A DNA stretch of 64,000 nucleotides from Synechococcus sp. BO 8801. Lineage in GTDB: Bacteria > Cyanobacteriota > Cyanobacteriia > PCC-6307 > Cyanobiaceae. Each line of letters begins with the position of its first letter. The stretch's first letter is position 1. The notes under the pieces were generated by a model. It ran no database searches. It saw only the letters and a program-made list of their open reading frames with translations, and was not told the DNA's origin. The stretch spans positions 1 to 64,000 of the forward strand of contig NZ_NQKY01000005.1 in the NCBI RefSeq assembly GCF_002252675.1, given 5' to 3'. Made by a program: the position numbers and the translations under genes. Positions 1 through 64,000 of this stretch are shown one piece after another.

Positions 1-1
1 C

Positions 2-499
2 GCCCTGCGGGTCTACGGGGTGGGGCTGGCGGCCCAGCAGCTGGAGGAGGCCGTGCGCCGCCGCCAGCTGCCGGTCCAGGTGGTGGAGGGCCCGGAGCAG
101 GCGGATGCGGTGCTGAGCGTGCGCGGCCAGCTGGGGCGCGACCCGGAGCTGCGCCGCCAGGCCCGCGACCTCGGCCTGCCGATCCTGGTGATCAAATCCG
201 ACACCCCCCACCAGCTGCAGCGGGCCATGGAGCGCCTCCTGGAGCGGCGCCGGGGGGGAGGCGGGACGGACGGGGAGGAACCGGCCGCTCCGGCCCGCCT
301 CGACGACGCCCATGCGGCCCTGGAGGAATGCCGGCTTGCGGTGGAGCAGGTGGTGCTGCCCGAGGGCCGGCCGGTGGAACTGCTGCCCCGCAGCGAAGCG
401 GTGCGGGCCCTGCAGGCCGAGCTGGTGCACCACTACCGGCTGCGCAGTGCGGTCTTCGGGCGCGGCCTGCAGCAGCGGCTGCGGGTCTTTCCCGCCTGA
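2..499 (+). CDS. Ycf45-like / R3H-type protein, C-terminal part (5' end outside window)
   Basis: The window opens inside this gene; the frame is open from base 2 with no stop and about 165 residues are visible. It reads into YGVGLAAQQLEEAV, then a stretch ending LPILVIKSDTPHQLQRAMERL, then a C-terminal module VVLPEGRPVELLPR...LVHHYRLRS...LRVFPA. That order matches my memory of cyanobacterial and plastid Ycf45 proteins, which carry an AAA-type ATPase domain followed by a C-terminal R3H-like nucleic-acid-binding module; the ATPase part would lie upstream of the window. The cellular role of Ycf45 is not established. A tRNA-Gln gene follows 112 bp downstream on the same strand. The family call is moderately sure; the function is not. 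Confidence 0.6.
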   Translation, partial: ALRVYGVGLAAQQLEEAVRRRQLPVQVVEGPEQADAVLSVRGQLGRDPELRRQARDLGLPILVIKSDTPHQLQRAMERLLERRRGGGGTDGEEPAAPARLDDAHAALEECRLAVEQVVLPEGRPVELLPRSEAVRALQAELVHHYRLRSAVFGRGLQQRLRVFPA

Positions 500-531
500 A
501 GGGGCCTGCCGCCGTGGTGGACGCCGGCGAG

Positions 532-562
532 TTGACGAAGGACCAGCCGCTGTGGGTAACTA
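532..562 (+). promoter_or_regulatory. possible sigma70-type promoter of tRNA-Gln
   Basis: TTGACG at 532-537 and TAACTA at 557-562 are separated by 19 bp, about 50 bp upstream of the tRNA. The -35 box is good, the -10 box is weak and the spacing is on the long side, so this is only a candidate. Confidence 0.3.
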
Positions 563-611
563 GCAAGGCGCCGGTTTCGGACCGACGCCTGTCCCATCCC
601 ATGGGCTTGAT

Positions 612-683
612 TGGGCCGTCGCCAAGCGGTAAGGCATCGGGTTTTGGTCCCGACATTCCTAGGTTCGAATCCTAGCGGCCCAG
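612..683 (+). tRNA. tRNA-Gln (anticodon TTG)
   Basis: A complete cloverleaf can be drawn. The acceptor arm TGGGCCG (612-618) pairs perfectly with CGGCCCA (676-682), and G683 is the discriminator. The anticodon stem TCGGG/CCCGA encloses a seven-base loop with TTG, decoding CAA/CAG. The T arm carries the GGTTCGAATCC consensus. No CCA is encoded. A run of six T follows at once (684-689), probably serving as terminator with the acceptor/T-arm hairpin. It lies between the Ycf45-like gene and the HAD hydrolase gene. Confidence 0.95.
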
Positions 684-704
684 TTTTTTCTCCCCTTCCC
701 ACCG

Positions 705-1505
705 GTGCCTGAACGCCCGCTGTTGGTGTTCGACTTCGATGGCGTGCTGGTCGACGGCATGGTCGAGTACTGGTGGTCGGCCCGGCGGGCGGCCCTGGCC
801 CTGGTCGCCGGGGAGGCCGGCGAGCGCGGCACCGCCGCCCCCGGCGACTGGCATCTGCCGGAGCAGGCGCCGCCGGGGTTCGCCCTGTTGCGGCCCCTGA
901 TCCACAAAGGCTGGGAGATGGTGCTGATGGCCGCCGAGCTGGGCCGGCCCGACATCGATCTCGACGCCGCCCTGGCCGACTACGAGACCTTCCTCGGGGC
1001 GGCCCTGCGGCGCTGGGGCTGGACCACCGACCAGCTGCAGCAGGCGCTCGAGGGGCTGCGGGCCGAGGCCATCGCCGCCGACCCCGACGCCTGGCTGGCC
1101 CTGCACCGCTTCTACCCCGGCGTCGAGGCGCGCCTGCGGCGCCTGGCGGCGGAGGGGGCCGACTGGGCGGTGCTCACCACCAAGGGCGGGGCCTTCGCCG
1201 CCCGCCTGCTGGCCGCCGCCGGCCTCACGCCCCTGGCCCTGTACGGCCACGAACAGGGCAGCAAGCCGTCGGTGCTGGCGCGGCTGCTGGCCGGGCACGA
1301 CCCCGCTGCGCGTCCCCTGTGGTTCGTCGAGGACCGGCGCCCCACCCTGGAGCTGGTGCGGCGCACCCCCGGGCTGGAGGCGGTGCGCTGCTATCTGGTG
1401 TCCTGGGGGTACCTGGGCCCCGGGGACGGGGAGGGGCTGGCCCCCCTGGGCATCCGCTGGCTGGAGCCCGCCGGTTTTGAGGCCCCCCTGGCGCTCTGGC
1501 CATGA
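705..1505 (+). CDS. HAD-superfamily hydrolase
   Basis: A 266-residue protein with a GTG start 22 bp after the tRNA-Gln gene. HAD motifs are in order: motif I DFDGVLVD (Asp10 nucleophile, Asp12) at the N-terminus, motif II Thr in AVLTTKGG, motif III Lys in the GSKPSVL stretch, and motif IV acidic pair in WFVEDRRPTLE. The region between motifs I and II is the usual helical cap position. Family members are Mg-dependent phosphatases or phosphoglycolate-phosphatase-like enzymes; the substrate cannot be read from sequence. It stands alone, with recA about 170 bp downstream behind its own SOS-box-like site, so co-transcription with recA is not required. Confidence 0.85.
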   Translation: MPERPLLVFDFDGVLVDGMVEYWWSARRAALALVAGEAGERGTAAPGDWHLPEQAPPGFALLRPLIHKGWEMVLMAAELGRPDIDLDAALADYETFLGAALRRWGWTTDQLQQALEGLRAEAIAADPDAWLALHRFYPGVEARLRRLAAEGADWAVLTTKGGAFAARLLAAAGLTPLALYGHEQGSKPSVLARLLAGHDPAARPLWFVEDRRPTLELVRRTPGLEAVRCYLVSWGYLGPGDGEGLAPLGIRWLEPAGFEAPLALWP

Positions 1506-1513
1506 CCCGCTAG

Positions 1514-1527
1514 AGTACGCCCGTACT
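1514..1527. promoter_or_regulatory. LexA (SOS) box-like palindrome upstream of recA
   Basis: AGTAC-GCCC-GTACT is a perfect 5+5 bp inverted repeat with a 4-bp centre, 148 bp before the recA start. It closely resembles the GTAC...GTAC operator recalled for LexA in marine picocyanobacteria; the base before the second GTAC (C) departs from the degenerate consensus I remember (A, G or T). Position and symmetry both fit SOS control of recA. Confidence 0.65.
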
Positions 1528-1675
1528 ACACGGGATTGATACGCCGGCCTCTCCGGGTGGCACTGGTTCTCCAGAGGTCGCAGGATGGCGCCCGGTTCCG
1601 GCCCCCTCTCCCATCCCCATCCCCCGCCTGCACGGCTCCAGCCGGCTGCGGCCCGTTCCATCACCCACCCCCACC

Positions 1676-2878
1676 ATGCCTGCCGATTCCAGGGCCACGG
1701 CCGCCGCCGCAGCGTCTTCCTCCAGCTCCCCGTCCACCTCCTACGTGTCCGCCGCCGCCCCCAGCGGCGATCCCCGGGCCGCCGCCGAGCGCGACAAGGC
1801 CCTGGGTCTGGTGCTCACCCAGATCGAGCGCAACTTCGGCAAGGGCTCGATCATGCGGCTGGGGGATGCCTCCCGCATGCGGGTGGAAACGGTCCCCACC
1901 GGGGCCCTCACCCTCGATCTGGCCCTCGGGGGCGGCTATCCCAAGGGCCGGGTGGTGGAGGTCTACGGACCCGAGAGCTCCGGCAAGACCACCCTCACCC
2001 TCCATGCCATCGCCGAGGTGCAGAAGCGCGGCGGCGTGGCGGCCTTCGTGGATGCGGAGCATGCCCTCGATCCGGTCTATGCCGCCGCCCTCGGGGTCGA
2101 CATCGAAAACCTGCTGGTCTCCCAGCCGGATACCGGCGAGATGGCCCTGGAGATCGTTGACCAGCTGGTGCGCTCGGCCGCCGTCGACATCGTCGTCGTC
2201 GACTCGGTGGCGGCCCTGACGCCCCGGGCCGAGATCGAAGGGGAGATGGGCGACCTGGCGGTGGGCAGCCAGGCCCGGCTGATGAGCCAGGCCATGCGCA
2301 AGATCACCGGCAACATCGGCAAGTCCGGCTGCACGGTGATCTTCCTCAACCAGCTGCGCCAGAAGATCGGCGTCACCTACGGCAACCCGGAAACCACCAC
2401 CGGTGGTAACGCCCTCAAGTTCTATGCCTCGGTGCGCCTCGACATCCGCCGCATCCAGACCCTCAAGCGCGGCACCGAGGAGTACGGCATCCGGGCCAAG
2501 GTGAAGGTGGCCAAGAACAAGGTGGCGCCCCCCTTCCGCATCGCCGAGTTCGACATCCTCTTCGGCCGCGGCATCAGCACCCTGGGCTGCCTGCTCGATC
2601 TGGCCGAGGAAACGGGCGTGGTCACCCGCAAGGGCGCCTGGTACAGCTATGAGGGCGACAACATCGGCCAGGGCCGCGACAACACGATCGCCTGGCTGGA
2701 GCAGAACCCCGGGCCGAAGGAGGTGATCGAGACGCTCACCCGCCAGAAGCTCACCGAGGGTTCCGAGGTCACCGCCAACTCGATGAAGCCCCTGGCGGCG
2801 GCGGCCAAGCTGGCGGCCGCCAAACCCTCCGCCGGTGCCGACGCCCCCGAGCTGGAGGAGCTGCCGGCCGCGGGCTGA
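1676..2878 (+). CDS. recA: recombinase RecA
   Basis: RecA, the ATP-dependent strand-exchange protein of homologous recombination and co-protease for LexA cleavage, 400 residues. Residues 1-35 are a low-complexity Ala/Ser/Pro extension. The conserved core begins near residue 40 ([20 protein letters not shown]). Walker A is GPESSGKT (98-105), followed by the [11 protein letters not shown] segment, the Walker B region [12 protein letters not shown], loop L1/L2 motifs and the signature [20 protein letters not shown]. The C-terminus is Ala-rich. The ATG at 1676 gives the standard short leader. The upstream AGTAC-GCCC-GTACT palindrome suggests LexA regulation, and a strong hairpin follows the stop codon. 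No anomaly; certain identification. Confidence 0.98.
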
Positions 2879-2880
2879 TT

Positions 2881-2907
2881 CCGGGGGCCCCTGAGGCAGG
2901 CCCCCGG
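2881..2907. terminator. hairpin terminator between recA and DUF1815 gene
   Basis: CCGGGGGCC (2881-2889) and GGCCCCCGG (2899-2907) form a perfect 9-bp GC stem with a 9-nt loop, starting two bases after the recA stop. No T tract follows. It sits between convergent genes and could act in both directions. Confidence 0.6.
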
Positions 2908-2917
2908 GGCGCCTGGC

Positions 2918-3283
2918 TCAGGGCTGGGCCGGCAGAGCCGCTCCGGAAGTCCTGGTGCTGGCTGCGGCCGGCTCGGCCGTGGGCTGCAGCACCAGCACCA
3001 CCCGCTGCAGTTCCTGGATCGCGTCGGCGCCCTCGAGCTTCACCAGCTCCTGGCCGTTGCGGGACTCCACCCAGCTGATGCCGAAATCGGACACCAGCAG
3101 CCGCACCATGTGGTTGTCACCCAGGTCGGCGACGAAGGAGGCGCCATGGCCGTCGCGGCCGTCGCCGCAGGTGTAGCAGGTGGCTACATGGCCCTGTTTC
3201 CGCAGGGACACTGCCAGGGCCTGGAGGCTCAGGATCAGATCCTCAACGGCCGAGCGGTACTGCTCGGCCAGACGGAGAAACAT
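2918..3283 (-). CDS. DUF1815 family protein
   Basis: A 121-residue cytosolic protein convergent with recA. It starts MFLRLAEQYRSAVEDL and has a central Cys pair and Asp/His-rich loop (YTCGDGRDGHGASFVADLGD) followed by HMVRLLVSDFGISWVES. I recognise it as the cyanobacterial DUF1815 family, which has no known function. The last 20 residues are Ala/Thr/Pro-rich and poorly ordered. In picocyanobacterial genomes this gene is commonly found beside recA and the DUF2839 gene, as here. There is no signal peptide or membrane segment. Confidence 0.75.
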   Translation of the reverse strand: MFLRLAEQYRSAVEDLILSLQALAVSLRKQGHVATCYTCGDGRDGHGASFVADLGDNHMVRLLVSDFGISWVESRNGQELVKLEGADAIQELQRVVLVLQPTAEPAAASTRTSGAALPAQP

Positions 3284-3420
3284 GGGTCGTTCCCATCACG
3301 ATCCGCAGATCATAAGGATTTCTTCCGATTCTCGCCAGGCGCCCCGGCCCGGCAGGGTCGCTAAATGGGGAGACCCGCACCCAGGAGACCCGCACCAGGT
3401 AAGCCCCCCGGTGTCCCTGC

Positions 3421-3672
3421 TCAGCCGTCGGCCAGGGTCCACCAGCCGGCCGCCGGGCCGATGAAGCGCACGGTGACCCAGAAAAGGGCCAGGCCGCCGA
3501 TGCCGATCCAGGCCCCCTTGGTGGTGATCGCCACGAAGCGGGAGGCCTGGTCGCGGGTCAGGGGCAGCCAGTCGACGATCCGGGGGGACGTGTCGACGGT
3601 CTTGGTTTTGCTGGCGCGTGGCTTGTCGCGGGGCGGCAGACCCTGCTCGGCCCGGCGTTTGGCTTCCCCCAT
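3421..3672 (-). CDS. DUF2839 family small membrane protein
   Basis: An 83-residue protein starting MGEAKRRAEQGLPPRD, a charged N-terminus typical of the cyanobacterial DUF2839 family, followed by WLPLTRDQASRFVAITTKGAW and one C-terminal hydrophobic segment (about residues 53-75). Function is unknown. It lies between DUF1815 and the helicase-like gene on the same strand; the stop codon of the helicase-like gene is 28 bp upstream of its start, so the two are probably co-transcribed. Confidence 0.75.
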   Translation of the reverse strand: MGEAKRRAEQGLPPRDKPRASKTKTVDTSPRIVDWLPLTRDQASRFVAITTKGAWIGIGGLALFWVTVRFIGPAAGWWTLADG

Positions 3673-3700
3673 CAGGCGTTCGGTGGCAACTGGCAGCAGG

Positions 3701-5158
3701 CTAGGAGTCGGGCCGCAACCGGTTCAGGGCCACCCAGGGCTCCAGGGCGGTGAACACCAGCCGCCCCCAGCTGCGGCCCCGCAGGCGGCCGTCCAGCACC
3801 GCCAGCCGGCCGCCGCTGCGGCGCAGCCCCGCCACGCCCCGCTGCAGCCGGTTGAGGGCCTCCGGCAGCAGCAGTTCCCGGAACCAGTCACGGCCCTGCT
3901 GGCGCAGCACCCCCACCCGGGCCGCCGTGAGCGGATCCTCCAGGCTGGCGATCGGCAGCAGGCCCACCACCACCTGGCAGGGCAGGGGCAGGCGCGGCTG
4001 GTTCTCCAGCCACCAGTCCCAGCTGCAGCACACCACCCCGTTGCTCTCCGGGGCCAGGTTCTGGTGGCACACGCGGCTGCCGAACTCGGCGGCCAGGCCG
4101 CTGGCCAGGCCCAGGCACAGGGCCGGATCGTCGATCAGCACCACCGACAGGCCGCCCTGGCCCAGGACCAGCCGCCGGCCCTGCTCCAGCAGGTGCTCGG
4201 CGTACTGGGGACTGTTGGGCAGGGGCTGGCGCAGGGGGGCGTAGAGGGGCAGGGGGTCGGAGAGGGGGGGATCGGCCAGGTCCAGCACCACCGCGGGCTT
4301 CAGCCCCAGGGCGGCACCGGAGGCGGGCTGGCCCTCCGCCGCCCGGCCGGTGGCCAGCTCCCCGATCAGCACCGCCCCCCGCCCCACCAGCAGGCCGGCC
4401 AGTTCGTTCAGGGGTTCGAGGGGTTGGCGCAGCAGGTTCCACTGCAACAATGACGGATCCACCCGGGCCCAGCTGCTCCAGCCCGCCCCGGCGCTCAGCC
4501 AGCGGGGCCAGGGCTCGGGGAGGGGCTCCAGCAGCCGCAGCAGGTGGCGCAGGGGGGCCTCGTCATCGTCGGCCAGGGCCACCAGCCGGTGGGGGGAGCG
4601 GGGATGGGCGAGCACCCGGCGGCTGAGCCGTTCGTGCAGGGCCAGCAGGCAGCCTTCGGCGCTGGGCTGGACGCGGCGCAGCTGGTCCCAGTGGCGGGGC
4701 TCCAGCTCCACTTCCAGGGCCTCGCGCAGGGCCGCCTCCAGGGTCTCGGCCTCGGGGATCACCAGTTGCCGTTCCCCCAGTTCGCCCTGGCGCCAGGCCG
4801 TCACCAGCTCGCGGTGGTCGAGCAGCCAGAGCGGGGTGCCGGCGGGGGCCCCGGGCCCTTCCCAGCAGGCCAGCTCCAGGCCCACGCTGCGCAGCCGGGG
4901 CCACTCCACCCGCAGCAGCCGCTGGCGCAGGGCCGGGGTGACCACCAGGGCCAGGGGGACCTCGCTGAGGGCCAGGGGCACCAGCAGGCTGATCCACCAG
5001 CTGGGGGCGGTGCCGGGGGCCAGCCGCACCAGGGTGTGGTCGGCCCGGCGCAGGCTGCGGGCCACCAGGCGGCTGAGGGTGAGGTGATGGGGCCAGCGTT
5101 CCACCCCCTCTCGCTGCAGGAGAGCCTTGAGGTGCTGGTGGGCGCGGGCTTCCAACAT
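3701..5158 (-). CDS. DinG/Rad3-like helicase-related protein, cyanobacterial
   Basis: A 485-residue protein. The start MLEARAHQHLKALLQ is chosen because frame upstream of it runs into tyrA on the opposite strand. Leu-rich stretches such as SLLVPLALSEVPLALVVTP resemble the first motif region of cyanobacterial 'Rad3-related helicase' genes found at this position near recA and tyrA. I cannot find a canonical Walker A: the equivalent loop (RLAPGTAPSWW) has no GKT/S. A clear DEAH box is also not seen; VALADDDEAP is the nearest acidic stretch. It may be a degenerate or atypical member. Only 43 bp separate its start from the divergent tyrA start. Identity rests partly on gene order. Confidence 0.5.
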   Translation of the reverse strand: MLEARAHQHLKALLQREGVERWPHHLTLSRLVARSLRRADHTLVRLAPGTAPSWWISLLVPLALSEVPLALVVTPALRQRLLRVEWPRLRSVGLELACWEGPGAPAGTPLWLLDHRELVTAWRQGELGERQLVIPEAETLEAALREALEVELEPRHWDQLRRVQPSAEGCLLALHERLSRRVLAHPRSPHRLVALADDDEAPLRHLLRLLEPLPEPWPRWLSAGAGWSSWARVDPSLLQWNLLRQPLEPLNELAGLLVGRGAVLIGELATGRAAEGQPASGAALGLKPAVVLDLADPPLSDPLPLYAPLRQPLPNSPQYAEHLLEQGRRLVLGQGGLSVVLIDDPALCLGLASGLAAEFGSRVCHQNLAPESNGVVCCSWDWWLENQPRLPLPCQVVVGLLPIASLEDPLTAARVGVLRQQGRDWFRELLLPEALNRLQRGVAGLRRSGGRLAVLDGRLRGRSWGRLVFTALEPWVALNRLRPDS

Positions 5159-5201
5159 CGCCGGATCGTAGGAAGCTGGCTCCAGCCGATCCGCAGCGAC
5201 G

Positions 5202-6104
5202 ATGACACCCCTCTGGCAGAGCGAACCGGTGGGGGTGGTGGGCCTGGGGCTGATCGGCGGCTCCCTGGGGCTCGATCTGATGGCGGCCGGGGCCCAGGTG
5301 CGGGCCCTGGTGCACCGGCCGGCCACTGCCATGCGGGCCAGGGAGCGGGGGCTGGCCAGCGTGGTGAGCACCGATCCGGCCGTGCTGGCGGGCTGCGGGC
5401 TGGTGCTGCTGGCCCTGCCCCTCGACCGGCTGCTGGAGCCGGATCCCGCCCTGCTGGCGGCGCTGCCGGCCGCGGCGGTGATCACGGATGTGGGCTCGGT
5501 GAAGGGGCCGGTGCTGCGCCGCTGGCGCCAGCTGCTGGCGGCGAGCGGCGGCGGCCCGGCGGCGTCCCGCTTCGTGGCCTCCCATCCGATGGCGGGCACG
5601 GCCCGGGCCGGGGTGGAGGCGGGGGAGAGGGGGCTGTTCCAGGGACGGCCCTGGGTGGCGACCCCGGAGCCGGACACCGACCCGGCGGCGCTGGCGGCGG
5701 TGCGGGAGCTGGCGGAGGCCCTCGGGGCCCGCTGGCTGTGCTGCGACGCCGAGGCCCACGACCGGGCCGTGGCCCTCATCTCCCACCTGCCGGTGCTGGT
5801 GGGGGCGGCCCTGCTGCAGGCGGCCGACGCCGGGGGCGATGCGGCCTGCGCCACCCCGGAGGTCGGGGCCGGCCTGGTGCGGGCCCTGGCCTCCAGCGGC
5901 TTCGCCGACACGACCCGCGTCGGCGGCGGCAACCCGGAGCTCGGCATGCTGATGGCCCGTTCCAACCGGGAGGCGCTGCTGGAGGCCCTGGGGCACTACC
6001 GGCGCTCCCTGGCCGGCCTCGAAGCGATGGTGCGGCAGGAGGACTGGGGCGGACTGGAGCAGTCGCTGGTGCTCAGCCAGCAATTGCGGCCCGACTTCCT
6101 CTGA
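5202..6104 (+). CDS. tyrA: prephenate/arogenate dehydrogenase
   Basis: TyrA-type NAD(P)-dependent dehydrogenase, oxidatively decarboxylating prephenate (or arogenate, as recalled for cyanobacteria) in tyrosine synthesis. The 300-residue protein has an N-terminal Rossmann fold, with GLGLIG at residues 14-19 and an Arg-rich second strand (RALVHRPATAMRARERG) after it that would suit NADP. The family signature SHPMAGT with its conserved His follows, then the helical dimerisation domain with HDRAVALISHLPVLV. There is no ACT or chorismate mutase domain. Divergent from the helicase-like gene and about 50 bp before corA. The last codons are tandemly duplicated beyond the stop. Confidence 0.9.
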   Translation: MTPLWQSEPVGVVGLGLIGGSLGLDLMAAGAQVRALVHRPATAMRARERGLASVVSTDPAVLAGCGLVLLALPLDRLLEPDPALLAALPAAAVITDVGSVKGPVLRRWRQLLAASGGGPAASRFVASHPMAGTARAGVEAGERGLFQGRPWVATPEPDTDPAALAAVRELAEALGARWLCCDAEAHDRAVALISHLPVLVGAALLQAADAGGDAACATPEVGAGLVRALASSGFADTTRVGGGNPELGMLMARSNREALLEALGHYRRSLAGLEAMVRQEDWGGLEQSLVLSQQLRPDFL

Positions 6105-6125
6105 CTCGGCCCGACTTCCTCTGAC
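6087..6125 (+). repeat. 20-bp tandem duplication across the tyrA stop codon
   Basis: The unit CGGCCCGACTTCCTCTGACT occurs at 6087-6106 and again from 6107 (19 of 20 bases, to 6125). The first copy encodes the last residues and stop of tyrA; the second lies outside the gene. It looks like a simple slippage duplication. Confidence 0.9.
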
Positions 6126-6157
6126 CGTGGGATGCCGATAGGCTCCGTGCCACATCG

Positions 6158-7297
6158 ATGCCTCCGGGCCCGGCGATGAAGACCAGGCCATCGCGACCGT
6201 CTCCGCGCATCCGCGGCGCCAGTGGCGCCACGGGCGGCCGTGGAATCCGCAGTCGCCGGATCCGGCCCGGGTCCTCCCCGGGCACCGTGGTGTTCGTGGG
6301 CGAGCAGCGGCTGGCCAAGGTGCAGATCGATGTCATCCATTACGACGCCGATGGCTGGTCGGAGCATCGCGATTTCACGGTGAACGGCTGCGCTGAAGCG
6401 GTGACGGAGGGCAGCATCACCTGGATGAACGTCAGTGGCGTCCATGACGTCGCCCTGGTGGAGCGTCTCGGCGAGTGCTTTGGCCTGCATCCGATGACCC
6501 TGGAGGACATCGCCAATACCACCCAGCGCCCCAAGGTGGAGGAGTTTCCGGGCTATGTCTTCATGGTGTTGAAGATGATCGCCTTCAACGAAGACACCCA
6601 GACCATTGACATTGAACATGTGAGCGTCGTCCTCGGCGATCACTTCGTGATTTCCTTCCTTGAGGATGACGGCGACGTCTTCGACGGGGTGCGTGACCGG
6701 ATCCGTTCCTCCGGCGGCCGGATCCGCTGGATGAAGGCCGACTACCTCGCCTACTCCCTGCTGGACGCCGTTGTCGACCATTACTTCCTGGCCGTGGAAC
6801 GGATGGGCGACATCATCGAGGAAGTCGATGATCGGCTGCTGGAGGATCCCCACCCCGGCGACATCAAGGAGATCCATGGCCTCAAGCGGGCCATCCTCAG
6901 CCTGCGCAAGGCCGTCTGGCCGATCCGGGAGGAGGTGGCCATGATCGTCAAGAGTGAGTCCTCCCTGCTGACGGCCGAGAGCCGGGTGTTCTGGCGCGAT
7001 CTCTACGACCACTGCATCCAGATCATCGATCTCGTGGAAACTCACCGCGACATTCTCGGGGGTATGCATGACACCTACCTCTCGATCCTCAGCCATCGGA
7101 TGAACGAGGTGATGAAGGTGCTGACGATCATCTCCACCATCTTCATCCCGCTCACCTTCATTGCCGGTGTTTATGGCATGAACTTCAAGGAGATGCCCGA
7201 GCTGGAGTGGCGCGGTGGCTATTACTCGGTGTGGGGCGTGATGATCGTGATCGGCATCTCCCTGTACCTCTATTTCCGCCGCAAGCAGTGGCTCTGA
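6158..7297 (+). CDS. corA: CorA-family Mg2+/Co2+ transporter
   Basis: CorA-type divalent cation channel of the inner membrane, 379 residues (ATG at 6176 is an alternative start; the first 40 residues are Arg-rich and poorly conserved). A large cytosolic domain contains WMNVSGVHDVALVERLG and the EDIANTTQRPKVEEF segment, then a long alpha-helical stretch. Two C-terminal membrane helices flank the selectivity signature YGMN (GMN at 340-342). The C-terminus is positively charged (FRRKQWL) as in the family. It follows tyrA by 50 bp and is closed by a hairpin with a T-rich tail. The CorA call is secure; whether Mg or Co is the main cargo is not visible. Confidence 0.93.
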   Translation: MPPGPAMKTRPSRPSPRIRGASGATGGRGIRSRRIRPGSSPGTVVFVGEQRLAKVQIDVIHYDADGWSEHRDFTVNGCAEAVTEGSITWMNVSGVHDVALVERLGECFGLHPMTLEDIANTTQRPKVEEFPGYVFMVLKMIAFNEDTQTIDIEHVSVVLGDHFVISFLEDDGDVFDGVRDRIRSSGGRIRWMKADYLAYSLLDAVVDHYFLAVERMGDIIEEVDDRLLEDPHPGDIKEIHGLKRAILSLRKAVWPIREEVAMIVKSESSLLTAESRVFWRDLYDHCIQIIDLVETHRDILGGMHDTYLSILSHRMNEVMKVLTIISTIFIPLTFIAGVYGMNFKEMPELEWRGGYYSVWGVMIVIGISLYLYFRRKQWL

Positions 7298-7327
7298 GGG
7301 CCGTGTCGGGATCAGCGGTGGTTATGT

Positions 7328-7359
7328 AGCCAATGCCACTGATTTTGGCTTTTCTTTCT
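7328..7359 (+). terminator. Rho-independent terminator after corA
   Basis: AGCCAA (7328-7333) and TTGGCT (7345-7350) form a stem with an 11-nt loop, followed by TTTCTTTCT. This is a good intrinsic terminator about 30 bp after the corA stop. The rest of the 150-bp gap to the next gene shows nothing clear. Confidence 0.7.
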
Positions 7360-7446
7360 CCCCGCTACGGATCATTGCCGCGCCGGGCCGTTCGTGGGCA
7401 GGGGCCTCACCCGTTTCTACGGTTGCTCAGGATGCGTTGAACACGC

Positions 7447-7845
7447 GTGAGTTTCCTGAGTGATGCCATGCAGCTCCTGAGGGACGCCGGCACGGCGGCG
7501 GGCCTCTCCGAAGGGGCCATCCAATGCCATGCCGGCTGCTACCGGGAGAACCTGTCCCGCTGCAGCGAGGCGATGCTGCAGTACGAGCGGGTGTGGCTGC
7601 AGCAGCAGCTGCGGGCCCTGCGGGACTGCGAGGGCCATCCGGTGCTGATGGCCCGGGTGGGCGGCGAGGATCGGCTGCGCGCGCTGGTGTCCCAGAGCGT
7701 GCTGTTCCAGCTGCTGCTGCAGAACGAGTTCGCCCGCCGCGGCCTCACCCCCGAGGAGCCCCGCGGACCGGTGGTGGCGGCCGAGGAGGCCTGGGAGATC
7801 ACCAGCGTGCAGGTCAAGCGCGAGTGGGGGATCCTGCCCACCTGA
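7447..7845 (+). CDS. hypothetical protein, helical, cyanobacterial
   Basis: A 132-residue protein with a GTG start. I do not recognise a family. It is Leu/Gln-rich and probably all-helical (YERVWLQQQLRALRDCEGHPVL, then VSQSVLFQLLLQNEFARRG), with three Cys in the first half (CHAGCYRE...C). There is no signal peptide. The C-terminal part (EAWEITSVQVKREWGIL) ends on a stop that overlaps the probable start of the ATP-grasp gene, so the two form a translationally coupled pair and may work together. Confidence 0.6.
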   Translation: MSFLSDAMQLLRDAGTAAGLSEGAIQCHAGCYRENLSRCSEAMLQYERVWLQQQLRALRDCEGHPVLMARVGGEDRLRALVSQSVLFQLLLQNEFARRGLTPEEPRGPVVAAEEAWEITSVQVKREWGILPT

Positions 7846-8810
7846 AGCGCATCGCCCTGCTGCACCTGGGGCGGATCCACGACGAGACGCCGGCGCTGCG
7901 GGCCCGTCTCGCCCGGCGCGGCATCGCCAGCGAGCTGGTGCCCCTGCCCCCGCTTGCTAAGGATGGCGCCCCTGCTCCTGACTGGGGACGCTTCGATCTG
8001 GTCAGTGTGCGCGACTGCCGCGGCAGCCACCGTCACGGTGACTTCCTGCCCCGGATCCGGGCCCTGGCCCAGCGGCTCGAAGCCCTCGGGGTGCCCCTGG
8101 CCAACCCCTTGCCGGTGATCGAGGCCGGCCATGCGAAGAACGCCTACCTGCCCCAGCTCGCTCAGGAGGGGGTGGCCCTGATCCCCAGCCGCTGGCTGCC
8201 CCGCGGTTGGTGCGGATCCCTGGCGGAGCTCCTGGACACGTGTGGTTGGCAGGAGGCGGTGCTCAAGCCGGCGGTCGGCTCCCTTGGGTGGCACACCTAC
8301 CGGGTGCGCCGCGAAGGAGCGCACCTGACGATCACGTCAGCCGATGGCAGCCGGCCCGTGGTCGCCGGCGCGATGGCGGCAGGCGCGGTTGATGGCTGGC
8401 TGGCCTCCCTGACCCGTGGCGGGGAGGTGTGTCTGCAGCCGTTCCTGCCCGGGGTCTGCATGGACGGGGAGTTCAGCGCCGTGATGCTCGGCGGACGTTT
8501 CTCCCACGCGGTGGCCAAGACCGTGGCGGCCGGCGGCTGGATCGCCCACGAACGCTTCGGGGGCGCCAACACCCCGCGGGAGGCCAGTGCGGCGGAGCGA
8601 CGGTGGGCCGAGGCGATCGAGGAGCGCCTGCGCCGGCGCTTCGGGGTGCTGCCCTATGCCCGCATCGACGGACTCCGCGATGGGGCGGGCGAGCTGCTGC
8701 TGCTGGAGTGCGAGCTTGTGATCCCGCGCCTGTTCCTGGGTGAGGGCGAGGCCTTCGACCGTTACGCCGAGGTCCTGCTGGGCCCCGCCAGCACCCGCAT
8801 GGCCTGGTAG
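7824..8810 (+). CDS. ATP-grasp domain protein
   Basis: About 328 residues from a GTG at 7824 that overlaps the preceding gene by 22 bp; the conserved part starts KRIALLHLGRIHDE a few codons later and no ATG is available. An N-terminal pre-ATP-grasp domain (FDLVSVRDCRGSH, PLANPLPVIEAGHAKNAYLPQL) precedes the ATP-grasp fold: EAVLKPAVGSLGWHTYRV carries the ATP-binding Lys, FLPGVCMDGEFSAVML the substrate/metal segment, and ARIDG plus LLLLECELVIPRLFL the acidic metal ligands. This is the glutathione synthetase/RimK-like type of ligase. The acid and amine substrates are unknown. Its 3' end overlaps the convergent gene on the minus strand by 49 bp. Confidence 0.8.
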   Translation: MGDPAHLKRIALLHLGRIHDETPALRARLARRGIASELVPLPPLAKDGAPAPDWGRFDLVSVRDCRGSHRHGDFLPRIRALAQRLEALGVPLANPLPVIEAGHAKNAYLPQLAQEGVALIPSRWLPRGWCGSLAELLDTCGWQEAVLKPAVGSLGWHTYRVRREGAHLTITSADGSRPVVAGAMAAGAVDGWLASLTRGGEVCLQPFLPGVCMDGEFSAVMLGGRFSHAVAKTVAAGGWIAHERFGGANTPREASAAERRWAEAIEERLRRRFGVLPYARIDGLRDGAGELLLLECELVIPRLFLGEGEAFDRYAEVLLGPASTRMAW

Positions 8811-9472
8811 CCGTCGAGGGTGGGGGGTTCGCTTTCGGGCAGCTCCTCGGAGCGCAGGGCCACGGCCACCGTCGCGACCCAGGGGCGGGTGCCCGTGTCG
8901 GTGGGGAACACCAGCACCACGGTGCCGGCCGAGGGGGTGGTGGCGGGATCCTCCGCCAAGATCTCCAGGGCCACCCGGGTGCGGCGGCACTGGAGGGCAC
9001 GGGCTTCCAGCAGGGCCACGAACTCGTCGGTGTTCCAGCGCGCCTCGGTGCCCTGGCAGGGGAAGCGCTCACTGAGGCCGGCGGCGCTCAGCTCCTCGAT
9101 GGTGCTGCTGCGGCGCCCATCCCACACCAGCAGCAGGTTGGCGTCATGGCTGAGGGCGTTGCTCTCCACCCGTTCGCGATCCAGCACCAGACGACGCTCG
9201 AGGCCCTGCTTCTCGGCGGGCATCGAGAGGCACACCTTGAGGGCCTGGGCCACCTCACAGCTGCGCCCTTCGCAGAACCCCCGATGGGCGGTGAGGATGT
9301 CGTCGGCAGCGGCCACGATCTCCAGGGCCGGCAGGCTCTGGGTCAGCTCCTGCATCATGGCGTTGAACAGAACACCCCCATCTCCGAAGGGGCCGCGGTC
9401 GGGATCGGTCGCCTCCAGCATCTGATCGATGGCGGAGCGCACCAGCTCCCGCCTCCAGGTCAGATACGTCAT
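8762..9472 (-). CDS. hypothetical protein
   Basis: 236 residues starting MTYLTWRRELVRSAIDQMLE. I do not recognise a domain. It is soluble, with a helical N-terminal half (GVLFNAMMQELTQSLPALEIV), a Cys pair in HRGFCEGRSCEVAQALKVCL, and a beta-rich C-terminal half (GTVVLVFPTDTGTRPWVATVAVAL). It is convergent with the ATP-grasp gene, overlapping by 49 bp. The 120 bp upstream contain TTGATA and TAACAG spaced 16 bp on the minus strand, a possible promoter. An A/T-rich patch there suggests it is transcribed by itself rather than with the methyltransferase gene upstream. Confidence 0.55.
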   Translation of the reverse strand: MTYLTWRRELVRSAIDQMLEATDPDRGPFGDGGVLFNAMMQELTQSLPALEIVAAADDILTAHRGFCEGRSCEVAQALKVCLSMPAEKQGLERRLVLDRERVESNALSHDANLLLVWDGRRSSTIEELSAAGLSERFPCQGTEARWNTDEFVALLEARALQCRRTRVALEILAEDPATTPSAGTVVLVFPTDTGTRPWVATVAVALRSEELPESEPPTLDGYQAMRVLAGPSRTSA

Positions 9473-9592
9473 GGGGAATCACTCCGGGTGCAATTTTTTT
9501 CAGTGTGTCCCCAGGGGCGAAAACAAGCCACGAGCTGTTACATTCCCCGGCTTTTGTATCAACGACCACTGTTCAAGGTGTTGGATTCGTGA

Positions 9593-10303
9593 TCAAGCGG
9601 CTTCCCGTCGCAGCCGCAGCATGGGCGTTTCGCCCTCGAAGCCCTCGTCGTAGGCGGTGTCCTCGAGCTGCCCCTGCCAGCCAGGCGGCAGCGTGGCCAG
9701 CAGGGGCTCCACCCAGGGATGGACCTTCGGGCGCCGCTCGATCGTGTGGGCGGGGTAGAGGCGCACCTCCCGCCGGCTCACCCGCAGCAGTTCGGCCAGG
9801 GCGCGGCGATGCCATTCCAGGTCGAAGTCGGGTTGTTCGCTGAGCCCGCCGTCGGCGATCGGTGCGTAGCAGAAGAGCAGGTGGCCGCAGAGCACCAGAT
9901 CGAAGCTGGCCGTCACGAAGGGAAGGCTGGGCAGCGCCGCCGCCCGGTAGGCCTCCGGGTGGCCGCGCCGGTCGGCGAGGAACGCCTCCAGGGCCTCCAG
10001 CTTGCCTTGCTCGAACCGGGACAGGTCGAACTCCGGCCGCAGCGAGTGACTGCGGGCCAGGCGCTCCATGGTGAAGGCGACGTCGTCGCGGCAGCGCTGT
10101 TCCAGCTCCGCCAGTGACAGGTCGTAGAGGGGGTCGGCCGCCACGCTCTCCACCCCGGCGGCCCGGGCCAGGGCGGTGAACGAGCCGGGACCGCCCGGGC
10201 AGTCGAGCAGCCGCTGGCCGCGCCAGTCCGCCAGGTCGAGGTTGAAGAAGGCCAGGGCGTCGGCCCCGGTGCGTCCGAAGAACACCACCCTTGGCAGATC
10301 CAT
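9593..10303 (-). CDS. class I SAM-dependent methyltransferase
   Basis: 236 residues. The SAM-binding motif I is RLLDCPGGPGSFTALARAAG, with the acidic residue ending the second strand in VAADPLYDLS. A later stretch ASFDLVLCGHLLFCYAPI fits motif IV/V and HRRALAELLRVSRREVRLYP fits the strand 5/helix region, so the Rossmann-type fold looks complete. The acceptor is unknown. It is the last gene of a tight minus-strand set: its start is 9 bp after the stop of the META protein gene, itself 7 bp after a small membrane protein gene. No signal peptide. Confidence 0.75.
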   Translation of the reverse strand: MDLPRVVFFGRTGADALAFFNLDLADWRGQRLLDCPGGPGSFTALARAAGVESVAADPLYDLSLAELEQRCRDDVAFTMERLARSHSLRPEFDLSRFEQGKLEALEAFLADRRGHPEAYRAAALPSLPFVTASFDLVLCGHLLFCYAPIADGGLSEQPDFDLEWHRRALAELLRVSRREVRLYPAHTIERRPKVHPWVEPLLATLPPGWQGQLEDTAYDEGFEGETPMLRLRREAA

Positions 10304-10312
10304 ACGTGTTCC

Positions 10313-11134
10313 TCAGGACCCCGCGATGCGCCGGAGACTCAGGGCGATCGCGCCGTCGGCGCGACGCATCTCGAGGGCGTCGCCTTCCAGCCGCAGCGTG
10401 ACGGCCGTGGGCAGGGCGGCCAGGAACTGCCGCTCCTGCTCCATCACCCCGGCGCCCGGACAGCGCCTGCGGGTCGCCACTGGCGTGCCGATGCGCAGGC
10501 GGGTGCCCTCCAGCCGCGCCGGCGCGGTGAAGTTGTTGCAGCCCGCCGAGCCGGAAATCTGGCCGCCTTTCAGGAAGCGCACCGACAGAGACGTGCCCAG
10601 GATCGGGCTCACCAGGGCCTGGCGGCCGTTGTTGAAGCCCGCCACCCGCCAGGTGCTGCCCACCAGCTGCTGCGCCTGGGGCGCCAGCACCAGCAGGGTC
10701 CGGCCATCGGCGGCGAGCAGGCGCAGGCGCCCGCCGTCGAAGCGGAAGCTCCGGCTGTTGCGCAGGGCGCTCTGGAAGGCCTCCGCCTGCTGCATCACCA
10801 CCGGCGGGCAGGCCATCTTCGTGCTCATGCCCCGTTGCGACACCTGCAGGGCCGTTCCCCGCACGCTGACGGGGGCGCCATAGCGGTTGCAGCCGTCGCT
10901 GCCCGCCACCCGGCCGTTCTCGAAGCGCAGCGTCAGGCTGGTGCTCCCCACGGGCGGCCGTTCCCCCAGCCGCTCCACCACCCAGGCGGTGTTCTCCAGC
11001 CGGGCGGCGGCCGCGGTGGAGGCGAGCGCCGCGGCCTGGGGAGCCGCCGGCAGGAGCACCAGAGCGGAAACGCCGGCCAGGCCGGCCAGGGGGGTCCGGG
11101 GGCGGCGCTGTTCGTTCGCTTGCATCGTGATCAC
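10313..11134 (-). CDS. secreted protein with two META domains
   Basis: 273 residues. A positively charged N-terminus and hydrophobic segment (PLAGLAGVSALVLLPAAPQAAALA) look like an export signal. Two META (HslJ-like) repeats follow. The first has LENTAWVVERLGERPP...VAGSDGCNRYGAP; the second has LVGSTWRVAGFNNGRQ...ISGSAGCNNFTAPA. Each contains the typical GxxGCN motif and a second downstream Cys (MACPPV, RRRCPG) that could form a disulfide. Likely periplasmic or envelope-associated. It sits in a three-gene operon with a small membrane protein and a methyltransferase. ATG at 11125 is an alternative start. Confidence 0.75.
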   Translation of the reverse strand: MITMQANEQRRPRTPLAGLAGVSALVLLPAAPQAAALASTAAAARLENTAWVVERLGERPPVGSTSLTLRFENGRVAGSDGCNRYGAPVSVRGTALQVSQRGMSTKMACPPVVMQQAEAFQSALRNSRSFRFDGGRLRLLAADGRTLLVLAPQAQQLVGSTWRVAGFNNGRQALVSPILGTSLSVRFLKGGQISGSAGCNNFTAPARLEGTRLRIGTPVATRRRCPGAGVMEQERQFLAALPTAVTLRLEGDALEMRRADGAIALSLRRIAGS

Positions 11135-11141
11135 AGGGAAC

Positions 11142-11291
11142 TCAGGAACCCAGGCGGGAGGCGATCCAGGCGCCCATGCCGCCGGCGGAGGGGTGGGGCA
11201 CCGCGTCGCGGTCGAGCCACCAGAACGAGAGGGCCAGCACGTTCAGACCGATGACCAGGGCGTAGATCCGCCAGCCTTCCGGGAGCTTCAT
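11142..11291 (-). CDS. small single-pass membrane protein (49 aa)
   Basis: Starts MKLPEGWRIYALVIGLNVLA and continues LSFWWLDRDAVPHPSAGGMG to end ...SRLGS. One hydrophobic segment (about residues 10-26) is followed by an acidic/His loop. It lies 7 bp upstream of the META protein gene in the same direction, so it is the first gene of that operon. I know no named family. Support is the membrane segment, a good ATG and the spacing. Confidence 0.6.
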   Translation of the reverse strand: MKLPEGWRIYALVIGLNVLALSFWWLDRDAVPHPSAGGMGAWIASRLGS

Positions 11292-11345
11292 GACGTAGGC
11301 CTGCGATGGCGGCGACGATAGATCCGCCGCCGCTGGCCCCGTCCC

Positions 11346-12401
11346 TCAGGCGCCCGGCCGCCGTGGCAGTTGCCGGCCGGCGGCGTCTGTGAGCGAGCGG
11401 GGCAGGCGCTGCGGGTCGATGGGCCGCAGGGTGCGCAGATCGAAGCTGGTGTCCACCAGCCGGGGCGGGTGGCCGACCAGGTCCAGCACCGTGAGGGTCT
11501 GGAAAGGGTTGGTGGCCTGACCCAGCAGCCGGCGGGGGCCGCTGCCCATGGCGCCGAGGTGGAACAGATCCAGCTGGCCCAGCCGGGCCGGGAAGTAGGC
11601 GTGCTGGTGGCCGCTCACGTAAGCCTCCACCCCGTGGCGCTCCAGCAACTGCTGCAGGGCCGCCGGCTGGGCCAGCACCTCCCCCGGGCGGTCGCGGCCC
11701 TGGCTTACGGCCCGCAGCGGCAGGTGGCCCACCACCAGGCGCCGGCCGGCGGAGCGGGCGGCGGGGCCCGCCAGGACCCGCTCCGCCCAGCGCAGCTGCT
11801 CCGCCGGCACCTGGGCGGTGGAGGCGTCCCACACCAGCACGAAGGCGTCCTTCTGGCGGATGGCGTAGTGGAAGGGAAAATCGCCGCTGTCGACGAACGT
11901 GAGCCCGAGGCTGTCGCGGCGCGCCCGCCAGAAGCGGGCCGCCTCGCGGCGCTCGTCGTCGAAGAGGTAGCGGCCGCCGGAGCGGGCGCCGGAGGCGTCG
12001 TGGTTGCCCATGGCCGGCGCGAACGGCAGGCCGGCGCGGCGCAGCGGACTGAGAACGCTGCGATCGAAGCCCGCCCACATGGCGGCCAGCCGCGCCTGCC
12101 CCAGCCCCGCCTTCTGGCCCGCCACCATGTCACCGGCGCAGATCACCAGATCCGGGCGCAGCGAGGGGATCAGGGCCACGCCCCGGTGCACCTCGTCGAT
12201 GTAGGTGGTGGAGCCGTAGGAGGCGTTGAGGTCGCTGATCAGCACCAGGCGGGTGCCGCCGCGGGGTGGGGCCACCAGGCCGCCGGCCGCGGCCAGATCA
12301 TCGGCCAGGGATCGGGCCGGCCGGATCGCCTGCCAGAGACCCGCCCCCAGGGCCAGGCCCGAGAGGGTGAGCAGCTGACGGCGGCCAAGGGGCGGTGGCA
12401 T
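11346..12401 (-). CDS. secreted metallophosphoesterase
   Basis: Calcineurin-like phosphoesterase, 351 residues from the ATG at 12401 (another ATG lies 8 codons upstream). The N-terminus has GRRQLLTLSGLALGAGLW, a twin-Arg-like hydrophobic export signal. Metal-binding motifs are all present: LVLISDLNASYG (D-x-N variant of D-x-H), GDMVAG, MGNHDAS, VVGHLPL and VSGHQHAY. This places a binuclear-metal phosphatase outside the cytosol. In the first motif the usual His is Asn, as in some purple-acid-like subgroups. The substrate is unknown. It is followed downstream by nothing on its strand but the end of the small-protein operon's upstream region; upstream lies the MscS gene 70 bp away. Confidence 0.85.
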   Translation of the reverse strand: MPPPLGRRQLLTLSGLALGAGLWQAIRPARSLADDLAAAGGLVAPPRGGTRLVLISDLNASYGSTTYIDEVHRGVALIPSLRPDLVICAGDMVAGQKAGLGQARLAAMWAGFDRSVLSPLRRAGLPFAPAMGNHDASGARSGGRYLFDDERREAARFWRARRDSLGLTFVDSGDFPFHYAIRQKDAFVLVWDASTAQVPAEQLRWAERVLAGPAARSAGRRLVVGHLPLRAVSQGRDRPGEVLAQPAALQQLLERHGVEAYVSGHQHAYFPARLGQLDLFHLGAMGSGPRRLLGQATNPFQTLTVLDLVGHPPRLVDTSFDLRTLRPIDPQRLPRSLTDAAGRQLPRRPGA

Positions 12402-12471
12402 GGGGCGGCAGCGGGGGTGGACCACGGCAATCCTGACGCCGGCAGCCCCTGGCTCCGGCAGGGGCCGCCCT

Positions 12472-13956
12472 TCACATCAGGCCAGGTTCCGGGCTGCCGA
12501 AGGGGGCCTGGGTCTGGGCCTGGGTCGTCTCCTGGATGGCCAGGCGGCGGCTCTCGAGGATCTGGCCGATCTCGCGGGCGAAGCTGGGCTGGCGGTCGAT
12601 CATCTGGTTGACCACCGTGGCGGAGATCTTCATCACCTCCAGGTCGTTGCTGGCCGCGATCGTGACGGCGCTGGGTTCGCCGGAAAACAGACTCATCTCC
12701 CCGAAGAATTCGCCGCTTCTGAGGGACAGCAGTTCGCGATCCTCGCCGGTCCCATCGCGTCGGGTCATCAGGGCCTGACCGGCCACGATGATGTAGAGGG
12801 CGTTGCCCATCTGGCCCTGGCGGATCACCTTTTCGCCGGCGGCGAAATGCTGCAGGGAAATGCCGGAGGCGGAGGGGGTGACGCTGTCGTCCTCCCGGTT
12901 GATCGGGACGTAGGAGGGGATGGCCTGCAGGCTTTCACTGAACTTCTTGGCGAGGCCCTTCTGCTGGCTCGTGGGGCCGTGGAAGTTGTAGACGGTGCGG
13001 ATCGGGAAGGGGATGGAGAGATTGTTGCGTTTGGCCGCGTACCACACCCGGGTCATGAAACGTTCGCGGATCTGCTCGATCTCGCCGTAGTCACGGATGA
13101 AGAACTTCACCTCATAGGTGACAGCGGAATCGGCATAGGCGAGGGTGAACACATCGGGCTCGGGATCCAGCAGGATCCCCTTGGTTTCCAGGGCCGTGCT
13201 CTTGAGCACCTGCCGGGCCAGGTTGGGGGGATCGTTGTAGGAGAAGCCGATCTGGATCCGCTCGGCGTGGATCGGGGTGGGTTTGGTGAAGTTGCGGATC
13301 ACCTCGCTGCTGATCAGCTTGTGGGGAATCACCACCATCTCCTGCTCCAGGGTGAGCAGGCGCACGGCGCGCCAGTTGATGTCGATCACCTGGCCCACCA
13401 CGCCGCTCACCTCGAGCCAGTCGCCCACCGTGAACGGCCGCTCGAACAGCAGGGCGATGCCCGACATGACGCTGCCGAGGGTGTCCTGCAGGGCCAGGCC
13501 GATGACGATCGAGCTCACCCCGAGGGCGGTGACCAGGCCGGCCAGATCGGCGTTCCACACGGTGGCCAGCACGAAGGCGGTGCCCAGCAGGATCAGAAAC
13601 AGGCGGGCCAGATCGATCAGCAATTTGGGCACCCGGGAGCGCCAGGTGTCGGCTTCGGCCTGCTCGAACAGGATCACGTTGAGCAGGGAGAGGGAGGCGT
13701 GGATCACGCACACCCAGAACACCGTCTCCACCGTGCGGAACAGGCGGGTGCCGGGATCGACCTGGAGCAGGTGCTGCAGGAAGACCAGCAGCGCCAGCAT
13801 CGGCACCAGCACGTCCCGCACCAGCCGCACGGTGCCGGCGATGGCCCGCCGCCGCCGCTTGAGCCGGTGGATGATTTCCCCCAGCAGGATCGTGGCCAGG
13901 GGGAAGCCGAAGGCCAGGCCGATCCCCCAGAGCCAGATGGGGGTGGGGGTGCTCAT
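12472..13956 (-). CDS. MscS-family channel with cyclic-nucleotide-binding domain (bCNG type)
   Basis: 494 residues from ATG 13956, which overlaps the cyclase stop as ATGA. Several N-terminal membrane helices (IWLWGIGLAFGFPLATILL, VLVPMLALLVFLQHLL, LLIDLARLFLILLGTAFVLA) precede the MscS pore helix TALGVSSIVIGLALQDTLGS and beta domain (FTVGDWLEVSGVVGQVIDI). A C-terminal CNB domain spans about 365-475: HFAAGEKVIRQGQMGN, LYIIVAGQALM, and the phosphate-binding cassette FFGEMSLFSGEPSAVTI. The Arg usual in that cassette is absent (Ser near 429), so ligand and affinity are uncertain. Family members are known as bacterial cyclic-nucleotide-gated channels. The overlapping cyclase gene suggests its ligand is made by the neighbour. 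Confidence 0.88.
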   Translation of the reverse strand: MSTPTPIWLWGIGLAFGFPLATILLGEIIHRLKRRRRAIAGTVRLVRDVLVPMLALLVFLQHLLQVDPGTRLFRTVETVFWVCVIHASLSLLNVILFEQAEADTWRSRVPKLLIDLARLFLILLGTAFVLATVWNADLAGLVTALGVSSIVIGLALQDTLGSVMSGIALLFERPFTVGDWLEVSGVVGQVIDINWRAVRLLTLEQEMVVIPHKLISSEVIRNFTKPTPIHAERIQIGFSYNDPPNLARQVLKSTALETKGILLDPEPDVFTLAYADSAVTYEVKFFIRDYGEIEQIRERFMTRVWYAAKRNNLSIPFPIRTVYNFHGPTSQQKGLAKKFSESLQAIPSYVPINREDDSVTPSASGISLQHFAAGEKVIRQGQMGNALYIIVAGQALMTRRDGTGEDRELLSLRSGEFFGEMSLFSGEPSAVTIAASNDLEVMKISATVVNQMIDRQPSFAREIGQILESRRLAIQETTQAQTQAPFGSPEPGLM

Positions 13957-16109
13957 GGGGCGCTGACCGGCTCGCCCGCCGCCGCCGCGGTGGTGCTGGT
14001 GAGCCGCCAGACCTGCAGGGCGGGCTGGGCCTCGGCGGCCGCGCTGGTGCGCTCGAACTGGTAGAGGTCCTCGAGCCGGTGATGCACCACCGCCGAGACG
14101 AGCACGGCCCCGGCAGGACTCACCTGGCTGAGCAGGTGGGCCGTTTTCACCGTTTCTCCCCAGATGTCGTAGACGACCCGGCTCTTGCCGACGATGCCGG
14201 CGAGGATGTCGCCGGAGTGCACACCGATCTGGATGCCGAGGTCGAAGCCCCGCTCCAGGTTGAAGCGCCGCAGGATCCCGAGCATTTCGATGGCGAAATC
14301 GAGGGCCCGTTTGTCGTGGTCGAGATAGGGCACCGAGAGGCCGCACACGGCCAGGTAGCTGTCGCCGATCGTCTTCACCTTCTCGAGGCCGAAGCGTTCG
14401 GCCAGGTCATCGAAGGAGGCCACGAGGTCGTTGAGAATCGCGAGGGATTCATGGGCGCTGAGGGTGGACACGAGCCGGGAGAATCCCTTGAGGTCGGCGA
14501 ACAGGACGGCCACGTTGCTGACCTCCTCGGCGATCTGGGTTTCGCCGCGCTGCAGACGGCGGGCGATGGCGGCGGGGAAGACGCTGAAGAGCAGCTTCTC
14601 GTTCTCCTGGTTCTTCTGATCGACCAGGGCCGTCTGGGTCTGGAGGCTCTGCACCACGGCATTGAAGGACTGGGCCAGCTCGCCGAACTCATCGCCCGAA
14701 TTCAGGGCCGGGATGCTGGTGAGTTCGCCGGAGGAGACCTTGCGGGCGCTGTCGATCAGCTGCTGCACCGGCTTGACGAACAGATGGGCCAGGGCCATCG
14801 CCAGCACGGTGACCACCAGGATCAGCAGGGTGACGGTGATCAGGATCTGATGCTGGAAGGCGTGGATCGGGGCGTAGGCCTCCGACAGGTCCATCTGGGC
14901 GAGGATCACCCAGTCGAAGCCCTTGATCTGTAGGGGGGCGTAGGAGCTGAGCACCGGCACGCCGCGGTAGTCGATCACCTGCTGGGTGCCGCTGCCGCCG
15001 GCGATCGCCTTGGTCACGGCCGGGGTCGTCACTGGCTGCTGCAGGATCGTGGTGCCGTACTGGCGCAGGCGGGCGATGGCATCGTCCTTGACGCCGCGGG
15101 AGGAGAGCTGGGCCAGGTAGGCCTTGGGATCCTCCAGGTAGAAGCGCGAGGCGGAGCGCATCAGCGTGTCCTGGCCCACCAGGATGGTTTCCCCCGACTC
15201 GCCGAGGCCGTCCTTCTGCCAGGCCTGGTTGCCGGTCATGACGTTGTTGATCTCGTCGACGGGCATCTGGAAGGCCAGGACCCCCACCAGGGTGGAGCCG
15301 TTGTAGATGGGGGCGGCGATGAAGGAGGCGGGGGTGCCGTAGGAGGGGGCGTAGGCGGCGAAATCGACCAGCTGGGTGAAGCCCTTCTCCTTGGAGGCGA
15401 TCACCTGACGCACCAGCTGGGCGAGGTTGCTGTCCTTGTAGGGGCCGTTCTGGAGGCTGGTGGCGTAATCGGTTTCCTTGAAAACGGTGTAGACGATCTG
15501 TCCCTGCGGGTTGATCAGGAACATGTCGTAGTAGCCGAATCTGGCAACGATGTTGCGGAAAATCGGGTGATAGCGGCCATGCACCTGGGAGTAGGTGCTG
15601 CCGTCGCGGGCGGCCACGAGCTGCTGCTTCTTGCCGACGGGATTGGGGTTGGCGGCGATGTAGTTGTACTGGAGGTGCCGCGTGGCCTTCCCGTTGGGGA
15701 GATAGGCGGGCAGATTCGGTGTGCCGGAATGGATCTTGTCGAGGCGCGGCAGGAACTGGGTACGGTAGTAGTTCTCTAACGCCTGCCCTGACCCGGCAGG
15801 CTCGGGTGCGGTGGCGAGCTGGCGATAGGCCGCGTCGAACTGCTCGACGGCGGCGATGATCGACAGATCCTCACTCAGGGTCTGGGTGTGATTCTGGATG
15901 GTTCGGAAATAGGACTCAATCTGATAGGCCTTGGAGGCGCGAACGCTGGTGAGCTGATTGAAGACGCGATCGGTGAGATTGATCTGGCCACTGCGATAGC
16001 CCAGGGCGGCGGAGAAGAGGGTGGAAAAGCCACTCACCAGAAGCAGCATCAGGATCAGCTTGGATTTGATGCTGAGCTGATTCACCGAACCTCTGGAGAG
16101 GTGACGCAT
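13953..16109 (-). CDS. membrane-bound sensor class III nucleotide cyclase
   Basis: 718 residues from ATG 16109. A membrane helix (about 13-38), a large extracytoplasmic dCache-like sensor, a second helix (about 422-446), a HAMP linker, a signalling helix (ENEKLLFSVFPAAIARRL) and a class III cyclase domain (about 530-690). Metal Asp residues are in FADLKGF (539) and TIGDSY (583). Lys579 and Asp648 (VVYDIWG) are the adenine-specifying pair, so adenylate cyclase is likely. The Asn and Arg that normally stabilise the transition state are Lys655 and Leu659. Activity is therefore not assured. The gene overlaps the cyclic-nucleotide-binding MscS gene by 4 bp, pointing to a sensor-messenger-channel unit. 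Confidence 0.88.
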   Translation of the reverse strand: MRHLSRGSVNQLSIKSKLILMLLLVSGFSTLFSAALGYRSGQINLTDRVFNQLTSVRASKAYQIESYFRTIQNHTQTLSEDLSIIAAVEQFDAAYRQLATAPEPAGSGQALENYYRTQFLPRLDKIHSGTPNLPAYLPNGKATRHLQYNYIAANPNPVGKKQQLVAARDGSTYSQVHGRYHPIFRNIVARFGYYDMFLINPQGQIVYTVFKETDYATSLQNGPYKDSNLAQLVRQVIASKEKGFTQLVDFAAYAPSYGTPASFIAAPIYNGSTLVGVLAFQMPVDEINNVMTGNQAWQKDGLGESGETILVGQDTLMRSASRFYLEDPKAYLAQLSSRGVKDDAIARLRQYGTTILQQPVTTPAVTKAIAGGSGTQQVIDYRGVPVLSSYAPLQIKGFDWVILAQMDLSEAYAPIHAFQHQILITVTLLILVVTVLAMALAHLFVKPVQQLIDSARKVSSGELTSIPALNSGDEFGELAQSFNAVVQSLQTQTALVDQKNQENEKLLFSVFPAAIARRLQRGETQIAEEVSNVAVLFADLKGFSRLVSTLSAHESLAILNDLVASFDDLAERFGLEKVKTIGDSYLAVCGLSVPYLDHDKRALDFAIEMLGILRRFNLERGFDLGIQIGVHSGDILAGIVGKSRVVYDIWGETVKTAHLLSQVSPAGAVLVSAVVHHRLEDLYQFERTSAAAEAQPALQVWRLTSTTAAAAGEPVSAP

Positions 16110-16240
16110 CCACACCAGAGCTGTGACCACTGAAATGCAGAACGTCAGCGTAGTCGGCCGATTCCACTGTTTTGTATTGATTGCAACCCTTCCCTTCGCC
16201 ATGGCCTGCCGGGGCACCGCGTCGCCTCAGGGCCGGCGCT

Positions 16241-19200
16241 TCATGCCGCAGAGCTCTGACCAGGAGCCAGGGATGTCGGGTCAGCCGCGGCTTTGCTGGC
16301 CCGCGCCAGCAGGCCATGGGCGGCCGGCACGTAGTACAGGGCCAGGGCCGTGGCCCCCACCAGGCCGCCGCAGACCGCGATCGCCAGCGGCGGCCAGAAG
16401 CCGGAGGGATCGAGCATCAGGGGCAGGAAGCCGACCACGGTGGTGATCGTGGTGGCGAGCACGTGGCGGGTGGCGTGCAGCACCACCGCGGCGGTGGCGG
16501 CCGGATCACCGCTGCGGGCCAATGGATCGGTGCGGATGGCGGTGAGCACCACGATCGAGTCGTTCACCGCCAGCCCGATCAGCCCGAGGGTGCCGAGGAT
16601 GGCGGTGAAGCCGAAGGGCGAGCCGCTGAGCCTCAGGGCCAGGGCCGCCAGCCCCACCGACAGCAGCGCCACCGACGCGATCAGGGCGGCCATCCGGAAG
16701 GAGCGGAAGGACAGCACCAGGGTGGCGGTCATCAGGATGGCCAGCACGCCCACGGTGGAGAGCAGGTTCCCGACCGCCTCGCCGCGGGCATCGGCCTCGC
16801 CGCCGTAGGCCAGGCTCACCCCGGCCGGCAGCTGCCAGCCCTCCCGCTCGAGCTGGCGGCGGAAGTCCCGCAGCACGGACTCCGGCAGCGCCCCCGCCGT
16901 CAGGAAGGCCTGCACCGTGTTGATCCGTTGCCCGTCGCGCCGTTCGATCGCGGCCAGCTCCGGCTCCAGCCGCAGCCCGGTCAGGGCCCCGAGGGGAATC
17001 GGTGCCTCGCTGCCGGGGGCCACCAGATCCAGCGAGGCCACCTGCTGGAGATCGCTGCGCTGGGCCTCGGCCACCCGCACCCGCACCGGCACGGTGGTGA
17101 CCCCCTCCAGGATCGACCCCCCCACGGTTCCCTCGAGGCCGCCCTGGAGCTGGCGGGCGATGGCGCGGTTGTCGAGGCCGCTGCGCCGGGCCTGCTCCTC
17201 GTCCACCGCCAGGGCCAGGCGGGGCACGGCCTCGCTCAGGCTGGCGGCGGTGTGGGTCACAGGCTCCAGCTGGGCCAGGTGGCGGCGCAGCTCGTCGCCG
17301 GTGCGGCGCAGCTGCTCCAGATCGGCCCCCTCCAGCCGCAGCTCGATCGGCGCCTCGAAGGGGGGCCCCTGCTCCAGCTGCTTCACCAGGATCTGGGCCT
17401 CGGGGAACTCCTGATCCAGCGCCTGCTGGAGGGAGCGGATCGTGGGCCGCACCCCCTCCGCCCCCCGCAGCTGCACCAGACCCTGGGCGTAGTGGGGGGC
17501 GTTCTCCTCGGAGGCGATCACGTTGTAGAAGAACGGCGGGGCGCTCTCGCCGAGAAACCAGTGCACGTCGTCGACGTGGGCGTCCTGACGGATCCGCTGC
17601 CGTACGGCCATCGCCAGGGCCTCGGTGCGCCCCAGGGCGCTCTGCTGGGGCAGCCGCAGCTCGATCTGGAACTGGTCGCGGTTGGTGGGGGGGAAGAACT
17701 GCTGCTCGAGGCTGCCGAAGGCCAGAAACCCCAGCAACGGCAGCAGCAGCGACAGGGCCACCCCCTTCCCGGGATGGCGCAGGGTCTGGAGCAGGGAGCG
17801 GCGGTAGGGGCGGTCGAGGAGGGCCGGGGTGATCCCCTGCTCCCACCAGCGCACGCCTGGCCCCAGGGGCTGCCAGGGCTGCAGCCGGGCGGTGAGGGCC
17901 GGGATCACCGTGAGGGAGAGGAACAGGGAGCTGGCCAGGGCCAGGATCACCGTCAGGCCGATGGTGCCGATGAATTCCCCGGTGGCCCCCGGCGAGGTGG
18001 CGATGGGCACGAAGGCCAGCACGGTGGTGAGGGTGGAGGCCAGCAACGGCACCAGCAGGTACCGCACCGAACGGCGCACCGCCTGCCCGGCGCTGTCGCC
18101 GGAGCGCAGCCGCTGCTGCACCTCGTCGACCACGACGATGGCGTTGTCGATCAGCAGCCCCAGGGCGATCACCAGGCCGGTGGCCGACATCTGGTGCAGG
18201 GGCACCTCCAGCACCCGCATCCAGCCGAACACCATCAGGGCCGACAGGGGCAGGGCCACCCCCACCACCAGGGCGGCCCTGCCGCCGAGCATCAGCACCG
18301 ACACGGCCACCACCAGCAGCGAGCCGGTGATCAGGTTGCCGATCACGCCGTCCAGGCGCTCCTGGACGTAGCGGCTCTGGTCGAGCACGGTGTGTAGCCC
18401 CAGGCCCTCGGGCAGGGTGGCGCGCACCGCGTCGAGCTGGGTGCGGGCCTGGCGGGCCCAGAGGTCGACCCGGGAGCCGGAGGCCACCGTGGCCGACACC
18501 ACCACGGCCGGCCGGCCCCGCACCAGGGCCAGGCGGGCGGCGGGTTGGCGCACCCCGCGGCTGACGGCGGCCACCTGCCCCAGGCGGGCGCCGGCCCCAT
18601 CGGCGCCGCTCTGCAGGGGGATGGCGCGGATGCGCTCCAGGGAGTCGAGGGCGCCATCCACCTCCAGCAGCAGCTCGCTGCGGGGGCCCCGCACCTGGCC
18701 GGCGGCCTCCTTGGCGTCACTGGCGGCGATCCGTTCGGCGAGCGCGCCCGGGGTGAGGCCGAGCCGGGCCAGCTCCCGGGCGCCGATCTCCACCCGGATC
18801 TCCTCCTCCGGTTCGCCGCTGAGCTCCACCCGGTCGGTGCCGGGGAGGGCGCGCAGGCGGCTGGCCAGGTCGTCGGCCAGCCGGGTCAGCAGGCCCAGGT
18901 TGGGGGGGGTGTCGAGCTCCCAGGTGAGGCCGACGATCAGGGCGCTGGCGCCGATGTTGCCGTCGCGGAACTCCGGGTCGGTGGCCTCCGGCGGCAGGTC
19001 GGGGGTGGCGTCGTCGATCTTGCTGCGCACCTTCCCCCACACCGGCGCCACCTGGCGGATCGACTCCTTGAGGCTCACGGCGATCACCGAGGTGCCGGTG
19101 GAGGAGGTGGAGTCGAGATGGTCCACCTCCTCCAGCTCCAGCAGGGCCTCCTCGAGGGGTTCGGTCACCAGGGACTCGACCCGCTCCGGCGTGGCCCCCG

Positions 19201-19348
19201 GCAGGGCGGTGACCACCAGGGCGTTGCGCGGGGTGATCAGGGGGTCCTCGAGCCGCGGCAGGGTGAGCAGGGCCGACAGCCCCCAGACCACCACCAGCAG
19301 CAGGGTGAGCAGCTGCAGCTGGCGGTTGCGATGGAAGACATCGAACAT
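16241..19348 (-). CDS. RND-family efflux transporter (AcrB/MexB-like permease)
   Basis: 1035 residues, the usual length. N-terminal membrane helix LLTLLLVVVWGLSALL, periplasmic domain with PGATPERVESLVTEPLEEAL, helices 2-6 including the conserved LVIALGLLIDNAIVVVDEVQQR (the Asp pair/Asn of the proton relay region), second periplasmic domain and helices 8-12 (GLIGLAVNDSIVVLTAIR). It works as a proton-driven trimer with the adaptor encoded immediately upstream; the adaptor stop and this start overlap by a base. The usual drug-type RND phenylalanine-rich pocket cannot be judged. No outer-membrane factor gene lies nearby, so a TolC encoded elsewhere is expected. Likely controlled by the divergent PadR regulator. 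Confidence 0.93.
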   Translation of the reverse strand: MFDVFHRNRQLQLLTLLLVVVWGLSALLTLPRLEDPLITPRNALVVTALPGATPERVESLVTEPLEEALLELEEVDHLDSTSSTGTSVIAVSLKESIRQVAPVWGKVRSKIDDATPDLPPEATDPEFRDGNIGASALIVGLTWELDTPPNLGLLTRLADDLASRLRALPGTDRVELSGEPEEEIRVEIGARELARLGLTPGALAERIAASDAKEAAGQVRGPRSELLLEVDGALDSLERIRAIPLQSGADGAGARLGQVAAVSRGVRQPAARLALVRGRPAVVVSATVASGSRVDLWARQARTQLDAVRATLPEGLGLHTVLDQSRYVQERLDGVIGNLITGSLLVVAVSVLMLGGRAALVVGVALPLSALMVFGWMRVLEVPLHQMSATGLVIALGLLIDNAIVVVDEVQQRLRSGDSAGQAVRRSVRYLLVPLLASTLTTVLAFVPIATSPGATGEFIGTIGLTVILALASSLFLSLTVIPALTARLQPWQPLGPGVRWWEQGITPALLDRPYRRSLLQTLRHPGKGVALSLLLPLLGFLAFGSLEQQFFPPTNRDQFQIELRLPQQSALGRTEALAMAVRQRIRQDAHVDDVHWFLGESAPPFFYNVIASEENAPHYAQGLVQLRGAEGVRPTIRSLQQALDQEFPEAQILVKQLEQGPPFEAPIELRLEGADLEQLRRTGDELRRHLAQLEPVTHTAASLSEAVPRLALAVDEEQARRSGLDNRAIARQLQGGLEGTVGGSILEGVTTVPVRVRVAEAQRSDLQQVASLDLVAPGSEAPIPLGALTGLRLEPELAAIERRDGQRINTVQAFLTAGALPESVLRDFRRQLEREGWQLPAGVSLAYGGEADARGEAVGNLLSTVGVLAILMTATLVLSFRSFRMAALIASVALLSVGLAALALRLSGSPFGFTAILGTLGLIGLAVNDSIVVLTAIRTDPLARSGDPAATAAVVLHATRHVLATTITTVVGFLPLMLDPSGFWPPLAIAVCGGLVGATALALYYVPAAHGLLARASKAAADPTSLAPGQSSAA

Positions 19349-20559
19349 CAGGGCGCCTCCGTGACCCGGACCCCGGGCACGACCCGGTGGGTGCCGGCGG
19401 CGATCACCCGGTCGCCGGGGCGCAGGGTGCCGCGCACGAGGGAGCGGTCGCCTTCGCTGTGCAACGGCTCCACCAGGCGCCGGACCACCTGGCGGCCCTG
19501 CTCCGGCGAGGGGCCGGCGGGGCCCAGCACGTACACCGACCAGAGGCCCCGTTCGGCGGCCACCAGGGCGGTGGTGGGCAGCCAGAAGCCGGCGCCCGTT
19601 TCGCTGCGCCGCAGGCTGAGGCGGGCCGTGGCCCCCACCGGCAGGTCCTCGGCCGGCAGCCTCAGCACCACCGTGGCGGTGCGGCTGCCGGCATCGAGTT
19701 CCGGCAGCAGGGCGCTGACGGTGGCCTGCAGGCGCCGATCCCCCACCCGCACCGGGTGGCGCTGCCCCGGCCGCAGGCCCCGGGCGGCGTCGGGGGGCAC
19801 CCCCACCCGCAGCTCCAGGGGGGCCGCCTCCACCAGGGTGATCAGCGCCTGGCCGCCGCTCACCACCACGCCCTCATCGAGCCGCCGCCGGCTCACCGTG
19901 CCGTCGAAGGGGGCCACCAGCACGCTGCGGGCCAGGTCGACATCGATCTGGCGCAGGCGGGCCTCGGCCTCCTCGACCTGGCCTTCGGCCTGGACCAGGC
20001 GGCTGCGCAGGGCGGCGCTGCCGTGGATCTGCTGGTCGAGGTCCTCGCGGGAGATCGCCCCCTGGGCATGGAGCCGCCGGCGGCGGTCGCGCTGCAGCTC
20101 CGCCAGGATCAGCTGCTGACGCACCTCCTCCACGGCGGCCACCGCCACATCCCGCTGGGCCAGGGACTGCTGGCGCTGGGCCCGGAGCCGGCGGCGATCG
20201 AGGTGGGCCAAGGGCTGGCCGGCCACCACCCGGTCCCCCTCCTCCACCAGCACCCGCTCGAGGGTGCCGGGCAGCTCGAAGCCGAGGCTGCTGCTGCGGC
20301 CGGCCACCACCTCACCGGTGTAGTCGCGGCTGGTGAGGAACCGGCTCACCGGCTGGGCGGTCACCACCGCCACCGGCAGGGGGCGCTGGACCTGGGGGCG
20401 GGGTTGCCGGAACACCGCCACGGCGATCGCGAGGCCGGCGCCGGCCGCGGCGATCGCGATCGGTGGCCCCCAGGAGGGGGGCCGGCCCCAGCGGGTCCGT
20501 CGCAGGGCGCTCAGCAGCGCTGGCGGCGTCGCCGGGGGCGTCGCGGTGGCGGAATCCAT
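19348..20559 (-). CDS. RND efflux periplasmic adaptor (membrane fusion protein)
   Basis: 403 residues. One N-terminal membrane anchor (PPIAIAAAGAGLAIAVAVF), then a lipoyl/barrel-sandwich half (SSLGFELPGTLERVLVEEGDRVVAG), a long alpha hairpin (about 150-215, Gln/Arg/Glu-rich), the second lipoyl half (VLVAPFDGTVSRRRLDEGVVV) and the beta-barrel (LELRVGVPPDAARGLRPGQ). This is the HlyD/AcrA architecture that bridges the permease to an outer-membrane channel. It is the first gene of the pump operon. Upstream, in the 170-bp divergent region shared with the PadR gene, are a perfect 15-bp palindrome and three TATGC repeats. Confidence 0.92.
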   Translation of the reverse strand: MDSATATPPATPPALLSALRRTRWGRPPSWGPPIAIAAAGAGLAIAVAVFRQPRPQVQRPLPVAVVTAQPVSRFLTSRDYTGEVVAGRSSSLGFELPGTLERVLVEEGDRVVAGQPLAHLDRRRLRAQRQQSLAQRDVAVAAVEEVRQQLILAELQRDRRRRLHAQGAISREDLDQQIHGSAALRSRLVQAEGQVEEAEARLRQIDVDLARSVLVAPFDGTVSRRRLDEGVVVSGGQALITLVEAAPLELRVGVPPDAARGLRPGQRHPVRVGDRRLQATVSALLPELDAGSRTATVVLRLPAEDLPVGATARLSLRRSETGAGFWLPTTALVAAERGLWSVYVLGPAGPSPEQGRQVVRRLVEPLHSEGDRSLVRGTLRPGDRVIAAGTHRVVPGVRVTEAP

Positions 20560-20596
20560 GGGGGAAGGCGGCGGGACCCCCTCTGCCCGGCACGAC

Positions 20597-20649
20597 CTGT
20601 GCCAGGCACAGAGCTATGCAACAGATTGGGTATGCGCCAAAGTGTATGC
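20597..20649. promoter_or_regulatory. palindrome and TATGC repeats in the PadR/efflux divergent promoter
   Basis: CTGTGCC-A-GGCACAG (20597-20611) is a perfect inverted repeat 38 bp from the adaptor start. TATGC occurs at 20615, 20631 and 20645 (spacing 16 and 14 bp). The segment is more A/T-rich than its surroundings. It is the natural place for a PadR operator; PadR sites are typically imperfect inverted repeats. Confidence 0.55.
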
Positions 20650-20731
20650 ACAACTTGTTGGGCAGGTCAATCGGTTCCGGCGCCGGCTGGGTCAGGATCG
20701 ACTCCCCAGCCGCTGCGATCTCCCCCCTGCC

Positions 20732-21283
20732 ATGGCCCTGGCGCACACGATCCTCACCGTGCTCTGCGAGCGGGACGCCAGCGGCTACGACATCAGCAAG
20801 CAGTTCGAGGAGACGATGGCCTGCTACTGGACCGCCAGCCAGCAGCAGATCTACCGGGAGCTGGCCCGGATCGAGGCGAACGGCTGGGTCCGCTGCCAGG
20901 TGGTGCCCCAGCAGGGCCGGCCGGACCGCAAGGTGTACGCCATCACCGAGGCGGGCCGGCGGGAGCTCAGCCAGTGGGCCGCCGAGCCCTCACTGCCCAC
21001 CCCGATCCGCGAGGACCTGCTGGTGAAGGTGCTCGGCGGCCCCTACAGCGAGCCCGCCCAGCTGCTGGCGGAGGTGCGCCGCCGCCGCGCCGTCCATGCC
21101 GGCCAGCTGGCCTCCTATCGGGAGAAGGAGGCCCTGGTCCACAGCCATCCGGCCCTGCCGCTGCAGGAGCAGTACCGCCACCTCACCCTGCGCCGGGGCA
21201 TCCTGTTCGAGCAGGAATGGATCCGCTGGTGTGATGAGGTGATCGCCTTCCTGGAGGGGCAGCCACTGGCGCCCGAAGGCTGA
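20732..21283 (+). CDS. PadR-family transcriptional regulator
   Basis: 183 residues starting MALAHTILTVLCERDASGYD. The N-terminal winged helix has the PadR signatures SGYDISKQFEETM, YWTASQQQIYREL and the wing GRPDRKVYAITEAGRREL. The C-terminal half (about 90-180) is the helical Vir-type dimerisation domain (LPLQEQYRHLTLRRGILFEQEWIRWCDEVI). PadR proteins usually repress adjacent detoxification or efflux genes and release DNA on binding a small aromatic or drug ligand. It is divergent from the adaptor-RND operon, so it is the likely repressor of that pump. A 20-bp palindrome closes the gene. Confidence 0.9.
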   Translation: MALAHTILTVLCERDASGYDISKQFEETMACYWTASQQQIYRELARIEANGWVRCQVVPQQGRPDRKVYAITEAGRRELSQWAAEPSLPTPIREDLLVKVLGGPYSEPAQLLAEVRRRRAVHAGQLASYREKEALVHSHPALPLQEQYRHLTLRRGILFEQEWIRWCDEVIAFLEGQPLAPEG

Positions 21284-21314
21284 CGCCATCGGACCTGCGC
21301 ACCTGACGCACCGC

Positions 21315-21334
21315 GCCGTGGCGGCCGCCACGGC
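21315..21334. terminator. bidirectional hairpin between PadR gene and secreted-protein gene
   Basis: GCCGTGGCGG-CCGCCACGGC is a perfect 20-bp palindrome lying exactly between two convergent genes, directly abutting the stop codon of the minus-strand gene. A strong GC hairpin on either strand; no T run. Confidence 0.6.
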
Positions 21335-21928
21335 TCAGGGGCCGGCCGGCTCGAGGACGCGATGGCTGGGAACCTGATCGAGGGCCATCAGACGACGCTC
21401 TACGGCAGGTCCGTTCGCCTGCAACCAGGCCGCCATGGCGTCCCCCGTCTTCGGGCCATAGACGCGGTGGCTGACGATCACCGCAATGCCGCGGCCGTCT
21501 GTCAGGCGCCAGCGGGCGAAGACGGCCTCGCTGAAGGCGCGGGTGGGGAAGAGGGCCACGACCAGGTGCTCGGCCGGGCGCTCGGCGGTGCGGGGAATGG
21601 AAGCCGTGCGCAGCACCGTGGCCCCGTGGCGCCGGTAGTTGCCAAGGGCCCGGTTGGCCATCTCGGCCAGCCCCTCGCCGTCGCTGACCCCGGGGTAGGT
21701 GTTGATGGTGACCATGTCCGTCCAGCGGCTCAGGTCGTCCTGGCCCGCCGGGGTGAACTCGTGCTGGTGCTGGGACGACCAGCGCAGCCGGTAGGTCTGG
21801 CCGGAAAAGTCCAGCGTCACCGGGGTGGCCGGGGGGCCGGCTGCCGCGGGCGTGGCCATCGCTCCGCTCAGCGCAACAGCCACCAGCAGCGGGGCGGCCC
21901 AGCGACGCAGGCCATGGGGGCTGGGCAT
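21335..21928 (-). CDS. secreted hypothetical protein
   Basis: 197 residues from ATG 21928 (a GTG 12 codons upstream is possible). The N-terminus PSPHGLRRWAAPLLVAVALS followed by ATPAAAGPPA is a classical signal peptide with an AxA cleavage site. The mature part has TYRLRWSSQHQHEFTP, a DMVTINTYPGVSDGEGLAEMANRAL stretch containing helix-forming residues, and a VVALFPTRAFSEAVFARW strand. I do not recognise the family; it is likely a periplasmic protein. It is convergent with the PadR gene and divergent from the beta-lactamase-fold gene. Confidence 0.65.
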   Translation of the reverse strand: MPSPHGLRRWAAPLLVAVALSGAMATPAAAGPPATPVTLDFSGQTYRLRWSSQHQHEFTPAGQDDLSRWTDMVTINTYPGVSDGEGLAEMANRALGNYRRHGATVLRTASIPRTAERPAEHLVVALFPTRAFSEAVFARWRLTDGRGIAVIVSHRVYGPKTGDAMAAWLQANGPAVERRLMALDQVPSHRVLEPAGP

Positions 21929-21994
21929 GGCACGTCGCAACCAGGGGCAGGGTAGGAAGCTCACCGGGATCGGCAGGCGCCAGGGCGCGTAGCG

Positions 21995-23281
21995 TTGCCG
22001 CTTCCTGAGCGAGCCGGTGTGGATCGTCGCTGGTTCGCCCCACTGGGACGACGGGTCCTGGGAGCCCTCCTGGCGGGTTGCCTGGGCGGAGCGGGACCCG
22101 TGCAGGCCGGGACCGCTGACGGGGCCCCGCCGGCGGCCTCACCCCAGGCGGCCGGCATTCTGCGGATCGTTCGCCAGCGGATGGCCGACGACCACCTGAG
22201 GGCGGTGATCGTGCGCGTCACGATCGACGGCAAGGAGGTGGTCACCGAGGCGATGGGCGAATCCATGACGGGCGTGCTCGCCACGGAGGACATGCACGTC
22301 CGCAACGGCGCGATCGCCATCTCCTACGTGGCGACGCTGCTGCTGCAGCTGGTCGACGAGAAGCGGGTGAGCCTCGACGACAAGCTCGCGAGGTGGCTGC
22401 CGGAGATCCCGAATGCGGAGCGGGTCACCCTCGGTCAGCTCGCCCGGATGACCTCCGGCTACCGCGACTACGTGATCGGCAATGCCGCGTTCGAAAAGAC
22501 CCTGCTCGAGAACCCGTTCCGGCAGTTCTCCGTGCAGGACCTGCTCGCCTACGCGGACCTGAAGACGCTCTGGTACGAGCCCGGCACGAGCTGGAACTAC
22601 GCGCACACGAATTACCTCCTGCTGGGCCTGGCGCTGGAGCGGATCACGGGCCAGACGATGCCCGTGCTGATGCAGGAGCGGATCTTCGGGCCCCTGAAGC
22701 TCCGCAACACCCGGGACCCCGGCGGTACGCCCGCGATCGCGCCGCCGGTGCTGCACGCCTTCTCGTCGGAACGGCGCCAAGGCCTCGGCATCCCGGCGGG
22801 GACGCGCTTCTACGAGGAGTCAACCTTCTGGAACCCGTCGTGGACGATCACCCGCGGTGCGGTGCAGTTCACCACCATCCACGACATGGCCACCTCCGCC
22901 GAGGCGATCGGCACGGGACGGCTGCTGTCGCCCCAGAGCCACAGGCTGCAGATCGCTCCGACGCTGCGGGGCTTCGGCCGGCCGATCGAGGGCTGTGCCA
23001 CCTGCGCCACCCTCAACGACTTCTACACCTATGGGATCGGGATCGTCCTCTCGGGCCCCTGGCTGCTGCAGAACCCGCTGTTCTCCGGGCAGGCCGGGGT
23101 GATGGCCTATCTGCCCTCACGGAAGATCGCGGTGGCGGTGGCGGTCACCTTCGACGAAGAGGCCTTTGATGCCAGCGGTGGCTACTGCAATGCCGCCGAT
23201 GACATCTTCCGCGCGATCGGCGCCTATCTGGCGCCGCAGGACGCCCCGCCCGTCAGAGCCCCTGCCAGAGAAAGGTGTTGA
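21995..23281 (+). CDS. beta-lactamase/serine-hydrolase-fold protein lacking catalytic motifs
   Basis: 428 residues from TTG 21995 (GTG at 22019 is an alternative). It has a signal peptide-like start (GRRVLGALLAGCLGGAGPVQA) and the class C beta-lactamase/esterase layout: ...HVRNGAIAISYVATLLLQLV, LDDKLARWLPEIPNAERVTL, LARMTSGYRDY, WNYAHTNYLLLGLALE. The SxxK nucleophile motif would align with A106-IA-I109; the YxN motif reads YAH (202-204); the HxG/KTG motif reads FSG (363-365). All three catalytic motifs are thus altered and the protein is probably a non-catalytic binder. Two close Cys (CATC) are present. Its 3' end overlaps the convergent gene by 29 bp. Confidence 0.75.
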   Translation: MPLPERAGVDRRWFAPLGRRVLGALLAGCLGGAGPVQAGTADGAPPAASPQAAGILRIVRQRMADDHLRAVIVRVTIDGKEVVTEAMGESMTGVLATEDMHVRNGAIAISYVATLLLQLVDEKRVSLDDKLARWLPEIPNAERVTLGQLARMTSGYRDYVIGNAAFEKTLLENPFRQFSVQDLLAYADLKTLWYEPGTSWNYAHTNYLLLGLALERITGQTMPVLMQERIFGPLKLRNTRDPGGTPAIAPPVLHAFSSERRQGLGIPAGTRFYEESTFWNPSWTITRGAVQFTTIHDMATSAEAIGTGRLLSPQSHRLQIAPTLRGFGRPIEGCATCATLNDFYTYGIGIVLSGPWLLQNPLFSGQAGVMAYLPSRKIAVAVAVTFDEEAFDASGGYCNAADDIFRAIGAYLAPQDAPPVRAPARERC

Positions 23282-23741
23282 AGGATCGCTCGCCCAGCTG
23301 GCTCCGGTACCTGAGGGTGTTCTCGCTGGAGAGACTCACCACGGCGCCGAGCCGGTCGGCCAGCTTGAGGCACTGCTGGAACTGCGGCGCGCTGTAGCAC
23401 TGCACGTCGAGCTGGTTGCAGCCCGCCGTGGGCAGCAGGCTGGCCTGGAACGGCTGGATGCTGCAGAAGATCGGTTTGGGGTACAGCCGACGCAGCAGAT
23501 AAAAGTCCTCCAGGGAGTAGTTGGCGAAGAAGTGATCGTCCACCTGGATCGCGTCGCCGTGGCGGGCTTCGTGAACCAGTTGGTCGATCCGCAGCCCCCG
23601 GTACTGGGGCGACTGCACCCACACCACCGGCAGCAGTCCCTGGCGCCGCGCCGCCTGGGCCGCCTCCTGCTGCATCACCTCCGACACCTTGCGGACATCG
23701 AGGAACACCACCTTGAAGTCGCTGCCCCGGATGTCGGCCAT
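23253..23741 (-). CDS. hypothetical protein; probable secreted form begins upstream at a non-standard codon
   Basis: From ATG 23741 the protein has 162 residues (MADIRGSDFKVVFLDVRKVS ...). The fold could be a TIM-barrel-like one (VVFLDVRK, LLPVVWVQSP, PIFCSIQPF, AVVSLSSENT). The same frame is open upstream to about 23912 and encodes LANPFRSLATATTAATIAAL followed by an Ala-rich stretch ending AAAAPNGTWL, a convincing signal peptide. No ATG, GTG or TTG precedes it, only CTG at 23912, before an in-frame TGA. Either CTG is the start or the natural start has been lost. I do not recognise the family. Confidence 0.55.
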   Translation of the reverse strand: MADIRGSDFKVVFLDVRKVSEVMQQEAAQAARRQGLLPVVWVQSPQYRGLRIDQLVHEARHGDAIQVDDHFFANYSLEDFYLLRRLYPKPIFCSIQPFQASLLPTAGCNQLDVQCYSAPQFQQCLKLADRLGAVVSLSSENTLRYRSQLGERSFNTFLWQGL

Positions 23742-23980
23742 GACGCCGTTCAGGGACTGCCGGGAGGCGTAGTACCAGATCTGGGGCTGGGACAGCCAGG
23801 TGCCGTTGGGGGCCGCCGCCGCCGCTGCCGTGCTGAGGGCCAGGGCCGCGGCCAGGGCGGCGATCGTGGCGGCGGTCGTGGCGGTGGCCAGGGAGCGGAA
23901 TGGGTTGGCCAGGACCGAGCCCCGGGGTGCGTTTAGTGTGCCCCGCGCTGGCCCTCACCAGCTCGACCCGCCCGGGCGCC

Positions 23981-25537
23981 ATGCCGTCATCCCTTCCCAG
24001 CCAGACCTGCGTGCTCGTGGTGGGGGCGGGTCCCACCGGCCTGCTGCTGGCGGGGGAGCTGCAGCGCCGCGGCGTTCCCAACCTGCTGATCGACGCCCGC
24101 GCCGAAGCCCTGCACTGGGACCGGGCCACGGTGATCCACCCCCTCTCCCTGGAGATCTTCGAGGCGCTGGGGCTGGTGGACCGGTTTCTCGAGGCCGGCT
24201 GCCGCCAACGGCGGATCCTGATCCACGCCGATGGCCAGCGGCTGGGGGAACTGGATCTGGCCGAATGCGGCAGCCGCTTCGGCTTCAACCTCGGCCTCTC
24301 CGAAGAGGTGACCGAAACGATCCTCACGGACCACCTCGAGGGGCAGGGGGGCACGGTGCACCGTTCCTGCCGGCTGGTGGGTCTGGAGGCCCACGGCGAC
24401 GGGGTGATCGCCACATTGGACGGCGATGGGCTGGAGCAGACGGTGCAGGCCCGCTGGGTGGTGGGTTGCGACGGGCTGCGCAGCACCACCCGCGCGCTGA
24501 GCGGCCTGGACTTCGAAGGCCATGGCATCGCCCGGCCCTGGGCGGTGTTCGATGCGGCGGTGGAGGGCTGGGCCGAGAGCCACGAGGTCAACGCGGCCTA
24601 CCTCGATGCCTCGCCCCTGATCCTCACGGCCCTGCCCGACGAGCGCTGGCGGGTGTACCTGCGGCCCGCCGCCGAGGAGGGCGATCTGGTGGCCGAGGCC
24701 GCCGCCGTGCTGGGGCGCTACCTGCCGGAGGCTCGCTTCAGCGGCGTGGAGAACCCCAGCCGCTTCCACTGCCATAGCCGGGTGGCCAGCGCCTTCCGCG
24801 CCGGGCCCGTGTTCCTGGCCGGCGATGCCGCCCACGTGTGCTCCCCGGCCGAGGGGCACGGCATGAACTGCGGGCTGCACGATGCCGCCAACCTGGCCTG
24901 GAAGCTGGCCCTGGTGCACCAGGGGGCCGCAGATCCCGCCCTGCTGGACAGCTACGAGCAGGAGCGACGTCCGGTGGCCCAGCAGATCTGCCGCTCGGGC
25001 GATGCCACCGAGCAGGCCCACGGGCTGCAGGAGAGCGGTGAGCGTGCCGCCCGCGACCGGGCGATCGCCGCCATGCTGGCCAACCCGGTGGCCCGCCAGC
25101 AGGAGGTGGTGGCGGAAACCGAGATGAACGTCAGCTACGCCGGCTCGGCGATCATCGGCGGTGGCGGCAGCCAGCCCTTTGGTGCCGGACAGCGGTTGTC
25201 CACCACGATCGCGCTGCCGCCCGGGGCCGGCGCGTCCCTGCTCCACTCCCTCACCCACCGTTGCGGCCACACGCTGCTGCTGCTGGCCGGCCTGGAGACG
25301 CCCCCGGAGGCCATCGCCGAACTGCAGGCCGAACTTGAGGCCGACCGGTCCGCCGGAGCGGTTCCGCCGGCGCTGGTGGAGGCGGTGGTGACCGTACGGC
25401 TGGAGGAGGCGCCCAGGCTGGGCCTGGGGCCCATCACCCTGCTGGCGGTCCGGCCGGACGGCTTCATCGGCGTGAGGGCTGACGTCGATCACCGCAGCGC
25501 GGTGCGGCGGTATGGGGGGCTGGTGATGGGCCGCTGA
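23981..25537 (+). CDS. FAD-dependent aromatic hydroxylase-like monooxygenase
   Basis: 518 residues from ATG 23981. The PheA/TfdB-MhpA type flavoprotein fold is clear: N-terminal dinucleotide motif CVLVVGAGPTGLLLAGEL, the RATVIHPLSLEIFEALG substrate/FAD segment, WVVGCDGLRSTTR (the DG motif for FAD and NADPH), and GPVFLAGDAAHVCSPAEGHG (the GD motif) followed by NCGLHDAANLAWKLALV. A C-terminal thioredoxin-like extension (about 400-518) is typical of phenol hydroxylase relatives. It would use NAD(P)H and O2 to hydroxylate an aromatic or polyketide substrate, not identifiable here. It is a monocistronic gene with a divergent short gene upstream. Confidence 0.88.
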   Translation: MPSSLPSQTCVLVVGAGPTGLLLAGELQRRGVPNLLIDARAEALHWDRATVIHPLSLEIFEALGLVDRFLEAGCRQRRILIHADGQRLGELDLAECGSRFGFNLGLSEEVTETILTDHLEGQGGTVHRSCRLVGLEAHGDGVIATLDGDGLEQTVQARWVVGCDGLRSTTRALSGLDFEGHGIARPWAVFDAAVEGWAESHEVNAAYLDASPLILTALPDERWRVYLRPAAEEGDLVAEAAAVLGRYLPEARFSGVENPSRFHCHSRVASAFRAGPVFLAGDAAHVCSPAEGHGMNCGLHDAANLAWKLALVHQGAADPALLDSYEQERRPVAQQICRSGDATEQAHGLQESGERAARDRAIAAMLANPVARQQEVVAETEMNVSYAGSAIIGGGGSQPFGAGQRLSTTIALPPGAGASLLHSLTHRCGHTLLLLAGLETPPEAIAELQAELEADRSAGAVPPALVEAVVTVRLEEAPRLGLGPITLLAVRPDGFIGVRADVDHRSAVRRYGGLVMGR

Positions 25538-25567
25538 GGCGGCCGCCTGAACCCTGCCTAGGATCGA

Positions 25568-26176
25568 ATGAACTGTTTGCGCCTCCGCAGGGCCATGCTC
25601 ACCCTGCCCCGCCAACTCAGCGAAGCGTTGCGGCTCACGCCGGCCCAGTTCGCCGAACTCTGCGCGGCCAATCCGGAGGCGGTGCTGGAGCTGGCGGCGG
25701 ACGGGCGTTTGATCGAGATGACCCCTGCAGGCGGCGAAACCGGACGGCGCAACAACCGGCTGGCGGTCCAACTGGGTCTGTGGGCCCGCAACCAGCCCGG
25801 CTGGTGCGTGTTCGACAGCTCCACCGGTTTCCTGCTGCCCGATGGCTCCGTGCTGAGTCCGGATGCCAGTGCCGTGCGGCTGGAGCGCTGGCAGGCCCTC
25901 TCCAGCGAAGCGCGCCAGGGTTTTCCGCCCCTCTGTCCGGATCTGGTGGTGGAGCTGGCCAGCCCATCCGACCGGCTGCTCGACCTGCGCCGCAAGATGG
26001 CGACCTACCAGGCGAATGGGGCCCGGCTGGGCTGGCTGCTGCTGCCCGAAATCCGTGGTGTGGAGGTGTGGCACGCCAGTGGCGAACCGCAGCGGCTGGA
26101 GGGGCTGGCGGTGTTGGACGGGGAGCCGGAACTCCCCGGGCTGCGGCTGGATCTGGCGGAGCTCTGGGACGACTGA
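25568..26176 (+). CDS. Uma2-family (DUF820) putative endonuclease
   Basis: 202 residues (ATG 25568; ATG 25595 is an alternative). The Uma2/DUF820 family, very numerous in cyanobacteria, has a PD-(D/E)xK-like fold. Seen here: LTPAQFAELCAANPEAVLEL, LIEMTPAGGETGRRNNRLAVQ, the acidic motif in SVLSPDASAVRLERW, and DLVVELASPSDRLLDLRRKM with ExxSPSD, the usual catalytic segment, then YQANGARLGWLLLPEIRGVEVW. Biological role is unknown; some are thought to act in mobile or defence contexts. Preceded by the monooxygenase stop with a short AGGCGGCCGCCT palindrome (25537-25548). Confidence 0.88.
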   Translation: MNCLRLRRAMLTLPRQLSEALRLTPAQFAELCAANPEAVLELAADGRLIEMTPAGGETGRRNNRLAVQLGLWARNQPGWCVFDSSTGFLLPDGSVLSPDASAVRLERWQALSSEARQGFPPLCPDLVVELASPSDRLLDLRRKMATYQANGARLGWLLLPEIRGVEVWHASGEPQRLEGLAVLDGEPELPGLRLDLAELWDD

Positions 26177-26238
26177 CGGGTGATCCGTCACCGTGCGGCT
26201 TCTGCTCGCCAGGATGGTGACCCCAGCGACAGAGATTC

Positions 26239-27948
26239 GTGCAGACAGCCGTGCCGACAGCAGCGCCCACGACCGTGCTGACGAAAACCTTCGCGGACTT
26301 TGCCCAGCGGGCCGACTATTCGCTGCTGGATTCCCTGCGGGCGGATCCCCAGGCCACCGCCGATGGCCACGATCACCGGCCCCGCCAGGTGTTCTCCGGC
26401 CATTACGTGCCGGTGACGCCAACGCCGCTGCCGGCGCCGGAGCTCGTGGCCCACAGCCGCACCCTCTTCGAGGAACTGGGCTTGGGCGAGGCTCTGGCCC
26501 ACGACGCGTCGTTCTGCCGCCTGTTCTCCGGCGACATCACGGCGGCCCAGGAGCCGATGCGGCCCTATGGCTGGGCCACCGGTTATGCGCTCTCGATCTA
26601 CGGCAGCGAATACATCCAGCAGTGTCCGTTCGGCACCGGCAATGGCTACGGCGATGGCCGGGCCATTTCCGTGTTCGAAGGCGTCTTTGGCGGCCGGCGC
26701 TGGGAGATGCAACTCAAGGGCGGCGGCCCGACGCCCTACTGCCGTGGCGCCGATGGCCGCGCCGTGCTGCGCTCCAGCGTGCGCGAGTTTCTGGCGCAGG
26801 AGTTCATGCACGCCCTGGGGGTTCCCACCTCCCGCTCGCTGACGCTCTATGTGTCCCGATCGGAAACCGTGCGCCGGCCCTGGTATTCGGCGAACTCCCG
26901 CTCGTTCGATCCCGACGTCCTGGTGGACAATCCGGCGGCGATCACCACCCGGGTAGCCCCCTCCTTCCTGCGGGTCGGCCAGCTGGAGCTGTTCGCCCGC
27001 CGCGCCCGCAGCGGTGCCCATCCGGAGGCGCGCAACGAGCTGCGGATGATCGTGGCGCACCTGATCGAGCGCAACTACCGCCAGGAGATTGATCCGGCTC
27101 TGGAGTTCGCTGATCAGGTGGTCGAACTGGCGCGGTTGTTCCGCGGACGGCTCACGTCCCTGGTGGCGAACTGGATGCGGGTGGGCTACTGCCAGGGCAA
27201 TTTCAACAGCGACAACTGTGCGGCGGGGGGGTACACCCTCGACTACGGACCCTTCGGCTTCTGCGAACTGTTCGACCCCCGCTTCCAGCCCTGGACCGGC
27301 GGCGGCCAGCATTTCAGCTTCTTCAACCAACCGGTGGCGGCGGAAGCCAACTTCCAGATGTTCTGGGCCTCCCTGAGGCCCCTGCTCGAGGGCAACACAG
27401 AGGCGCTCGCGCGGCTGGATGAGATCCGTGAGGGCTTCGCTGAAGCGATGGGCCAGGAGCTCGACGCGATGTGGGCCAGCAAGCTCGGCCTGCTCCGCTA
27501 CGACGCCGAGCTCGTGCAGGACCTGCTGCAGTTGATGGTGGCCTCCAAGGCCGACTACACGATCTTCTTCCGCAGGCTGTCGGATCTCCCCGAGCACGTC
27601 TCGGCCCTGCAGGAGAGCTTCTACCTGCCCTGCTCAGAGGAGCTCGATGGGCAATGGACGAGCTGGCTGCAGCGCTGGCGGCATCTGATCACCAGCAATG
27701 GCGACCCCCGCGACACATCGGCAGCGATGAAACGGGTGAACCCCGCGGTCGCCTGGCGCGAATGGCTGATCGCCCCGGCCTACGAACAGGCGGCGCAGGG
27801 CGATTACGGCCTGGTCAGGGAGCTGCAGGAGGTGTTCCGCCATCCCTACGACGCGCTGCCTGCGGAGCTGGCGGCGACGTATGACCGTCTGAAGCCCAGG
27901 GAGTTCTTCAACGCCGGAGGGGTGTCGCACTACAGCTGTTCGTCCTGA
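26239..27948 (+). CDS. selO: SelO/YdiU family protein adenylyltransferase
   Basis: 569 residues from a GTG start. SelO is a pseudokinase-fold enzyme that transfers AMP to Ser/Thr/Tyr of protein targets, linked in other bacteria to redox homeostasis. Features: [20 protein letters not shown], the [16 protein letters not shown] region, [29 protein letters not shown] (nucleotide-binding Lys/Arg region), [20 protein letters not shown], and the catalytic loop [11 protein letters not shown] with [11 protein letters not shown] carrying the metal-binding Asp. The C-terminal Sec position is not readable; it ends YSCSS with Cys. The gene is monocistronic, and a DUF5615/DUF433 module lies downstream on the other strand. 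Confidence 0.92.
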
Positions 27949-27997
27949 AGGGCGCTCAGGGCAGCACCCGCGAACTGCGCCTGACGCCGAAGATGGT

Positions 27998-28351
27998 TCA
28001 GGGCTTCGCTCCTGGGCTGAGCATCAGGAAGCCAGCTTCCGGATGGTTTGAAAAATCCTCGATGGCAGCAGCATGGTCCAACAGCAGGGCGGCAGTTGAA
28101 GCATTGCCGGCGTTGCCGATGGCCAGGCAGATCACCTTGGGCGGGAAACCTCGGCTCATGCTGAGACGAAGAAAGTCCTCGTCCTTGGTCACCAGGAGGT
28201 CGCCGTCAGCACGGGCCCGATCCCAGATCGTCAGATCATCGGCTCCCCCAAGCCCGAGAAGCCGCACATGCCCTGACTCAGGAAACCGATCCGAGAGCAG
28301 AGGCAGCAGTCGCTCCGACAGGTTCTCATCCAGGAGCAGGCTGACGCTCAC
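27998..28351 (-). CDS. DUF5615 PIN-like toxin of a DUF433/DUF5615 module
   Basis: 117 residues starting MSVSLLLDENLSERLLPLLS. The conserved acidic residues of the PIN-like fold are in LLDENLS, the GADDLTIWDRARADG stretch and LLVTKDEDF. DUF5615 proteins are putative RNases paired with DUF433 proteins; this pair is coupled by a 4-bp ATGA overlap, antitoxin first. It is not closely similar to the second DUF433/DUF5615 module at 39.9-40.5 kb. It runs convergent to selO. Confidence 0.85.
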   Translation of the reverse strand: MSVSLLLDENLSERLLPLLSDRFPESGHVRLLGLGGADDLTIWDRARADGDLLVTKDEDFLRLSMSRGFPPKVICLAIGNAGNASTAALLLDHAAAIEDFSNHPEAGFLMLSPGAKP

Positions 28352-28578
28352 GCGGCGGTGGTGAGGCTGATCAGCAGGCGTTCACGATCGGCCGCATAGG
28401 CCAGGCAGGCCAGCACGTCGTCATGGGTGAGCTGTGGGAAATCCTCCAGCAGTTCGTTTTCCTTCATGCCGCTGGCCAGATACCCGAGAACATCCCCCAC
28501 CGTCAGCCGGGTGCCCCGCACGCAGGGCTTCCCGAAACGCACGGCAGGATTGATAGTGATCCGTTCGTGGACATCCAT
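28348..28578 (-). CDS. DUF433 antitoxin-like protein
   Basis: 76 residues with the family pattern ITINPAVRFGKPCVRGTRLT (GKPxxRGTR) then VGDVLGYLASGMKENELLED and FPQLTHDDVLACLAYAADRE. DUF433 is a small helix-turn-helix-like domain taken to neutralise the DUF5615 partner and repress the operon. It overlaps the toxin gene by 4 bp. Its start lies only a few bases from the stop of a degraded helicase gene copy, so its promoter must lie within that copy. Confidence 0.85.
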   Translation of the reverse strand: MDVHERITINPAVRFGKPCVRGTRLTVGDVLGYLASGMKENELLEDFPQLTHDDVLACLAYAADRERLLISLTTAA

Positions 28579-28587
28579 GGTTGAACG

Positions 28588-29204
28588 CTAAACCGCCAAC
28601 GCCAGCTCCGGCACGAACGCCGCCGGAATCGCCCGCTGCAGCCCCCAGCGAATCGCCATCGGCCGCTCGCCCTCGTGGCTCACGTAATCCGCAAACCCCA
28701 GACACAGGAACCGCAGCGTCACCCCGCCGCGCCTGTTCTCCTCCCGCATGAACAGCAGCACCCGGCTGGCGCGCTTAACGTGGTGGATGTATCTCTGCCC
28801 GGTGGCGGACGCTTCCCGGGTGAGGCTCTGGCTCTCCCAGTGGAACTCCCACGGGGAGATGGCGACATCGTTATAGAGGGTGATGGGGGAGAACAGGCGC
28901 TCGGATTTCTTGAGGGTGATGAAGAAGACGTCGCACTGGGTGGCTTCATCAAAGAACACCCCCTCGCGGCCTGAAAAGGGTGGGCCTCGTTCAACAGCCC
29001 GAAGGCGGCGAACACCTCGGCGCGGGAGTAGCGGCCGTGGAGTTTGAGGGGAATGGGGGGCGGATCGGCGCGGCCCCAGTCGAGCGGCGTCACCAGGTGG
29101 TCGGTGCGCTCGATCAGCAGCGCGAACAGCTCCACCAGCTCGGCGCGGAGGTCGGCGGCGGCCCTGAGCCGGACGAGGGCCTCGGCCAGGGGCAGGTGCT
29201 GCCC
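28588..29204 (-). pseudogene. degraded copy of the 3' end of the PLD-helicase-DUF3427 gene
   Basis: About 617 bp that match the last part (29983-30600) of the helicase gene downstream, in the same orientation and at high similarity by eye. The encoded ends are nearly identical (IPAAFVPELALAV). A frameshift near 28975-28985 separates LLNEAHPF from GREGVFFDEATQCD, so no continuous protein results. The copy begins abruptly after the equivalent of GRQHVPLAEALVR..., and there is no helicase or PLD part. It lies between a DUF433 gene and a PIN module. See findings. Confidence 0.85.
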
Positions 29205-29301
29205 TGCAGGCGGCGGATCTGCTCGCGGCGTGGCCTGTGGGCTGTACCTCTGGGTGGAGATGCCGGCTACCCTCAGAGGCAAGCATGGTTGGGGTGCACG
29301 C

Positions 29302-29544
29302 TTGACCACCATTGAGATCACCCTCCCTGATGCGCTAGCGGCGGAAGCCAGCGGAGCTGGTCTGCTGGCGCCAGAAGCGATTGAGCGCCTGCTGCGGGCC
29401 AAGCTGGCCTCAGACCGCATTGCCCGTCTGCAAGACGCAAGGGCTGCTCTTGCTGCTGACCCGCCGGAGGTGCTGACCAGGCAAGAGATCAACGAGGAGA
29501 TCAGCGCTTACCGCAAGGGGCAACGACTTGCGGCTGGTTCTTGA
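29302..29544 (+). CDS. antitoxin-like protein of a PIN module
   Basis: 80 residues from a TTG start (LTTIEITLPDALAAEASGAG); an ATG 14 codons upstream (29260s) is an alternative. The pattern of a short N-terminal beta strand followed by helices (GLLAPEAIERLLRAKLASDR) and a helical C-terminus (VLTRQEINEEISAYRKGQRL) fits small antitoxins accompanying PIN toxins. It overlaps the PIN gene by 17 bp, the usual antitoxin-toxin arrangement. The family name is not certain. Promoter region is at the boundary with the degraded helicase copy. Confidence 0.65.
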   Translation: MTTIEITLPDALAAEASGAGLLAPEAIERLLRAKLASDRIARLQDARAALAADPPEVLTRQEINEEISAYRKGQRLAAGS

Positions 29545-29968
29545 CACCAACACGGCTCTCTCTGCCCTGATCTGGCAGGGAGTTCCCGGGCAGCTCATGG
29601 ATGCGGCCGTTGTTGGGCGGGTTCAGCTGATCAGTACCGTTCCTCTCCTCGCCGAGTTGGAAGGCGTGCTGCAGCGACCGAAGTTCAGAGAGCCCATTTT
29701 TCGGCTTGGTGTAAGGATTGCCGATCTGTTTGATGGCTATGCCGTCCTGGTTGAGCGCGTGGAACCTGCTGATCTGGGAGGTCCCGTCAGTAGGGATCCC
29801 GACGACGATCAGGTCTTGGCTGCGGCCGTTGGTGGTCTCGCCGATCTGATCGTCTCTGGCGATGACGACCTCTTGGCCTTGGGCAACTTTCAAGGGATTG
29901 CGATTGTTCTTGCCAGGGAGGCCATGAGGCGCCTGCAGGAACCAGAGGGCCAAAGGGATACGCCTTGA
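29528..29968 (+). CDS. PIN-domain toxin
   Basis: 146 residues from a TTG that overlaps the upstream antitoxin. PIN-fold acidic residues: LVLDTNTALSALIW (Asp at N-terminus), STVPLLAELEGVLQRPKF (Glu), and SRDPDDDQVLAAAVGG with LIVSGDDDLLALG (Asp cluster). This matches the 'putative toxin component, PIN family' group, metal-dependent RNases. Its stop is only 14 bp from the helicase gene stop on the other strand, so the module is wedged between the helicase gene and its partial copy. Confidence 0.85.
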   Translation: MRLVLDTNTALSALIWQGVPGQLMDAAVVGRVQLISTVPLLAELEGVLQRPKFREPIFRLGVRIADLFDGYAVLVERVEPADLGGPVSRDPDDDQVLAAAVGGLADLIVSGDDDLLALGNFQGIAIVLAREAMRRLQEPEGQRDTP

Positions 29969-29982
29969 TCAGCTCCACGCCC

Positions 29983-32900
29983 TCAAACCGCCAACGCCAA
30001 CTCCGGCACGAACGCCGCCGGAATCGCCCGCTGCAACCGCCAGCGAATCGCCATCGGCCGCTCGCCCTCGTGGCTCACGTAATCCGCGAACCCGAGGGAA
30101 AGAAACGGCAGCGTCACCCCGCCGCGCCTGTTCTCCTCCCTCACGAACAGCATCACCCTGCTGCCGCGCTCAACGTGATGGATGTATCTCTGCCCGGTGG
30201 CGGAAGCTTCCCGGGTGAGGCTCTGGCTCTCCCAGTGGAACTCCCACGGGGAGATGGCGTAATCGTTGTAGCGGGTGGTGGGGGAGAACAACCGCTCGGA
30301 TTTCTTGAGGGTGATGAAGAAGACGTCGCACTGGGTGGCTTCGTCAAAGAACACCCCCTCCCGGCCGGGGAAGGGGCGAGCCTCGTTCAAGAGCCCAAAG
30401 GCGGCAAACACCTCGGCGCGGGAGTAGCGGCCGTGGAGTTTGAGGGGGATGGGGGGCGGATCGGCGCGGTCCCAGTCGAGCGGCGCCACCAGGTGGTCGG
30501 TGCGATCGAGCAGCAGCGCGAACAGCTCCACCAGTTCGGCGCGGAGACCGGCGGCGGCCCAGAGCCGGACGAGGGCCTCGGCCAGGGGCACGTGCTGCCG
30601 GCCACTGCCCCAGAGCTGGGCCATCAGCATGCGCCAGCTGCGCTCGGTGGCGGGATCGAAGCTCGCCGGATCGGGCGCGATGGGCCGCTGCAACTGATCC
30701 GCCAGCCAGCGCAACTGCTCCGGGTCGTCCAGATGCAGCAGCCCGCCGGCGATCCCCCGCCCCAGCCGCTCCTCATCGCCGCTGGCCGCCGCCGCCGCCA
30801 CCCACCCCAACTCCCGCTGCAGCAAAGCCCACGATCCCGCCACCTTGTAAAACTCCCCCAGCTCCATCCCCAGCCCCTCCAGCAGCCCCGCCAGCGAACA
30901 GCGCCCGAGGCGGCGCGCTTCCGCCAGCAGCTGGGGACGGCGCGTGGGTAGCGACTCGCGCAGATTGGCAAGCACCCGCTCGCTGGACACCCGATCGAGC
31001 TGCAGGCTGCAGCCGGCCGGCAGGAAGGGAAACCCGTCTTTGATCTGCTGCTCCAGCTGGTCGCGGGTGCCGCCGAGCAGGGCGCGGTAGCGCAGGTCGA
31101 AGCGGAAGTTCCGGTGGGCCTGGCCGATGAAGTCGAGAACGGTGAGGCAGCTCTTGCCCCGGCAGAGGCGCAGACCGCGGCCGAGCTGTTGCAGGAACAC
31201 GATCGCGCTCTCGGTGGGCCGCAGGAACAGCACCGTGTCGATCTCGGGGATGTCGAGGCCTTCGTTGAACAGATCGACCGCGAACAGGATCTGCAGCTCG
31301 CCGGCGCGCAGGCGGCGGATCTGCTCAGCGCGCTGCTCCCGGGGGCTGGAGGCATCCAGGGCCGCGGCGCGCAGGCCGGCGGCCACGAACTTGCGGGCCA
31401 TCCAATGGGCGTGCTCCACGCTCACGCAGAAGCCCAGGGCCCGCATCGCCTCCAGGTTGGTGACCTTGTCTGCCAGTTCGCGCAGGATCAGGCGCAGGCG
31501 GGCGTCGTCGGCGGTGTAGAGGTTGGTGAGAGCTTCGCTGGCGTAGCCATTGCGGCGCCATTCGATCTGCGACAGGTTGGTGCCGTCGTGGAGGCCGAAG
31601 TAGTGGAACGGGCACAGCAGGCCCTGCTCCAAGGCGCTCCAGAGGCGCAGCTCGGCGGCGATGCGGCCGGCAAACCAATGGAGGATGTCCTCGCCGCCGG
31701 TGCGCTCGGGGGTGGCGGTGAGGCCCAGCAGCAAGGTTGGCGCCAGGTGGCGCAGCCAGCGCTCGTAGCTGGCGGATGCGGCGTGGTGGAACTCATCGAC
31801 GATCACCACGTCGAACGTGTCCGGCGCCAGGTCCCCCGGATCCAGCCCAGCGAGCGACTGCACCGAGGCGAACACATGGCGCCACTGGCTGGGGCGCTGG
31901 CCATCCACCAGCAGCTCGCCGAAGGAGCCATCGCGCAGCACCTGGCGGAAGGTGGCGAGGCTCTGCTGCAGGATCTCGCGCCGGTGGGCCACGAACAGCA
32001 GGCTCGGGTGGCCCGGACCGGCCTGGCGGGCGTAATCGAGGGCGGCGATCACGGTTTTGCCCGTGCCGGTGGCGGCCACCACCAGGTTGCGCCAGCGGCC
32101 ATGGAGGCTGCGCTCGGCCGACAGCTTGTCGAGGATCTCCTGCTGGTAGGCGTAGGGGCGGATGTCGAAGAAGCTGAGCGGGGTTGCGTCCGCCGCTGAA
32201 TCCCCCGCCGACTCCTCGCGCACGGCCCGATCAAAGCGGCGCTGCTCGATTTCGCTGGCCCGGTAGGGCTCGAACTCGCCCTCCTCCCAGTAGCTCTCAA
32301 AGGCGGCCTGGAACTTGGCCAGGATGCCCTCGTTGTCGTGGGCGGAGAGGCGCACGTTCCACTCCAGGCCGTCGTGCAACGCAGCAGTGGAGAGGTTGGA
32401 GGAGCCGATGTAGGCGGTGGAGGCAGGTGTGGCTCCCAAGAGACCAGGCCGATGGAACAACCACGCTTTGGCGTGCAGGCGGGTACGGCGGGTGTCGTAG
32501 CTGACGCGCACCTCGGCGCCATTCGCCACCAGCCAATCGAGGGCTCGGCGGTCGGTAGCGCCCAGGTAGACGGTGGTGAGCACCCGCAGGGAGCGGCGGG
32601 GCTGGGCCTGCAGGAACGCCGACAGCGCCGGCTGGAGCAGGCGCAGACCGCTCCACTTGATGAAGGCGCAGAGCAGGTCGATCCGCTGGGCGGAGGGGAC
32701 TTCGTGGATCAGCGCCTGCCCCACCGACGGTTCGCCGCTGGCGTTCACCAGCAGGGTGCTGTCGGCCAGGGGGATGAGCGGGCCAATGGTTTTGGTCTGG
32801 CCAGGCAGGCGAGCTGTGGATCGGATCTCCAACAGCAGCCGGCCGGAGGGGTGAAGAAGGTCGCCTTGGGAGATGGCGCGGGGTGCATTGCTCTGGAGCA

Positions 32901-33135
32901 GGCCCACCAGTTGGTTCACCAGGGCCAGCTGGTGCTCAGGGGTGGCGCCTCCGCTCAGGTGAGCCAGGGCAATGCGGGCCAGACCCGCCAGATGACGGGC
33001 CAACAGGCGCGGGGCTTCTTTGGGATCAAGGCCGTCGGTTTCGACCAGGGTTTCATGCAGGTGGCGCAGCTGCTGCTCCAGGCCCTCGGTGAGAAGTTGT
33101 TGGTAGAGGCCGGCGGGTGGTTCCTGGTCGGGCAT
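29983..33135 (-). CDS. PLD-like nuclease-helicase-DUF3427 fusion protein
   Basis: 1050 residues. N-terminal PLD/HKD-type nuclease domain (about 130-290) with LHAKAWLFHRP (HxK) and AYIGSSNLSTAAL. A superfamily II helicase follows: Walker A AATGTGKT (354-361), VVIVDEFHHAAS (DEAH-like), GLTATPERTGGED (motif III), FAVDLFNEGLDIPEID and QQLGRGLRLCRG (motif VI). The C-terminal third has GCSLQLDRVSSERVLANLRE and is the DUF3427-type region ending IPAAFVPELALAV. Such fusions occur in restriction/defence islands, where a nuclease is coupled to ATP-driven movement along nucleic acid. It is divergent from the large A/T-rich gene and its 3' third is partly duplicated at 28.6 kb. Confidence 0.85.
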   Translation of the reverse strand: MPDQEPPAGLYQQLLTEGLEQQLRHLHETLVETDGLDPKEAPRLLARHLAGLARIALAHLSGGATPEHQLALVNQLVGLLQSNAPRAISQGDLLHPSGRLLLEIRSTARLPGQTKTIGPLIPLADSTLLVNASGEPSVGQALIHEVPSAQRIDLLCAFIKWSGLRLLQPALSAFLQAQPRRSLRVLTTVYLGATDRRALDWLVANGAEVRVSYDTRRTRLHAKAWLFHRPGLLGATPASTAYIGSSNLSTAALHDGLEWNVRLSAHDNEGILAKFQAAFESYWEEGEFEPYRASEIEQRRFDRAVREESAGDSAADATPLSFFDIRPYAYQQEILDKLSAERSLHGRWRNLVVAATGTGKTVIAALDYARQAGPGHPSLLFVAHRREILQQSLATFRQVLRDGSFGELLVDGQRPSQWRHVFASVQSLAGLDPGDLAPDTFDVVIVDEFHHAASASYERWLRHLAPTLLLGLTATPERTGGEDILHWFAGRIAAELRLWSALEQGLLCPFHYFGLHDGTNLSQIEWRRNGYASEALTNLYTADDARLRLILRELADKVTNLEAMRALGFCVSVEHAHWMARKFVAAGLRAAALDASSPREQRAEQIRRLRAGELQILFAVDLFNEGLDIPEIDTVLFLRPTESAIVFLQQLGRGLRLCRGKSCLTVLDFIGQAHRNFRFDLRYRALLGGTRDQLEQQIKDGFPFLPAGCSLQLDRVSSERVLANLRESLPTRRPQLLAEARRLGRCSLAGLLEGLGMELGEFYKVAGSWALLQRELGWVAAAAASGDEERLGRGIAGGLLHLDDPEQLRWLADQLQRPIAPDPASFDPATERSWRMLMAQLWGSGRQHVPLAEALVRLWAAAGLRAELVELFALLLDRTDHLVAPLDWDRADPPPIPLKLHGRYSRAEVFAAFGLLNEARPFPGREGVFFDEATQCDVFFITLKKSERLFSPTTRYNDYAISPWEFHWESQSLTREASATGQRYIHHVERGSRVMLFVREENRRGGVTLPFLSLGFADYVSHEGERPMAIRWRLQRAIPAAFVPELALAV

Positions 33136-33197
33136 GGGTATCGAGGCGCCTGAGGCTGCCGTAGATCGAAAGGAGCAGGTTCGATTTGTGACGATGT

Positions 33198-33339
33198 TAT
33201 TCGGATTCGAATAGCTTCCGCGTGGATCTCAAAGTCCAAACAGGGATTAATGATCTTTCAAGAGGTCTTCTGTTGCTAGGCTTGTTAGAGTCTGTGACTT
33301 ATGCAGAAAGTCCAGAGCCATAATGGGTGTTATGCAGAA
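33198..33339. promoter_or_regulatory. palindrome and 10-bp direct repeats between divergent defence-like genes
   Basis: TATTCG-GATT-CGAATA (33198-33213) is a perfect inverted repeat. TTATGCAGAA occurs twice, at 33299-33308 and 33330-33339. All lie in the 270-bp A/T-rich gap between the helicase start (33135) and the large gene start (33410). This is the place for two divergent promoters and for an operator. Confidence 0.5.
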
Positions 33340-33409
33340 CCCGTCCAATTAGGAGTTAGGCTGCTCTGGCGTTATCGCGCATCACATTCCAACAAGAGGG
33401 GTCTTGCGA

Positions 33410-36400
33410 GTGATTATTAATGAGAACCAGCTGGACGAGTGGGTCCGCGGTAACGCACGAGAGGCTCAAGGTGTAATTGTTGAACTTGTATGGCGCTTAG
33501 TAGCTGCTTCATCTCCTAAGCCAAGAGAGCGTCGGTTCCCCTTGGGTGATGCTATTGGCCAGCACGGACCCGATGGGCTTTTGGATGTAGATCTCGCATT
33601 CGATCCATTCGTCCCAGAGGGCCGCTCGTTTTGGGAAATAGGAACAGGGCTAAATGCTGGCGCAAAGGCCACCTCCGATTACGGCGACCTACTTAAAGCA
33701 ATACCAGAAAGTACCCGGCTTGAGTCCACTTTTGTGTTCGTTACGCCCCTTTCGGGACGGAGGGACTGGGAACATACATGGAAAGAGGATGCGCAGGGGG
33801 CGTGGCTTGAAGTGCGTCGTGCGAAAAATGAATGGCGGGAAGTTCGCGTCATTGATGGAACGAAGCTTATCGACTGGATTCATCAGTATCCTCCCGTAGA
33901 ACTCTGGCTGGCGCAGCGGACAATCTGCTTGCCCGTTCATCAGCTCGACACACCAGAGCAGCGTTGGAACTTGGTTCGCACTATCGGAGAGCCGCCACCC
34001 CTTACGCCCAAACTTTTTCTGACGTGTAGGGATGACGTTTGCGCAAAACTTGACGAAGTAGTGGCTGGAACAGCTGTCCAGCTTAAGTTAGAAACGCACT
34101 TCCCTGATCAGGTAGTCGACTTTGTGTCTGCGTACTTGGCAAACCTAGATGCCGAGAATCATGCAGATGCGGCTGGGCGATGCCTTGTTGTTTCCGGCGC
34201 CGACGCATGGAATGCTATATGTTCTCAGAAAGAGAGGTTCATCTTAATTGCTGACTCCACGCTTGATTTAAGCGGCGAGATCGGCACAAAGCTGATCCAA
34301 AAAGCTCGAAGGAATGGGCACGCTGTAATCTTCGGCGGGCCAGCGGGTGGCATACCTGACCCTACAAGTGTGTCGCTACGACCGCCCCGATCACATGATG
34401 TCCGGGAGGCGCTGGAGCAGGCGGGATACGGCGAGGAGCGGGCCCGCACGTTGGCGCAAAAGAGTGGTGGTCACCTTGGCTCATTGCTCAGATGTCTTCA
34501 GAATCTCTCTCTCATGCCTGAATGGGCTGAGGGCTCCGTTGCCTCTGAATTGGCTATCGCGGCATTGCTCGGCGCCTGGACCGATGATTCAGATGCCGAC
34601 AGAGCGGTGGTGGAGGACCTATCGGGAAACTCCTACGGGGAGTGGATCGGCAAGATGCGTGAGGTTGCGCTTCGCCCGGGCACTCCCCTGACTCAGCGAG
34701 CCGGAAAATGGCGGTTTGCGGCCCGCTATGAAGGGTGGTATGCCCTTGGTCCGAAACTCTTCGACGATCATTTAGTGCGCTTGCGGAATGTAGCGGCTTA
34801 TGTATTGACGGAGAAGGACCCCCAGTTCGAGCTTCCTAAGGAAGAGCGATACGCAGCGAGAATACAAGGTAAAGTTCTTACTCATTCATGGCGCTTACGA
34901 AGCGGCCTCGCAGGGTCGTTAGCCTTGTTGGGAAGCCATCCTAAGGCACTCTCATCTTGCACACATGGGAGAGCCGAGCTGACAGCGGTTTTGGCGGTCC
35001 GCGACATACTTGCTGACGCCGATTGGGAGCGTTGGGCCAGCCTTGGCGATCTGCTTCCCCTACTTGCAGAAGCTTCGCCGGAAGAATTCCTTAGCGCCAT
35101 GGAGAAGGCACTTGCTACAAGGCCGTGCCCCTTCGATCTTGTCTTTGCTGAAGAAAGCGATGGTGTTACGGGTCGCACCTACATGAGTGGCGTACTCTGG
35201 GCTTTGGAGACTTTGGCTTGGGACCCGAGTCACTTATACCGCGTCGTGATCTGTCTAGGAGAGCTTGCCGAACGAGACCCGGGTGGCAATTGGTCCAATC
35301 GTCCAGCAAATTCTCTGTCCACGATCCTATTGCCATGGTTGCCTCAGACATGCGCACCGGTGGACAAACGTGCGGCAGCTATATCTGGATTGCTCACCGA
35401 GGTTCCAGAGATTGGATGGAATTTGCTCGTTAGCCTACTTCCTCAATCGAAATCAACTTCACCTGGCACGAGTAGGCCCGCTTGGCGCCAGACGATTCCC
35501 GAAGACTGGTCGAAGGCTGTAACTCGTCGTGAGTACTGGGAGCAAGTTGAATTATACTCAAATATGATGATCGAGACGGCCAGGCTTGACCGTAAGAAGC
35601 TGGAGATATTGATAGATCATATTGAGAGCCTGCCCCCATTGCCACGAGAGTGCCTTCTGGACCATCTGAGTTCTGATGCAGTGATCAGGATGCCGGAAAG
35701 TGATCGAATGAGACTATGGAATGCGCTTGTCGATGTAGTCACGAAGCATAAGAAGTTTTCTGGCGCTGAATGGGCGATGGGGCCGGACCAAGTCGACAGG
35801 ATTACCTCTGTTGCTGAACGCATGTCACCAGATGCGCCAGCCTTCCGGCATCAACGGCTTTTTGGTGAGCGTGATTCTGAACTGTATAAGGAGAAGGGAA
35901 ACTACGACGAGCAACATAATGAACTCGAACTTTCTCGTCAACGAGCCGTAGAGGAAGTCGCGATGGGCGGAGTACAGGCTGTGCTTGAATTCGCGGAGAC
36001 AGTCCAGTCGCCTTGGCGCGTTGGAATAGCCTACGGTGTTGTGGCAGGTCCGGATATGAATAGCGTCATTTTGCCCGACTTGGTGGAATCCGAACAGAAG
36101 CAGCTTTGTCAGTTTGCAGGTGGGTTTGTTATTAGCAGGTTTCGCATCGGTGGTTGGCAGTGGGTGGATGGTATCGATACAACGCGATGGTCTTCATCTC
36201 AGATCGGGCAGTTTCTCTCATTTTTGCCCTTCGCACAGGGAGCGTGGGAGCGCTCCGCACGTCTTCTTGGGTCGGATGAGGTTTCGTATTGGAGCAAGAC
36301 GAGCGCGATTCCCTATCAGACGGATACGGGCCTCGAACACGCAATCGATGAGCTTGTTCGTTACGGACGTCCTATTGCCGCACTGAGGTGTCTCCATAAG

Positions 36401-37210
36401 ATGTTGCTTGATAAACAGCCGCTTGATGGTGAGCGTACCGTGCGGGCATTGCTAGCAGCATTGGAATCGACCGAGAGAATGCACTCACTGGATGCCTATG
36501 AGACAGCAGAGCTCATCAAGGCTCTGCAGCAAGATCCGACCACGCAGCCTGAAGACTTGTTCCGAGTCGAATGGGCGTATTTGCCCCTTCTCGGTCGACA
36601 CAATGATTGTGCTCCGAGATTGCTTGAGCGACGCTTGGCGACAACACCCGCCTTTTTCTGCGAAGTGATTCGTCTCGTCTTCCGATCTAAAATCGAAGAA
36701 CGACTATCTGAAGATATGACGGAGGAAAGAAAAGGAATCGCAGGCAACGCCTATCGCCTCTTGAACGAGTGGCAGACGCCACCAGGCTTGCAAGTGGATG
36801 GCACCTTTGATGGTGCCGCTCTTGGTCGATGGCTGGATGCTGTCAAGGAGGAGTGCGCGGAGACTGGACATATTGAGATTGCAATGACGATGATTGGCCA
36901 TTCGTTGATTCACGTGCCGTCGGATCCCGACGGATTGTGGATACATCATTCAGCCGCTGCGGCTCTGAACGCAAGGGATGCTGAGGACATGCGAAATGGA
37001 TTTCGTACTGAGCTGTACAACTCTCGCGGCGTGTACTGGGTTGATCCCACCGGCGCGCCAGAGAGAGAACTGGCAACGAAGTATCGCGCGCAGGCCGAAG
37101 CTGTCGAGAATGCTGGATACCATCGATTGGCAACTACTCTTCGAGAATTGGCGGCGACATATGAGCGTGACGCAGATGGCGCGGCTTCCAGAGATCGCAT
37201 TGATGAGTGA
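33410..37210 (+). CDS. large A/T-rich protein with nuclease-like N-terminus, candidate defence sensor
   Basis: About 1266 residues. GTG 33410 is preferred to TTG 33404 because GAGGGG lies 8 bp before it. The N-terminal 170 residues resemble a PD-(D/E)xK-type module: QHGPDGLLDVDLAFDPFVPE, then GRSFWEIGTGLNAGAKATSD, and a strand STFVFVTPLSGRRDW. The next part is NTPase-like but I find no Walker A; HAVIFGGPAGGIPDP and REALEQAGYGEERARTLAQ recall STAND-type proteins. The last 700 residues look helical and have no named domain. Codons end often in A/T, unlike flanking genes, a sign of recent transfer. Divergent from the PLD-helicase. Function is inferred, not recognised. Confidence 0.65.
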   Translation: MIINENQLDEWVRGNAREAQGVIVELVWRLVAASSPKPRERRFPLGDAIGQHGPDGLLDVDLAFDPFVPEGRSFWEIGTGLNAGAKATSDYGDLLKAIPESTRLESTFVFVTPLSGRRDWEHTWKEDAQGAWLEVRRAKNEWREVRVIDGTKLIDWIHQYPPVELWLAQRTICLPVHQLDTPEQRWNLVRTIGEPPPLTPKLFLTCRDDVCAKLDEVVAGTAVQLKLETHFPDQVVDFVSAYLANLDAENHADAAGRCLVVSGADAWNAICSQKERFILIADSTLDLSGEIGTKLIQKARRNGHAVIFGGPAGGIPDPTSVSLRPPRSHDVREALEQAGYGEERARTLAQKSGGHLGSLLRCLQNLSLMPEWAEGSVASELAIAALLGAWTDDSDADRAVVEDLSGNSYGEWIGKMREVALRPGTPLTQRAGKWRFAARYEGWYALGPKLFDDHLVRLRNVAAYVLTEKDPQFELPKEERYAARIQGKVLTHSWRLRSGLAGSLALLGSHPKALSSCTHGRAELTAVLAVRDILADADWERWASLGDLLPLLAEASPEEFLSAMEKALATRPCPFDLVFAEESDGVTGRTYMSGVLWALETLAWDPSHLYRVVICLGELAERDPGGNWSNRPANSLSTILLPWLPQTCAPVDKRAAAISGLLTEVPEIGWNLLVSLLPQSKSTSPGTSRPAWRQTIPEDWSKAVTRREYWEQVELYSNMMIETARLDRKKLEILIDHIESLPPLPRECLLDHLSSDAVIRMPESDRMRLWNALVDVVTKHKKFSGAEWAMGPDQVDRITSVAERMSPDAPAFRHQRLFGERDSELYKEKGNYDEQHNELELSRQRAVEEVAMGGVQAVLEFAETVQSPWRVGIAYGVVAGPDMNSVILPDLVESEQKQLCQFAGGFVISRFRIGGWQWVDGIDTTRWSSSQIGQFLSFLPFAQGAWERSARLLGSDEVSYWSKTSAIPYQTDTGLEHAIDELVRYGRPIAALRCLHKMLLDKQPLDGERTVRALLAALESTERMHSLDAYETAELIKALQQDPTTQPEDLFRVEWAYLPLLGRHNDCAPRLLERRLATTPAFFCEVIRLVFRSKIEERLSEDMTEERKGIAGNAYRLLNEWQTPPGLQVDGTFDGAALGRWLDAVKEECAETGHIEIAMTMIGHSLIHVPSDPDGLWIHHSAAAALNARDAEDMRNGFRTELYNSRGVYWVDPTGAPERELATKYRAQAEAVENAGYHRLATTLRELAATYERDADGAASRDRIDE

Positions 37211-37287
37211 CCCGCGCTTAGTAATCGCCTGTAACGGACATACCGTTGTGCACCTAGAGGCTGAAACTTAGCTTTCTACAAGCATAT

Positions 37288-38150
37288 TCAATAGGCTTTC
37301 CTATCAGCAATCACCCCCCGAACGTCTCCGCGGGGGGACTTGTCATCACCTCTCGCCTCGGGATCAGATGCCAATGCGCATGAAACGCCGTCTGCCCCGC
37401 CGCCTCGCCTGAGTTCAGCCCCCCTCAGGCGTTGAGCCAACCAGCCCAGTCGCTGATCGTCGCGTCCTGGGCGCCCAACTGCTCCCGCCGCAGCTTCAGC
37501 AGCTCCACCACGGCGTTCCACTCCGGCTGGTGCAGCTCCAGCCCGTCGGCCCCATGACGACGCGGGATCACCAGGCTGTGCCCCTCGTTCTCCAGCAGCA
37601 ACCGGCCGCTGCCCTCCAGCGCGCAGAATACACAGCCCGCGTCGCGGTGGCCGTCGCTGGCCTGCACACCGCGGAAGTCGGTGCGCCCTCTTGCGTAGGC
37701 AAACAGCCGTCGCGCCTGCCGGCGTTGCAGCGGAAGCAGAACGCCCGCAGGTTGCTGATGGCGTCGGAGCCGCCCTGGTTCTTGGGGATGATGTGGTCCA
37801 CCTCCAGGGCCCGCTGATGCTCGTGAGCGCCGCAGCACTCGCAGCGGCCCCGGGCGCATCGGTGAACCGGGTATTTCACCGAGCCGCTGATCGGGCTGCG
37901 GTGGCGGCTGCGGTGGGCAAACACCTCTTCGCCGCGCTGCTCGCGGTAGGCATCGAGGCGCTGGCGGCAGAGCTCCAGCAGCGCGCCGCGCTCGCCATCG
38001 CTCAGCTCGTCGCCGCCGACCAGGCTGTCGTGGCCATCGCCTTAGGCGGTGATGCCGTTGAAGGAGAAGCCGGCCCACCATGCGCTTCCCAGGATCCGTC
38101 GGGCCACGTTGTGCGCCTGGGCGGGGGCATGGGGCATCCTGGCGGGGTGA
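37288..38150 (-). pseudogene. broken HNH-HIT protein gene
   Basis: The minus strand encodes, in several frames, a protein of the HNH endonuclease + HIT hydrolase type. Pieces in order: GDELSDGERGALLELCRQRL and EEVFAHRSRHRSPISGSVKY; the HNH module GRCECCGAHEHQRALEVDHI with IPKNQGGSDAISNLRAFCFR; then a frame change to FRGVQASDGHRDAGCVFCAL (HIT start), GHSLVIPRRHGADG, a further change to GLNSGEAAGQTAFHAHWHLI (the HxHxH signature) and finally SPRGDVRGVIADRKAY. An in-frame TAA lies after FNGITA near the start. At least three frameshifts, one stop and an internal deletion show it is dead. Its 5' end is repeated, in fragments, four more times downstream. Confidence 0.8.
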
Positions 38151-38170
38151 GACGGGGGGTGGCACTTGCC
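38131..38170 (-). repeat. leader repeat, copy A
   Basis: About 40 bp upstream of the broken HNH-HIT gene with the plus-strand form GGGGCATCCTGGCGGGGTGA...GGGGGGTGGCACTTG. Related copies lie at 38898-38935 (B), 39810-39847 (C) and 41416-41455 (E), each just upstream (minus strand) of an HNH-HIT gene fragment. Confidence 0.75.
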
Positions 38171-38249
38171 TTTCGAGGTTCTCTCTGCTCTTTCACCATG
38201 CTCACCCAGCTCGCGGATTCAGTCAGCGGCTCCACCCCAGCCACGCAGG

Positions 38250-38522
38250 GTGGTGATCCGCTTTGATCCCCTCAAGCGGCTGCGGACTCTGGAGCAGCGA
38301 GGCCTGGACTTTCTCGATGCTGAACGCGTCTTTGCCGGGCCGACGCTGGAGTTTGAAGACCGCCGGCGCGACTATGGTGAGGTTCGGACTGTCTGCCTGG
38401 GTCTGCTTGAGGGTCGCATGGTCGTGATCATCTACACCCAGCGTTCCTTTTTCCGTCAGGTCATTTCGATGCGTAAGGCCAATGCAAGAGAGCAACTACG
38501 TTTTCGCCACCACTTCTCCTGA
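38250..38522 (+). CDS. brnT: BrnT-family toxin
   Basis: About 90 residues from GTG 38250 (GTG 38253 equally possible). The BrnT core is recognisable: VIRFDPLKRLRTLEQRGLDF, LDAERVFAGPTLEFEDRRRD, VCLGLLEGRMVVIIYTQR, and the C-terminal SMRKANAREQLRF (IISARKA-type motif). BrnT is a RelE-fold ribonuclease. The BrnA antitoxin gene starts inside its 3' end, the usual brnTA order. It is the first TA module after the broken HNH-HIT gene, divergent from it. Confidence 0.85.
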   Translation: MVIRFDPLKRLRTLEQRGLDFLDAERVFAGPTLEFEDRRRDYGEVRTVCLGLLEGRMVVIIYTQRSFFRQVISMRKANAREQLRFRHHFS

Positions 38523-38664
38523 TGACCCGATTCGCTCGGATCTACAGCGTGTGGATGCGCATGTGATCCAGCCTGAAGAGTATGCCGAGATTCCGGAGAT
38601 CACGGATGACGATCTGGCACGTGCTGTGATCAAGGGGCCGCGCAAGCTCGATCAACCTCAGTAA
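38482..38664 (+). CDS. brnA: BrnA-family antitoxin
   Basis: 60 residues. The BrnA pattern is SDLQRVDAHVIQPEEYAEIP followed by EITDDDLARAVIKGPRK. BrnA normally has a C-terminal ribbon-helix-helix DNA-binding part with longer length; this one ends soon after the PEIT(D/E)..ARA motif, so it is short and may be truncated by the adjoining HNH-HIT fragment. Start ATG 38482 overlaps brnT by 41 bp; the N-terminal residues before SDLQ are unlike typical BrnA. Confidence 0.8.
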   Translation: MQESNYVFATTSPDDPIRSDLQRVDAHVIQPEEYAEIPEITDDDLARAVIKGPRKLDQPQ

Positions 38665-38720
38665 CGTTGCTTCCGCCTCGATCACCCCTGAGCCCCACTC
38701 TCGGCCGCTCATGTTCCCCC

Positions 38721-38935
38721 TGTCGCTCAACTCGTCGCCGCCGATCAGGGCGTAGGCACCGTTGCCAAAGCGGGTGATGCCGTTGCCGGTGTGCACCCGA
38801 CCCACCACGCGCTTCCCAGGATCCGCCGGGCCATGTCCTGCGCGGGGGCGGGGCTGAGGCGGCCCAGCAGCTCCATGAGCATCAGCGGTTGGTCGATGGG
38901 GATCCTGGCGAGGGTGAGAAGGGGTTGGCACTTGT
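38721..38935 (-). repeat. HNH-HIT gene 5' fragment, copy B
   Basis: About 215 bp on the minus strand resembling the 5' part of the broken HNH-HIT gene. It reads PLMLMELLGRLSPAPAQDMA and RRILGSAWWVG, then in a shifted frame TGNGITRFGNGAYALIGGDE and LSD. It lies between brnA and the HigB-like gene and starts just after leader copy B. It is not expected to be translated into anything useful. Confidence 0.75.
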
Positions 38936-39040
38936 AACAGGAGCAACACAGGCAAGCCAGGCCGCCATGTCAGCGCGTGATCCCCTTCGCCCGGCCCCAC
39001 TGCCTGGCGTGCCTACGTCCGGCGGGGGTAAGGTAACGGT

Positions 39041-39319
39041 GTTATCAGGTCGTTTCATTGCCGCGACACCCAGGCCCTCTTTGAAGGGAAGCCAGGGCGC
39101 CGCTTTGGAAGCTTCGCTCGTGTGGCGTCCCGCAAGCTCGCCATCCTCGACGCCGCCGGATGCCTCAACGATCTGCAGATCCCACCGGGCAATCGCCTGG
39201 AGCCGCTCAGGGGGAACCGCCATGGCCAGCACAGCATCCGTATCAACGACCAGTTCCGGCTCTGCTTTGTCTGGACGGACGCCGGGCCAGAGGAGGTCGA
39301 GATCGTTGACTACCACTGA
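39041..39319 (+). CDS. HigB/RelE-like toxin; start codon apparently lost
   Basis: The conserved HigB frame reads IRSFHCRDTQALFEGKPGRR, FGSFARVASRKLAILDAAGC, LNDLQIPPGNRLEPLRGNRH and QHSIRINDQFRLCFVW ... VDYH, a complete plasmid-maintenance-killer-type toxin (about 92 residues). At the place of the initiator the codon is GTT (39041), then ATC; a purine-rich GGGGGTAAGG lies upstream. The first usable start in frame is GTG 39122, which would remove about 27 conserved residues. The toxin is therefore probably translated poorly or not at all, while the HigA gene downstream is intact. Confidence 0.7.
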   Translation, partial: VIRSFHCRDTQALFEGKPGRRFGSFARVASRKLAILDAAGCLNDLQIPPGNRLEPLRGNRHGQHSIRINDQFRLCFVWTDAGPEEVEIVDYH

Positions 39320-39635
39320 AGTGATGCTCGTGCCCCCGGGCGAGGTGCTGCTGGAGGAGTTTCTGCGGCCCATGGGAATCAGCCAGTACCGGTTGGCGCT
39401 GGCGATCGGTGTGCCGGAGAGCCGCATCAACGCGATCGTGAAGGGCAAACGGGCCATCACTGCCGACACCGATCTGCGCCTGTGCCGTTTCTTCGGCCTG
39501 AGCGAGGGCTTCTGGCTGCGGATGCAAGGGAGCCACGATCTGAAGCTGGCGAAGCAGGCCCTGGAAAGCGTGCTGCCGACGATCGAGCCAATTCAGTCAA
39601 TGGTGCGAGGAGGGCTTGCGGTTCAGTGCCAGTAG
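39306..39635 (+). CDS. higA: HigA-family antitoxin (XRE-type helix-turn-helix)
   Basis: 109 residues from TTG 39306, preferred because AGGAGGT lies 8 bp upstream and the start overlaps the higB 3' end (ATG 39324 is an alternative). Family features: VMLVPPGEVLLEEFLRPMGI, helix-turn-helix ISQYRLALAIGVPESRINAI, KGKRAITADTDLRLCRFFGL and EGFWLRMQGSHDLKLAKQAL. HigA binds HigB and represses the operon. The last dozen codons run into HNH-HIT fragment C. Confidence 0.88.
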   Translation: MTTTEVMLVPPGEVLLEEFLRPMGISQYRLALAIGVPESRINAIVKGKRAITADTDLRLCRFFGLSEGFWLRMQGSHDLKLAKQALESVLPTIEPIQSMVRGGLAVQCQ

Positions 39636-39847
39636 CTGGTCGCGCTCAGCGTCGCTCAGCTCTACTGCTAAGCAGAAGCCTTCGGCTGCGCCGCCCACCA
39701 GGGCGTAGGTGCCCTTCTCGCAGCGGGTGATGCCGTTGAAGGTGAACCCGGCCCACCATGCGCTTGCCAGGACCCGGCGGGCGATGTCCTGTGCGGGGGC
39801 GGGGGCATAGGGGCATCCTGGAGCGGGTGACGGGGGTGGCACTGGTG
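39629..39847 (-). repeat. HNH-HIT gene 5' fragment, copy C
   Basis: About 220 bp. The minus strand reads YAPAPAQDIARRVLASAWWA, GFTFNGITRCEKGTYALVGG and VELSDAERDQLLALNRK. It shares the junction of the proline-rich start and the AQDIARR segment, and the SAWWAGF(S/T)FNGIT stretch, with copy A, so both come from one already altered ancestor. An extra AAEGFCLA segment is inserted before ELSD. Leader copy C (39810-39847) precedes it. Confidence 0.75.
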
Positions 39848-39943
39848 AGGGGAGAGGCCTAGAAGATCCCCATGCCAGCGCCACAACCAGCCCACGGTCG
39901 TGATCTGGTGTCCCCCTTAGGCTGGGGAAGCCAGGAAACCGTC

Positions 39944-40177
39944 ATGACAGACCAGCTTGGGCGCATCACCCTCAACCCTGAGATCTGCCATGGAAAACCA
40001 ACCATCCGCGGCTTGCGTTATCCCGTGGAGATGGTGCTCGAACTGTTGTCAGCTGGGATGAGTGCGGCTGACATTCTTGCCGATTATCCAGATCTCGAGG
40101 CTGAAGACATCACGGCAGTGCTTGAGTACGCAACCCAGCTTTCCCGAATTCAGCGGGTTGATCTCCTTTCTGCATGA
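39944..40177 (+). CDS. DUF433 antitoxin-like protein
   Basis: 77 residues from ATG 39944. The family pattern ITLNPEICHGKPTIRGLRYP is followed by VEMVLELLSAGMSAADILAD and YPDLEAEDITAVLEYATQLS. It is the antitoxin partner of the DUF5615 gene, joined by ATGA. Only distantly related to the DUF433 gene at 28.4 kb. Confidence 0.88.
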   Translation: MTDQLGRITLNPEICHGKPTIRGLRYPVEMVLELLSAGMSAADILADYPDLEAEDITAVLEYATQLSRIQRVDLLSA

Positions 40178-40527
40178 GGATCCTGCTGGATGCCCAGCTG
40201 CCACGATCTCTCGTTCGGCCGCTGGAGCAATTGGGTCGCGACGTCCTGCACACCCTTGATCTACCTGATGGAAATCGCAGCGCCGACAGCATGATTTCCT
40301 CCATTGCCGACAGCGATGGGAGAGTTGTCTTCAGTAAGGATGCGGATTTCGTCCGTAGTCATCTCTTGCGCGGCACTCCCGCCAGGCTTCTGCTTGTGGC
40401 CACGGGCAACATTGGGAACCAGGAACTCACCGCCCTGCTGCTTCGTGTTCTGCCGGAACTGAACCGGCTGTTTGAAACCCATGTCCTCATCGAGCTGAGT
40501 CGGAAGGCATTGGTTGTGAGGCATTGA
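40174..40527 (+). CDS. DUF5615 PIN-like toxin
   Basis: 117 residues. PIN-like acidic residues: MRILLDAQLPRSLVRPLEQL, the SADSMISSIADSDG stretch (Asp), and VVFSKDADFVRS. The C-terminal half LLLVATGNIGNQELTALLLR is typical of the family. A 4-bp overlap couples it to the DUF433 antitoxin. The third TA module in the 38-41 kb array. Confidence 0.88.
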   Translation: MRILLDAQLPRSLVRPLEQLGRDVLHTLDLPDGNRSADSMISSIADSDGRVVFSKDADFVRSHLLRGTPARLLLVATGNIGNQELTALLLRVLPELNRLFETHVLIELSRKALVVRH

Positions 40528-40584
40528 GCGTCAGTCACCTCCGCGCCGAACAGGTATCTGACCACAGAGCTCCTGGGCCTCCTC

Positions 40585-40638
40585 TCGGCGATCGTGTGCC
40601 GCAGGCGCTCGGAGGTGTCGGAGGGCGGCGGGGGCATG
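40585..40638 (-). repeat. HNH-HIT gene 5' fragment, copy D
   Basis: A short fragment. The minus strand reads MPPPPSDTSERLRHTIAERR, similar to the start of copy E (MPPPPSATYERLRQFIAER). The match ends soon afterwards. There is no full leader repeat. The 210 bp between this fragment and hicB hold nothing else I can identify. Confidence 0.6.
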
Positions 40639-40850
40639 GAGTGATGGTGGCGGCTTCCGGGCGAGCGGGCCAGGTCTGGTTTTGGGCGGCCCGTCAGGCC
40701 ATCGCCCCTGCTGGGACCCCTTCTCGCGTGGGCGTGATGCGGCTCCAGCCCACCCGTCTCAGGGGTGTGGCTGTGCCGCCCCAGACCCTTTGCCCAGACA
40801 GGGGCAACTTCCTGCCCACCACTGCAAGACTGGTGCCACTGGAGGGCGCC

Positions 40851-41057
40851 ATGCAGGAAATCCTTTTCGTGGTCGAGGAGGCGGAGGATGGTTCCTTCCG
40901 GGCCAGCGCAGCTGCCGCGGCGATCCACACCGAGGCCGACACGCTTGAGGACCTCCACAGGGAGATTCGCGACGCCGTTGTCTGCCACTTCGATCCCGGC
41001 CAGGCGCCACCCCTGATCCGCCTCCATCACGTGAGGCAGGAACTGCTGGCCCTGTGA
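40851..41057 (+). CDS. hicB: HicB-family antitoxin
   Basis: 68 residues from ATG 40851. Pattern: MQEILFVVEEAEDGSFRASA, then AAAIHTEADTLEDLHREIRD and AVVCHFDPGQAPPLIRLHHV. This is the short, DNA-binding-domain-free HicB type with partial RNase H-like fold. GTGA joins it to hicA. In this pair the antitoxin gene precedes the toxin. Confidence 0.85.
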   Translation: MQEILFVVEEAEDGSFRASAAAAAIHTEADTLEDLHREIRDAVVCHFDPGQAPPLIRLHHVRQELLAL

Positions 41058-41299
41058 GGATTCCGCGGGACGTCAACGGCCAGCTCCTGGCCGAACGCCT
41101 GCGGCGCCATGGCTACGTGCTGACCCGTCAGACAGGTAGTCACATGCGGCTGAGCCGAAGCTCTGACGGCCAGCAGCAGCACCTCACCATTCCTGCCCAC
41201 AAGCCCCTGAGGGTCGGCACCTTGCGGCAGATCCTCAAGGACGTGGCCAGCCAACTGGGCTGCTCGATGGAAGAGGTGATCGGCAGCCTTGATTTTTGA
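41054..41299 (+). CDS. hicA: HicA-family mRNA interferase toxin
   Basis: 81 residues, GTG start overlapping hicB. Double-stranded RNA-binding-like fold with RIPRDVNGQLLAERLRRHGY, the active-site His region VLTRQTGSHMRLSRSSDG, and LTIPAHKPLRVGTLRQILKD. The GSH catalytic motif is intact, so the toxin is probably active. The stop lies a few bases from HNH-HIT fragment E. Confidence 0.88.
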   Translation: MRIPRDVNGQLLAERLRRHGYVLTRQTGSHMRLSRSSDGQQQHLTIPAHKPLRVGTLRQILKDVASQLGCSMEEVIGSLDF

Positions 41300-41303
41300 G
41301 GGC

Positions 41304-41455
41304 CGGGCTACGGCGCCTGAGCAGCTCGATGAGCATCAACGGTCGGTAGATGGGGCTCATGCACATCCGCTCGGCGATGAACTGCCGCAGGCGCTCGTAG
41401 GTGGCGGAGGGGGGTGGGGGCATCCTCGCTGGGCTGTGGCGGGGGCGGCACTGGT
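41304..41455 (-). repeat. HNH-HIT gene 5' fragment, copy E, with leader
   Basis: The minus strand reads MPPPPSATYERLRQFIAERM, CMSPIYRPLMLIELLRRRSP, then breaks off into hicA. It is the only copy with an intact 5' end. PLMLIELLRRRSPA overlaps copy B's PLMLMELLGRLSPAPAQ, so the copies together give the complete start of the gene. Leader copy E follows (to 41455). Beyond it, up to 41565, I see nothing else. Confidence 0.75.
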
Positions 41456-41565
41456 GGAGGAGAAGCCCCGGCGATCTCCTGGCCCACGAATGCTCCCCAC
41501 CTCTCTCCCCGCAGCCGCGGCGCGACCCCAAACCGCTGCCAGAGTGGGCGGGCTTACGGCATTCC

Positions 41566-43116
41566 ATGCCCCACCACGGCCCGCCCCTGGCCCCACCGAT
41601 CGACCTGGACCGCCTCCTGGAGGCCGGCCTGGGGCGCGATCCGAAGGCAGCGGCACTGCAGGATCTGGACCACAGCATCAGCTGGGCAGAGCTCGAGCGG
41701 CAGGCGGAGCAGCTGGCCCGGGCCTACCAGCGGCTGGGGCTGCGGCGGGGCGACCGGCTCGCCTCCCTGATCCCCAACCGGGTGGAGCTGGTCGTCCACT
41801 ACCTGGCGGGGCTGCGCAGCGGCCTGGTGCTCACCCCGCTCAACTACCGCTATGTGTCCCCGGAGATCGACCATGCGCTGACGGTGAGCGGCGCCGCGGC
41901 CCTGGTGTTCCACGGCGAACGGCTGGCCGATGTGCAGGCCAGTGCCGTGGCGGGCGGGCTGCCCCTTGGCTGCCATCGCATCGACGATCCCACCGGTTTC
42001 GAGCCCCTGCTGGCGGCGGCACCCGCTGGCGGCGAGGCCCCGCCCTGGCCCGACCTGGACGCGGACGATCCCTGCTTCCTCTTCTTCACCTCCGGCAGCA
42101 CCGGCCGGCCCAAGGGTGTGACCCACAGCAGGGCCAGCTTTGCCGCCGTGCTCACCTCCCTGATCCAGGCCGTCGAACTGCGGGCCGGCGAGGAGGTGCT
42201 GGCCGGCAGCTCCCTGGCCCACCTCGCCTCCTGTGGCCTTGTCCTGGCTGCCCTGGCCGCCGGCGCCTCCGCGGCGATCGCCAGCCGCATCGATGCGGCC
42301 ACCGTGGAAACCCTGCTGCGGCGCCATCGGCCCTCGGTGCTGCTGATGCTGCCCGCCGCCCTGTTCGAGCTGATGCGGGATGACCAGCTCCAGCCGCCCG
42401 ATCTGGGTTCGGTGCGCCTCTGCATCAGCGGCGGCGACAAGGTGCCCCATCAGCTGCAGGAGGAGTTCCGCCGGGCCGCCGGCTTCGGGATCGACGAATG
42501 CTTCGGCATGAGTGAGATCGGCTACGCCACCCTGGCGCCCCCGTCGGGCCCGAACCGGATCGGCTCCGTCGGCCGGCTCTGCCCGGGGTTCAGCGCCAGC
42601 CTGCGCGACGAAGACGGCACCGAGGTGGCCGCGGGCGAGCAGGGGCGCCTCTGGATCCATGCGCCCTCCCGGATGCTGGGCTACTGGGACAACCCCGAAG
42701 CCACCGCCGACACCATTCGGCAGGGCTGGCTGGACACCGGCGATGAGATGCGCATCGACGCCGACGGCTACTTCTGGTTCTGCGGCCGTCGCAAGCAGAT
42801 CATCGTCCACGACAGCTCCAACATCTGCCCCCAGGAGGTGGAGGAGGCGCTCTCGGAGCACCCCGCCGTGGATCTGGTGGGGGTGATCGGCATCCAGGAC
42901 CCTGTGCACGGCGAGAACGTGCGGGCTTACGTCACCCTTCGCCCCGATCAGCCCGCCCCCAGCGAAGCCGTACTGATCGCCTTTGCCCGGGCCCGCGTCG
43001 GCTACAAGGCGCCGGAGGAGATCCGCGTGCTGGAGCAGCTGCCGCTCACCCCCGTGGGCAAGACCGACCGGCTGGCCCTGCGGCAGCTGGCGGCGGAGGG
43101 GCTGCATGCCGGTTGA
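41566..43116 (+). CDS. AMP-dependent acyl-CoA synthetase/ligase
   Basis: ANL-superfamily enzyme, 516 residues from ATG 41566. It adenylates a carboxylate and transfers it to CoA. Motifs: P-loop FFTSGSTGRPKGVTHS, SSLAHLASCGLVLAALAAGA, ISGGDKVPHQLQEEF, the A5 motif FGMSEIGYATLAPP, YWDNPEATADTIRQGWLDTG with the ATP-binding Asp, RRKQIIVHDSSNICPQEVEE (hinge) and the C-terminal catalytic Lys in PLTPVGKTDRLALRQL. The substrate is unknown. It overlaps the next membrane protein gene by 11 bp. The unusual N-terminal part beyond MPHHGPPLAPP is a normal start for the family. Confidence 0.9.
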   Translation: MPHHGPPLAPPIDLDRLLEAGLGRDPKAAALQDLDHSISWAELERQAEQLARAYQRLGLRRGDRLASLIPNRVELVVHYLAGLRSGLVLTPLNYRYVSPEIDHALTVSGAAALVFHGERLADVQASAVAGGLPLGCHRIDDPTGFEPLLAAAPAGGEAPPWPDLDADDPCFLFFTSGSTGRPKGVTHSRASFAAVLTSLIQAVELRAGEEVLAGSSLAHLASCGLVLAALAAGASAAIASRIDAATVETLLRRHRPSVLLMLPAALFELMRDDQLQPPDLGSVRLCISGGDKVPHQLQEEFRRAAGFGIDECFGMSEIGYATLAPPSGPNRIGSVGRLCPGFSASLRDEDGTEVAAGEQGRLWIHAPSRMLGYWDNPEATADTIRQGWLDTGDEMRIDADGYFWFCGRRKQIIVHDSSNICPQEVEEALSEHPAVDLVGVIGIQDPVHGENVRAYVTLRPDQPAPSEAVLIAFARARVGYKAPEEIRVLEQLPLTPVGKTDRLALRQLAAEGLHAG

Positions 43117-44413
43117 GGCCTCCCTGCTCGACTGGATCGGCAACCGCGGGCGCCGCTGCAGCGTCGGCGAGGCGACCGCAGGCACCGGCCTGTCCCTGCA
43201 GGAGGTGGAGCCGGGGCTGCTGGCCCTGGTGGCCGAAGTGTCCGGTCGCCTGCAGGTGGCCGAGGACGGCACCCTGCTGTTCGTCTTCCCCCCCGCGCTG
43301 CGGATGCGGCTGCTGGCCCTCAGCGGCCGCCGGCGGCTGCAGGCCCGGCTGCAGGCGGCCCTGCGCCTGGCCGCCCGCCTGATCCGGCTCAGCTTCGGCC
43401 TGGTGCTGCTGCTGGTCACCACCCTGGTGGTGCTGATCCTGCTGGTGCTGCTGATCGTGCGGCTGTTCAGCAGCGACGACGGCGACGATGCCGGCCTGGC
43501 GTTGCTGCAGGGGCTGGCCCAGGTGCCCCTCTCGATCCTGGATCTGCTTGCCTCCGGCATCCGGGCCCCGGCGCGCGGGGGCTCCGCCTCCGTCACGCCC
43601 CAGCAGCTGTGGAGCCTGCTCTGGGACCTGCCCGGCGAGGGCGCCGATCCAGCCGCCCTGGGCTTCCTCAGCGCCGTGTTCTCGATCCTGTTCGGCGATG
43701 GCGATCCCAATGCCCGCTTCGAGCCGCAGCGCTGGCGCCGCATCGGCGCCTTCCTGCGCAAGCGCGGTGGCGTGGTGATCGCCGAGGACCTCGCCCCGCT
43801 GCTCGATCTGCCCGACTGCCCCTCCGATCCCGACCGCCGCCGTGACCTCGCCGATGCCGCCATGCTGCCGGTGCTGCTGCGCTTCGATGGCCGCCCCGAG
43901 GTGAGTGAGGACGGGGACCTGGTCTATGGCTTCCCCTCCCTGCCCGCCCGCGCTTCCCGCGTTGATGGGCCGGTGCCGCCGCTGCGCGAACGGGCCTTTC
44001 GCTTCAGTCGGGCGGGACGCGGGCAACGGGTCGCCTATGGCCTCATCGTCGGGGCCCTGCTGGTGCTCGCGCCGTGGCTGCTGGCGATCACGCCCGCCTG
44101 GCTGCCCTCCGTGGCTTGGCTGGCCCGATTCGCCATCGGCTACGCCCTGTTGCTGCTGCTCCTGCCCCTGGCCCGCCTGCCGCTGCAGCACTGGCGCAAC
44201 CGTGCCATCGCCGCCCGCAATCGGCGCCGCCAGGCCTGGGCCGAGGCGGCCCGCCACGCCGATCCCCAGCTGAAGCGCCGCCGTGCCGTCGCCCGCCGAC
44301 TGGGCGCCACCGAGGCTGGCCGGCCGGCGCCGCGGGTCGTGTACGACAGCGGCCGCGATCTGCTGGAGCAGTCCATCGACGACCTGGACGCTGGGCCCCG
44401 GCCGATCGCCTGA
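43106..44413 (+). CDS. conserved hypothetical membrane protein
   Basis: 435 residues from ATG 43106. The N-terminal 75 residues look like a winged-helix-type module (WIGNRGRRCSVGEATAGTGL, LLFVFPPALRMRLLAL). A hydrophobic segment VLLLVTTLVVLILLVLLIVR follows near residue 100, and a central soluble part has a second winged-helix-like stretch (RIGAFLRKRGGVVIAEDLAP, LPVLLRFDGRPEVSEDGDLV). Two or three helices close it (GLIVGALLVLAPWLLAITPAWL, FAIGYALLLLLLPLARLPL), and the C-terminus is Arg-rich. I recognise it as a cyanobacterial protein of unknown function, often with no assigned role. It is coupled with the acyl-CoA ligase gene by an 11-bp overlap. Confidence 0.65.
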   Translation: MPVEASLLDWIGNRGRRCSVGEATAGTGLSLQEVEPGLLALVAEVSGRLQVAEDGTLLFVFPPALRMRLLALSGRRRLQARLQAALRLAARLIRLSFGLVLLLVTTLVVLILLVLLIVRLFSSDDGDDAGLALLQGLAQVPLSILDLLASGIRAPARGGSASVTPQQLWSLLWDLPGEGADPAALGFLSAVFSILFGDGDPNARFEPQRWRRIGAFLRKRGGVVIAEDLAPLLDLPDCPSDPDRRRDLADAAMLPVLLRFDGRPEVSEDGDLVYGFPSLPARASRVDGPVPPLRERAFRFSRAGRGQRVAYGLIVGALLVLAPWLLAITPAWLPSVAWLARFAIGYALLLLLLPLARLPLQHWRNRAIAARNRRRQAWAEAARHADPQLKRRRAVARRLGATEAGRPAPRVVYDSGRDLLEQSIDDLDAGPRPIA

Positions 44414-44447
44414 GACAATCCACGCTCGCCTGTGCCCAGCCAAAGAC

Positions 44448-44972
44448 ATGTCCGTTCTCGGCAGAGAGGCGATCCTGCAGGCGATCGAAGCGGGCGCGAT
44501 CGGGGTCACGCCCTTCGTTCCCGAGCGGCTGGGCCCCGCCTCGCTCGACCTCACCCTCGCCCCCACCTTTCGCGTGTTCCGCAAGGTGCACGAGGTGATC
44601 GAGGTGCGTGAGCACACCGACTACCGGACGCTCACCGAGAAGATCGTGGTGCCCCACGGCGAGCACATCCTGATCATGCCGGGCGAGACGGTGCTCGGCA
44701 TCACCCAGGAGCGGCTGCGCCTGGGCCCCGGCCTCTGCGGCTGGCTGGAGGGCCGCAGCCGTTTCGCGCGACTGGGCCTGATGGTGCACATCAGCGCCCC
44801 CTTCATGGGGCCGGGGATCGACAGCCAGCAGGTGCTGGAGATGAGCAACTTCGGTCCCGCTCCGCTCGCCGTGCATCCAGGCACCGCGATCTGCCAGTTC
44901 GTGTTCCAGAAGCTGCAGGGCATCGAGAGCTACGCCGGCCGCTTCGCCGGCCAGACGGAGGATTCCTTCTGA
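44448..44972 (+). CDS. dcd: dCTP deaminase
   Basis: 174 residues from ATG 44448. Homotrimeric enzyme that deaminates dCTP to dUTP for dTTP synthesis. It has the dUTPase-like fold: SLDLTLAPTFRVF, the substrate loop LCGWLEGRSRFARLGLMVHI (Ser/Arg), the conserved Glu in QQVLEMSNFGPAPLAVHPG, and GTAICQFVFQKLQG. The C-terminus RFAGQTEDSF is short, as in dCTP deaminase/dUTPase-type members. A 34-bp gap from the membrane protein gene allows co-transcription. Whether it also hydrolyses dUTP is not clear. Confidence 0.85.
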   Translation: MSVLGREAILQAIEAGAIGVTPFVPERLGPASLDLTLAPTFRVFRKVHEVIEVREHTDYRTLTEKIVVPHGEHILIMPGETVLGITQERLRLGPGLCGWLEGRSRFARLGLMVHISAPFMGPGIDSQQVLEMSNFGPAPLAVHPGTAICQFVFQKLQGIESYAGRFAGQTEDSF

Positions 44973-44993
44973 GCCTCCCCGGTTCGTGAGGCT
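44972..44993. terminator. hairpin after dcd
   Basis: AGCCTC (44972-44977) and GAGGCT (44988-44993) form a 6-bp stem with a 10-nt loop at the dcd stop. It lies between convergent genes. No T run. Confidence 0.4.
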
Positions 44994-45005
44994 GGCAGGC
45001 GGGCC

Positions 45006-46040
45006 TCACCCCAGGTCGTTGATCAGCACGATGCGGTAGCGGGCTTTGCCGGCGCGGAGGTGATCCAGGGCTTCATTCGCCTTGGACATGGGAAAGAACT
45101 CCGTGGTGGGTGCGATGCCGTGGCGACAGCTGAAATGCAGCATCTTGTCGGTGGTGGATGGGCTCCCCAGGGGTGAACCGGAGAGGCTTTTCTGCCCGAG
45201 AATCATCGGGAAAGCGGCCAGGGCGATCGGTTCAAGGACGGCCCCCACGGTGTGCAGCCGGCCCTTGGGTTTGAGGGCGGCGATGTAGGTGTTCCAGTCG
45301 AGGTTGGCGTTGGTGGTGTTGAGGATGAAGTCGAAGCTGCTCGCCGCCCCTGCCAGTTCTTCGGCGTTGCGGGTGTTCAAGGTGCGATGGGCGCCCAGCT
45401 GGAGCGCTTCCTCCCGTTTCGAGTCGCTGGTGGTGAAGGCGGTGACGTTGCATCCCCAGGCCCGCAGAAACTTCAGGGCCATGTGACCCAGACCGCCGAT
45501 CCCGATCACCGCCACGCTGTCGGTGGGTTGGATGCCGAGCTCAACGATCGGGTTGAAGACGGTGATCCCACCGCAGAGCAGGGGCCCGGCCTTCTCGGTG
45601 TCCAGCCCTTCCGGCAAGGGAGCCACCCAGGTCCACTGGGCCCGCACCCGCGTGGCGAAGCCACCGTGACGCCCGACGATGGTGGCCTCGGCTTTGAGGC
45701 AGAGGTTCTGGTTGCCGGAAAGGCATTGATCGCAGGCACCGCAACTGCCGGAAAACCAGCCCAGCCCAACCCGATCGCCGATGCTCAGGCGCTTGGTGTG
45801 CTCCCCGAGGGCGACCACCCGGCCGATCACTTCGTGGCCGGGAACAAACGGATAGGCGGTCATGCCCCACGCGTTGTCGAGCATCGAGAGATCGCTGTGG
45901 CAGATGCCGCAGCTCTCGACGGCGATCTCCACCTCTTCGCTGCCCAGCGGGCCCGGGGTGTAGGCAAACGGTTGGAGCGGTTGCCCGGCACCGGGGGCAG
46001 CAAGGGCCTGGATCGCTGCGGTCATGGGATCGGCGGGCAT
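45006..46040 (-). CDS. zinc-dependent alcohol dehydrogenase (YahK/cinnamyl-type)
   Basis: 344 residues. Medium-chain dehydrogenase with NADP(H)-linked aldehyde reduction as the usual activity. Catalytic zinc: CGICHSDLSM (Cys) and GHEVIGRV (His-Glu). Structural zinc: GSCGACDQCLSGNQNLC (four Cys). Rossmann fold: VAVIGIGGLGHMALKFLRAW with the GxGGxG motif, then FTTSDSKREEAL (Ser after the second strand favours NADP). Minus strand, convergent with dcd. Start ATG 46040 (ATG 46025 is an alternative). Confidence 0.9.
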   Translation of the reverse strand: MPADPMTAAIQALAAPGAGQPLQPFAYTPGPLGSEEVEIAVESCGICHSDLSMLDNAWGMTAYPFVPGHEVIGRVVALGEHTKRLSIGDRVGLGWFSGSCGACDQCLSGNQNLCLKAEATIVGRHGGFATRVRAQWTWVAPLPEGLDTEKAGPLLCGGITVFNPIVELGIQPTDSVAVIGIGGLGHMALKFLRAWGCNVTAFTTSDSKREEALQLGAHRTLNTRNAEELAGAASSFDFILNTTNANLDWNTYIAALKPKGRLHTVGAVLEPIALAAFPMILGQKSLSGSPLGSPSTTDKMLHFSCRHGIAPTTEFFPMSKANEALDHLRAGKARYRIVLINDLG

Positions 46041-46123
46041 GGAAACCTGGGAAGCGAGCCTAGGCAGAGCGGTCCATCCCTGTCCGCCTCAACCTTGACG
46101 TGACCCCCATCCAGCCCGTCGCC

Positions 46124-46399
46124 TCAGAAAATCCCCAGCGTCTTCTTCTTGCAGTAGCCCGCCCCGATGTTCATCCAGCCCGAGAGACAGGGCTTGCCGT
46201 TGGTGGGCCGCACCTCGTAGTAGATCGGTGAATTGCAGTGCTGCTTGAGGTCGTTCACATATCCCAGCGGGCATTCGTTGTAGCCCGGCAGCTTGGGAAT
46301 CCGCTTCTGGGCCAGTGCCGGGCCCGGAGTGAGCAGAGGAGCGCTCAGCAGCGGCAGGACCATGAGCCCGGCGGCCAGGGCGAGGGGTGGTTTCGGCAT
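46124..46399 (-). CDS. small secreted protein
   Basis: 91 residues from ATG 46399, supported by GAGGAG 7 bp upstream. A signal peptide (PLALAAGLMVLPLLSAPLLT, cleavage near ALAQ) and four Cys in the mature part (YNECPLGY, KQHCNSP, GKPCLSG, AGYCKKK), probably forming two disulfides. I do not recognise the family. It is a small periplasmic or secreted protein. Confidence 0.65.
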   Translation of the reverse strand: MPKPPLALAAGLMVLPLLSAPLLTPGPALAQKRIPKLPGYNECPLGYVNDLKQHCNSPIYYEVRPTNGKPCLSGWMNIGAGYCKKKTLGIF

Positions 46400-46425
46400 C
46401 GTTCTGCTCCTCACATCTTCAGACC

Positions 46426-47031
46426 CTAGGAACCGCTGGCCGGCGGCGCCTTCGTGACGACGGGCTCATAGCCGAGGGGGAGAAGGTTCCAGTCGCCGTT
46501 GAAGACGTGCACCCGCCGGGTGGCCTTGCCTCCGGCTTCGAATGGCAGGCCGGCATGGGCCCAGGCCAGGGCGCTGCCGGCCAGATTGCGCACCGCGAAG
46601 CCCCGGCCCCTGAGCTCCCGGGTGTAGAGGCCGCTGCGCAGGCCGATCGTGCAGTAGGGAACCACCAGCCAGGAGCGGTAGCGGGCGCTGTCGCGCTCGA
46701 AGTCCTCCTTGGTGATCGCGCCCGGCAGCATCGAGACGCGCCGTTCGTGGGGCTCGCGCACATCGACCAGCACCGCCGGACGGTCCTTGGGCCGCGCCAG
46801 CCACTCGGCCACGGAGATCTCCGGCTGGCCGGGAAACAGCAGCCGCTTCATGCCCCCGTAGCGGCGCCCCACCTCGGCCGCCAGCACGCTGTCGGCGGTG
46901 CCGAGGGCCGGCCCACCGCGGCCCACGCCGAGCCCATGCAGCGCCAGCCCGATGGCGACGGCGGCCGTGGCGGCGACGCTGGCGGCGACGACGACCACGC
47001 GCCCCCGCCGGCGCCGGCCCGGGGCCGTCAT
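46426..47031 (-). CDS. membrane-anchored rhodanese-domain protein
   Basis: About 201 residues from ATG 47031. The N-terminus RRRRGRVVVVAASVAATAAV is an anchor or signal. The rhodanese domain has VLVDVREPHERRVSMLPGAI (the first CH2 motif), then VVPYCTIGLRSGLYTRELRG with the active-site Cys in a CTIGLRSG loop, and LAGSALAWAHAGLPFEA. Loop length fits a sulfurtransferase-type rhodanese. Likely periplasmic. Sulfur or selenium donor and acceptor unknown. Its start lies 150 bp upstream of the divergent GH57 gene. Confidence 0.75.
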   Translation of the reverse strand: MTAPGRRRRGRVVVVAASVAATAAVAIGLALHGLGVGRGGPALGTADSVLAAEVGRRYGGMKRLLFPGQPEISVAEWLARPKDRPAVLVDVREPHERRVSMLPGAITKEDFERDSARYRSWLVVPYCTIGLRSGLYTRELRGRGFAVRNLAGSALAWAHAGLPFEAGGKATRRVHVFNGDWNLLPLGYEPVVTKAPPASGS

Positions 47032-47183
47032 CGCAAGGGGATCTCCTGGCACCGGCCGTTCCATGGCCCCAGCCTGGCGCGGGGGCGGCCATGGCGGCAG
47101 CGTCTCCATGTCGTGTCGTTTCGCCCCTGGCCCCCAGACTGACTGTCACGACCTGCCCAGCGCGCGGGCACCCCAGCAACGCC

Positions 47184-48665
47184 ATGCCCACCCCCTCCCT
47201 GCCGCCGATCGCCGGCCGCGAAGCCGAGATCCTGGCCCTGGTGCAGCAGAGCGGGCCCGTGGCGCTGCCCCGCACCAACCTGCAGCTCGAGGCGATCACC
47301 TCGGCCTTCGCCTGTGCGCTGCACATGCACCAGCCCACGATCCCCGCCGGGGCGGACGGGGCGCTGATCTCGCACCTGCAGTACATGCTCGAGCACCCGG
47401 GCGAGGGCGACAACCACAACGCCGAACCCTTCGCCCACTGCTATCGGCGCCTGGCCGAGCTGATCCCCCAGCTGATCGCCGAGGGCGCGAACCCGCGGAT
47501 CATGCTCGATTACTCCGGCAATCTGCTCTGGGGTTTCCAGCAGATGGGCCGCGACGACATTCTCGAAGCGCTCAGGTTCCTGGCCTGTGATCCCGCCGTC
47601 GTGCCCCATGTGGAGTGGCTCGGCACCTTCTGGAGCCATGCCGTCGCCCCCTCCACGCCGATCCCCGATCTGAAGCTGCAGATCCTGGCCTGGCAGCACC
47701 ACTTCGCTGCCCTCTTCGGCGCCGAGGCCCTGCAGCGGGTGAAGGGCTTCTCGCCCCCGGAGATGCACCTGCCCAACCACCCCGACACCCTCTACGCCTT
47801 CGTGAGCGCCCTGCGGGACTGCGGCTACCGCTGGTTGCTGGTGCAGGAGCACAGCGTCGAGAATCCCGACGGCAGCGGCCTCAGCCGGGAACAGACACTC
47901 GTGCCGAATCGGCTGGTGGCCCGCAGCTCCAGCGGCGAGGAGGTGTCGATCACGGCGCTGATCAAGACCCAGGGCTCCGACACCAAGCTGGTGGGCCAGA
48001 TGCAGCCCTGCTACGAGGCCCTGGGGCTGGGGCGGGTCCCCCTGGGCGACACGTCGGTGCCGGCGTTGGTGGCCCAGATCGCCGATGGCGAGAACGGCGG
48101 CGTGATGATGAACGAGTTCCCCCCCGCCTTCCTCCAGGCCCACCGGCGCCTCGCGGCCCAGGACGGCGGCGACGCCGGCACGGTGGCGATCAACGGCAGC
48201 GAATACCTCGAACTGCTCGAGGCCGCCGGGGTGGGCGAGGCGGCCTTCCCGGTGATCCAGGCGGTGGGGCAGCAGCGGCTGTGGCAGCGCGTCGGCGCCG
48301 CCCCCACCCCCCAGGCCGTGGAGACGGCTATCGCCGAACTGGCCGCCAGCGACTCCTCCTTCTCGATGGCCGGCGCCTCCTGGACCAACGACCTCAGCTG
48401 GGTGGAGGGCTACGCCAACGTGCTGGAGCCCATGAACCAGCTCAGCGCCCGCTTCCACCAGGTGTTCGATCCCCTGGTGGCCGAGGATCCCGCCGTGACC
48501 CGGAGCGCGCCCTACCAGGAGGCCCTGCTCCACCTGCTCCTGCTGGAAACCAGCTGCTTCCGCTACTGGGGCCAGGGCACCTGGACCGACTACGCCCGCG
48601 AGATCCACCGGCGCGGGGATGCGGCGATCGCCAGGGGCGCCTCAGCCCTAGTCTCCGTCGGCTGA
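47184..48665 (+). CDS. glycoside hydrolase family 57-like protein
   Basis: 493 residues from ATG 47184. FACALHMHQPTIPAG opens the family-57 barrel (HxHQP motif), followed by LMLDYSGNLLWGFQQ... and HVEWLGTFWSHAVAP, then ILAWQHHFAALFG and GFSPPEMHLPNHPDTLYAFV (the Glu of PPEMHL fits the nucleophile position). Motif-rich regions WTNDLSWVEGYANVL and ETSCFRYWGQGTW complete it. GH57 enzymes are amylases, amylopullulanases or branching enzymes; which is not clear. The 3' end overlaps the GAF protein gene by 18 bp, convergent. Confidence 0.8.
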   Translation: MPTPSLPPIAGREAEILALVQQSGPVALPRTNLQLEAITSAFACALHMHQPTIPAGADGALISHLQYMLEHPGEGDNHNAEPFAHCYRRLAELIPQLIAEGANPRIMLDYSGNLLWGFQQMGRDDILEALRFLACDPAVVPHVEWLGTFWSHAVAPSTPIPDLKLQILAWQHHFAALFGAEALQRVKGFSPPEMHLPNHPDTLYAFVSALRDCGYRWLLVQEHSVENPDGSGLSREQTLVPNRLVARSSSGEEVSITALIKTQGSDTKLVGQMQPCYEALGLGRVPLGDTSVPALVAQIADGENGGVMMNEFPPAFLQAHRRLAAQDGGDAGTVAINGSEYLELLEAAGVGEAAFPVIQAVGQQRLWQRVGAAPTPQAVETAIAELAASDSSFSMAGASWTNDLSWVEGYANVLEPMNQLSARFHQVFDPLVAEDPAVTRSAPYQEALLHLLLLETSCFRYWGQGTWTDYAREIHRRGDAAIARGASALVSVG

Positions 48666-49367
48666 AGCCCCTTCCGGGAGCGGAGCCACTTCGGGGAAGT
48701 ACCTGGCCATGCAGGCATTGCAGACGCCGTGGGAGAACTCGACGTTGTCGTGGCTCTTGATGAAGGACTCCACGGTCTGCCAGTAGCCCTGGTCGTTGCG
48801 GATGCCCTTGCAGTAGGAGCAGATCGGGATCAGGGTTTCCATCACCTCGATGCGCTCCAGGGCGGCGGCCAGCTGGTCGGAGATCCGCTTCAGCTCCAGC
48901 TGCAGCACCACCTGGTGGGCCAGGGTCTCGAGGGCGCGGATCTGCAGGTCGCTGAGCTCACGGGGCCGTTGATCGATGACGCAGAGCGTGCCGATCTTGG
49001 CCCCGCCCGGTGTGCACAGGGGCACCCCCAGGTAGAAGACGATGTTGGGTTCGCTGCACACCAGCGGATTTTCCCGGAAGCGTTCGTCCCGGCGGGCATC
49101 CTTCACCACGAGGGTCTGGTCGCCGAGAATCGCGTGGGCGCAGAAGGACACATCCCGGCTGGTTTCGTTCACCGCCAGGCCCACCTTGGATTTGAACCAC
49201 TGACGATCGGCATCCACCAGGCTGATCAGGGCGATCGGCACATCACACAACTGGGCAGCCAGGAAGGTGATGTCGTCGTACGACTGCTCGCTCGCCGTAT
49301 CGAGGATGCGGTAATCGTTCAAGGCCTCCAGTCGGGCCGCCTCGCGGGGTGCCACGTTCGCGCGCAT
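48648..49367 (-). CDS. GAF-domain sensor protein with Cys-rich C-terminus
   Basis: 239 residues from ATG 49367. The GAF domain (about 20-165) has DTASEQSYDDITFLAAQLCD, PIALISLVDADRQWFKSKVG, SRDVSFCAHAILG, DERFRENPLV and PLCTPGGAKIGTLCVIDQRP. A helix follows, then CSYCKGIRNDQGYWQTVESF and HGVCNACMARYFPE, a CxxC-like pair of motifs recurrent after GAF domains and possibly binding metal. No output domain is present, so it may act as a binding partner. It may be linked with the neighbouring hybrid histidine kinase. Confidence 0.8.
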   Translation of the reverse strand: MRANVAPREAARLEALNDYRILDTASEQSYDDITFLAAQLCDVPIALISLVDADRQWFKSKVGLAVNETSRDVSFCAHAILGDQTLVVKDARRDERFRENPLVCSEPNIVFYLGVPLCTPGGAKIGTLCVIDQRPRELSDLQIRALETLAHQVVLQLELKRISDQLAAALERIEVMETLIPICSYCKGIRNDQGYWQTVESFIKSHDNVEFSHGVCNACMARYFPEVAPLPEGASADGD

Positions 49368-49627
49368 GGGGAGCCCCTTCCTCTGAGTAAACGTAGGCAA
49401 GGCCTTTCGGGGGCCCCACCGCGGTTCACATCTCCTCACCCCCTTCGCCCCTGGGCGCCGGGCTGCAGGCGAACGGGGGTGCCGACCGGGTAGACCAGGA
49501 TTGTGCCGTGCGCTGAGGACTCCTGGCTGGTCCGTTCTCCCGTCTGTTCGGCCGCTTTACGTGGTCTGAACGCCTCAGCGGCGATCCCGCCCCCGGATGG
49601 AGCCGCCAGCGGATTCGCGGCGAGAGC

Positions 49628-51484
49628 GTGCTGCTGGCCGCCATGATCTTCGCCGTCGCGGGGGTGGCCCTCAGCGCCAACTACGTGAGCGCCACCCGAC
49701 TGCTGCGCAACCAGCTGCGCGACAACCTGCACAGCCTGGTGAGCATCGCCGCCAGCGAGATGGATCCCACCCTCGTCGCCGCCATCACCCGGCCGGAGCA
49801 GACGGGAGATCCGGACTATCGCCGCGCCACCGCACCCCTGCTGCGGTTCCGCAGGCTCGTGCCTGACATCTATTACGCCTACGTCTTCATCGCCACGCCG
49901 GATGGGCTGCGCTACACGCTCGACAGCACCTACTACGTCCAGAACCCCGGGGCCCCCGCCAGTGCCGTCAGCGTCGGTGACCTCTACGTCGATCCCTCCG
50001 ACGATGCGCTGCGCGCCGCCCGGAGCGGGGTGGTCACCGTCAGCACCAGGCCCTACACCGATCACTTCGGGTCCTTCATGAGCGGCTTCGCCCCCATCCG
50101 CGATAGCGACGGGGAGCTGGTGGGTTTCGTCGGGATCGACATCTCGCTGGCCCAGCTGCGACGCAAGGAGTTGCCCCTGCAGCTCACCTACCTGCTGGGT
50201 CTGGTCGGCAGTGCCGGCTTCTCGGTGCTGGCGGCCAACTTCCATCGCCGCTCCCTCAAGGCCCGTGCTCGCGCCTTCCAGGCCATGGCCTCCGCCGAAC
50301 GGGCCAAGAGCACCTTTCTCGCCACCCTCAGCCACGAGATCCGCACCCCCCTCAACGGCGTCATCGGCATGACCGGTCTGGTGCTGGCCACGGAGCTCTC
50401 GCCGCAGCAGCGGGAGTGTCTCGACATCGTCCACAGCTCGGGGGAATCCCTGCTGACCCTGCTCAACGGCATCCTCGATTTCACCAAGATCGAGTCCGGC
50501 CATCTGGAGCTGGAGCTCGCCCCCTGCCGGCTGCGCCCCCTGCTGGAGGACACCATCGCCGCCTGCTCCAGCCTCGCCCGGGTCAAGGCGATCGACCTGG
50601 ACCTGGTGATGCCCCCGGAGCTGCCCGAGGCCATCGTCACCGACGCCATCCGCCTGCGCCAGATCCTGCTCAACCTGATCGGCAACGCCATCAAGTTCAC
50701 CGACGCCGGCCGCGTTGTGGTCTCAGTGGCGGCCGGGGTTCCGGCGGTGAAGGCGGTGGTTCCGGCGGCGAAGGCGGGGACGATCCCCCTCGAATTCGCC
50801 GTCGCCGACACCGGAATCGGCATCCCCGCCGACCAGCTGGATCGCCTGTTCCAGCCCTTCTCCCAGCTGGGCGCCACCGCCCATGCCCCCCAGGCCGGCA
50901 CCGGTCTGGGGCTGGCCATCTGCCGGCAGCTCGTCGATGCCCTCGGCGGCACGATCGAAGTGGAGAGCACCCCCGGCCAGGGAAGCGTGTTCCGATTCCG
51001 CCTGCCCGTGCAGGTGGTGGATGCCGCTGCCGCCCCCGCTCCCGCCGCTGCCTCTGTCGCTGACCCGCCGCCGCTGCCGCCCGCCGACCCGTTCGCGGCG
51101 CGCCATCCCCTGCGCATCCTGCTGGTGGACGACAGCGCCGTGAACCGCCGGCTCTGCGAACTGATGCTGCGGCGTCTTGGCTACGAGCCCGATTCCGCCG
51201 TCGACGGCCAGGAGGCGCTGGAGCGCCAGCGGCTCCTCGATCCCGACCTGATCCTGATGGATGTGCAGATGCCCCGGCTCGATGGCCTCGAGGCCACCCG
51301 CCGAATCAGGGCCGCCACCGGCCAGGCGGATCGGCCCTGGATCGTGGCGCTCACCGCCTTCACCTCCGCCGAGGAGCGGGAGGCGGCGCTGCAGGCGGGC
51401 ATGAACGCTGTGCTCGCCAAGCCGCTCAAGGCCGAGGCCCTCCTGGCCAGCCTGGTTGCCGCCCATGCCCATGGCCCAACGTGA
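49628..51484 (+). CDS. hybrid sensor histidine kinase
   Basis: 618 residues from GTG 49628. Membrane helix [20 protein letters not shown], an extracytoplasmic Cache-like sensor (about 30-180), a second helix ([19 protein letters not shown]), then HisKA with [19 protein letters not shown] (His236), HATPase with [28 protein letters not shown] and a C-terminal receiver with [12 protein letters not shown] (Asp545). A short tandem [14 protein letters not shown] insertion sits in the HATPase. The frame stays open upstream to a TGA at 49514 and encodes [17 protein letters not shown]; only CTG 49523 could start it, so a longer form is possible. Signal and partner unknown. Confidence 0.88.
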
Positions 51485-51538
51485 TCCCCAGGCCCACCCA
51501 CTGAGGATCAGGGCAAGCACAGGCCTCGCTGTTGCCGC

Positions 51539-52360
51539 TCAGGTCCGCCAGGTCGTGATCAGCCCCTGGACGATGGTGTAGATCCCCGCCGCCAGCAGCA
51601 CCAGGCTGCTCACCCGGGTGAGGGTGTCGGCGTGGTCGAGCAGTTGCCGGGAGGCGCTCATCAGGCCGACCCAGAGGCTGGAGGCGGCAATCACAGCGGT
51701 GTACCCCAGGGCATAGCTCACCATCGTCAGCACGGACAGCGCGGTGGAACCCGTGACGGCGGCTGCGGCAAGCACCGAGAACAGCACCGGACTGGCACAG
51801 GGGGAGCTCACCAGGGCAAAGCCCATCCCCACCAGGAATGGACCACCGGAAGCGGGCAGCTCGGGCAGGCGGGGCAGGGTCAGCGGCAGCCAGCCGCCCA
51901 GGTTCAGGCCCATCACCAGGATGATCAGCCCCACCACCAGATGGACCGGACCGCGATGGTCCACCACAATCGCTGAGGCGAACGAGGCGATCAGCCCGAA
52001 GAGGCTCAGCACCAGGACGGTGCCGGCCACGAACCCCCCCACCCTGCGGATGGCCTGGGGCCGGCTGATGGGCCCGAGAGTGCCGATGTAACTGAGGTTC
52101 AGCGGCAGCATGGCCAGCACGCAGGGCGAGACGCTCGCCAACACCCCGCCACTGAACGCGAACAGGGGAAGCAGAAGTCCTGGCCCGCCGGGCAGGGCCT
52201 CCAGCCGATCGGCGTAGGCCTGCGACGCTGACTGGATCGCCAGATCCAGCTGCATGCCGATCACGGGCAGCCAATGGGCCGCCAGGGCCCCCAGCAGGGC
52301 CAGCCCACCCAGGAGCACAAGAAAGGCCAGGCCTTTCCTGCGGACGGCAGAGCTGTTCAT
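51539..52360 (-). CDS. CcdA-like thiol-disulfide transmembrane protein
   Basis: 273 residues with an N-terminal helix (GLAFLVLLGGLALLGALAA) and six further hydrophobic segments. The redox-helix signature is ASVSPCVLAMLPLNLSYIGT (Cys in helix 1) and LVSSPCASPVLFSVLAAAAV (Cys in helix 4), the CcdA/DsbD-beta pattern that carries reducing equivalents from cytosolic thioredoxin across the membrane. Its start overlaps the stop of the thioredoxin-like gene (ATGA), so they form a two-gene unit. Confidence 0.85.
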   Translation of the reverse strand: MNSSAVRRKGLAFLVLLGGLALLGALAAHWLPVIGMQLDLAIQSASQAYADRLEALPGGPGLLLPLFAFSGGVLASVSPCVLAMLPLNLSYIGTLGPISRPQAIRRVGGFVAGTVLVLSLFGLIASFASAIVVDHRGPVHLVVGLIILVMGLNLGGWLPLTLPRLPELPASGGPFLVGMGFALVSSPCASPVLFSVLAAAAVTGSTALSVLTMVSYALGYTAVIAASSLWVGLMSASRQLLDHADTLTRVSSLVLLAAGIYTIVQGLITTWRT

Positions 52361-52854
52361 GGCTTGATCATCGACTGGGCTTTCTTGATCGCCGCGATGT
52401 AGGCGCGCTCATCCGTGCTGGCGCGGAATGTCTGCACCGTGGCGCCGGTGGCTGGGTTGATCACGGCCACCAGGGAGGTCTGGCTGCGGTTGGCCTCCAG
52501 GAACGGGCCAAGTCCGAGGGCACGGGCGGTCTCGCGCGATTTCTTCAGCTGGCTGGCATTGGAGACATCGAATTTCAGGAACGTGGCCTTGCCGGCCTTC
52601 TGTTGTCGAAGGGAGCTCAGGGTTGGGCCGATCGTCTGGCACTTGGAGCACCAGCTGGCATAGATGTCGACCACCACGGGTTTGCCCTGCAGGGAGGGGG
52701 CGAGGGCACCAGCCCGTGCCTGGGCGACCCGTTCGGTGACAACCGTGGCGGATGGCCAGGTGCCGGTCACAGAGGAACCAGGCAGGGCAAAGGGATGGGT
52801 TCCCCCGAGCGTGAGAGCCAGAGCGGTGAGGGGAGCAGTGATCGGATGTGGCAT
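52357..52854 (-). CDS. secreted thioredoxin-like protein
   Basis: About 165 residues from ATG 52854. Signal peptide PITAPLTALALTLGGTHPFA, then the thioredoxin fold with VVVDIYASWCSKCQTIGPTL (WCxxC active site, Cys-Ser-Lys-Cys), KATFLKFDVSNASQLKKSRE and TSLVAVINPATGATVQTF. It would act in the periplasm or lumen, receiving electrons from the CcdA-like partner for cytochrome c or disulfide reduction. Confidence 0.85.
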   Translation of the reverse strand: MPHPITAPLTALALTLGGTHPFALPGSSVTGTWPSATVVTERVAQARAGALAPSLQGKPVVVDIYASWCSKCQTIGPTLSSLRQQKAGKATFLKFDVSNASQLKKSRETARALGLGPFLEANRSQTSLVAVINPATGATVQTFRASTDERAYIAAIKKAQSMIKP

Positions 52855-52909
52855 GGGGGCCCCGAGGGTGACAGCCTTCAGTACCGCCGCAGGCGCCAAC
52901 CGGATGTCC

Positions 52910-53059
52910 TCAGGGCAGGGTGAACCCGGACGTGTTCAGGTGCTTGAGATCCAGCATCACCACCGTGACCCAGACCAGCACGGCCAGGCCGACGAGGGAG
53001 CCGATCACCATCAGCAGGCCGATGATCACCGACCGGGGGGTATCGCTGGCGTTCGGCAC
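52910..53059 (-). CDS. small single-pass membrane protein (49 aa)
   Basis: Reads VPNASDTPRSVIIGLLMVIG, then SLVGLAVLVWVTVVMLDLKH and LNTSGFTLP from GTG 53059. One hydrophobic helix (about residues 11-36). It lies 44 bp after the stop of the cation/proton antiporter gene, on the same strand, and about 55 bp before the thioredoxin gene, so it may be co-transcribed with the antiporter. No family known to me. Codon usage and spacing support a real gene. Confidence 0.55.
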   Translation of the reverse strand: MPNASDTPRSVIIGLLMVIGSLVGLAVLVWVTVVMLDLKHLNTSGFTLP

Positions 53060-53103
53060 GGGCAGGGGGCGAGCTCTCGCCACTGTCCCACGGCCCGGCG
53101 GCC

Positions 53104-54441
53104 TCAGACGGTCGCCTCGGCCCCTTCAGCGCCATTGGCCAGCACCAGCCGCAGCAGCACCGGCGCCAGGAAGGTGGTGCCCATCACCATCAGCAGGATC
53201 GCCGCCTCCAGGGACGGCCCCAGCACCCCGGTCTGGGTGCCCAGGCCCAGGAAGATCAGGCCCACCTCGCCCCGGGGCATCATCCCCAGCCCCACCGCCA
53301 GCCGGTTGGTGGGCCCGCTGCTGAGGTAGCTCCAGCCGGCCGCCACCTTGCTGACCACGGCGGCCGCTAGCAGGAAGCCGGCCATCACCAGACCCTCGTG
53401 GTTGGCCGCATCGAAGGGGTTGAGCACCGACAGGTCCATGCCGCTGCCAATCAGCACGAAGAACACGGTGGCGAACAGGGCCACCAGCGGCTTCACCGCC
53501 TCCTCGATCGCGTGCCGGTGCCGCGAGCCGCTGAGGATCAGGCCACCGGCGAAGGCCCCCAGGGCCGCCTCCAGCCCGAAGGCCTGGGCCGCGAAGCAGG
53601 CCAGCGACATCACCAGGAAGGCCGCCACCACCACCTCGCCCGGGGCCTTGAGGCGATCGAGCAGCCAGTCGAAGGGGGGCGCGGCGGTGCGGCTGAGGAA
53701 CAGGGCCACCACCACGAACACCGCGGCCGCGGCGACCAGCTTCAGGATCGGGCCGAGGCTGAAGCCTTCGCCGCCGGCCAGGGCCACCACCACGGCCAGG
53801 ATCACGATGCCGAGGATGTCATCGAGCACGGCGGCGCCGATCACCGTCTGCCCCTCCCGGGTGCGCAGGAACTTCAGCTCCCCCAGCACGCTGGCGGTGA
53901 TGCCGATGCTGGTGGCGGTCATGGCGGCACCGGCGAAGATCGCCGGCAGCAGGGGCACGCCGAACAGGAACTGCAGGCCGAAGGTGCCCAGGGCGAAGGG
54001 CAGCACCACCCCGGTGAGCGCCACCGTGATCGCCTGGCCCCCCACCGCCATCAGCTCGTCGAGTTCGCTCTCCAGGCCGGTGAGGAACAGCAGGGCCAGC
54101 AGGCCGATCTTGGCCACCGCCTGCAGGTTGGTGAAACCGTGGTCGTAGATCTCCTGCACCTGGTCGGGGCCCACGTGGGAGAGGGCGGCGATGGTGCCCT
54201 CGGCGAGGGCGTTGAGCTGGCCGCCCAGCTCCGGCGCCAGGATCAGGTGCAGCCCCGAAACGCCGATCAGCACCCCCGCCACCAGCTCGCCGAGGATGGC
54301 CGGCAGGCGGAACCGCACCATCAGCTCCGCCAGGGCCCGGGCGGCGAACAGGATCACGATGAAGCGCCCCACCTCGATCAGGGTCTCGGCCGCCTCGATC
54401 TGGTGGCCCCCGGTCGCGAGCAGCAGGGAGGACATGTCCAT
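53104..54441 (-). CDS. monovalent cation:proton antiporter (CPA2/KefB-like)
   Basis: About 445 residues from ATG 54441. Twelve or so hydrophobic segments with LPAILGELVAGVLIGVSGLHL (first conserved unit), AVAKIGLLALLFLTGLESEL with the Asp/Glu typical of the exchanger, VLDDILGIVILAVVVALAGG (Asp-Asp of the ion-binding site), FAGGLILSGSRHRHAIEEAV and LVALFATVFFVLIGSGMDLS. No C-terminal TrkA-N/C regulatory domain follows; the protein ends soon after the last helices (LRLVLANGAEGAEATV). Likely Na+/H+ or K+/H+ exchange in the cytoplasmic membrane. Confidence 0.88.
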   Translation of the reverse strand: MDMSSLLLATGGHQIEAAETLIEVGRFIVILFAARALAELMVRFRLPAILGELVAGVLIGVSGLHLILAPELGGQLNALAEGTIAALSHVGPDQVQEIYDHGFTNLQAVAKIGLLALLFLTGLESELDELMAVGGQAITVALTGVVLPFALGTFGLQFLFGVPLLPAIFAGAAMTATSIGITASVLGELKFLRTREGQTVIGAAVLDDILGIVILAVVVALAGGEGFSLGPILKLVAAAAVFVVVALFLSRTAAPPFDWLLDRLKAPGEVVVAAFLVMSLACFAAQAFGLEAALGAFAGGLILSGSRHRHAIEEAVKPLVALFATVFFVLIGSGMDLSVLNPFDAANHEGLVMAGFLLAAAVVSKVAAGWSYLSSGPTNRLAVGLGMMPRGEVGLIFLGLGTQTGVLGPSLEAAILLMVMGTTFLAPVLLRLVLANGAEGAEATV

Positions 54442-54564
54442 GGCGGGCTGGCTGGGGCGATGCCGAAATCCTTTCATCCCTCCGCAGGCCGTGGGCCCGG
54501 GATCAGCGGACCGGGATCACGGGCCTGGATACTGAAGGGCCAGCCGTCTCCGCCGCCCGCCTCG

Positions 54565-54771
54565 ATGGCCAGGTTCAACCGCTCGCGGCGCCAGCGCCCC
54601 GTCAGGGGACGGCTCCGGCCCGGCGCGGTTCCACCGGAGGGCAGACCGCCGGTCTCCCTGGGGGTGGTGGTCGCCATCGGCCTGCTGCTGGCTGGCGTGC
54701 CGCTGCTGCTCTTCAACCAGCAGCACTCCGGCGATCAGCTGAAGATCCGCCGCGAACTTCGCAAGTTCTGA
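54565..54771 (+). CDS. small membrane protein (68 aa)
   Basis: ATG 54565. An Arg-rich N-terminus (ARFNRSRRQRPVRGRLRPG) and a single hydrophobic segment LGVVVAIGLLLAGVPLLLFN followed by QQHSGDQLKIRRELRKF. The family is not recognised. It is followed 12 bp downstream by the HAD phosphatase-like gene on the same strand and is divergent from the antiporter gene. Membrane topology with the long basic N-terminus in the cytosol is likely. Confidence 0.6.
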   Translation: MARFNRSRRQRPVRGRLRPGAVPPEGRPPVSLGVVVAIGLLLAGVPLLLFNQQHSGDQLKIRRELRKF

Positions 54772-54783
54772 GCCCAACGCCCC

Positions 54784-55758
54784 GTGACCCTCTCCCGCAG
54801 CCGCCGCTGGTTCCTGCTCCTGCTGGGGGGCCTGCTCGCCACCACCCTGCTGGCCGCCATGGCGGGCTGGGCGGGCACCACCGCCCGCCCGGCCGATCCG
54901 CTGCCCTCCTGGAATCCGGGGGCGGCCCGCGACGGCATCGTCCGCTTCGTCCGCCAGACCACGGACCCCGCCAGCCCCGGCTTCGTGCCCCCTGCCGAGC
55001 GCATCGCCACCTTCGACCAGGACGGCACCCTGTGGGTGGAGCAGCCGGTCTACCCGCAGGTGCGCTTCATCCTGGAGAAGGTGCCCGGGGCGGTGACCAC
55101 CCGCCAGGAGCTGGAGCGGCTGGCCGCCACGGCCCTCAGCGGCATGCCCCTGGACACCTTCAAGGCCGATGTGCGCCAGTGGCTGGCTACGGCCCGCCAC
55201 CCCCGCTGGCAGCGCCCCTACACCGCGCTCACCTACCAGCCGATGCAGGAGCTGCTCCGCTACCTGCGCGCCAATGGCTACAAGACCTACATCGTCACCG
55301 GCGGCGGCCAGGACTTCGTGCGCGTCTATGCGGAGGAGGTGTATGGCATCCCGCCGGAGCAGGTGATCGGCAGTGCCGGCGCCACCCGCTACGGCTACGA
55401 CAGCTCGGGCCGGCCCTTCCTGACCAAGGAGCCACGGCTGCTGCTCAATGACAACGACGCCGGCAAGCCCGAAGGCATCCAGCTGATGATCGGCCGGCGG
55501 CCCATCGCCGCCTTCGGCAACTCCACCGGCGACCGGCAGATGCTGGAGTACACCAAGGCCGGCGACGGCGCGCGCCTGGCGATGCTGGTGTTGCACGATG
55601 ACGCCCGCCGCGAGTATGCCTACGGTCCGGCCCTGGGGCTGCCGGACACCAAGGTGGGGCCGTTCACCCAGGGCCTCCATGACGAGGCGGGACGGCAGGG
55701 GTGGATCGTGATCAGCATGAAGAACGACTGGAAGCGGATCTTTTCCTTCGAGCGTTGA
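54784..55758 (+). CDS. secreted HAD-family phosphatase-like protein
   Basis: 324 residues from GTG 54784. A signal-anchor RRWFLLLLGGLLATTLLAAM at the N-terminus. HAD motif I is AERIATFDQDGTLWVEQPVY (DxDGT), motif II KTYIVTGGGQDFV, motif III Lys near LTKEPRLLLND and motif IV IAAFGNSTGDRQMLEYTKAG. This resembles phosphoserine phosphatase-like proteins exported in some bacteria. Substrate unknown. It follows a small membrane protein gene by 12 bp. Confidence 0.82.
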   Translation: MTLSRSRRWFLLLLGGLLATTLLAAMAGWAGTTARPADPLPSWNPGAARDGIVRFVRQTTDPASPGFVPPAERIATFDQDGTLWVEQPVYPQVRFILEKVPGAVTTRQELERLAATALSGMPLDTFKADVRQWLATARHPRWQRPYTALTYQPMQELLRYLRANGYKTYIVTGGGQDFVRVYAEEVYGIPPEQVIGSAGATRYGYDSSGRPFLTKEPRLLLNDNDAGKPEGIQLMIGRRPIAAFGNSTGDRQMLEYTKAGDGARLAMLVLHDDARREYAYGPALGLPDTKVGPFTQGLHDEAGRQGWIVISMKNDWKRIFSFER

Positions 55759-55823
55759 CGGGCGAACCTTGATGGCCGAGATCCCCACTGCGCTCTAGGG
55801 TCGAAGTCAGTCGATCCGCCGCC

Positions 55824-56291
55824 ATGAAAGTCCTGGCCGTTTCCCTGCTCAGCGCCTCGCTCGCCCTCGGTGCCGGCTCCGCCGCCCAGGCCCAGCAGCG
55901 CTGCACTTTCCTGCAGCCGATCGGTGGCGATGGCACCTCCCCGATCGTTTCCAAGCGGGTCGGGGCTGCCAAGCTGCTTGGCAAGGAGAACTGGAACACC
56001 GACTTCATCGTCAACCAGCCCTACAGCAGCTTCAAGTTCTTCTTCACGGCCAACTCCTCCGACGCCAACGCCAAGTACCCGGTGAGTGGCTTCATGAAGT
56101 TCAGCGATGGCAGCAATCTGCAGGTGATCAACGAGGTCATGAACCCGCCGATCGGCACCGGTCGCATGTTCGGTCCCTTCCCTGCCATTCCGGGCAAGCA
56201 GGCCAGCCAGATGAACTTCAAGGTGGGAGCCAGCAGCGACCCCGGCGCCCTGGGCTTCAGCTACCGGATCTCGGTCCAGGGCTGCCTGTAG
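55824..56291 (+). CDS. secreted hypothetical protein
   Basis: 155 residues. Signal peptide KVLAVSLLSASLALGAGSAA with AQA cleavage site. The mature part has one Cys near the N-terminus (QQRCTFLQ) and one at the end (SVQGCL), which could pair, plus a beta-rich SSFKFFFTANSSDANAKYPV segment. It is followed 11 bp downstream by another secreted-type gene. I recognise no domain; a small periplasmic protein is likely. Confidence 0.65.
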   Translation: MKVLAVSLLSASLALGAGSAAQAQQRCTFLQPIGGDGTSPIVSKRVGAAKLLGKENWNTDFIVNQPYSSFKFFFTANSSDANAKYPVSGFMKFSDGSNLQVINEVMNPPIGTGRMFGPFPAIPGKQASQMNFKVGASSDPGALGFSYRISVQGCL

Positions 56292-56302
56292 GTCCCATTC
56301 CG

Positions 56303-57145
56303 ATGCTGCTCCCCCTGCTGCTGGCCCTCTCACCGGCTCCCGGCCCGGTGATCACCAACGGGCCTGTGGTGGCCGTGCTGGAGAACCGTCGCCAGCCCAA
56401 GCCGGATGGCATGGATGAGGTCCAGCCGGTGGCCACCGTCCGGGTGGAGGGGAAGGTGGTCGGTCAGCTGATGGGGGCCCTGCGGATCGGCCCCGGCAGC
56501 ATCGATTCGGTGCTGCAGGTGGTGGAGATGGATCCCTCCAATCCCTACCCGGAGGTGCTGCTCTCCTCGTTCACGGGCGGCGCCCACTGCTGCAACGACA
56601 CCCGCGTGCTCACCAGCAGCCCCGATGGCCGCCGCTGGTTTGAGGTGCGCCGCGACCCGGTCAACGGTGGGCCCAACGGCGCCAGCGACCCGCTCGGCAA
56701 CGGCCGCTACCTGCTGGTGGACGTGGACAACCGCTTTCTCTACCAGTTCGCCAGCTACGCCGGCAGCAGCGCCCCCAGCCAGATCTGGCAGCTGAACGGA
56801 CCCCGCTTCGTCGACATCAGCCATCGCCCCCAGGTGCTGCCGTTGCACCGGCGCCGGCTGCAGGAGATGGAGAGTTGGTTCAAGCAGCCGGCCGATCAAC
56901 GCACCGAGGCCAATGGTTTCCTGGCCGCCTGGGTGGCCACCAAGGCGCTGGTGGGGGAATTCGACAGCGGCTGGAAACGGATGCTGGGCCTCTACGACCG
57001 CAGCTCCGACTGGGGGCTGACCTCCTGCGAGGCCGGCTACAACGACAAGGGGGAGTGCCGGCAACCGGAACGGCGCTATGCCAGTTACCCCGAGGCGCTG
57101 CGGGCCTTCCTGCGCCGCACCGGTTACCTGCCGGCGGCGCCCTGA
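56303..57145 (+). CDS. secreted hypothetical protein
   Basis: 280 residues with a short hydrophobic N-terminus (LLPLLLALSPAPGPVITNGP). The middle has SFTGGAHCCNDTRVLTSSPD and NGRYLLVDVDNRFLYQFASY, which could be a periplasmic beta-propeller-like fold; GGAHCC is the most conserved-looking motif. The C-terminus carries SDWGLTSCEAGYNDKGEC and RRYASYPEALRAFLRRTGYL. It is probably the second gene of a two-gene unit with the preceding secreted protein. I know no named family. Confidence 0.6.
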   Translation: MLLPLLLALSPAPGPVITNGPVVAVLENRRQPKPDGMDEVQPVATVRVEGKVVGQLMGALRIGPGSIDSVLQVVEMDPSNPYPEVLLSSFTGGAHCCNDTRVLTSSPDGRRWFEVRRDPVNGGPNGASDPLGNGRYLLVDVDNRFLYQFASYAGSSAPSQIWQLNGPRFVDISHRPQVLPLHRRRLQEMESWFKQPADQRTEANGFLAAWVATKALVGEFDSGWKRMLGLYDRSSDWGLTSCEAGYNDKGECRQPERRYASYPEALRAFLRRTGYLPAAP

Positions 57146-57146
57146 C

Positions 57147-57245
57147 TCAGCCCAGGAAGGTCATGGTCAGGCTCACCAGGGCCAGGCCGGTGAGGCCGGT
57201 GGCGGTCAGCAGTCCGATGGATCGGTGCACGGGCGTCTCCCTCAT
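57147..57245 (-). CDS. very small membrane peptide (32 aa), tentative
   Basis: Reads MRETPVHRSIGLLTATGLTG, then LALVSLTMTFLG. One hydrophobic helix after a short charged start. It lies between the stop of the preceding gene (2 bp from it, convergent) and the divergent photolyase. Very short peptides like this exist in photosynthetic membranes but I cannot match it to one. Support is modest. Confidence 0.4.
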   Translation of the reverse strand: MRETPVHRSIGLLTATGLTGLALVSLTMTFLG

Positions 57246-57373
57246 GGGCAGAAATCTAGAGCAATCCTTAAGACGCGCAATCGCTCCGTCCTGGCTCGCA
57301 GCAATCCGTCATGGAACCGAGCCTCGCGGTGGCTCCCCCGCCCCTGCCAGGCTGACCGTCCCGGCGACGCACC

Positions 57374-58612
57374 ATGGCGGGCGGCCCCACCATCGCCCTG
57401 GCCCTGGAGGGCCAGCTGCGCCTCGATGACCAGCCCGCCCTGCACAGGGCCTTGGCGCTGGCGCGCCAGCGCGGCGGGCGCCTGCTGGTGCTGGCCTGCC
57501 GGCCGCAAGCCCAGCGGCTGAGGGGCCCCCACCAGCGGCGCCTGGAGGCCCAGGCCCTCGCCGCACTGCACGCCCGCCTGGCGGCGGCGGGGATCCCCCT
57601 GCTGGCCTTTCCGCAGCACACCACCGCGGCCGCCCTCGCCGAGCTCCGTCCCCTGGTGCAACCCGAAGCGGTGCTGCAGGCGGAGGAGAGCCGCCTGTTC
57701 GACACCTGGCCGGTGGCGGCCGAGCGTTTTCCCTTGGTGTTCAGCCCGTTCCGGCGCGGCCTCGAGCGCGACCCGGAACCGCCACTGCCCCCACCGGATC
57801 TCGCCGGGCTAGGGAACGCCTGGGACGAGCTCCCCCGGTCCTGGCTGGCCCCGCCGGTGGCGCCCGGGGCCGGGAGCGATGACCGCAGCGCCTTCCCCTT
57901 CCCCGGTGATGAACCCACGGCCCTGGCCCGGTTGCAGCACTACCTGTTCGGCTCCAGCGGGCTGCGCGATTACAAGGCCACCCGCAATGGGCTGGTGGGG
58001 ACGGAGTTCTCCGCCAAGTTTTCCCCCTTCCTGGGGGTGGGCGCCCTCTCGGTGCGGCGGATCTGGCAGGAGGTGCTGCGCTACCAGGCGCTCCACGGCG
58101 CCGATGAAGGCTCGGAATGGATGAAGCAGGAACTGCTCTGGCGGGAGTTCTTCCTCTGGTCGGAGCAGAAGCACGGCGCTGCCTTCCACGCCCCCGGCGG
58201 CCTTCAGCAGCGCCCGCCGGACTGGGTGGAAGACCGGGAGCGCTTCGTCCGCTGGACCCGTGGCGACGCCGGCCATCCCCTGGTCGACGCCCAGCTGAGC
58301 GAACTGCTGGCCACCGGCTACCTCTCCAACCGCGGCCGCCAGTGGGTGGCCTCCCACTTCGTCAACGAGCTGCGGCTGCCCTGGATCTGGGGCGCCCGCT
58401 TCTTCGAGTGGGCCCTGATCGATGCCCACCCGGCCCTGAACACGGGCAACTGGGCCTACCTGGCCGGCGTCGGCTCCGACCCGCGCAGCTTCGGCGGCGC
58501 CCCCCGCCGCTTCGACCTGGAGCGCCAGGTGGGCCTTTACGACCCTGAGCGGCAGCACCTTCGCCTCTGGGGCCGATCGTCCCTGGAGCCGGCCGCACCA
58601 GCGTTGCCATGA
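57374..58612 (+). CDS. cryptochrome/photolyase family protein (DASH-like)
   Basis: 412 residues. N-terminal photolyase-related domain (ALALEGQLRLDDQPALHRAL, LLVLACRPQAQRL). The FAD-binding domain has SGLRDYKATRNGLVGTEFSA, KFSPFLGVGALSVRRIWQEV (the FAD site SxLSPxLxxG-type), QELLWREFFLWSEQKHGAAF, LLATGYLSNRGRQWVASHFV and NTGNWAYLAGVGSDPRSFGG (near-C-terminal FAD segment). DASH-type enzymes repair pyrimidine dimers in single-stranded DNA. It overlaps the next photolyase-type gene by 4 bp (ATGA), so the two are coupled. Confidence 0.87.
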   Translation: MAGGPTIALALEGQLRLDDQPALHRALALARQRGGRLLVLACRPQAQRLRGPHQRRLEAQALAALHARLAAAGIPLLAFPQHTTAAALAELRPLVQPEAVLQAEESRLFDTWPVAAERFPLVFSPFRRGLERDPEPPLPPPDLAGLGNAWDELPRSWLAPPVAPGAGSDDRSAFPFPGDEPTALARLQHYLFGSSGLRDYKATRNGLVGTEFSAKFSPFLGVGALSVRRIWQEVLRYQALHGADEGSEWMKQELLWREFFLWSEQKHGAAFHAPGGLQQRPPDWVEDRERFVRWTRGDAGHPLVDAQLSELLATGYLSNRGRQWVASHFVNELRLPWIWGARFFEWALIDAHPALNTGNWAYLAGVGSDPRSFGGAPRRFDLERQVGLYDPERQHLRLWGRSSLEPAAPALP

Positions 58613-60123
58613 CCCTGACCCTGATCCTCGGCGACCAGCTCCATCCCGACTGGCTGAGCCCCTCCCCCCTGCAGCTTGCCCCCGGCCAGCGGGTGCTGAT
58701 GATCGAGGACCTGGCCGTGGCCTCCACCTGGCGCTACCACCGTCTGCGGCTGCTGCACACCTTCGTGGCCATGCGCAGCTTCCGCGATGCGCTGGTCGCC
58801 CGCGGGGTGTTGGTGAGCTATTTCGAGCTGCCTTCCTCCCAGGAGATGCCGTTCTGGCAGCGGCTGGCGGCTGAGCTGGAGGGCGACCCCGCCAGCCGCG
58901 AGCTCCGTGTGGCCGAGGTGGCCGACCGCGGCTTCGAGTCGCGGCTGCAGCGCTTCTGCGCCGAGCAGGGCGTGCGGCTCAGCGTGCTGCCCTCACCGGC
59001 GTTCCTGGAATCGGTGGCCGAGAGCCGCAGCTGGTTCGAGGGCCGCCGCCGCCCGTTCATGAAGACCTTCTACGAGCGCCAGCGCCGCCGCCTCGGCCTG
59101 CTGCTGGAGCCCGATGGCAGCCCCACCGGCGGCCGCTGGAGCTTCGATGTGGAGAACCGCCGCAAGCTGCCTAAGGGTTACGTGGAGCCCACCCTGCTGG
59201 CGGTGCCGGTCAGCCCCCACGAGCCGGCGGTGCGGGCCCTGATCAGCCGCCATTTCCAGGACCACCCCGGCGCGCTGGGGCCCCTGTGGATCCCCTTCGA
59301 TCAGGCCGGGGCCGAGGCCTGGTTGCAGCGCTTCCTGGCGGAGCGGCTCGACGGGTTCGGGCCGTATGAGGACGCCCTCAGCCAGCGGCACGCCACCCTG
59401 CACCACTCCCTGCTCTCGCCCCTGCTCAACATCGGGCTGCTCACCCCGGCGGCGGTGATCGCCGCCACCCTGGAGCACGCCCGGCGCCGCCAGGAGAGCG
59501 GCCAGCCGGTGCCGATTGCCTCGCTGGAGGGGTTCCTGCGCCAGGTGATCGGCTGGCGCGAGTTCGTGCGCGGCATCGACCGGGTGCATGGCGAGCGCCA
59601 GGCCGCCGCCAACTTCTGGAACCACCACCGCCGCCTTGCCCCCTGCTGGGACGACGGCAGCAGTGGCCTGCCGCCCCTGGATGCGGCGATCGAGCGGGTG
59701 AACCGCCTGGGCTACAACCACCACATCGAGCGGCTGATGGTGATCAGCAACCTGATGCTGCTGTGTGAGATCCACCCCGGCGAGGTGCACCGCTGGTTCA
59801 TGGAGCGCTACCTGGATTCCTACGAGTGGGTGATGGGCCCGAACGTCCACGGCATGGGCCAGATGAGCGACGGCGGCCTGTTCGCCACCAAGCCCTACAT
59901 CGGCGGCTCCAACTACATCCTCAAGATGGGCGACTACAAAAAGGGCCCCTGGTGCGAGATCTGGGACGGCCTTTACTGGCGCTTCATCGATCGCCACCGG
60001 GCCTTCTTCCAGGCCAACCCCCGCCTCTCGATGATGGTGAAACTGCTGGAGAAGATGGACCCCAAGCGGCGCGAGGCCCTGGAGGCCGCCGCCGAGGGGT
60101 TCCTGGCGCGGGCCACCCGCTAA
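58609..60123 (+). CDS. FeS-containing bacterial photolyase/cryptochrome (FeS-BCP type)
   Basis: 504 residues. N-terminal LTLILGDQLHPDWLSPSPLQ and VLMIEDLAVASTWRYHRLRL are typical of the deoxyribodipyrimidine photolyase-related group. FAD-binding half: PIASLEGFLRQVIGWREFVR, NHHRRLAPCWDDGS, GYNHHIERLMVISNLMLLCE (Cys), YEWVMGPNVHGMGQMSDGGL, ATKPYIGGSNYILKMGDYKK and GPWCEIWDGLYWRF (Cys). Family members bind a 4Fe-4S cluster and repair (6-4) photoproducts. The gene overlaps the DASH-like gene and its stop codon overlaps the PIN gene stop on the other strand. Confidence 0.88.
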   Translation: MTLTLILGDQLHPDWLSPSPLQLAPGQRVLMIEDLAVASTWRYHRLRLLHTFVAMRSFRDALVARGVLVSYFELPSSQEMPFWQRLAAELEGDPASRELRVAEVADRGFESRLQRFCAEQGVRLSVLPSPAFLESVAESRSWFEGRRRPFMKTFYERQRRRLGLLLEPDGSPTGGRWSFDVENRRKLPKGYVEPTLLAVPVSPHEPAVRALISRHFQDHPGALGPLWIPFDQAGAEAWLQRFLAERLDGFGPYEDALSQRHATLHHSLLSPLLNIGLLTPAAVIAATLEHARRRQESGQPVPIASLEGFLRQVIGWREFVRGIDRVHGERQAAANFWNHHRRLAPCWDDGSSGLPPLDAAIERVNRLGYNHHIERLMVISNLMLLCEIHPGEVHRWFMERYLDSYEWVMGPNVHGMGQMSDGGLFATKPYIGGSNYILKMGDYKKGPWCEIWDGLYWRFIDRHRAFFQANPRLSMMVKLLEKMDPKRREALEAAAEGFLARATR

Positions 60124-60545
60124 GGGGCCTTGGGAACGACGACGCGGGGCGCCAGGTTGAGGTGGCGGATGCGCTGGGCGAAGCCGCGGTCGTCGAAAGA
60201 GGCGAGCGTGTCGCAGCCACGGCAGCTGGCGTGGTGCAGGGCATCGGCGAAGTCGAGCCCGGCGCGCAGCCCGGCGACGGCCTGCTCGAGGGCCGGGCGA
60301 TCTTCCGCGTTCAGGCCAGGGTGGGCCAGCAGGTGATCGAACACCAGCAGCACCTGCTCGGCCCGGAAGCCGTAGTAGCCCCGCAGCACCCACTCCAGCT
60401 CCAGGGCCACGGTCTTGGGCAGGAACAGGGCCTGCCCCGATTCGATCAGCTGCCGGGCCGCCTGGCGCTGGCATTCGGTCGCGGCATCGGCCCCGTCCTC
60501 TGCGACGAAGTAGCGGGCCAGCACGTTGGTGTCGAGGCCGATCAC
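60120..60545 (-). CDS. vapC: VapC-family PIN toxin
   Basis: 141 residues, GTG start overlapping the antitoxin stop. PIN residues: IGLDTNVLARYFVAEDGADA (Asp), LFLPKTVALELEWVLRGYYG (Glu), AGLDFADALHHASCRGCDTL (Asp) and ASFDDRGFAQR (Asp). The complete acidic quartet suggests an active RNase. It is paired with the AbrB-type antitoxin. Its stop codon is shared with the photolyase stop in opposite orientation (CTAA). Confidence 0.88.
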   Translation of the reverse strand: MIGLDTNVLARYFVAEDGADAATECQRQAARQLIESGQALFLPKTVALELEWVLRGYYGFRAEQVLLVFDHLLAHPGLNAEDRPALEQAVAGLRAGLDFADALHHASCRGCDTLASFDDRGFAQRIRHLNLAPRVVVPKAP

Positions 60546-60790
60546 GGCGTCAGCAGGCTGGCGGGGTCGAAGTCCGCCGGCACCGGCGGACGGGGGCTCC
60601 TGAGCAGGCCGAAGCCACTGGCCGGCAGTGGCTGCTCTGGCTTGCAGGAGCGCACTTCGATGTGATCGCCCACCAGCTGGAAACTGACCCGACCGCCCCG
60701 GGCCAGGCCGAGCTGCTGCCGCAGGGCCTTGGGGATGGTGACCTGTCCCTTGCTGGTGATCGAGCTGGTGGCGGCGTCTTCGGCTGGCAT
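60542..60790 (-). CDS. AbrB/SpoVT-type antitoxin
   Basis: 82 residues from ATG 60790, which has AAGGAGG 8 bp upstream. The swapped-hairpin AbrB motif is TSSITSKGQVTIPKALRQQL followed by GLARGGRVSFQLVGDHIEVR. The C-terminal 30 residues are flexible and would cover the VapC active site. A CTTACC-T-GGTAAG palindrome lies 25 bp before the start, a likely operator. Confidence 0.88.
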   Translation of the reverse strand: MPAEDAATSSITSKGQVTIPKALRQQLGLARGGRVSFQLVGDHIEVRSCKPEQPLPASGFGLLRSPRPPVPADFDPASLLTP

Positions 60791-60814
60791 CGTCACCGCC
60801 TCCTTAAGCTGGGT

Positions 60815-60827
60815 CTTACCTGGTAAG
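60815..60827. promoter_or_regulatory. operator-like palindrome of the AbrB-VapC module
   Basis: CTTACC-T-GGTAAG is a perfect inverted repeat 25 bp upstream of the antitoxin start (minus strand), between that start and the divergent peroxiredoxin-like gene. AbrB-type antitoxins bind such symmetric A/T-edged sites for autoregulation. Confidence 0.6.
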
Positions 60828-60884
60828 GATACGTCGATCAGCGCCGATGGATGAGCATGGTCGCGCCCTGACCCACCCCTGCCC

Positions 60885-61643
60885 GTGACCGCCTCCGCCG
60901 CCGCCGCTGCCACCCGGCCGCCCGCCCCCGCCCTGCTGCTGGAGCGCCTGGCGGCGGTGGAGGGCATGGGGCCCGGCCGGCGGCGGCTGGTGGTGCTGCT
61001 CAGCCAGCTGGGCGACTTCGACAGCCTCGAGTACGCCCAGGCGCTGGCACCGGTGCTGCCGAAGCTGGAGGCCGCCGGCATCGCCGTGCTGGCGATCGGC
61101 ATCGGCGACGCGGCCGGCCGCGAGCGCTTCTGCGCTTTCACCGGCTTCCCGCCCGATTGGCTGCTGGTGGACGCCGAACCCCATCTGCACCGCGACCTGG
61201 GGCTCTACGAGGGGCTGAAGCAGGCCGGCGGGCCCTGGCCCAACCTGCTGCTGATGTGCGCCGGCCTCGGTTCCCCCGGCACCCTGGCCGAGGTGCTGCG
61301 CGGCTACACCGGCGATCGCAGCGCCCCCCAGCGCATCGCCGACGACGAGACCATCCTGGCGGGCCCGCTGCCGCCGATCAAAGGGTCGTTCTTCGCACGG
61401 GCCGGCGGCCGCGGCTTCCAGCGCCCCTTCGAGCTGGCCACCGTGCGGCTGCGCAACATGGCCGAGGTGCTGGGCCATTGGCGCACCTACGTCCCCCGCG
61501 ACGACTTCCTCACCCAGCGCGGCGGCACCTACCTGCTGGAGGTCGACGACACGCTGCTCTACAGCCACCGCGACCGGGGCATCCTCGGCTTCTCGGCCAC
61601 CATGGCCCGGCCGCTGAGTTTCCTGGATCCGTATCTGGGCTGA
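60885..61643 (+). CDS. AhpC/TSA-like (peroxiredoxin-like) protein
   Basis: 252 residues from GTG 60885. The N-terminus is Ala/Pro-rich, then RLVVLLSQLGDFDSLEYAQA, LEAAGIAVLAIGIGDAAGRE, FCAFTGFPPDWLLVDAEPHL and DLGLYEGL..., a thioredoxin-type fold of the AhpC/TSA2 (PRXL2-like) group. The usual peroxidatic CxxC is replaced: the position reads SQLGDFDS, and the only Cys nearby is in RFCAFTGF, so redox activity is uncertain. The C-terminal half has KGSFFARAGGRGFQRPFELA and YLLEVDDTLLYSHRDRGILG. It is divergent from the AbrB-VapC module. Confidence 0.65.
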   Translation: MTASAAAAATRPPAPALLLERLAAVEGMGPGRRRLVVLLSQLGDFDSLEYAQALAPVLPKLEAAGIAVLAIGIGDAAGRERFCAFTGFPPDWLLVDAEPHLHRDLGLYEGLKQAGGPWPNLLLMCAGLGSPGTLAEVLRGYTGDRSAPQRIADDETILAGPLPPIKGSFFARAGGRGFQRPFELATVRLRNMAEVLGHWRTYVPRDDFLTQRGGTYLLEVDDTLLYSHRDRGILGFSATMARPLSFLDPYLG

Positions 61644-61664
61644 GGGGGGCGCCGCAGGCAGAGA

Positions 61665-61681
61665 CTTAGTCCATGACTAAG
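61665..61681. promoter_or_regulatory. operator-like palindrome of the Phd-VapC module
   Basis: CTTAGTC-CAT-GACTAAG is a perfect 17-bp inverted repeat 26 bp upstream of the antitoxin start. It fits autoregulation by the Phd/YefM-type antitoxin. Confidence 0.65.
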
Positions 61682-61707
61682 CTAAGCAAGAGTCCCGACC
61701 CGGCCCT

Positions 61708-61998
61708 GTGGAACGTCCAGCACCGGCACCCCGTCTGGTGAATGTGCACCAGGCCAAAACCCAGCTCTCGCGGTTGATCGATGACGCCCACGCCGGGGAG
61801 ACCATCGTGCTGGCCAAGGCCGGCAAGCCCTGGGCACGGTTGATGCCCCTGGAGGCACCGGCTCCCCAGCGGCTCCCCGGTCGCCTGCGCCACCTGGGTC
61901 CCCTCAGCCGGCCCGACGCCCTGCTGGAGCCCATGGCGCCCGATCAGCTCGCCGACTGGGAAGCCAGCCCCCTGGTTCCGGCGTCAGCCCTGCCGTGA
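61708..61998 (+). CDS. Phd/YefM-family antitoxin
   Basis: 96 residues from GTG 61708; GTG 61738 just before VNVHQAKTQLSRLIDDAHAG is an alternative that gives the usual Phd start. Pattern: N-terminal Phd DNA-binding fold VNVHQAKTQLSRLIDDAHAG, ETIVLAKAGKPWARLMPLEA. The C-terminus (PDQLADWEASPLVP) would wrap the toxin. GTGA junction to vapC. A perfect palindrome precedes the gene. Confidence 0.85.
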   Translation: MERPAPAPRLVNVHQAKTQLSRLIDDAHAGETIVLAKAGKPWARLMPLEAPAPQRLPGRLRHLGPLSRPDALLEPMAPDQLADWEASPLVPASALP

Positions 61999-62393
61999 CC
62001 TGCACCTCCGCCTACCTGCTCGACAGCCATGCCCTGTTGTGGTGGTGGTTCGATCCGGAGCGGCTTTCGGGTGCCGTCCTGGACCTTCTGGTGGATCCCA
62101 CCAGCCGGATCCTGGTGAGTGCTGCATCGGTCTGGGAACTCAGCCTCAAGCACCATCAGGGCAAGCTGCCCGAGCTGGCTACAGCCATTGCTGATCTTCC
62201 TGGCCTGCTACAGGCCGATGGCTTCCTCCCCCTGCCGATCTCGCTGGCCCATGGCCTCAGGGCAGGCGGCTACAGCCAGCCCCACCGCGATCCCCTTGAT
62301 CGGATGCTGGCGGCCCAGGCCGAGCTGGAGCGGCTGGTGCTGCTCACCGCTGATCCGCAGCTTTCCGCCTTTCCCTGTCAGACGTTCTGGTGA
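61995..62393 (+). CDS. vapC: VapC-family PIN toxin
   Basis: 132 residues, GTG start overlapping the antitoxin. PIN acidic residues: AYLLDSHALLWWWFDPERLS (Asp), VSAASVWELSLKHHQGKLPE (Glu), SQPHRDPLDRMLAAQAELER (Asp pair) and LLTADPQLSAFPC (Asp). It is of the YacL/VapC 'DSHALLWW' subtype. Intact by sequence. It is closed by a hairpin shared with the convergent gene. Confidence 0.9.
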   Translation: MTCTSAYLLDSHALLWWWFDPERLSGAVLDLLVDPTSRILVSAASVWELSLKHHQGKLPELATAIADLPGLLQADGFLPLPISLAHGLRAGGYSQPHRDPLDRMLAAQAELERLVLLTADPQLSAFPCQTFW

Positions 62394-62400
62394 GAAGCGG

Positions 62401-62422
62401 GGCCGGCCAGAAGAGGCCAGCC
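62401..62422. terminator. imperfect hairpin between VapC and convergent gene
   Basis: GGCCGGCC (62401-62408) and GGCCAGCC (62415-62422) form an 8-bp stem with one mismatch and a 6-nt loop, in the short gap between convergent genes. Confidence 0.4.
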
Positions 62423-62426
62423 AGAG

Positions 62427-62987
62427 CTACAGCCCCTCCAGCAGGGGGCGCAGCGCCTCGGCCGGTCCGCGTCCGGGCTCGAACAGGGGGCCATCGCCCT
62501 CGATGACCTGGCCGCCTGTCAGGACGATCCGGAAGAGGGCGTCACCCATGGAATCCACCACGATGCACTGGCGGGCCCGCTCGCTGACGATCGGCAGGAA
62601 GCCGGCGAGCCACTCCATGGTGCCTCTGATCCGGCGGGCGTCCCGTTCGTTGTCGTCGTCGAACCCCCCGTAGGCCAGCCGCAGGAACAGGCTGCCCCAG
62701 GGCTCGCGGCGCTGGTAGTAGAAGGCGTGGCTGTTGAGGCCATGGCCCCAGAAACCCACGCAGAAGGTGCCGAGGGGAGCGGCGCTCAGGAAGGCATCGA
62801 TCGTGCTCTGCAGCAGGTAAAGCGGCTCCGTGCCCCGGGCCGTGCCGAACAGGGTCTGCCCCTGCCAGTGCAGCGGCCGATCGGGAGGCAGCAGGCTGAG
62901 GGGGAAGGGCCCACCGATCCGCTCGGCGTAGAAGGTCAGAAGGCTGTCGAGCGTTGGCTCCATCGGCGGGTCTGCGGCGGGATCCAT
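62427..62987 (-). CDS. hypothetical cyanobacterial protein
   Basis: 186 residues. It starts MDPAADPPMEPTLDSLLTFY and has PLYLLQSTIDAFLSAAPLGT, a conserved-looking Gly/His/Tyr-rich GFWGHGLNSHAFYYQRREPW and SLFLRLAYGGFDDDNERDAR (acidic). No signal peptide or membrane segment. Family unknown to me; it may be a small globular protein restricted to picocyanobacteria. It is convergent with the Phd-VapC module and upstream of the M28 gene on the opposite side. Confidence 0.6.
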   Translation of the reverse strand: MDPAADPPMEPTLDSLLTFYAERIGGPFPLSLLPPDRPLHWQGQTLFGTARGTEPLYLLQSTIDAFLSAAPLGTFCVGFWGHGLNSHAFYYQRREPWGSLFLRLAYGGFDDDNERDARRIRGTMEWLAGFLPIVSERARQCIVVDSMGDALFRIVLTGGQVIEGDGPLFEPGRGPAEALRPLLEGL

Positions 62988-63057
62988 CCTCCCCAGCTCG
63001 TCTGGATCGAGGCGATTTTCCCTGCGAAGGACCAGAGATGACGAGGCGCTGCTGGTG

Positions 63058-63804
63058 TCACAGAGCCCCCAGCCCCGCCTTCAGCCCCTCGGTGACGGCC
63101 GCCAGGAACGGCAGATCCAGCGTGTCGATCGTGTCGCTCATCTGGTGGTAATGCGGGTTGCGCATGAATGAGGTGTCGGTCACCATCACGGCGTCGTAGC
63201 CCGCATCCCAGAACGGGCTGTGGTCGCTGAGGCGCACGTCGGGAATCGCCCGGCCGGCATCGGGCACCGGCAGAACCTTTGTGATCACGTGCTCCCCCAT
63301 GAGGCTGGCGAGGCCAGTCAGCATCTCGGCGACACCCTGATTGCCCACCACGGCGATGAAATCGCCCCGATCGCCATAGATCGCCTGCATTGCCGGGACT
63401 GGATAGATCTGGGTGGCGGCGGTGTAGGCGAGCATCTCCAGGCTCACCATGAGTTTCAACTTCTGGCCGCTGGCCTTGAGTTCACCGGCCAGGGCGGTGC
63501 TGCCGAGCATGCCCCATTCCTCCTGATCGAAGGCCACGATCCACACCGGCCGCCGGGGCGGCTCGGCTGCCCAGTGCTTGCCCAGCTCGATCAGGGCCGC
63601 CAAGCCGGAGGCGTTGTCGTCGGCGCCGATCGAGTGCAGGGGGCCGTCGTAGTGGGCCGCCACCAGCAGAGGGTCGAGCTCCGGGCGCTGGCCGGGGAGC
63701 TTGAGGATCAGGTTGGTGCCCGCATCGATGCCCTCACGGAAGTGGTGCTCCTCCACCGGCCCCAGGACGCCGAGCTGTTCGATCAGGTAGGCGCGCACCG
63801 CCAT
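63058..63804 (-). CDS. M28-family metallopeptidase, start unclear
   Basis: 248 residues from ATG 63804. M28 zinc aminopeptidase motifs: LLVAAHYDGPLHSIGADDNA (His/Asp ligands), VWIVAFDQEEWGMLGSTALA (Glu pair), MVSLEMLAYT, DVRLSDHSPFWDAGYDAVMV and HYHQMSDTIDTLDLPFL (His ligand). The frame is open upstream and encodes the conserved LLEHLQHLARPRHARWDPIG before ATG 63804. No ATG, GTG or TTG precedes it before a TAG, so the natural start is either non-standard or lost; a different frame carries a GTG. Cytosolic or periplasmic is undecided. Confidence 0.75.
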   Translation of the reverse strand: MAVRAYLIEQLGVLGPVEEHHFREGIDAGTNLILKLPGQRPELDPLLVAAHYDGPLHSIGADDNASGLAALIELGKHWAAEPPRRPVWIVAFDQEEWGMLGSTALAGELKASGQKLKLMVSLEMLAYTAATQIYPVPAMQAIYGDRGDFIAVVGNQGVAEMLTGLASLMGEHVITKVLPVPDAGRAIPDVRLSDHSPFWDAGYDAVMVTDTSFMRNPHYHQMSDTIDTLDLPFLAAVTEGLKAGLGAL

Positions 63805-63926
63805 CAGACCGATGGGATCCCAGCGGGCGTGGCGGGGTCGGGCCAGGTGCTGCAGGTGCTCCAGCAGGGGCGCGGGGTCGGGGTGGTCGATGGCGGGGCG
63901 GCCGATGGGGCACGAAGCCTAATCGC

Positions 63927-63955
63927 TTGACACCTGCACTGCAAGTGTGGATAAT
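63927..63955 (+). promoter_or_regulatory. strong sigma70-type promoter with operator-like palindrome
   Basis: TTGACA (63927-63932), a 17-bp spacer and GATAAT (63950-63955): a near-perfect promoter. The spacer holds CACCTGCA-C-TGCAAGTG (63931-63947), an almost perfect palindrome (one mismatch). The expected start of transcription is at about 63962, the A of the ATG of the last gene. Confidence 0.75.
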
Positions 63956-63961
63956 TAGGGA

Positions 63962-64000
63962 ATGGTCAAGGTCTTCGCCCCAGCTGACGCTCTCTACGGC
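63962..64000 (+). CDS. start of an unidentified gene (13 codons visible)
   Basis: ATG 63962 begins MVKVFAPADALYG and runs out of the window. The strong promoter and palindrome directly upstream place the expected transcript start at or next to the ATG, so a leaderless mRNA is likely. Too little is visible for a family. Confidence 0.5.
   Translation, partial: MVKVFAPADALYG

Follow-up and report, generated by a model that had tools for sequence, protein, structure and literature searches.

A horizontally acquired STAND-like protein without a P-loop is a probable anti-phage receptor in Synechococcus sp. BO 8801

Analysis of a 64,000-nucleotide stretch of contig NZ_NQKY01000005.1 from Synechococcus sp. 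BO 8801 (the window) identified one long gene that probably constitutes an anti-phage system on its own: its product, P0001, would be a receptor-effector of PD-Lambda-4_A/Avs type in which the canonical site has ceased to use ATP. In the mechanism we propose, the C-terminal solenoid (residues 376-1268) would recognise a phage product, the STAND-shaped middle domain lacking a P-loop would act as a relay or oligomerisation hinge, and the PD-(D/E)xK-like head, with D57, E78 and the candidate lysine K88, would then cut DNA, such that the population may be protected via abortive infection or destruction of the phage genome. The initial annotation had likewise put the gene forward as a candidate defence gene recalling STAND-type sensors. 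We infer a defence role from homology to PD-Lambda-4_A, a structural match to Avs4 spanning both N-terminal domains, the contents of the same genomic slot in five genus-mates, and type I restriction-modification (R-M) genes near several relatives.

The gene and its immediate surroundings comprised the following features:
33410..37210, plus strand: the window gene, encoding P0001; a single-gene cargo with PD-(D/E)xK-like, P-loop-less STAND and solenoid parts, 1266 aa from GTG
33222..37309, no strand assigned: cargo slot of 4.1 kb, with limits according to genus-mate G003 (33221 and 37310) and other cargo in five genus-mates
29983..33135, minus strand: left boundary gene with PLD-like, helicase and DUF3427 parts, a type IV methyl-directed restriction enzyme according to PADLOC

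The longest frame of the gene runs from TTG at 33404 to 37210 (1268 aa), and the GTG at 33410 is preceded by a purine-rich stretch; residues of P0001 are numbered from the TTG. The gene is horizontally acquired. Its GC content was 0.541 against ~0.70 for the window, and its GC3 was 0.527 where six other window ORFs ranged from 0.71 to 0.90. Other 3801-base sliding windows had a mean GC of 0.698 (sd 0.022, minimum 0.644, n=526) and the five GC-poorest such windows overall all lay on this gene, bearing out the earlier remark that it is A/T-richer than its neighbours. None of 41 genus-mates (genome completeness 64-100%) carried the gene, on which ground a housekeeping gene was rejected; the contexts of homologues, some of them uninformative, were not housekeeping ones either. 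A decaying pseudogene was rejected on account of dN/dS values of 0.05-0.14 against the relative L001 and of intact ORFs in relatives. In that comparison the nuclease part gave 0.05 and the iSTAND part 0.09, at a dS of 1.4-1.7 that makes these values rough, and dS was saturated in most pairwise comparisons other than that with L001.

Other genus-mates placed the left limit of the slot at 33138-33148 and the right limit at 37349-37354, and the left-side alignment of G007 reached only 32708. The window gene is the sole long ORF in the slot, which in all five genus-mates examined (of 41) held other cargo, namely SIR2+HerA, McrB, PglZ, a DUF262 protein and an SF1 helicase. The left boundary gene, initially described as a PLD-helicase, matched Pfam ResIII, DUF3427 and helicase domains as well as PADLOC mREase_IV (8.7e-271), with a PLDc_2 score just below the cut-off (26.7 vs 27 bits), and long copies at 87-94% identity were present in several genus-mates. 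On the right flank (38166..41299, plus strand) lie small toxin-antitoxin-like ORFs that, judged by eye, we take to resemble BrnT/BrnA, HigB/HigA, DUF433/DUF5615 and HicB/HicA. In this environmental genus, the slot next to the type IV restriction gene represents a hotspot for defence genes.

Searches of P0001 against Pfam, NCBIfam and PADLOC, read up to E 1, were empty but for a single chance match in NCBIfam, and the family profile gave only two chance matches among PDB sequences (E 0.12-0.16), neither of them an Avs chain. Viral contigs yielded no match to the single proteins P0001 and L014, and with L032 only the contig of that protein itself; phage records yielded a single weak match at 39% coverage. 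A literature search by terms, not by sequence, gave no paper on the P0001 family among the matches listed. Profile comparison linked the family to PD-Lambda-4_A over its whole length (probability 99.3, E 7.6e-21) and domain by domain, with probabilities of 88.9 for the N-terminal (E 2.4e-6), 53.8 for the middle (E 1.3e-4) and 98.6 for the C-terminal domains (E 5.4e-16). Off-diagonal domain pairs reached at most 6.8 (middle vs N-terminal, E 0.005); with reversed controls the maximum was 0.4. By pairwise BLASTP the two families were barely detectable to each other (E 0.001 at best among 12 sequences), and the PADLOC PD-Lambda-4_A profile did not match P0001 at E up to 1 and weakly matched six of nine family members (best 8.1e-5).

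The N-terminal domain and its conserved positions were located as follows:
33404..33934, plus strand: residues 1-177, PD-(D/E)xK-like domain; modelled elements run alpha-beta-beta-beta-alpha-beta, and its profile matches the PD-Lambda-4_A N-terminal domain
33572..33574, plus strand: codon of D57 (motif G-x-D-G), invariant in 27/27
33635..33643, plus strand: codons of E78-I79-G80, with E78 and G80 invariant in 27/27; aligned to Q79-V80-K81 of PD-Lambda-4_A (L033)
33665..33667, plus strand: codon of K88, invariant in 27/27, early in the helix that follows strand 3

The model and the profile match point to a nuclease fold for residues 1-177, and the PD-(D/E)xK N-terminus of the initial annotation stood as regards the fold, D57 and E78: the order of elements in the model is that of the PD-(D/E)xK core, with the aspartate and the glutamate on strands 2 and 3. 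It did not stand as regards the ExK lysine, the place of which is taken by G80 in 27/27. The conserved lysine is K88, a candidate migrated catalytic lysine, and D92 and D151 were also invariant among the 27 family members. This count left out L006 and L018 (no N-terminal domain), L020/L021 (split), L078 (broken), L061 (the same gene as L004) and L012 (which is the window gene). Of the 22 plasmid records, 12 were inspected, and matches on the others do not enter the count. As the canonical ExK lysine is missing, nuclease activity is uncertain. ExG in place of ExK throughout the family would suit a head that has lost nuclease activity and binds DNA or nucleotides instead, in a protein acting as sensor or regulator alongside a partner nuclease, be it a type I R-M complex such as lies near several relatives or the type IV enzyme of the window. 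Consistent with such a role, L001 and L011 lie with hsdS and hsdR in what resembles an operon, and the available text of PMC12839542 describes REase and iSTAND domains that are inactive and serve as sensors. We nevertheless consider this unlikely, since joint invariance of D57, E78, K88, D92 and D151 would be unusual at a dead site, and the N-terminal domain was the best-conserved part in eight of nine pairs compared (identity 0.86 against L001, the pair with the dN/dS of 0.05). Moreover, both host N6-methylase matches lay on contigs other than that of the window, and the cargo is one gene.

The middle domain was located as follows:
33935..34528, plus strand: residues 178-375, AAA+/STAND-shaped domain without P-loop (iSTAND), from model, profile and alignment
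34088..34117, plus strand: residues 229-238 (LETHFPDQVV), aligned to the PD-Lambda-4_A P-loop GLSGVGKTRL

In the model of residues 1-419 (pLDDT 84), positions 178-399 adopt an AAA+ fold (VIA Z about 10). This domain, and not the nuclease-like head, dominated the Foldseek list of the model, with p97 first. The Walker A pattern was absent from P0001, and the P-loop site lacked it in 27/27 family members. An AAA+/STAND fold in the model combined with a missing Walker A is the iSTAND domain type, and both the NTPase-like part without a P-loop and the lack of Walker A had been recognised initially. Against Avs4 (8dgf) the same model gave a Foldseek E of 7.5e-4 and a VIA range of 4..413 at an rmsd of 16.6. 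In the lid region L361 is conserved and R363 near-invariant (26/27), which, together with the AAA+ fold kept in the model and the essential Walker A residues of Avs5 (9nc9) in the available text of PMC12931631, could be taken to mean that the domain binds nucleotide non-canonically and that P0001 is an ordinary ATP-gated receptor of the Avs/PD-Lambda-4 type. This appears improbable, as the ten residues of P0001 facing the P-loop include neither glycine nor lysine, and two types of relatives, B and C, dispense with a recognisable middle domain.

The relatives bear on the preferred reading, a receptor that has given up ATP at the canonical site, through the remaining part of the protein:
34529..37207, plus strand: residues 376-1268, all-helical HEAT/ARM-like solenoid and putative sensor, from the model; a module common to relatives with other N-termini

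The long helical C-terminal half noted initially was an all-helical solenoid in the model of residues 330-1268 (pLDDT 86), with VIA Z up to 9.2, which is under the telling level of the tool for helical repeats. Solenoid identity was 44-49% to type B proteins, which carry an unrelated QxK head, and 36-38% to type C proteins, which lie beside a HetE-N gene; a profile match further ties the solenoid to ORFs behind a HEPN-like ORF. Type B relatives have about 250-280 residues ahead of the solenoid, with no profile match to the middle domain. Pfam gave nothing for their head and the PDB nothing convincing, and its profile matched neither the N-terminal nor the middle domain of either family; the head is putatively nuclease-like by its QxK motif. 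The ORFs L063/L064, without a match in Pfam, may be HEPN-like, judging by an RNxxxH motif. In type C relatives the solenoid begins almost at the N-terminus, and in two of them only, L018 and L028, a short motif that may resemble BASS3/RHIM recurs at the C-terminus of the small HetE-N partner and at the receptor N-terminus. An HTH is present at the N-terminus of several relatives.

We suggest, tentatively, an ATP-independent immune receptor family in which one solenoid sensor drives its effector unaided and can be joined to any of four or more exchangeable heads, the NTPase switch having been lost by design and not decay. The sensor would act on a nuclease-like head via a dead STAND, on a different nuclease-like head directly, on a HEPN-like RNase, and on HetE-N via a motif common to both, possibly of amyloid type. 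In the current view, ATP gates the switch in NLR-like and Avs-like receptors. A P-loop-less family that is conserved and mobile, and whose sensor is also found where no STAND can be recognised, would make the need for an ATP switch directly testable, the contrast being between heads with and without the middle domain on the same sensor.

Type I R-M genes lay near the gene in at least five of nine close relatives with usable flanks (raw count), and the neighbours checked for two were non-defence genes, an integrase beside L004 and a PAS-GGDEF gene beside L005. In E. coli, a possible defence family that lacks annotation was noted close to remnants of prophages. A function in the maintenance of plasmids or islands, or in regulation, to which relatives in 22 plasmid records (11/22 typed conjugative), the ParA/ParB genes adjoining L013 and the N-terminal HTH might point, is a doubtful substitute for anti-phage defence given a slot that alternates with SIR2-HerA, McrB, PglZ and DUF262 genes, nuclease-like and HEPN-like heads sharing one solenoid, and homology to an anti-phage protein.

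As an anti-phage receptor, P0001 can be set beside several known systems. A table in PMC10952713 gives Vassallo et al. 2022 as the source of PD-lambda-4, a name that does not occur in the available excerpts of Vassallo et al. (PMC9519451), and the available excerpts of literature naming it contained no work on its mechanism. The PD-Lambda-4_A profile (PADLOC PDLC03991; 1283 positions) is similar in length to P0001 and has the same three-domain order, each domain aligning with its counterpart, and some members of both families have an HTH-like N-terminal extension (by eye in PD-Lambda-4_A). Fetched PD-Lambda-4_A members keep D..QxK and an intact P-loop, whereas the P0001 family has ExG and no P-loop, and the slot of P0001 holds one long ORF only; for PD-Lambda-4 a second gene (B) is presumed from the PADLOC name. 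The layout of N-terminal effector, STAND-shaped middle and C-terminal repeat seen in the models is also that of Avs4/AVAST, but the functional P-loop NTPase of Avs is missing; Avs5 needs its Walker A and P0001 has none. In the available text of Kaur et al. 2020 (PMC7159879) and, for BrxB/PglW, of PMC12839542, iSTAND denotes a STAND domain minus Walker A in conflict systems. As described there, these systems have variable effectors and paired effector-associated domains, as does the P0001 family, and their iSTANDs sit in MoxR-vWA ternary systems or BREX, whereas P0001 joins its iSTAND, in one protein, to a nuclease-like head on one side and a solenoid on the other. TgvAB, embedded in type I R-M according to the excerpted description (PMC11411939), recalls L001 and L011, which lie inside or against hsd operons, but is a GmrSD-like two-gene type IV system, unlike P0001. 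Finally, the motif common to partner C-terminus and receptor N-terminus in L018 and L028 parallels BASS as presented in the available text of PMC8086366, with the difference that in these two loci the partner is HetE-N and not Bell.

The gene under study occupies the following ORF, in which GTG 33410 is probably a likelier start than the TTG from which we number residues of its protein, P0001.

33404-37210, forward strand: ORF of P0001, start TTG

The gene is genuine and looks foreign. Its initial annotation as recently acquired and A/T-richer was confirmed by composition (GC 0.541, GC3 0.527, against a mean GC of 0.698 and a minimum of 0.644 in the window's other 3.8-kb stretches) and by the lack of a P0001 match in all 41 other same-genus genomes (completeness 64-100 %). 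Among genomes searched as relatives, 3/99 had a match, a tally that includes the host itself; the matches in 2/98 others displayed 27-33 % identity. The nearest relative found was L001, from a Burkholderiaceae MAG (75 % identity). Neither the Pfam, NCBIfam and PADLOC libraries nor a PDB profile search returned a meaningful match to P0001.

The gene is the sole long ORF within its insertion. In four genus-mates, left-hand homology extends as far as 33138-33221; right-hand homology, likewise seen in four, begins again at 37310-37354. This slot was viewed in 5/41 genus-mates, selected for a long, well-conserved left boundary gene (a type IV restriction gene) on a continuing contig. All five carried cargo other than the P0001 gene: a SIR2 protein (PDB phmmer 1.6e-50) and HerA (3.4e-135) in G003; McrB (1e-40) in G007, where left homology stops earlier, at 32708; a PglZ protein (1.1e-7) in G004, where the 12 kb covered did not extend to the right boundary; a DUF262 protein (1e-7) in G025; and, in G041, a 1984-aa protein whose sole matches were SF1 helicases. 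Cargo families were known from defence in 4/5 slots, the fifth being uncertain. Because the cargo of the present slot is a single gene, P0001 may act without a partner.

Positions 33222-37309 of the window and loci L056-L060 of the five genus-mates form a defence-cargo hotspot adjoining the type IV restriction gene, in which SIR2-HerA, McrB, PglZ, DUF262 and SF1 helicase alternate. An additional partial copy of that restriction gene's 3' end forms a direct repeat of ~615 bases (28590-29203 versus 29985-30599, 92.5 %), and in several genus-mates fragments likewise lie next to the copies of this gene. The toxin-antitoxin-like region looks like a cassette array, with 63-157-base repeats near the joins of successive pairs (37998-39843, 40569-41423) that are present in genus-mates too. 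HNH-like and HIT-like remains in two reading frames, recognized by eye at 37425-38165 (reverse strand), are perhaps a broken gene at the slot's right edge.

Modelled from 14 sequences (pLDDT 84), residues 1-419 begin with helices followed by three strands, one helix and one more strand, matching a PD-(D/E)xK core in order. D57 falls immediately before the second strand, E78 within the third, and K88 close to where the following helix begins. Foldseek placed p97 structures on top, the first defence protein, at rank 3, being Avs4 in complex with a phage portal (8dgf; probability 0.98, E 7.5e-4); in VIA, Avs4 aligned over 4..413 with an rmsd of 16.6 across 331 residues, reflecting order of parts, not fit. 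Residues 178-399 resembled the AAA+ proteins ClpA and RFC (VIA Z 9-10, rmsd near 4). Amid AAA+ proteins, the BFVD matches included one endonuclease I (E 0.01 at probability 0.99) and one restriction endonuclease (E 0.055 at 0.85). Residues 330-1268 (19 sequences, pLDDT 86, pTM 0.59) were modelled as an all-helical solenoid resembling HEAT/ARM proteins, with Z 6 to 9 indicative of a common arrangement only. These models supported the earlier description of a nuclease-like N-terminus, an NTPase-like part and a long helical C-terminal half.

The P0001 family is homologous to PD-Lambda-4_A. The PADLOC profile of that system matched 6/9 members of alignment A1 (best 8.1e-5) and 14/369 genomes in the class of the Pseudomonas citri homologue L004 (E up to 0.01), and family-to-family profile comparison gave a probability of 99.3 (E 7.6e-21). 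Each domain paired with its PD-Lambda-4_A counterpart, the N-domain match further supporting the nuclease-like head; the best wrong pair, middle versus N, reached 6.8 (E 0.005) and reversed-sequence controls 0.4. In the alignment, D57 lies opposite the invariant D56 and E78-I-G80 opposite Q79-V-K81, whilst LETHFPDQVV faces the P-loop GLSGVGKTRL, upholding the claim of an NTPase-like part without Walker A. By reading, the P-loop was present in 12/12 PD-Lambda-4_A loci fetched, and D..Q-x-K was kept in seven aligned. Across 27 family members D57, E78, G80, K88, D92 and D151 were invariant, and a Walker A pattern occurred in two, L017 (residue 562) and L030 (residue 76), both off the aligned site. 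The comparison with L001 was the sole one in which dS stayed finite for all parts; there dN/dS was 0.05 for the head, 0.09 for the middle and 0.14 and 0.06 for the solenoid halves, rough values at dS 1.3-3.2. The head was the best-conserved part in 8/9 pairs; the middle was level with it in L007 and the least conserved part in L005. The constraint on the head favours, without proving, a functional site whose lysine has migrated.

The same solenoid was found with other heads or partners. Type B (L022-L027 and L031; L023, L024, L025 and L031 nearly identical) displayed 44-49 % identity to P0001 starting from residue 344-374. Its ~250-280 residues ahead of the solenoid had no STAND-part profile match, and its head, unrelated to that of P0001, carries D-x-D-D ... 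G-Q-[VI]-K. Example loci with this QxK nuclease-like head are L023:9242-12784 and, in E. coli, L071 and L072. Type B was present on chromosomes of 8/5426 E. coli genomes (seven of them covering 80 % or more of the query), where its annotation is 'hypothetical protein', and both E. coli loci opened sit amid prophage or IS remains. In type C (L018, L028), a 106-107-aa HetE-N protein (1.5e-40, 5.6e-33) is encoded directly upstream of the solenoid protein.

L018:7573-7893 and 7899-10667: type C gene pair
L028:9660-9983 and 9998-12793: type C gene pair

A 15-16-residue motif is common to the HetE-N protein's C-terminus and the solenoid protein's N-terminus, its score reached by 0/2000 shuffles at either locus. 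It is reminiscent of amyloid signalling motifs, and is perhaps of that type. The solenoid profile matched 7/369 genomes, two of which yielded type D (L063, L064), in which an ORF with an RNxxxH motif, HEPN-like by eye, enters the solenoid ORF in an overlapping frame; these may be split genes or a case of programmed frameshift.

L063:864-1508 and 1498-4080: type D ORF pair
L064:74-520 and 510-3095: type D ORF pair

BASS amyloid signalling motifs have been described (PMC8086366), and joining varied heads to one unchanging part is familiar from conflict systems (PMC7159879, Kaur et al. 2020). A form of type A, the P0001-like layout, has an N-terminal HTH (L014, L015, L017 and L073-L075 by annotation, L019 by alignment). 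As types B, C and D have no recognised STAND part, the solenoid may be able to drive an effector without one.

ORFs were called in flanks of 9/11 close relatives, and type I R-M genes lay near the gene in at least 5/9 (a raw count from the family's own loci). In L001 hsdM-hsdS abut the gene, with hsdR ~6 kb further; L011 has the order hsdM, Fic, hsdS, gene, with hsdR ~10 bases later; hsdS-hsdR are directly ahead in L002 and L010, and hsdM-hsdS ~2 kb ahead in L007. L009 neighbours a NERD-UvrD helicase. L008 was covered solely by the pooled tally (118 ORFs); its record is titled Bordetella parapertussis MAG, a species label that seems doubtful for a MAG contig. Of 22 plasmid records, 12 were opened for context. 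SIR2, abortive infection and RES toxin genes accompany L014; Shedu-domain, SLATT and DUF2357 genes L015; ImmA/IrrE and a PDDEXK nuclease L016; type I R-M genes L074; and restriction endonuclease and iron uptake genes the broken copy L078. L017, L018, L073, L075 and L076 had IS elements and mostly hypothetical genes, and L077 was without annotation. Some homologues had other neighbours: an integrase (L004), a PAS-GGDEF gene (L005), and ParAB with conjugation genes (plasmid L013).

PD-Lambda-4_A homology, slot cargo and R-M contexts support the initial proposal of a STAND-type antiphage protein as a predicted role. With the modelled architecture, homology, motif loss alongside conservation, different heads and contexts observed, P0001 is best read as an anti-phage receptor-nuclease consisting of a single protein. 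The solenoid would sense a putative trigger, the P-loop-less STAND part would pass the signal on, possibly by oligomerisation, and the head would cut DNA, presumably leading to cell death. Since Avs5 immunity is abolished by Walker A mutation (PMC12931631), the missing Walker A in P0001 is surprising. PD-Lambda-4_A keeps both QxK and Walker A, whereas P0001 was found to carry neither; we therefore do not class it as a PD-Lambda-4_A or Avs member, but by analogy it would work like a receptor of either system.
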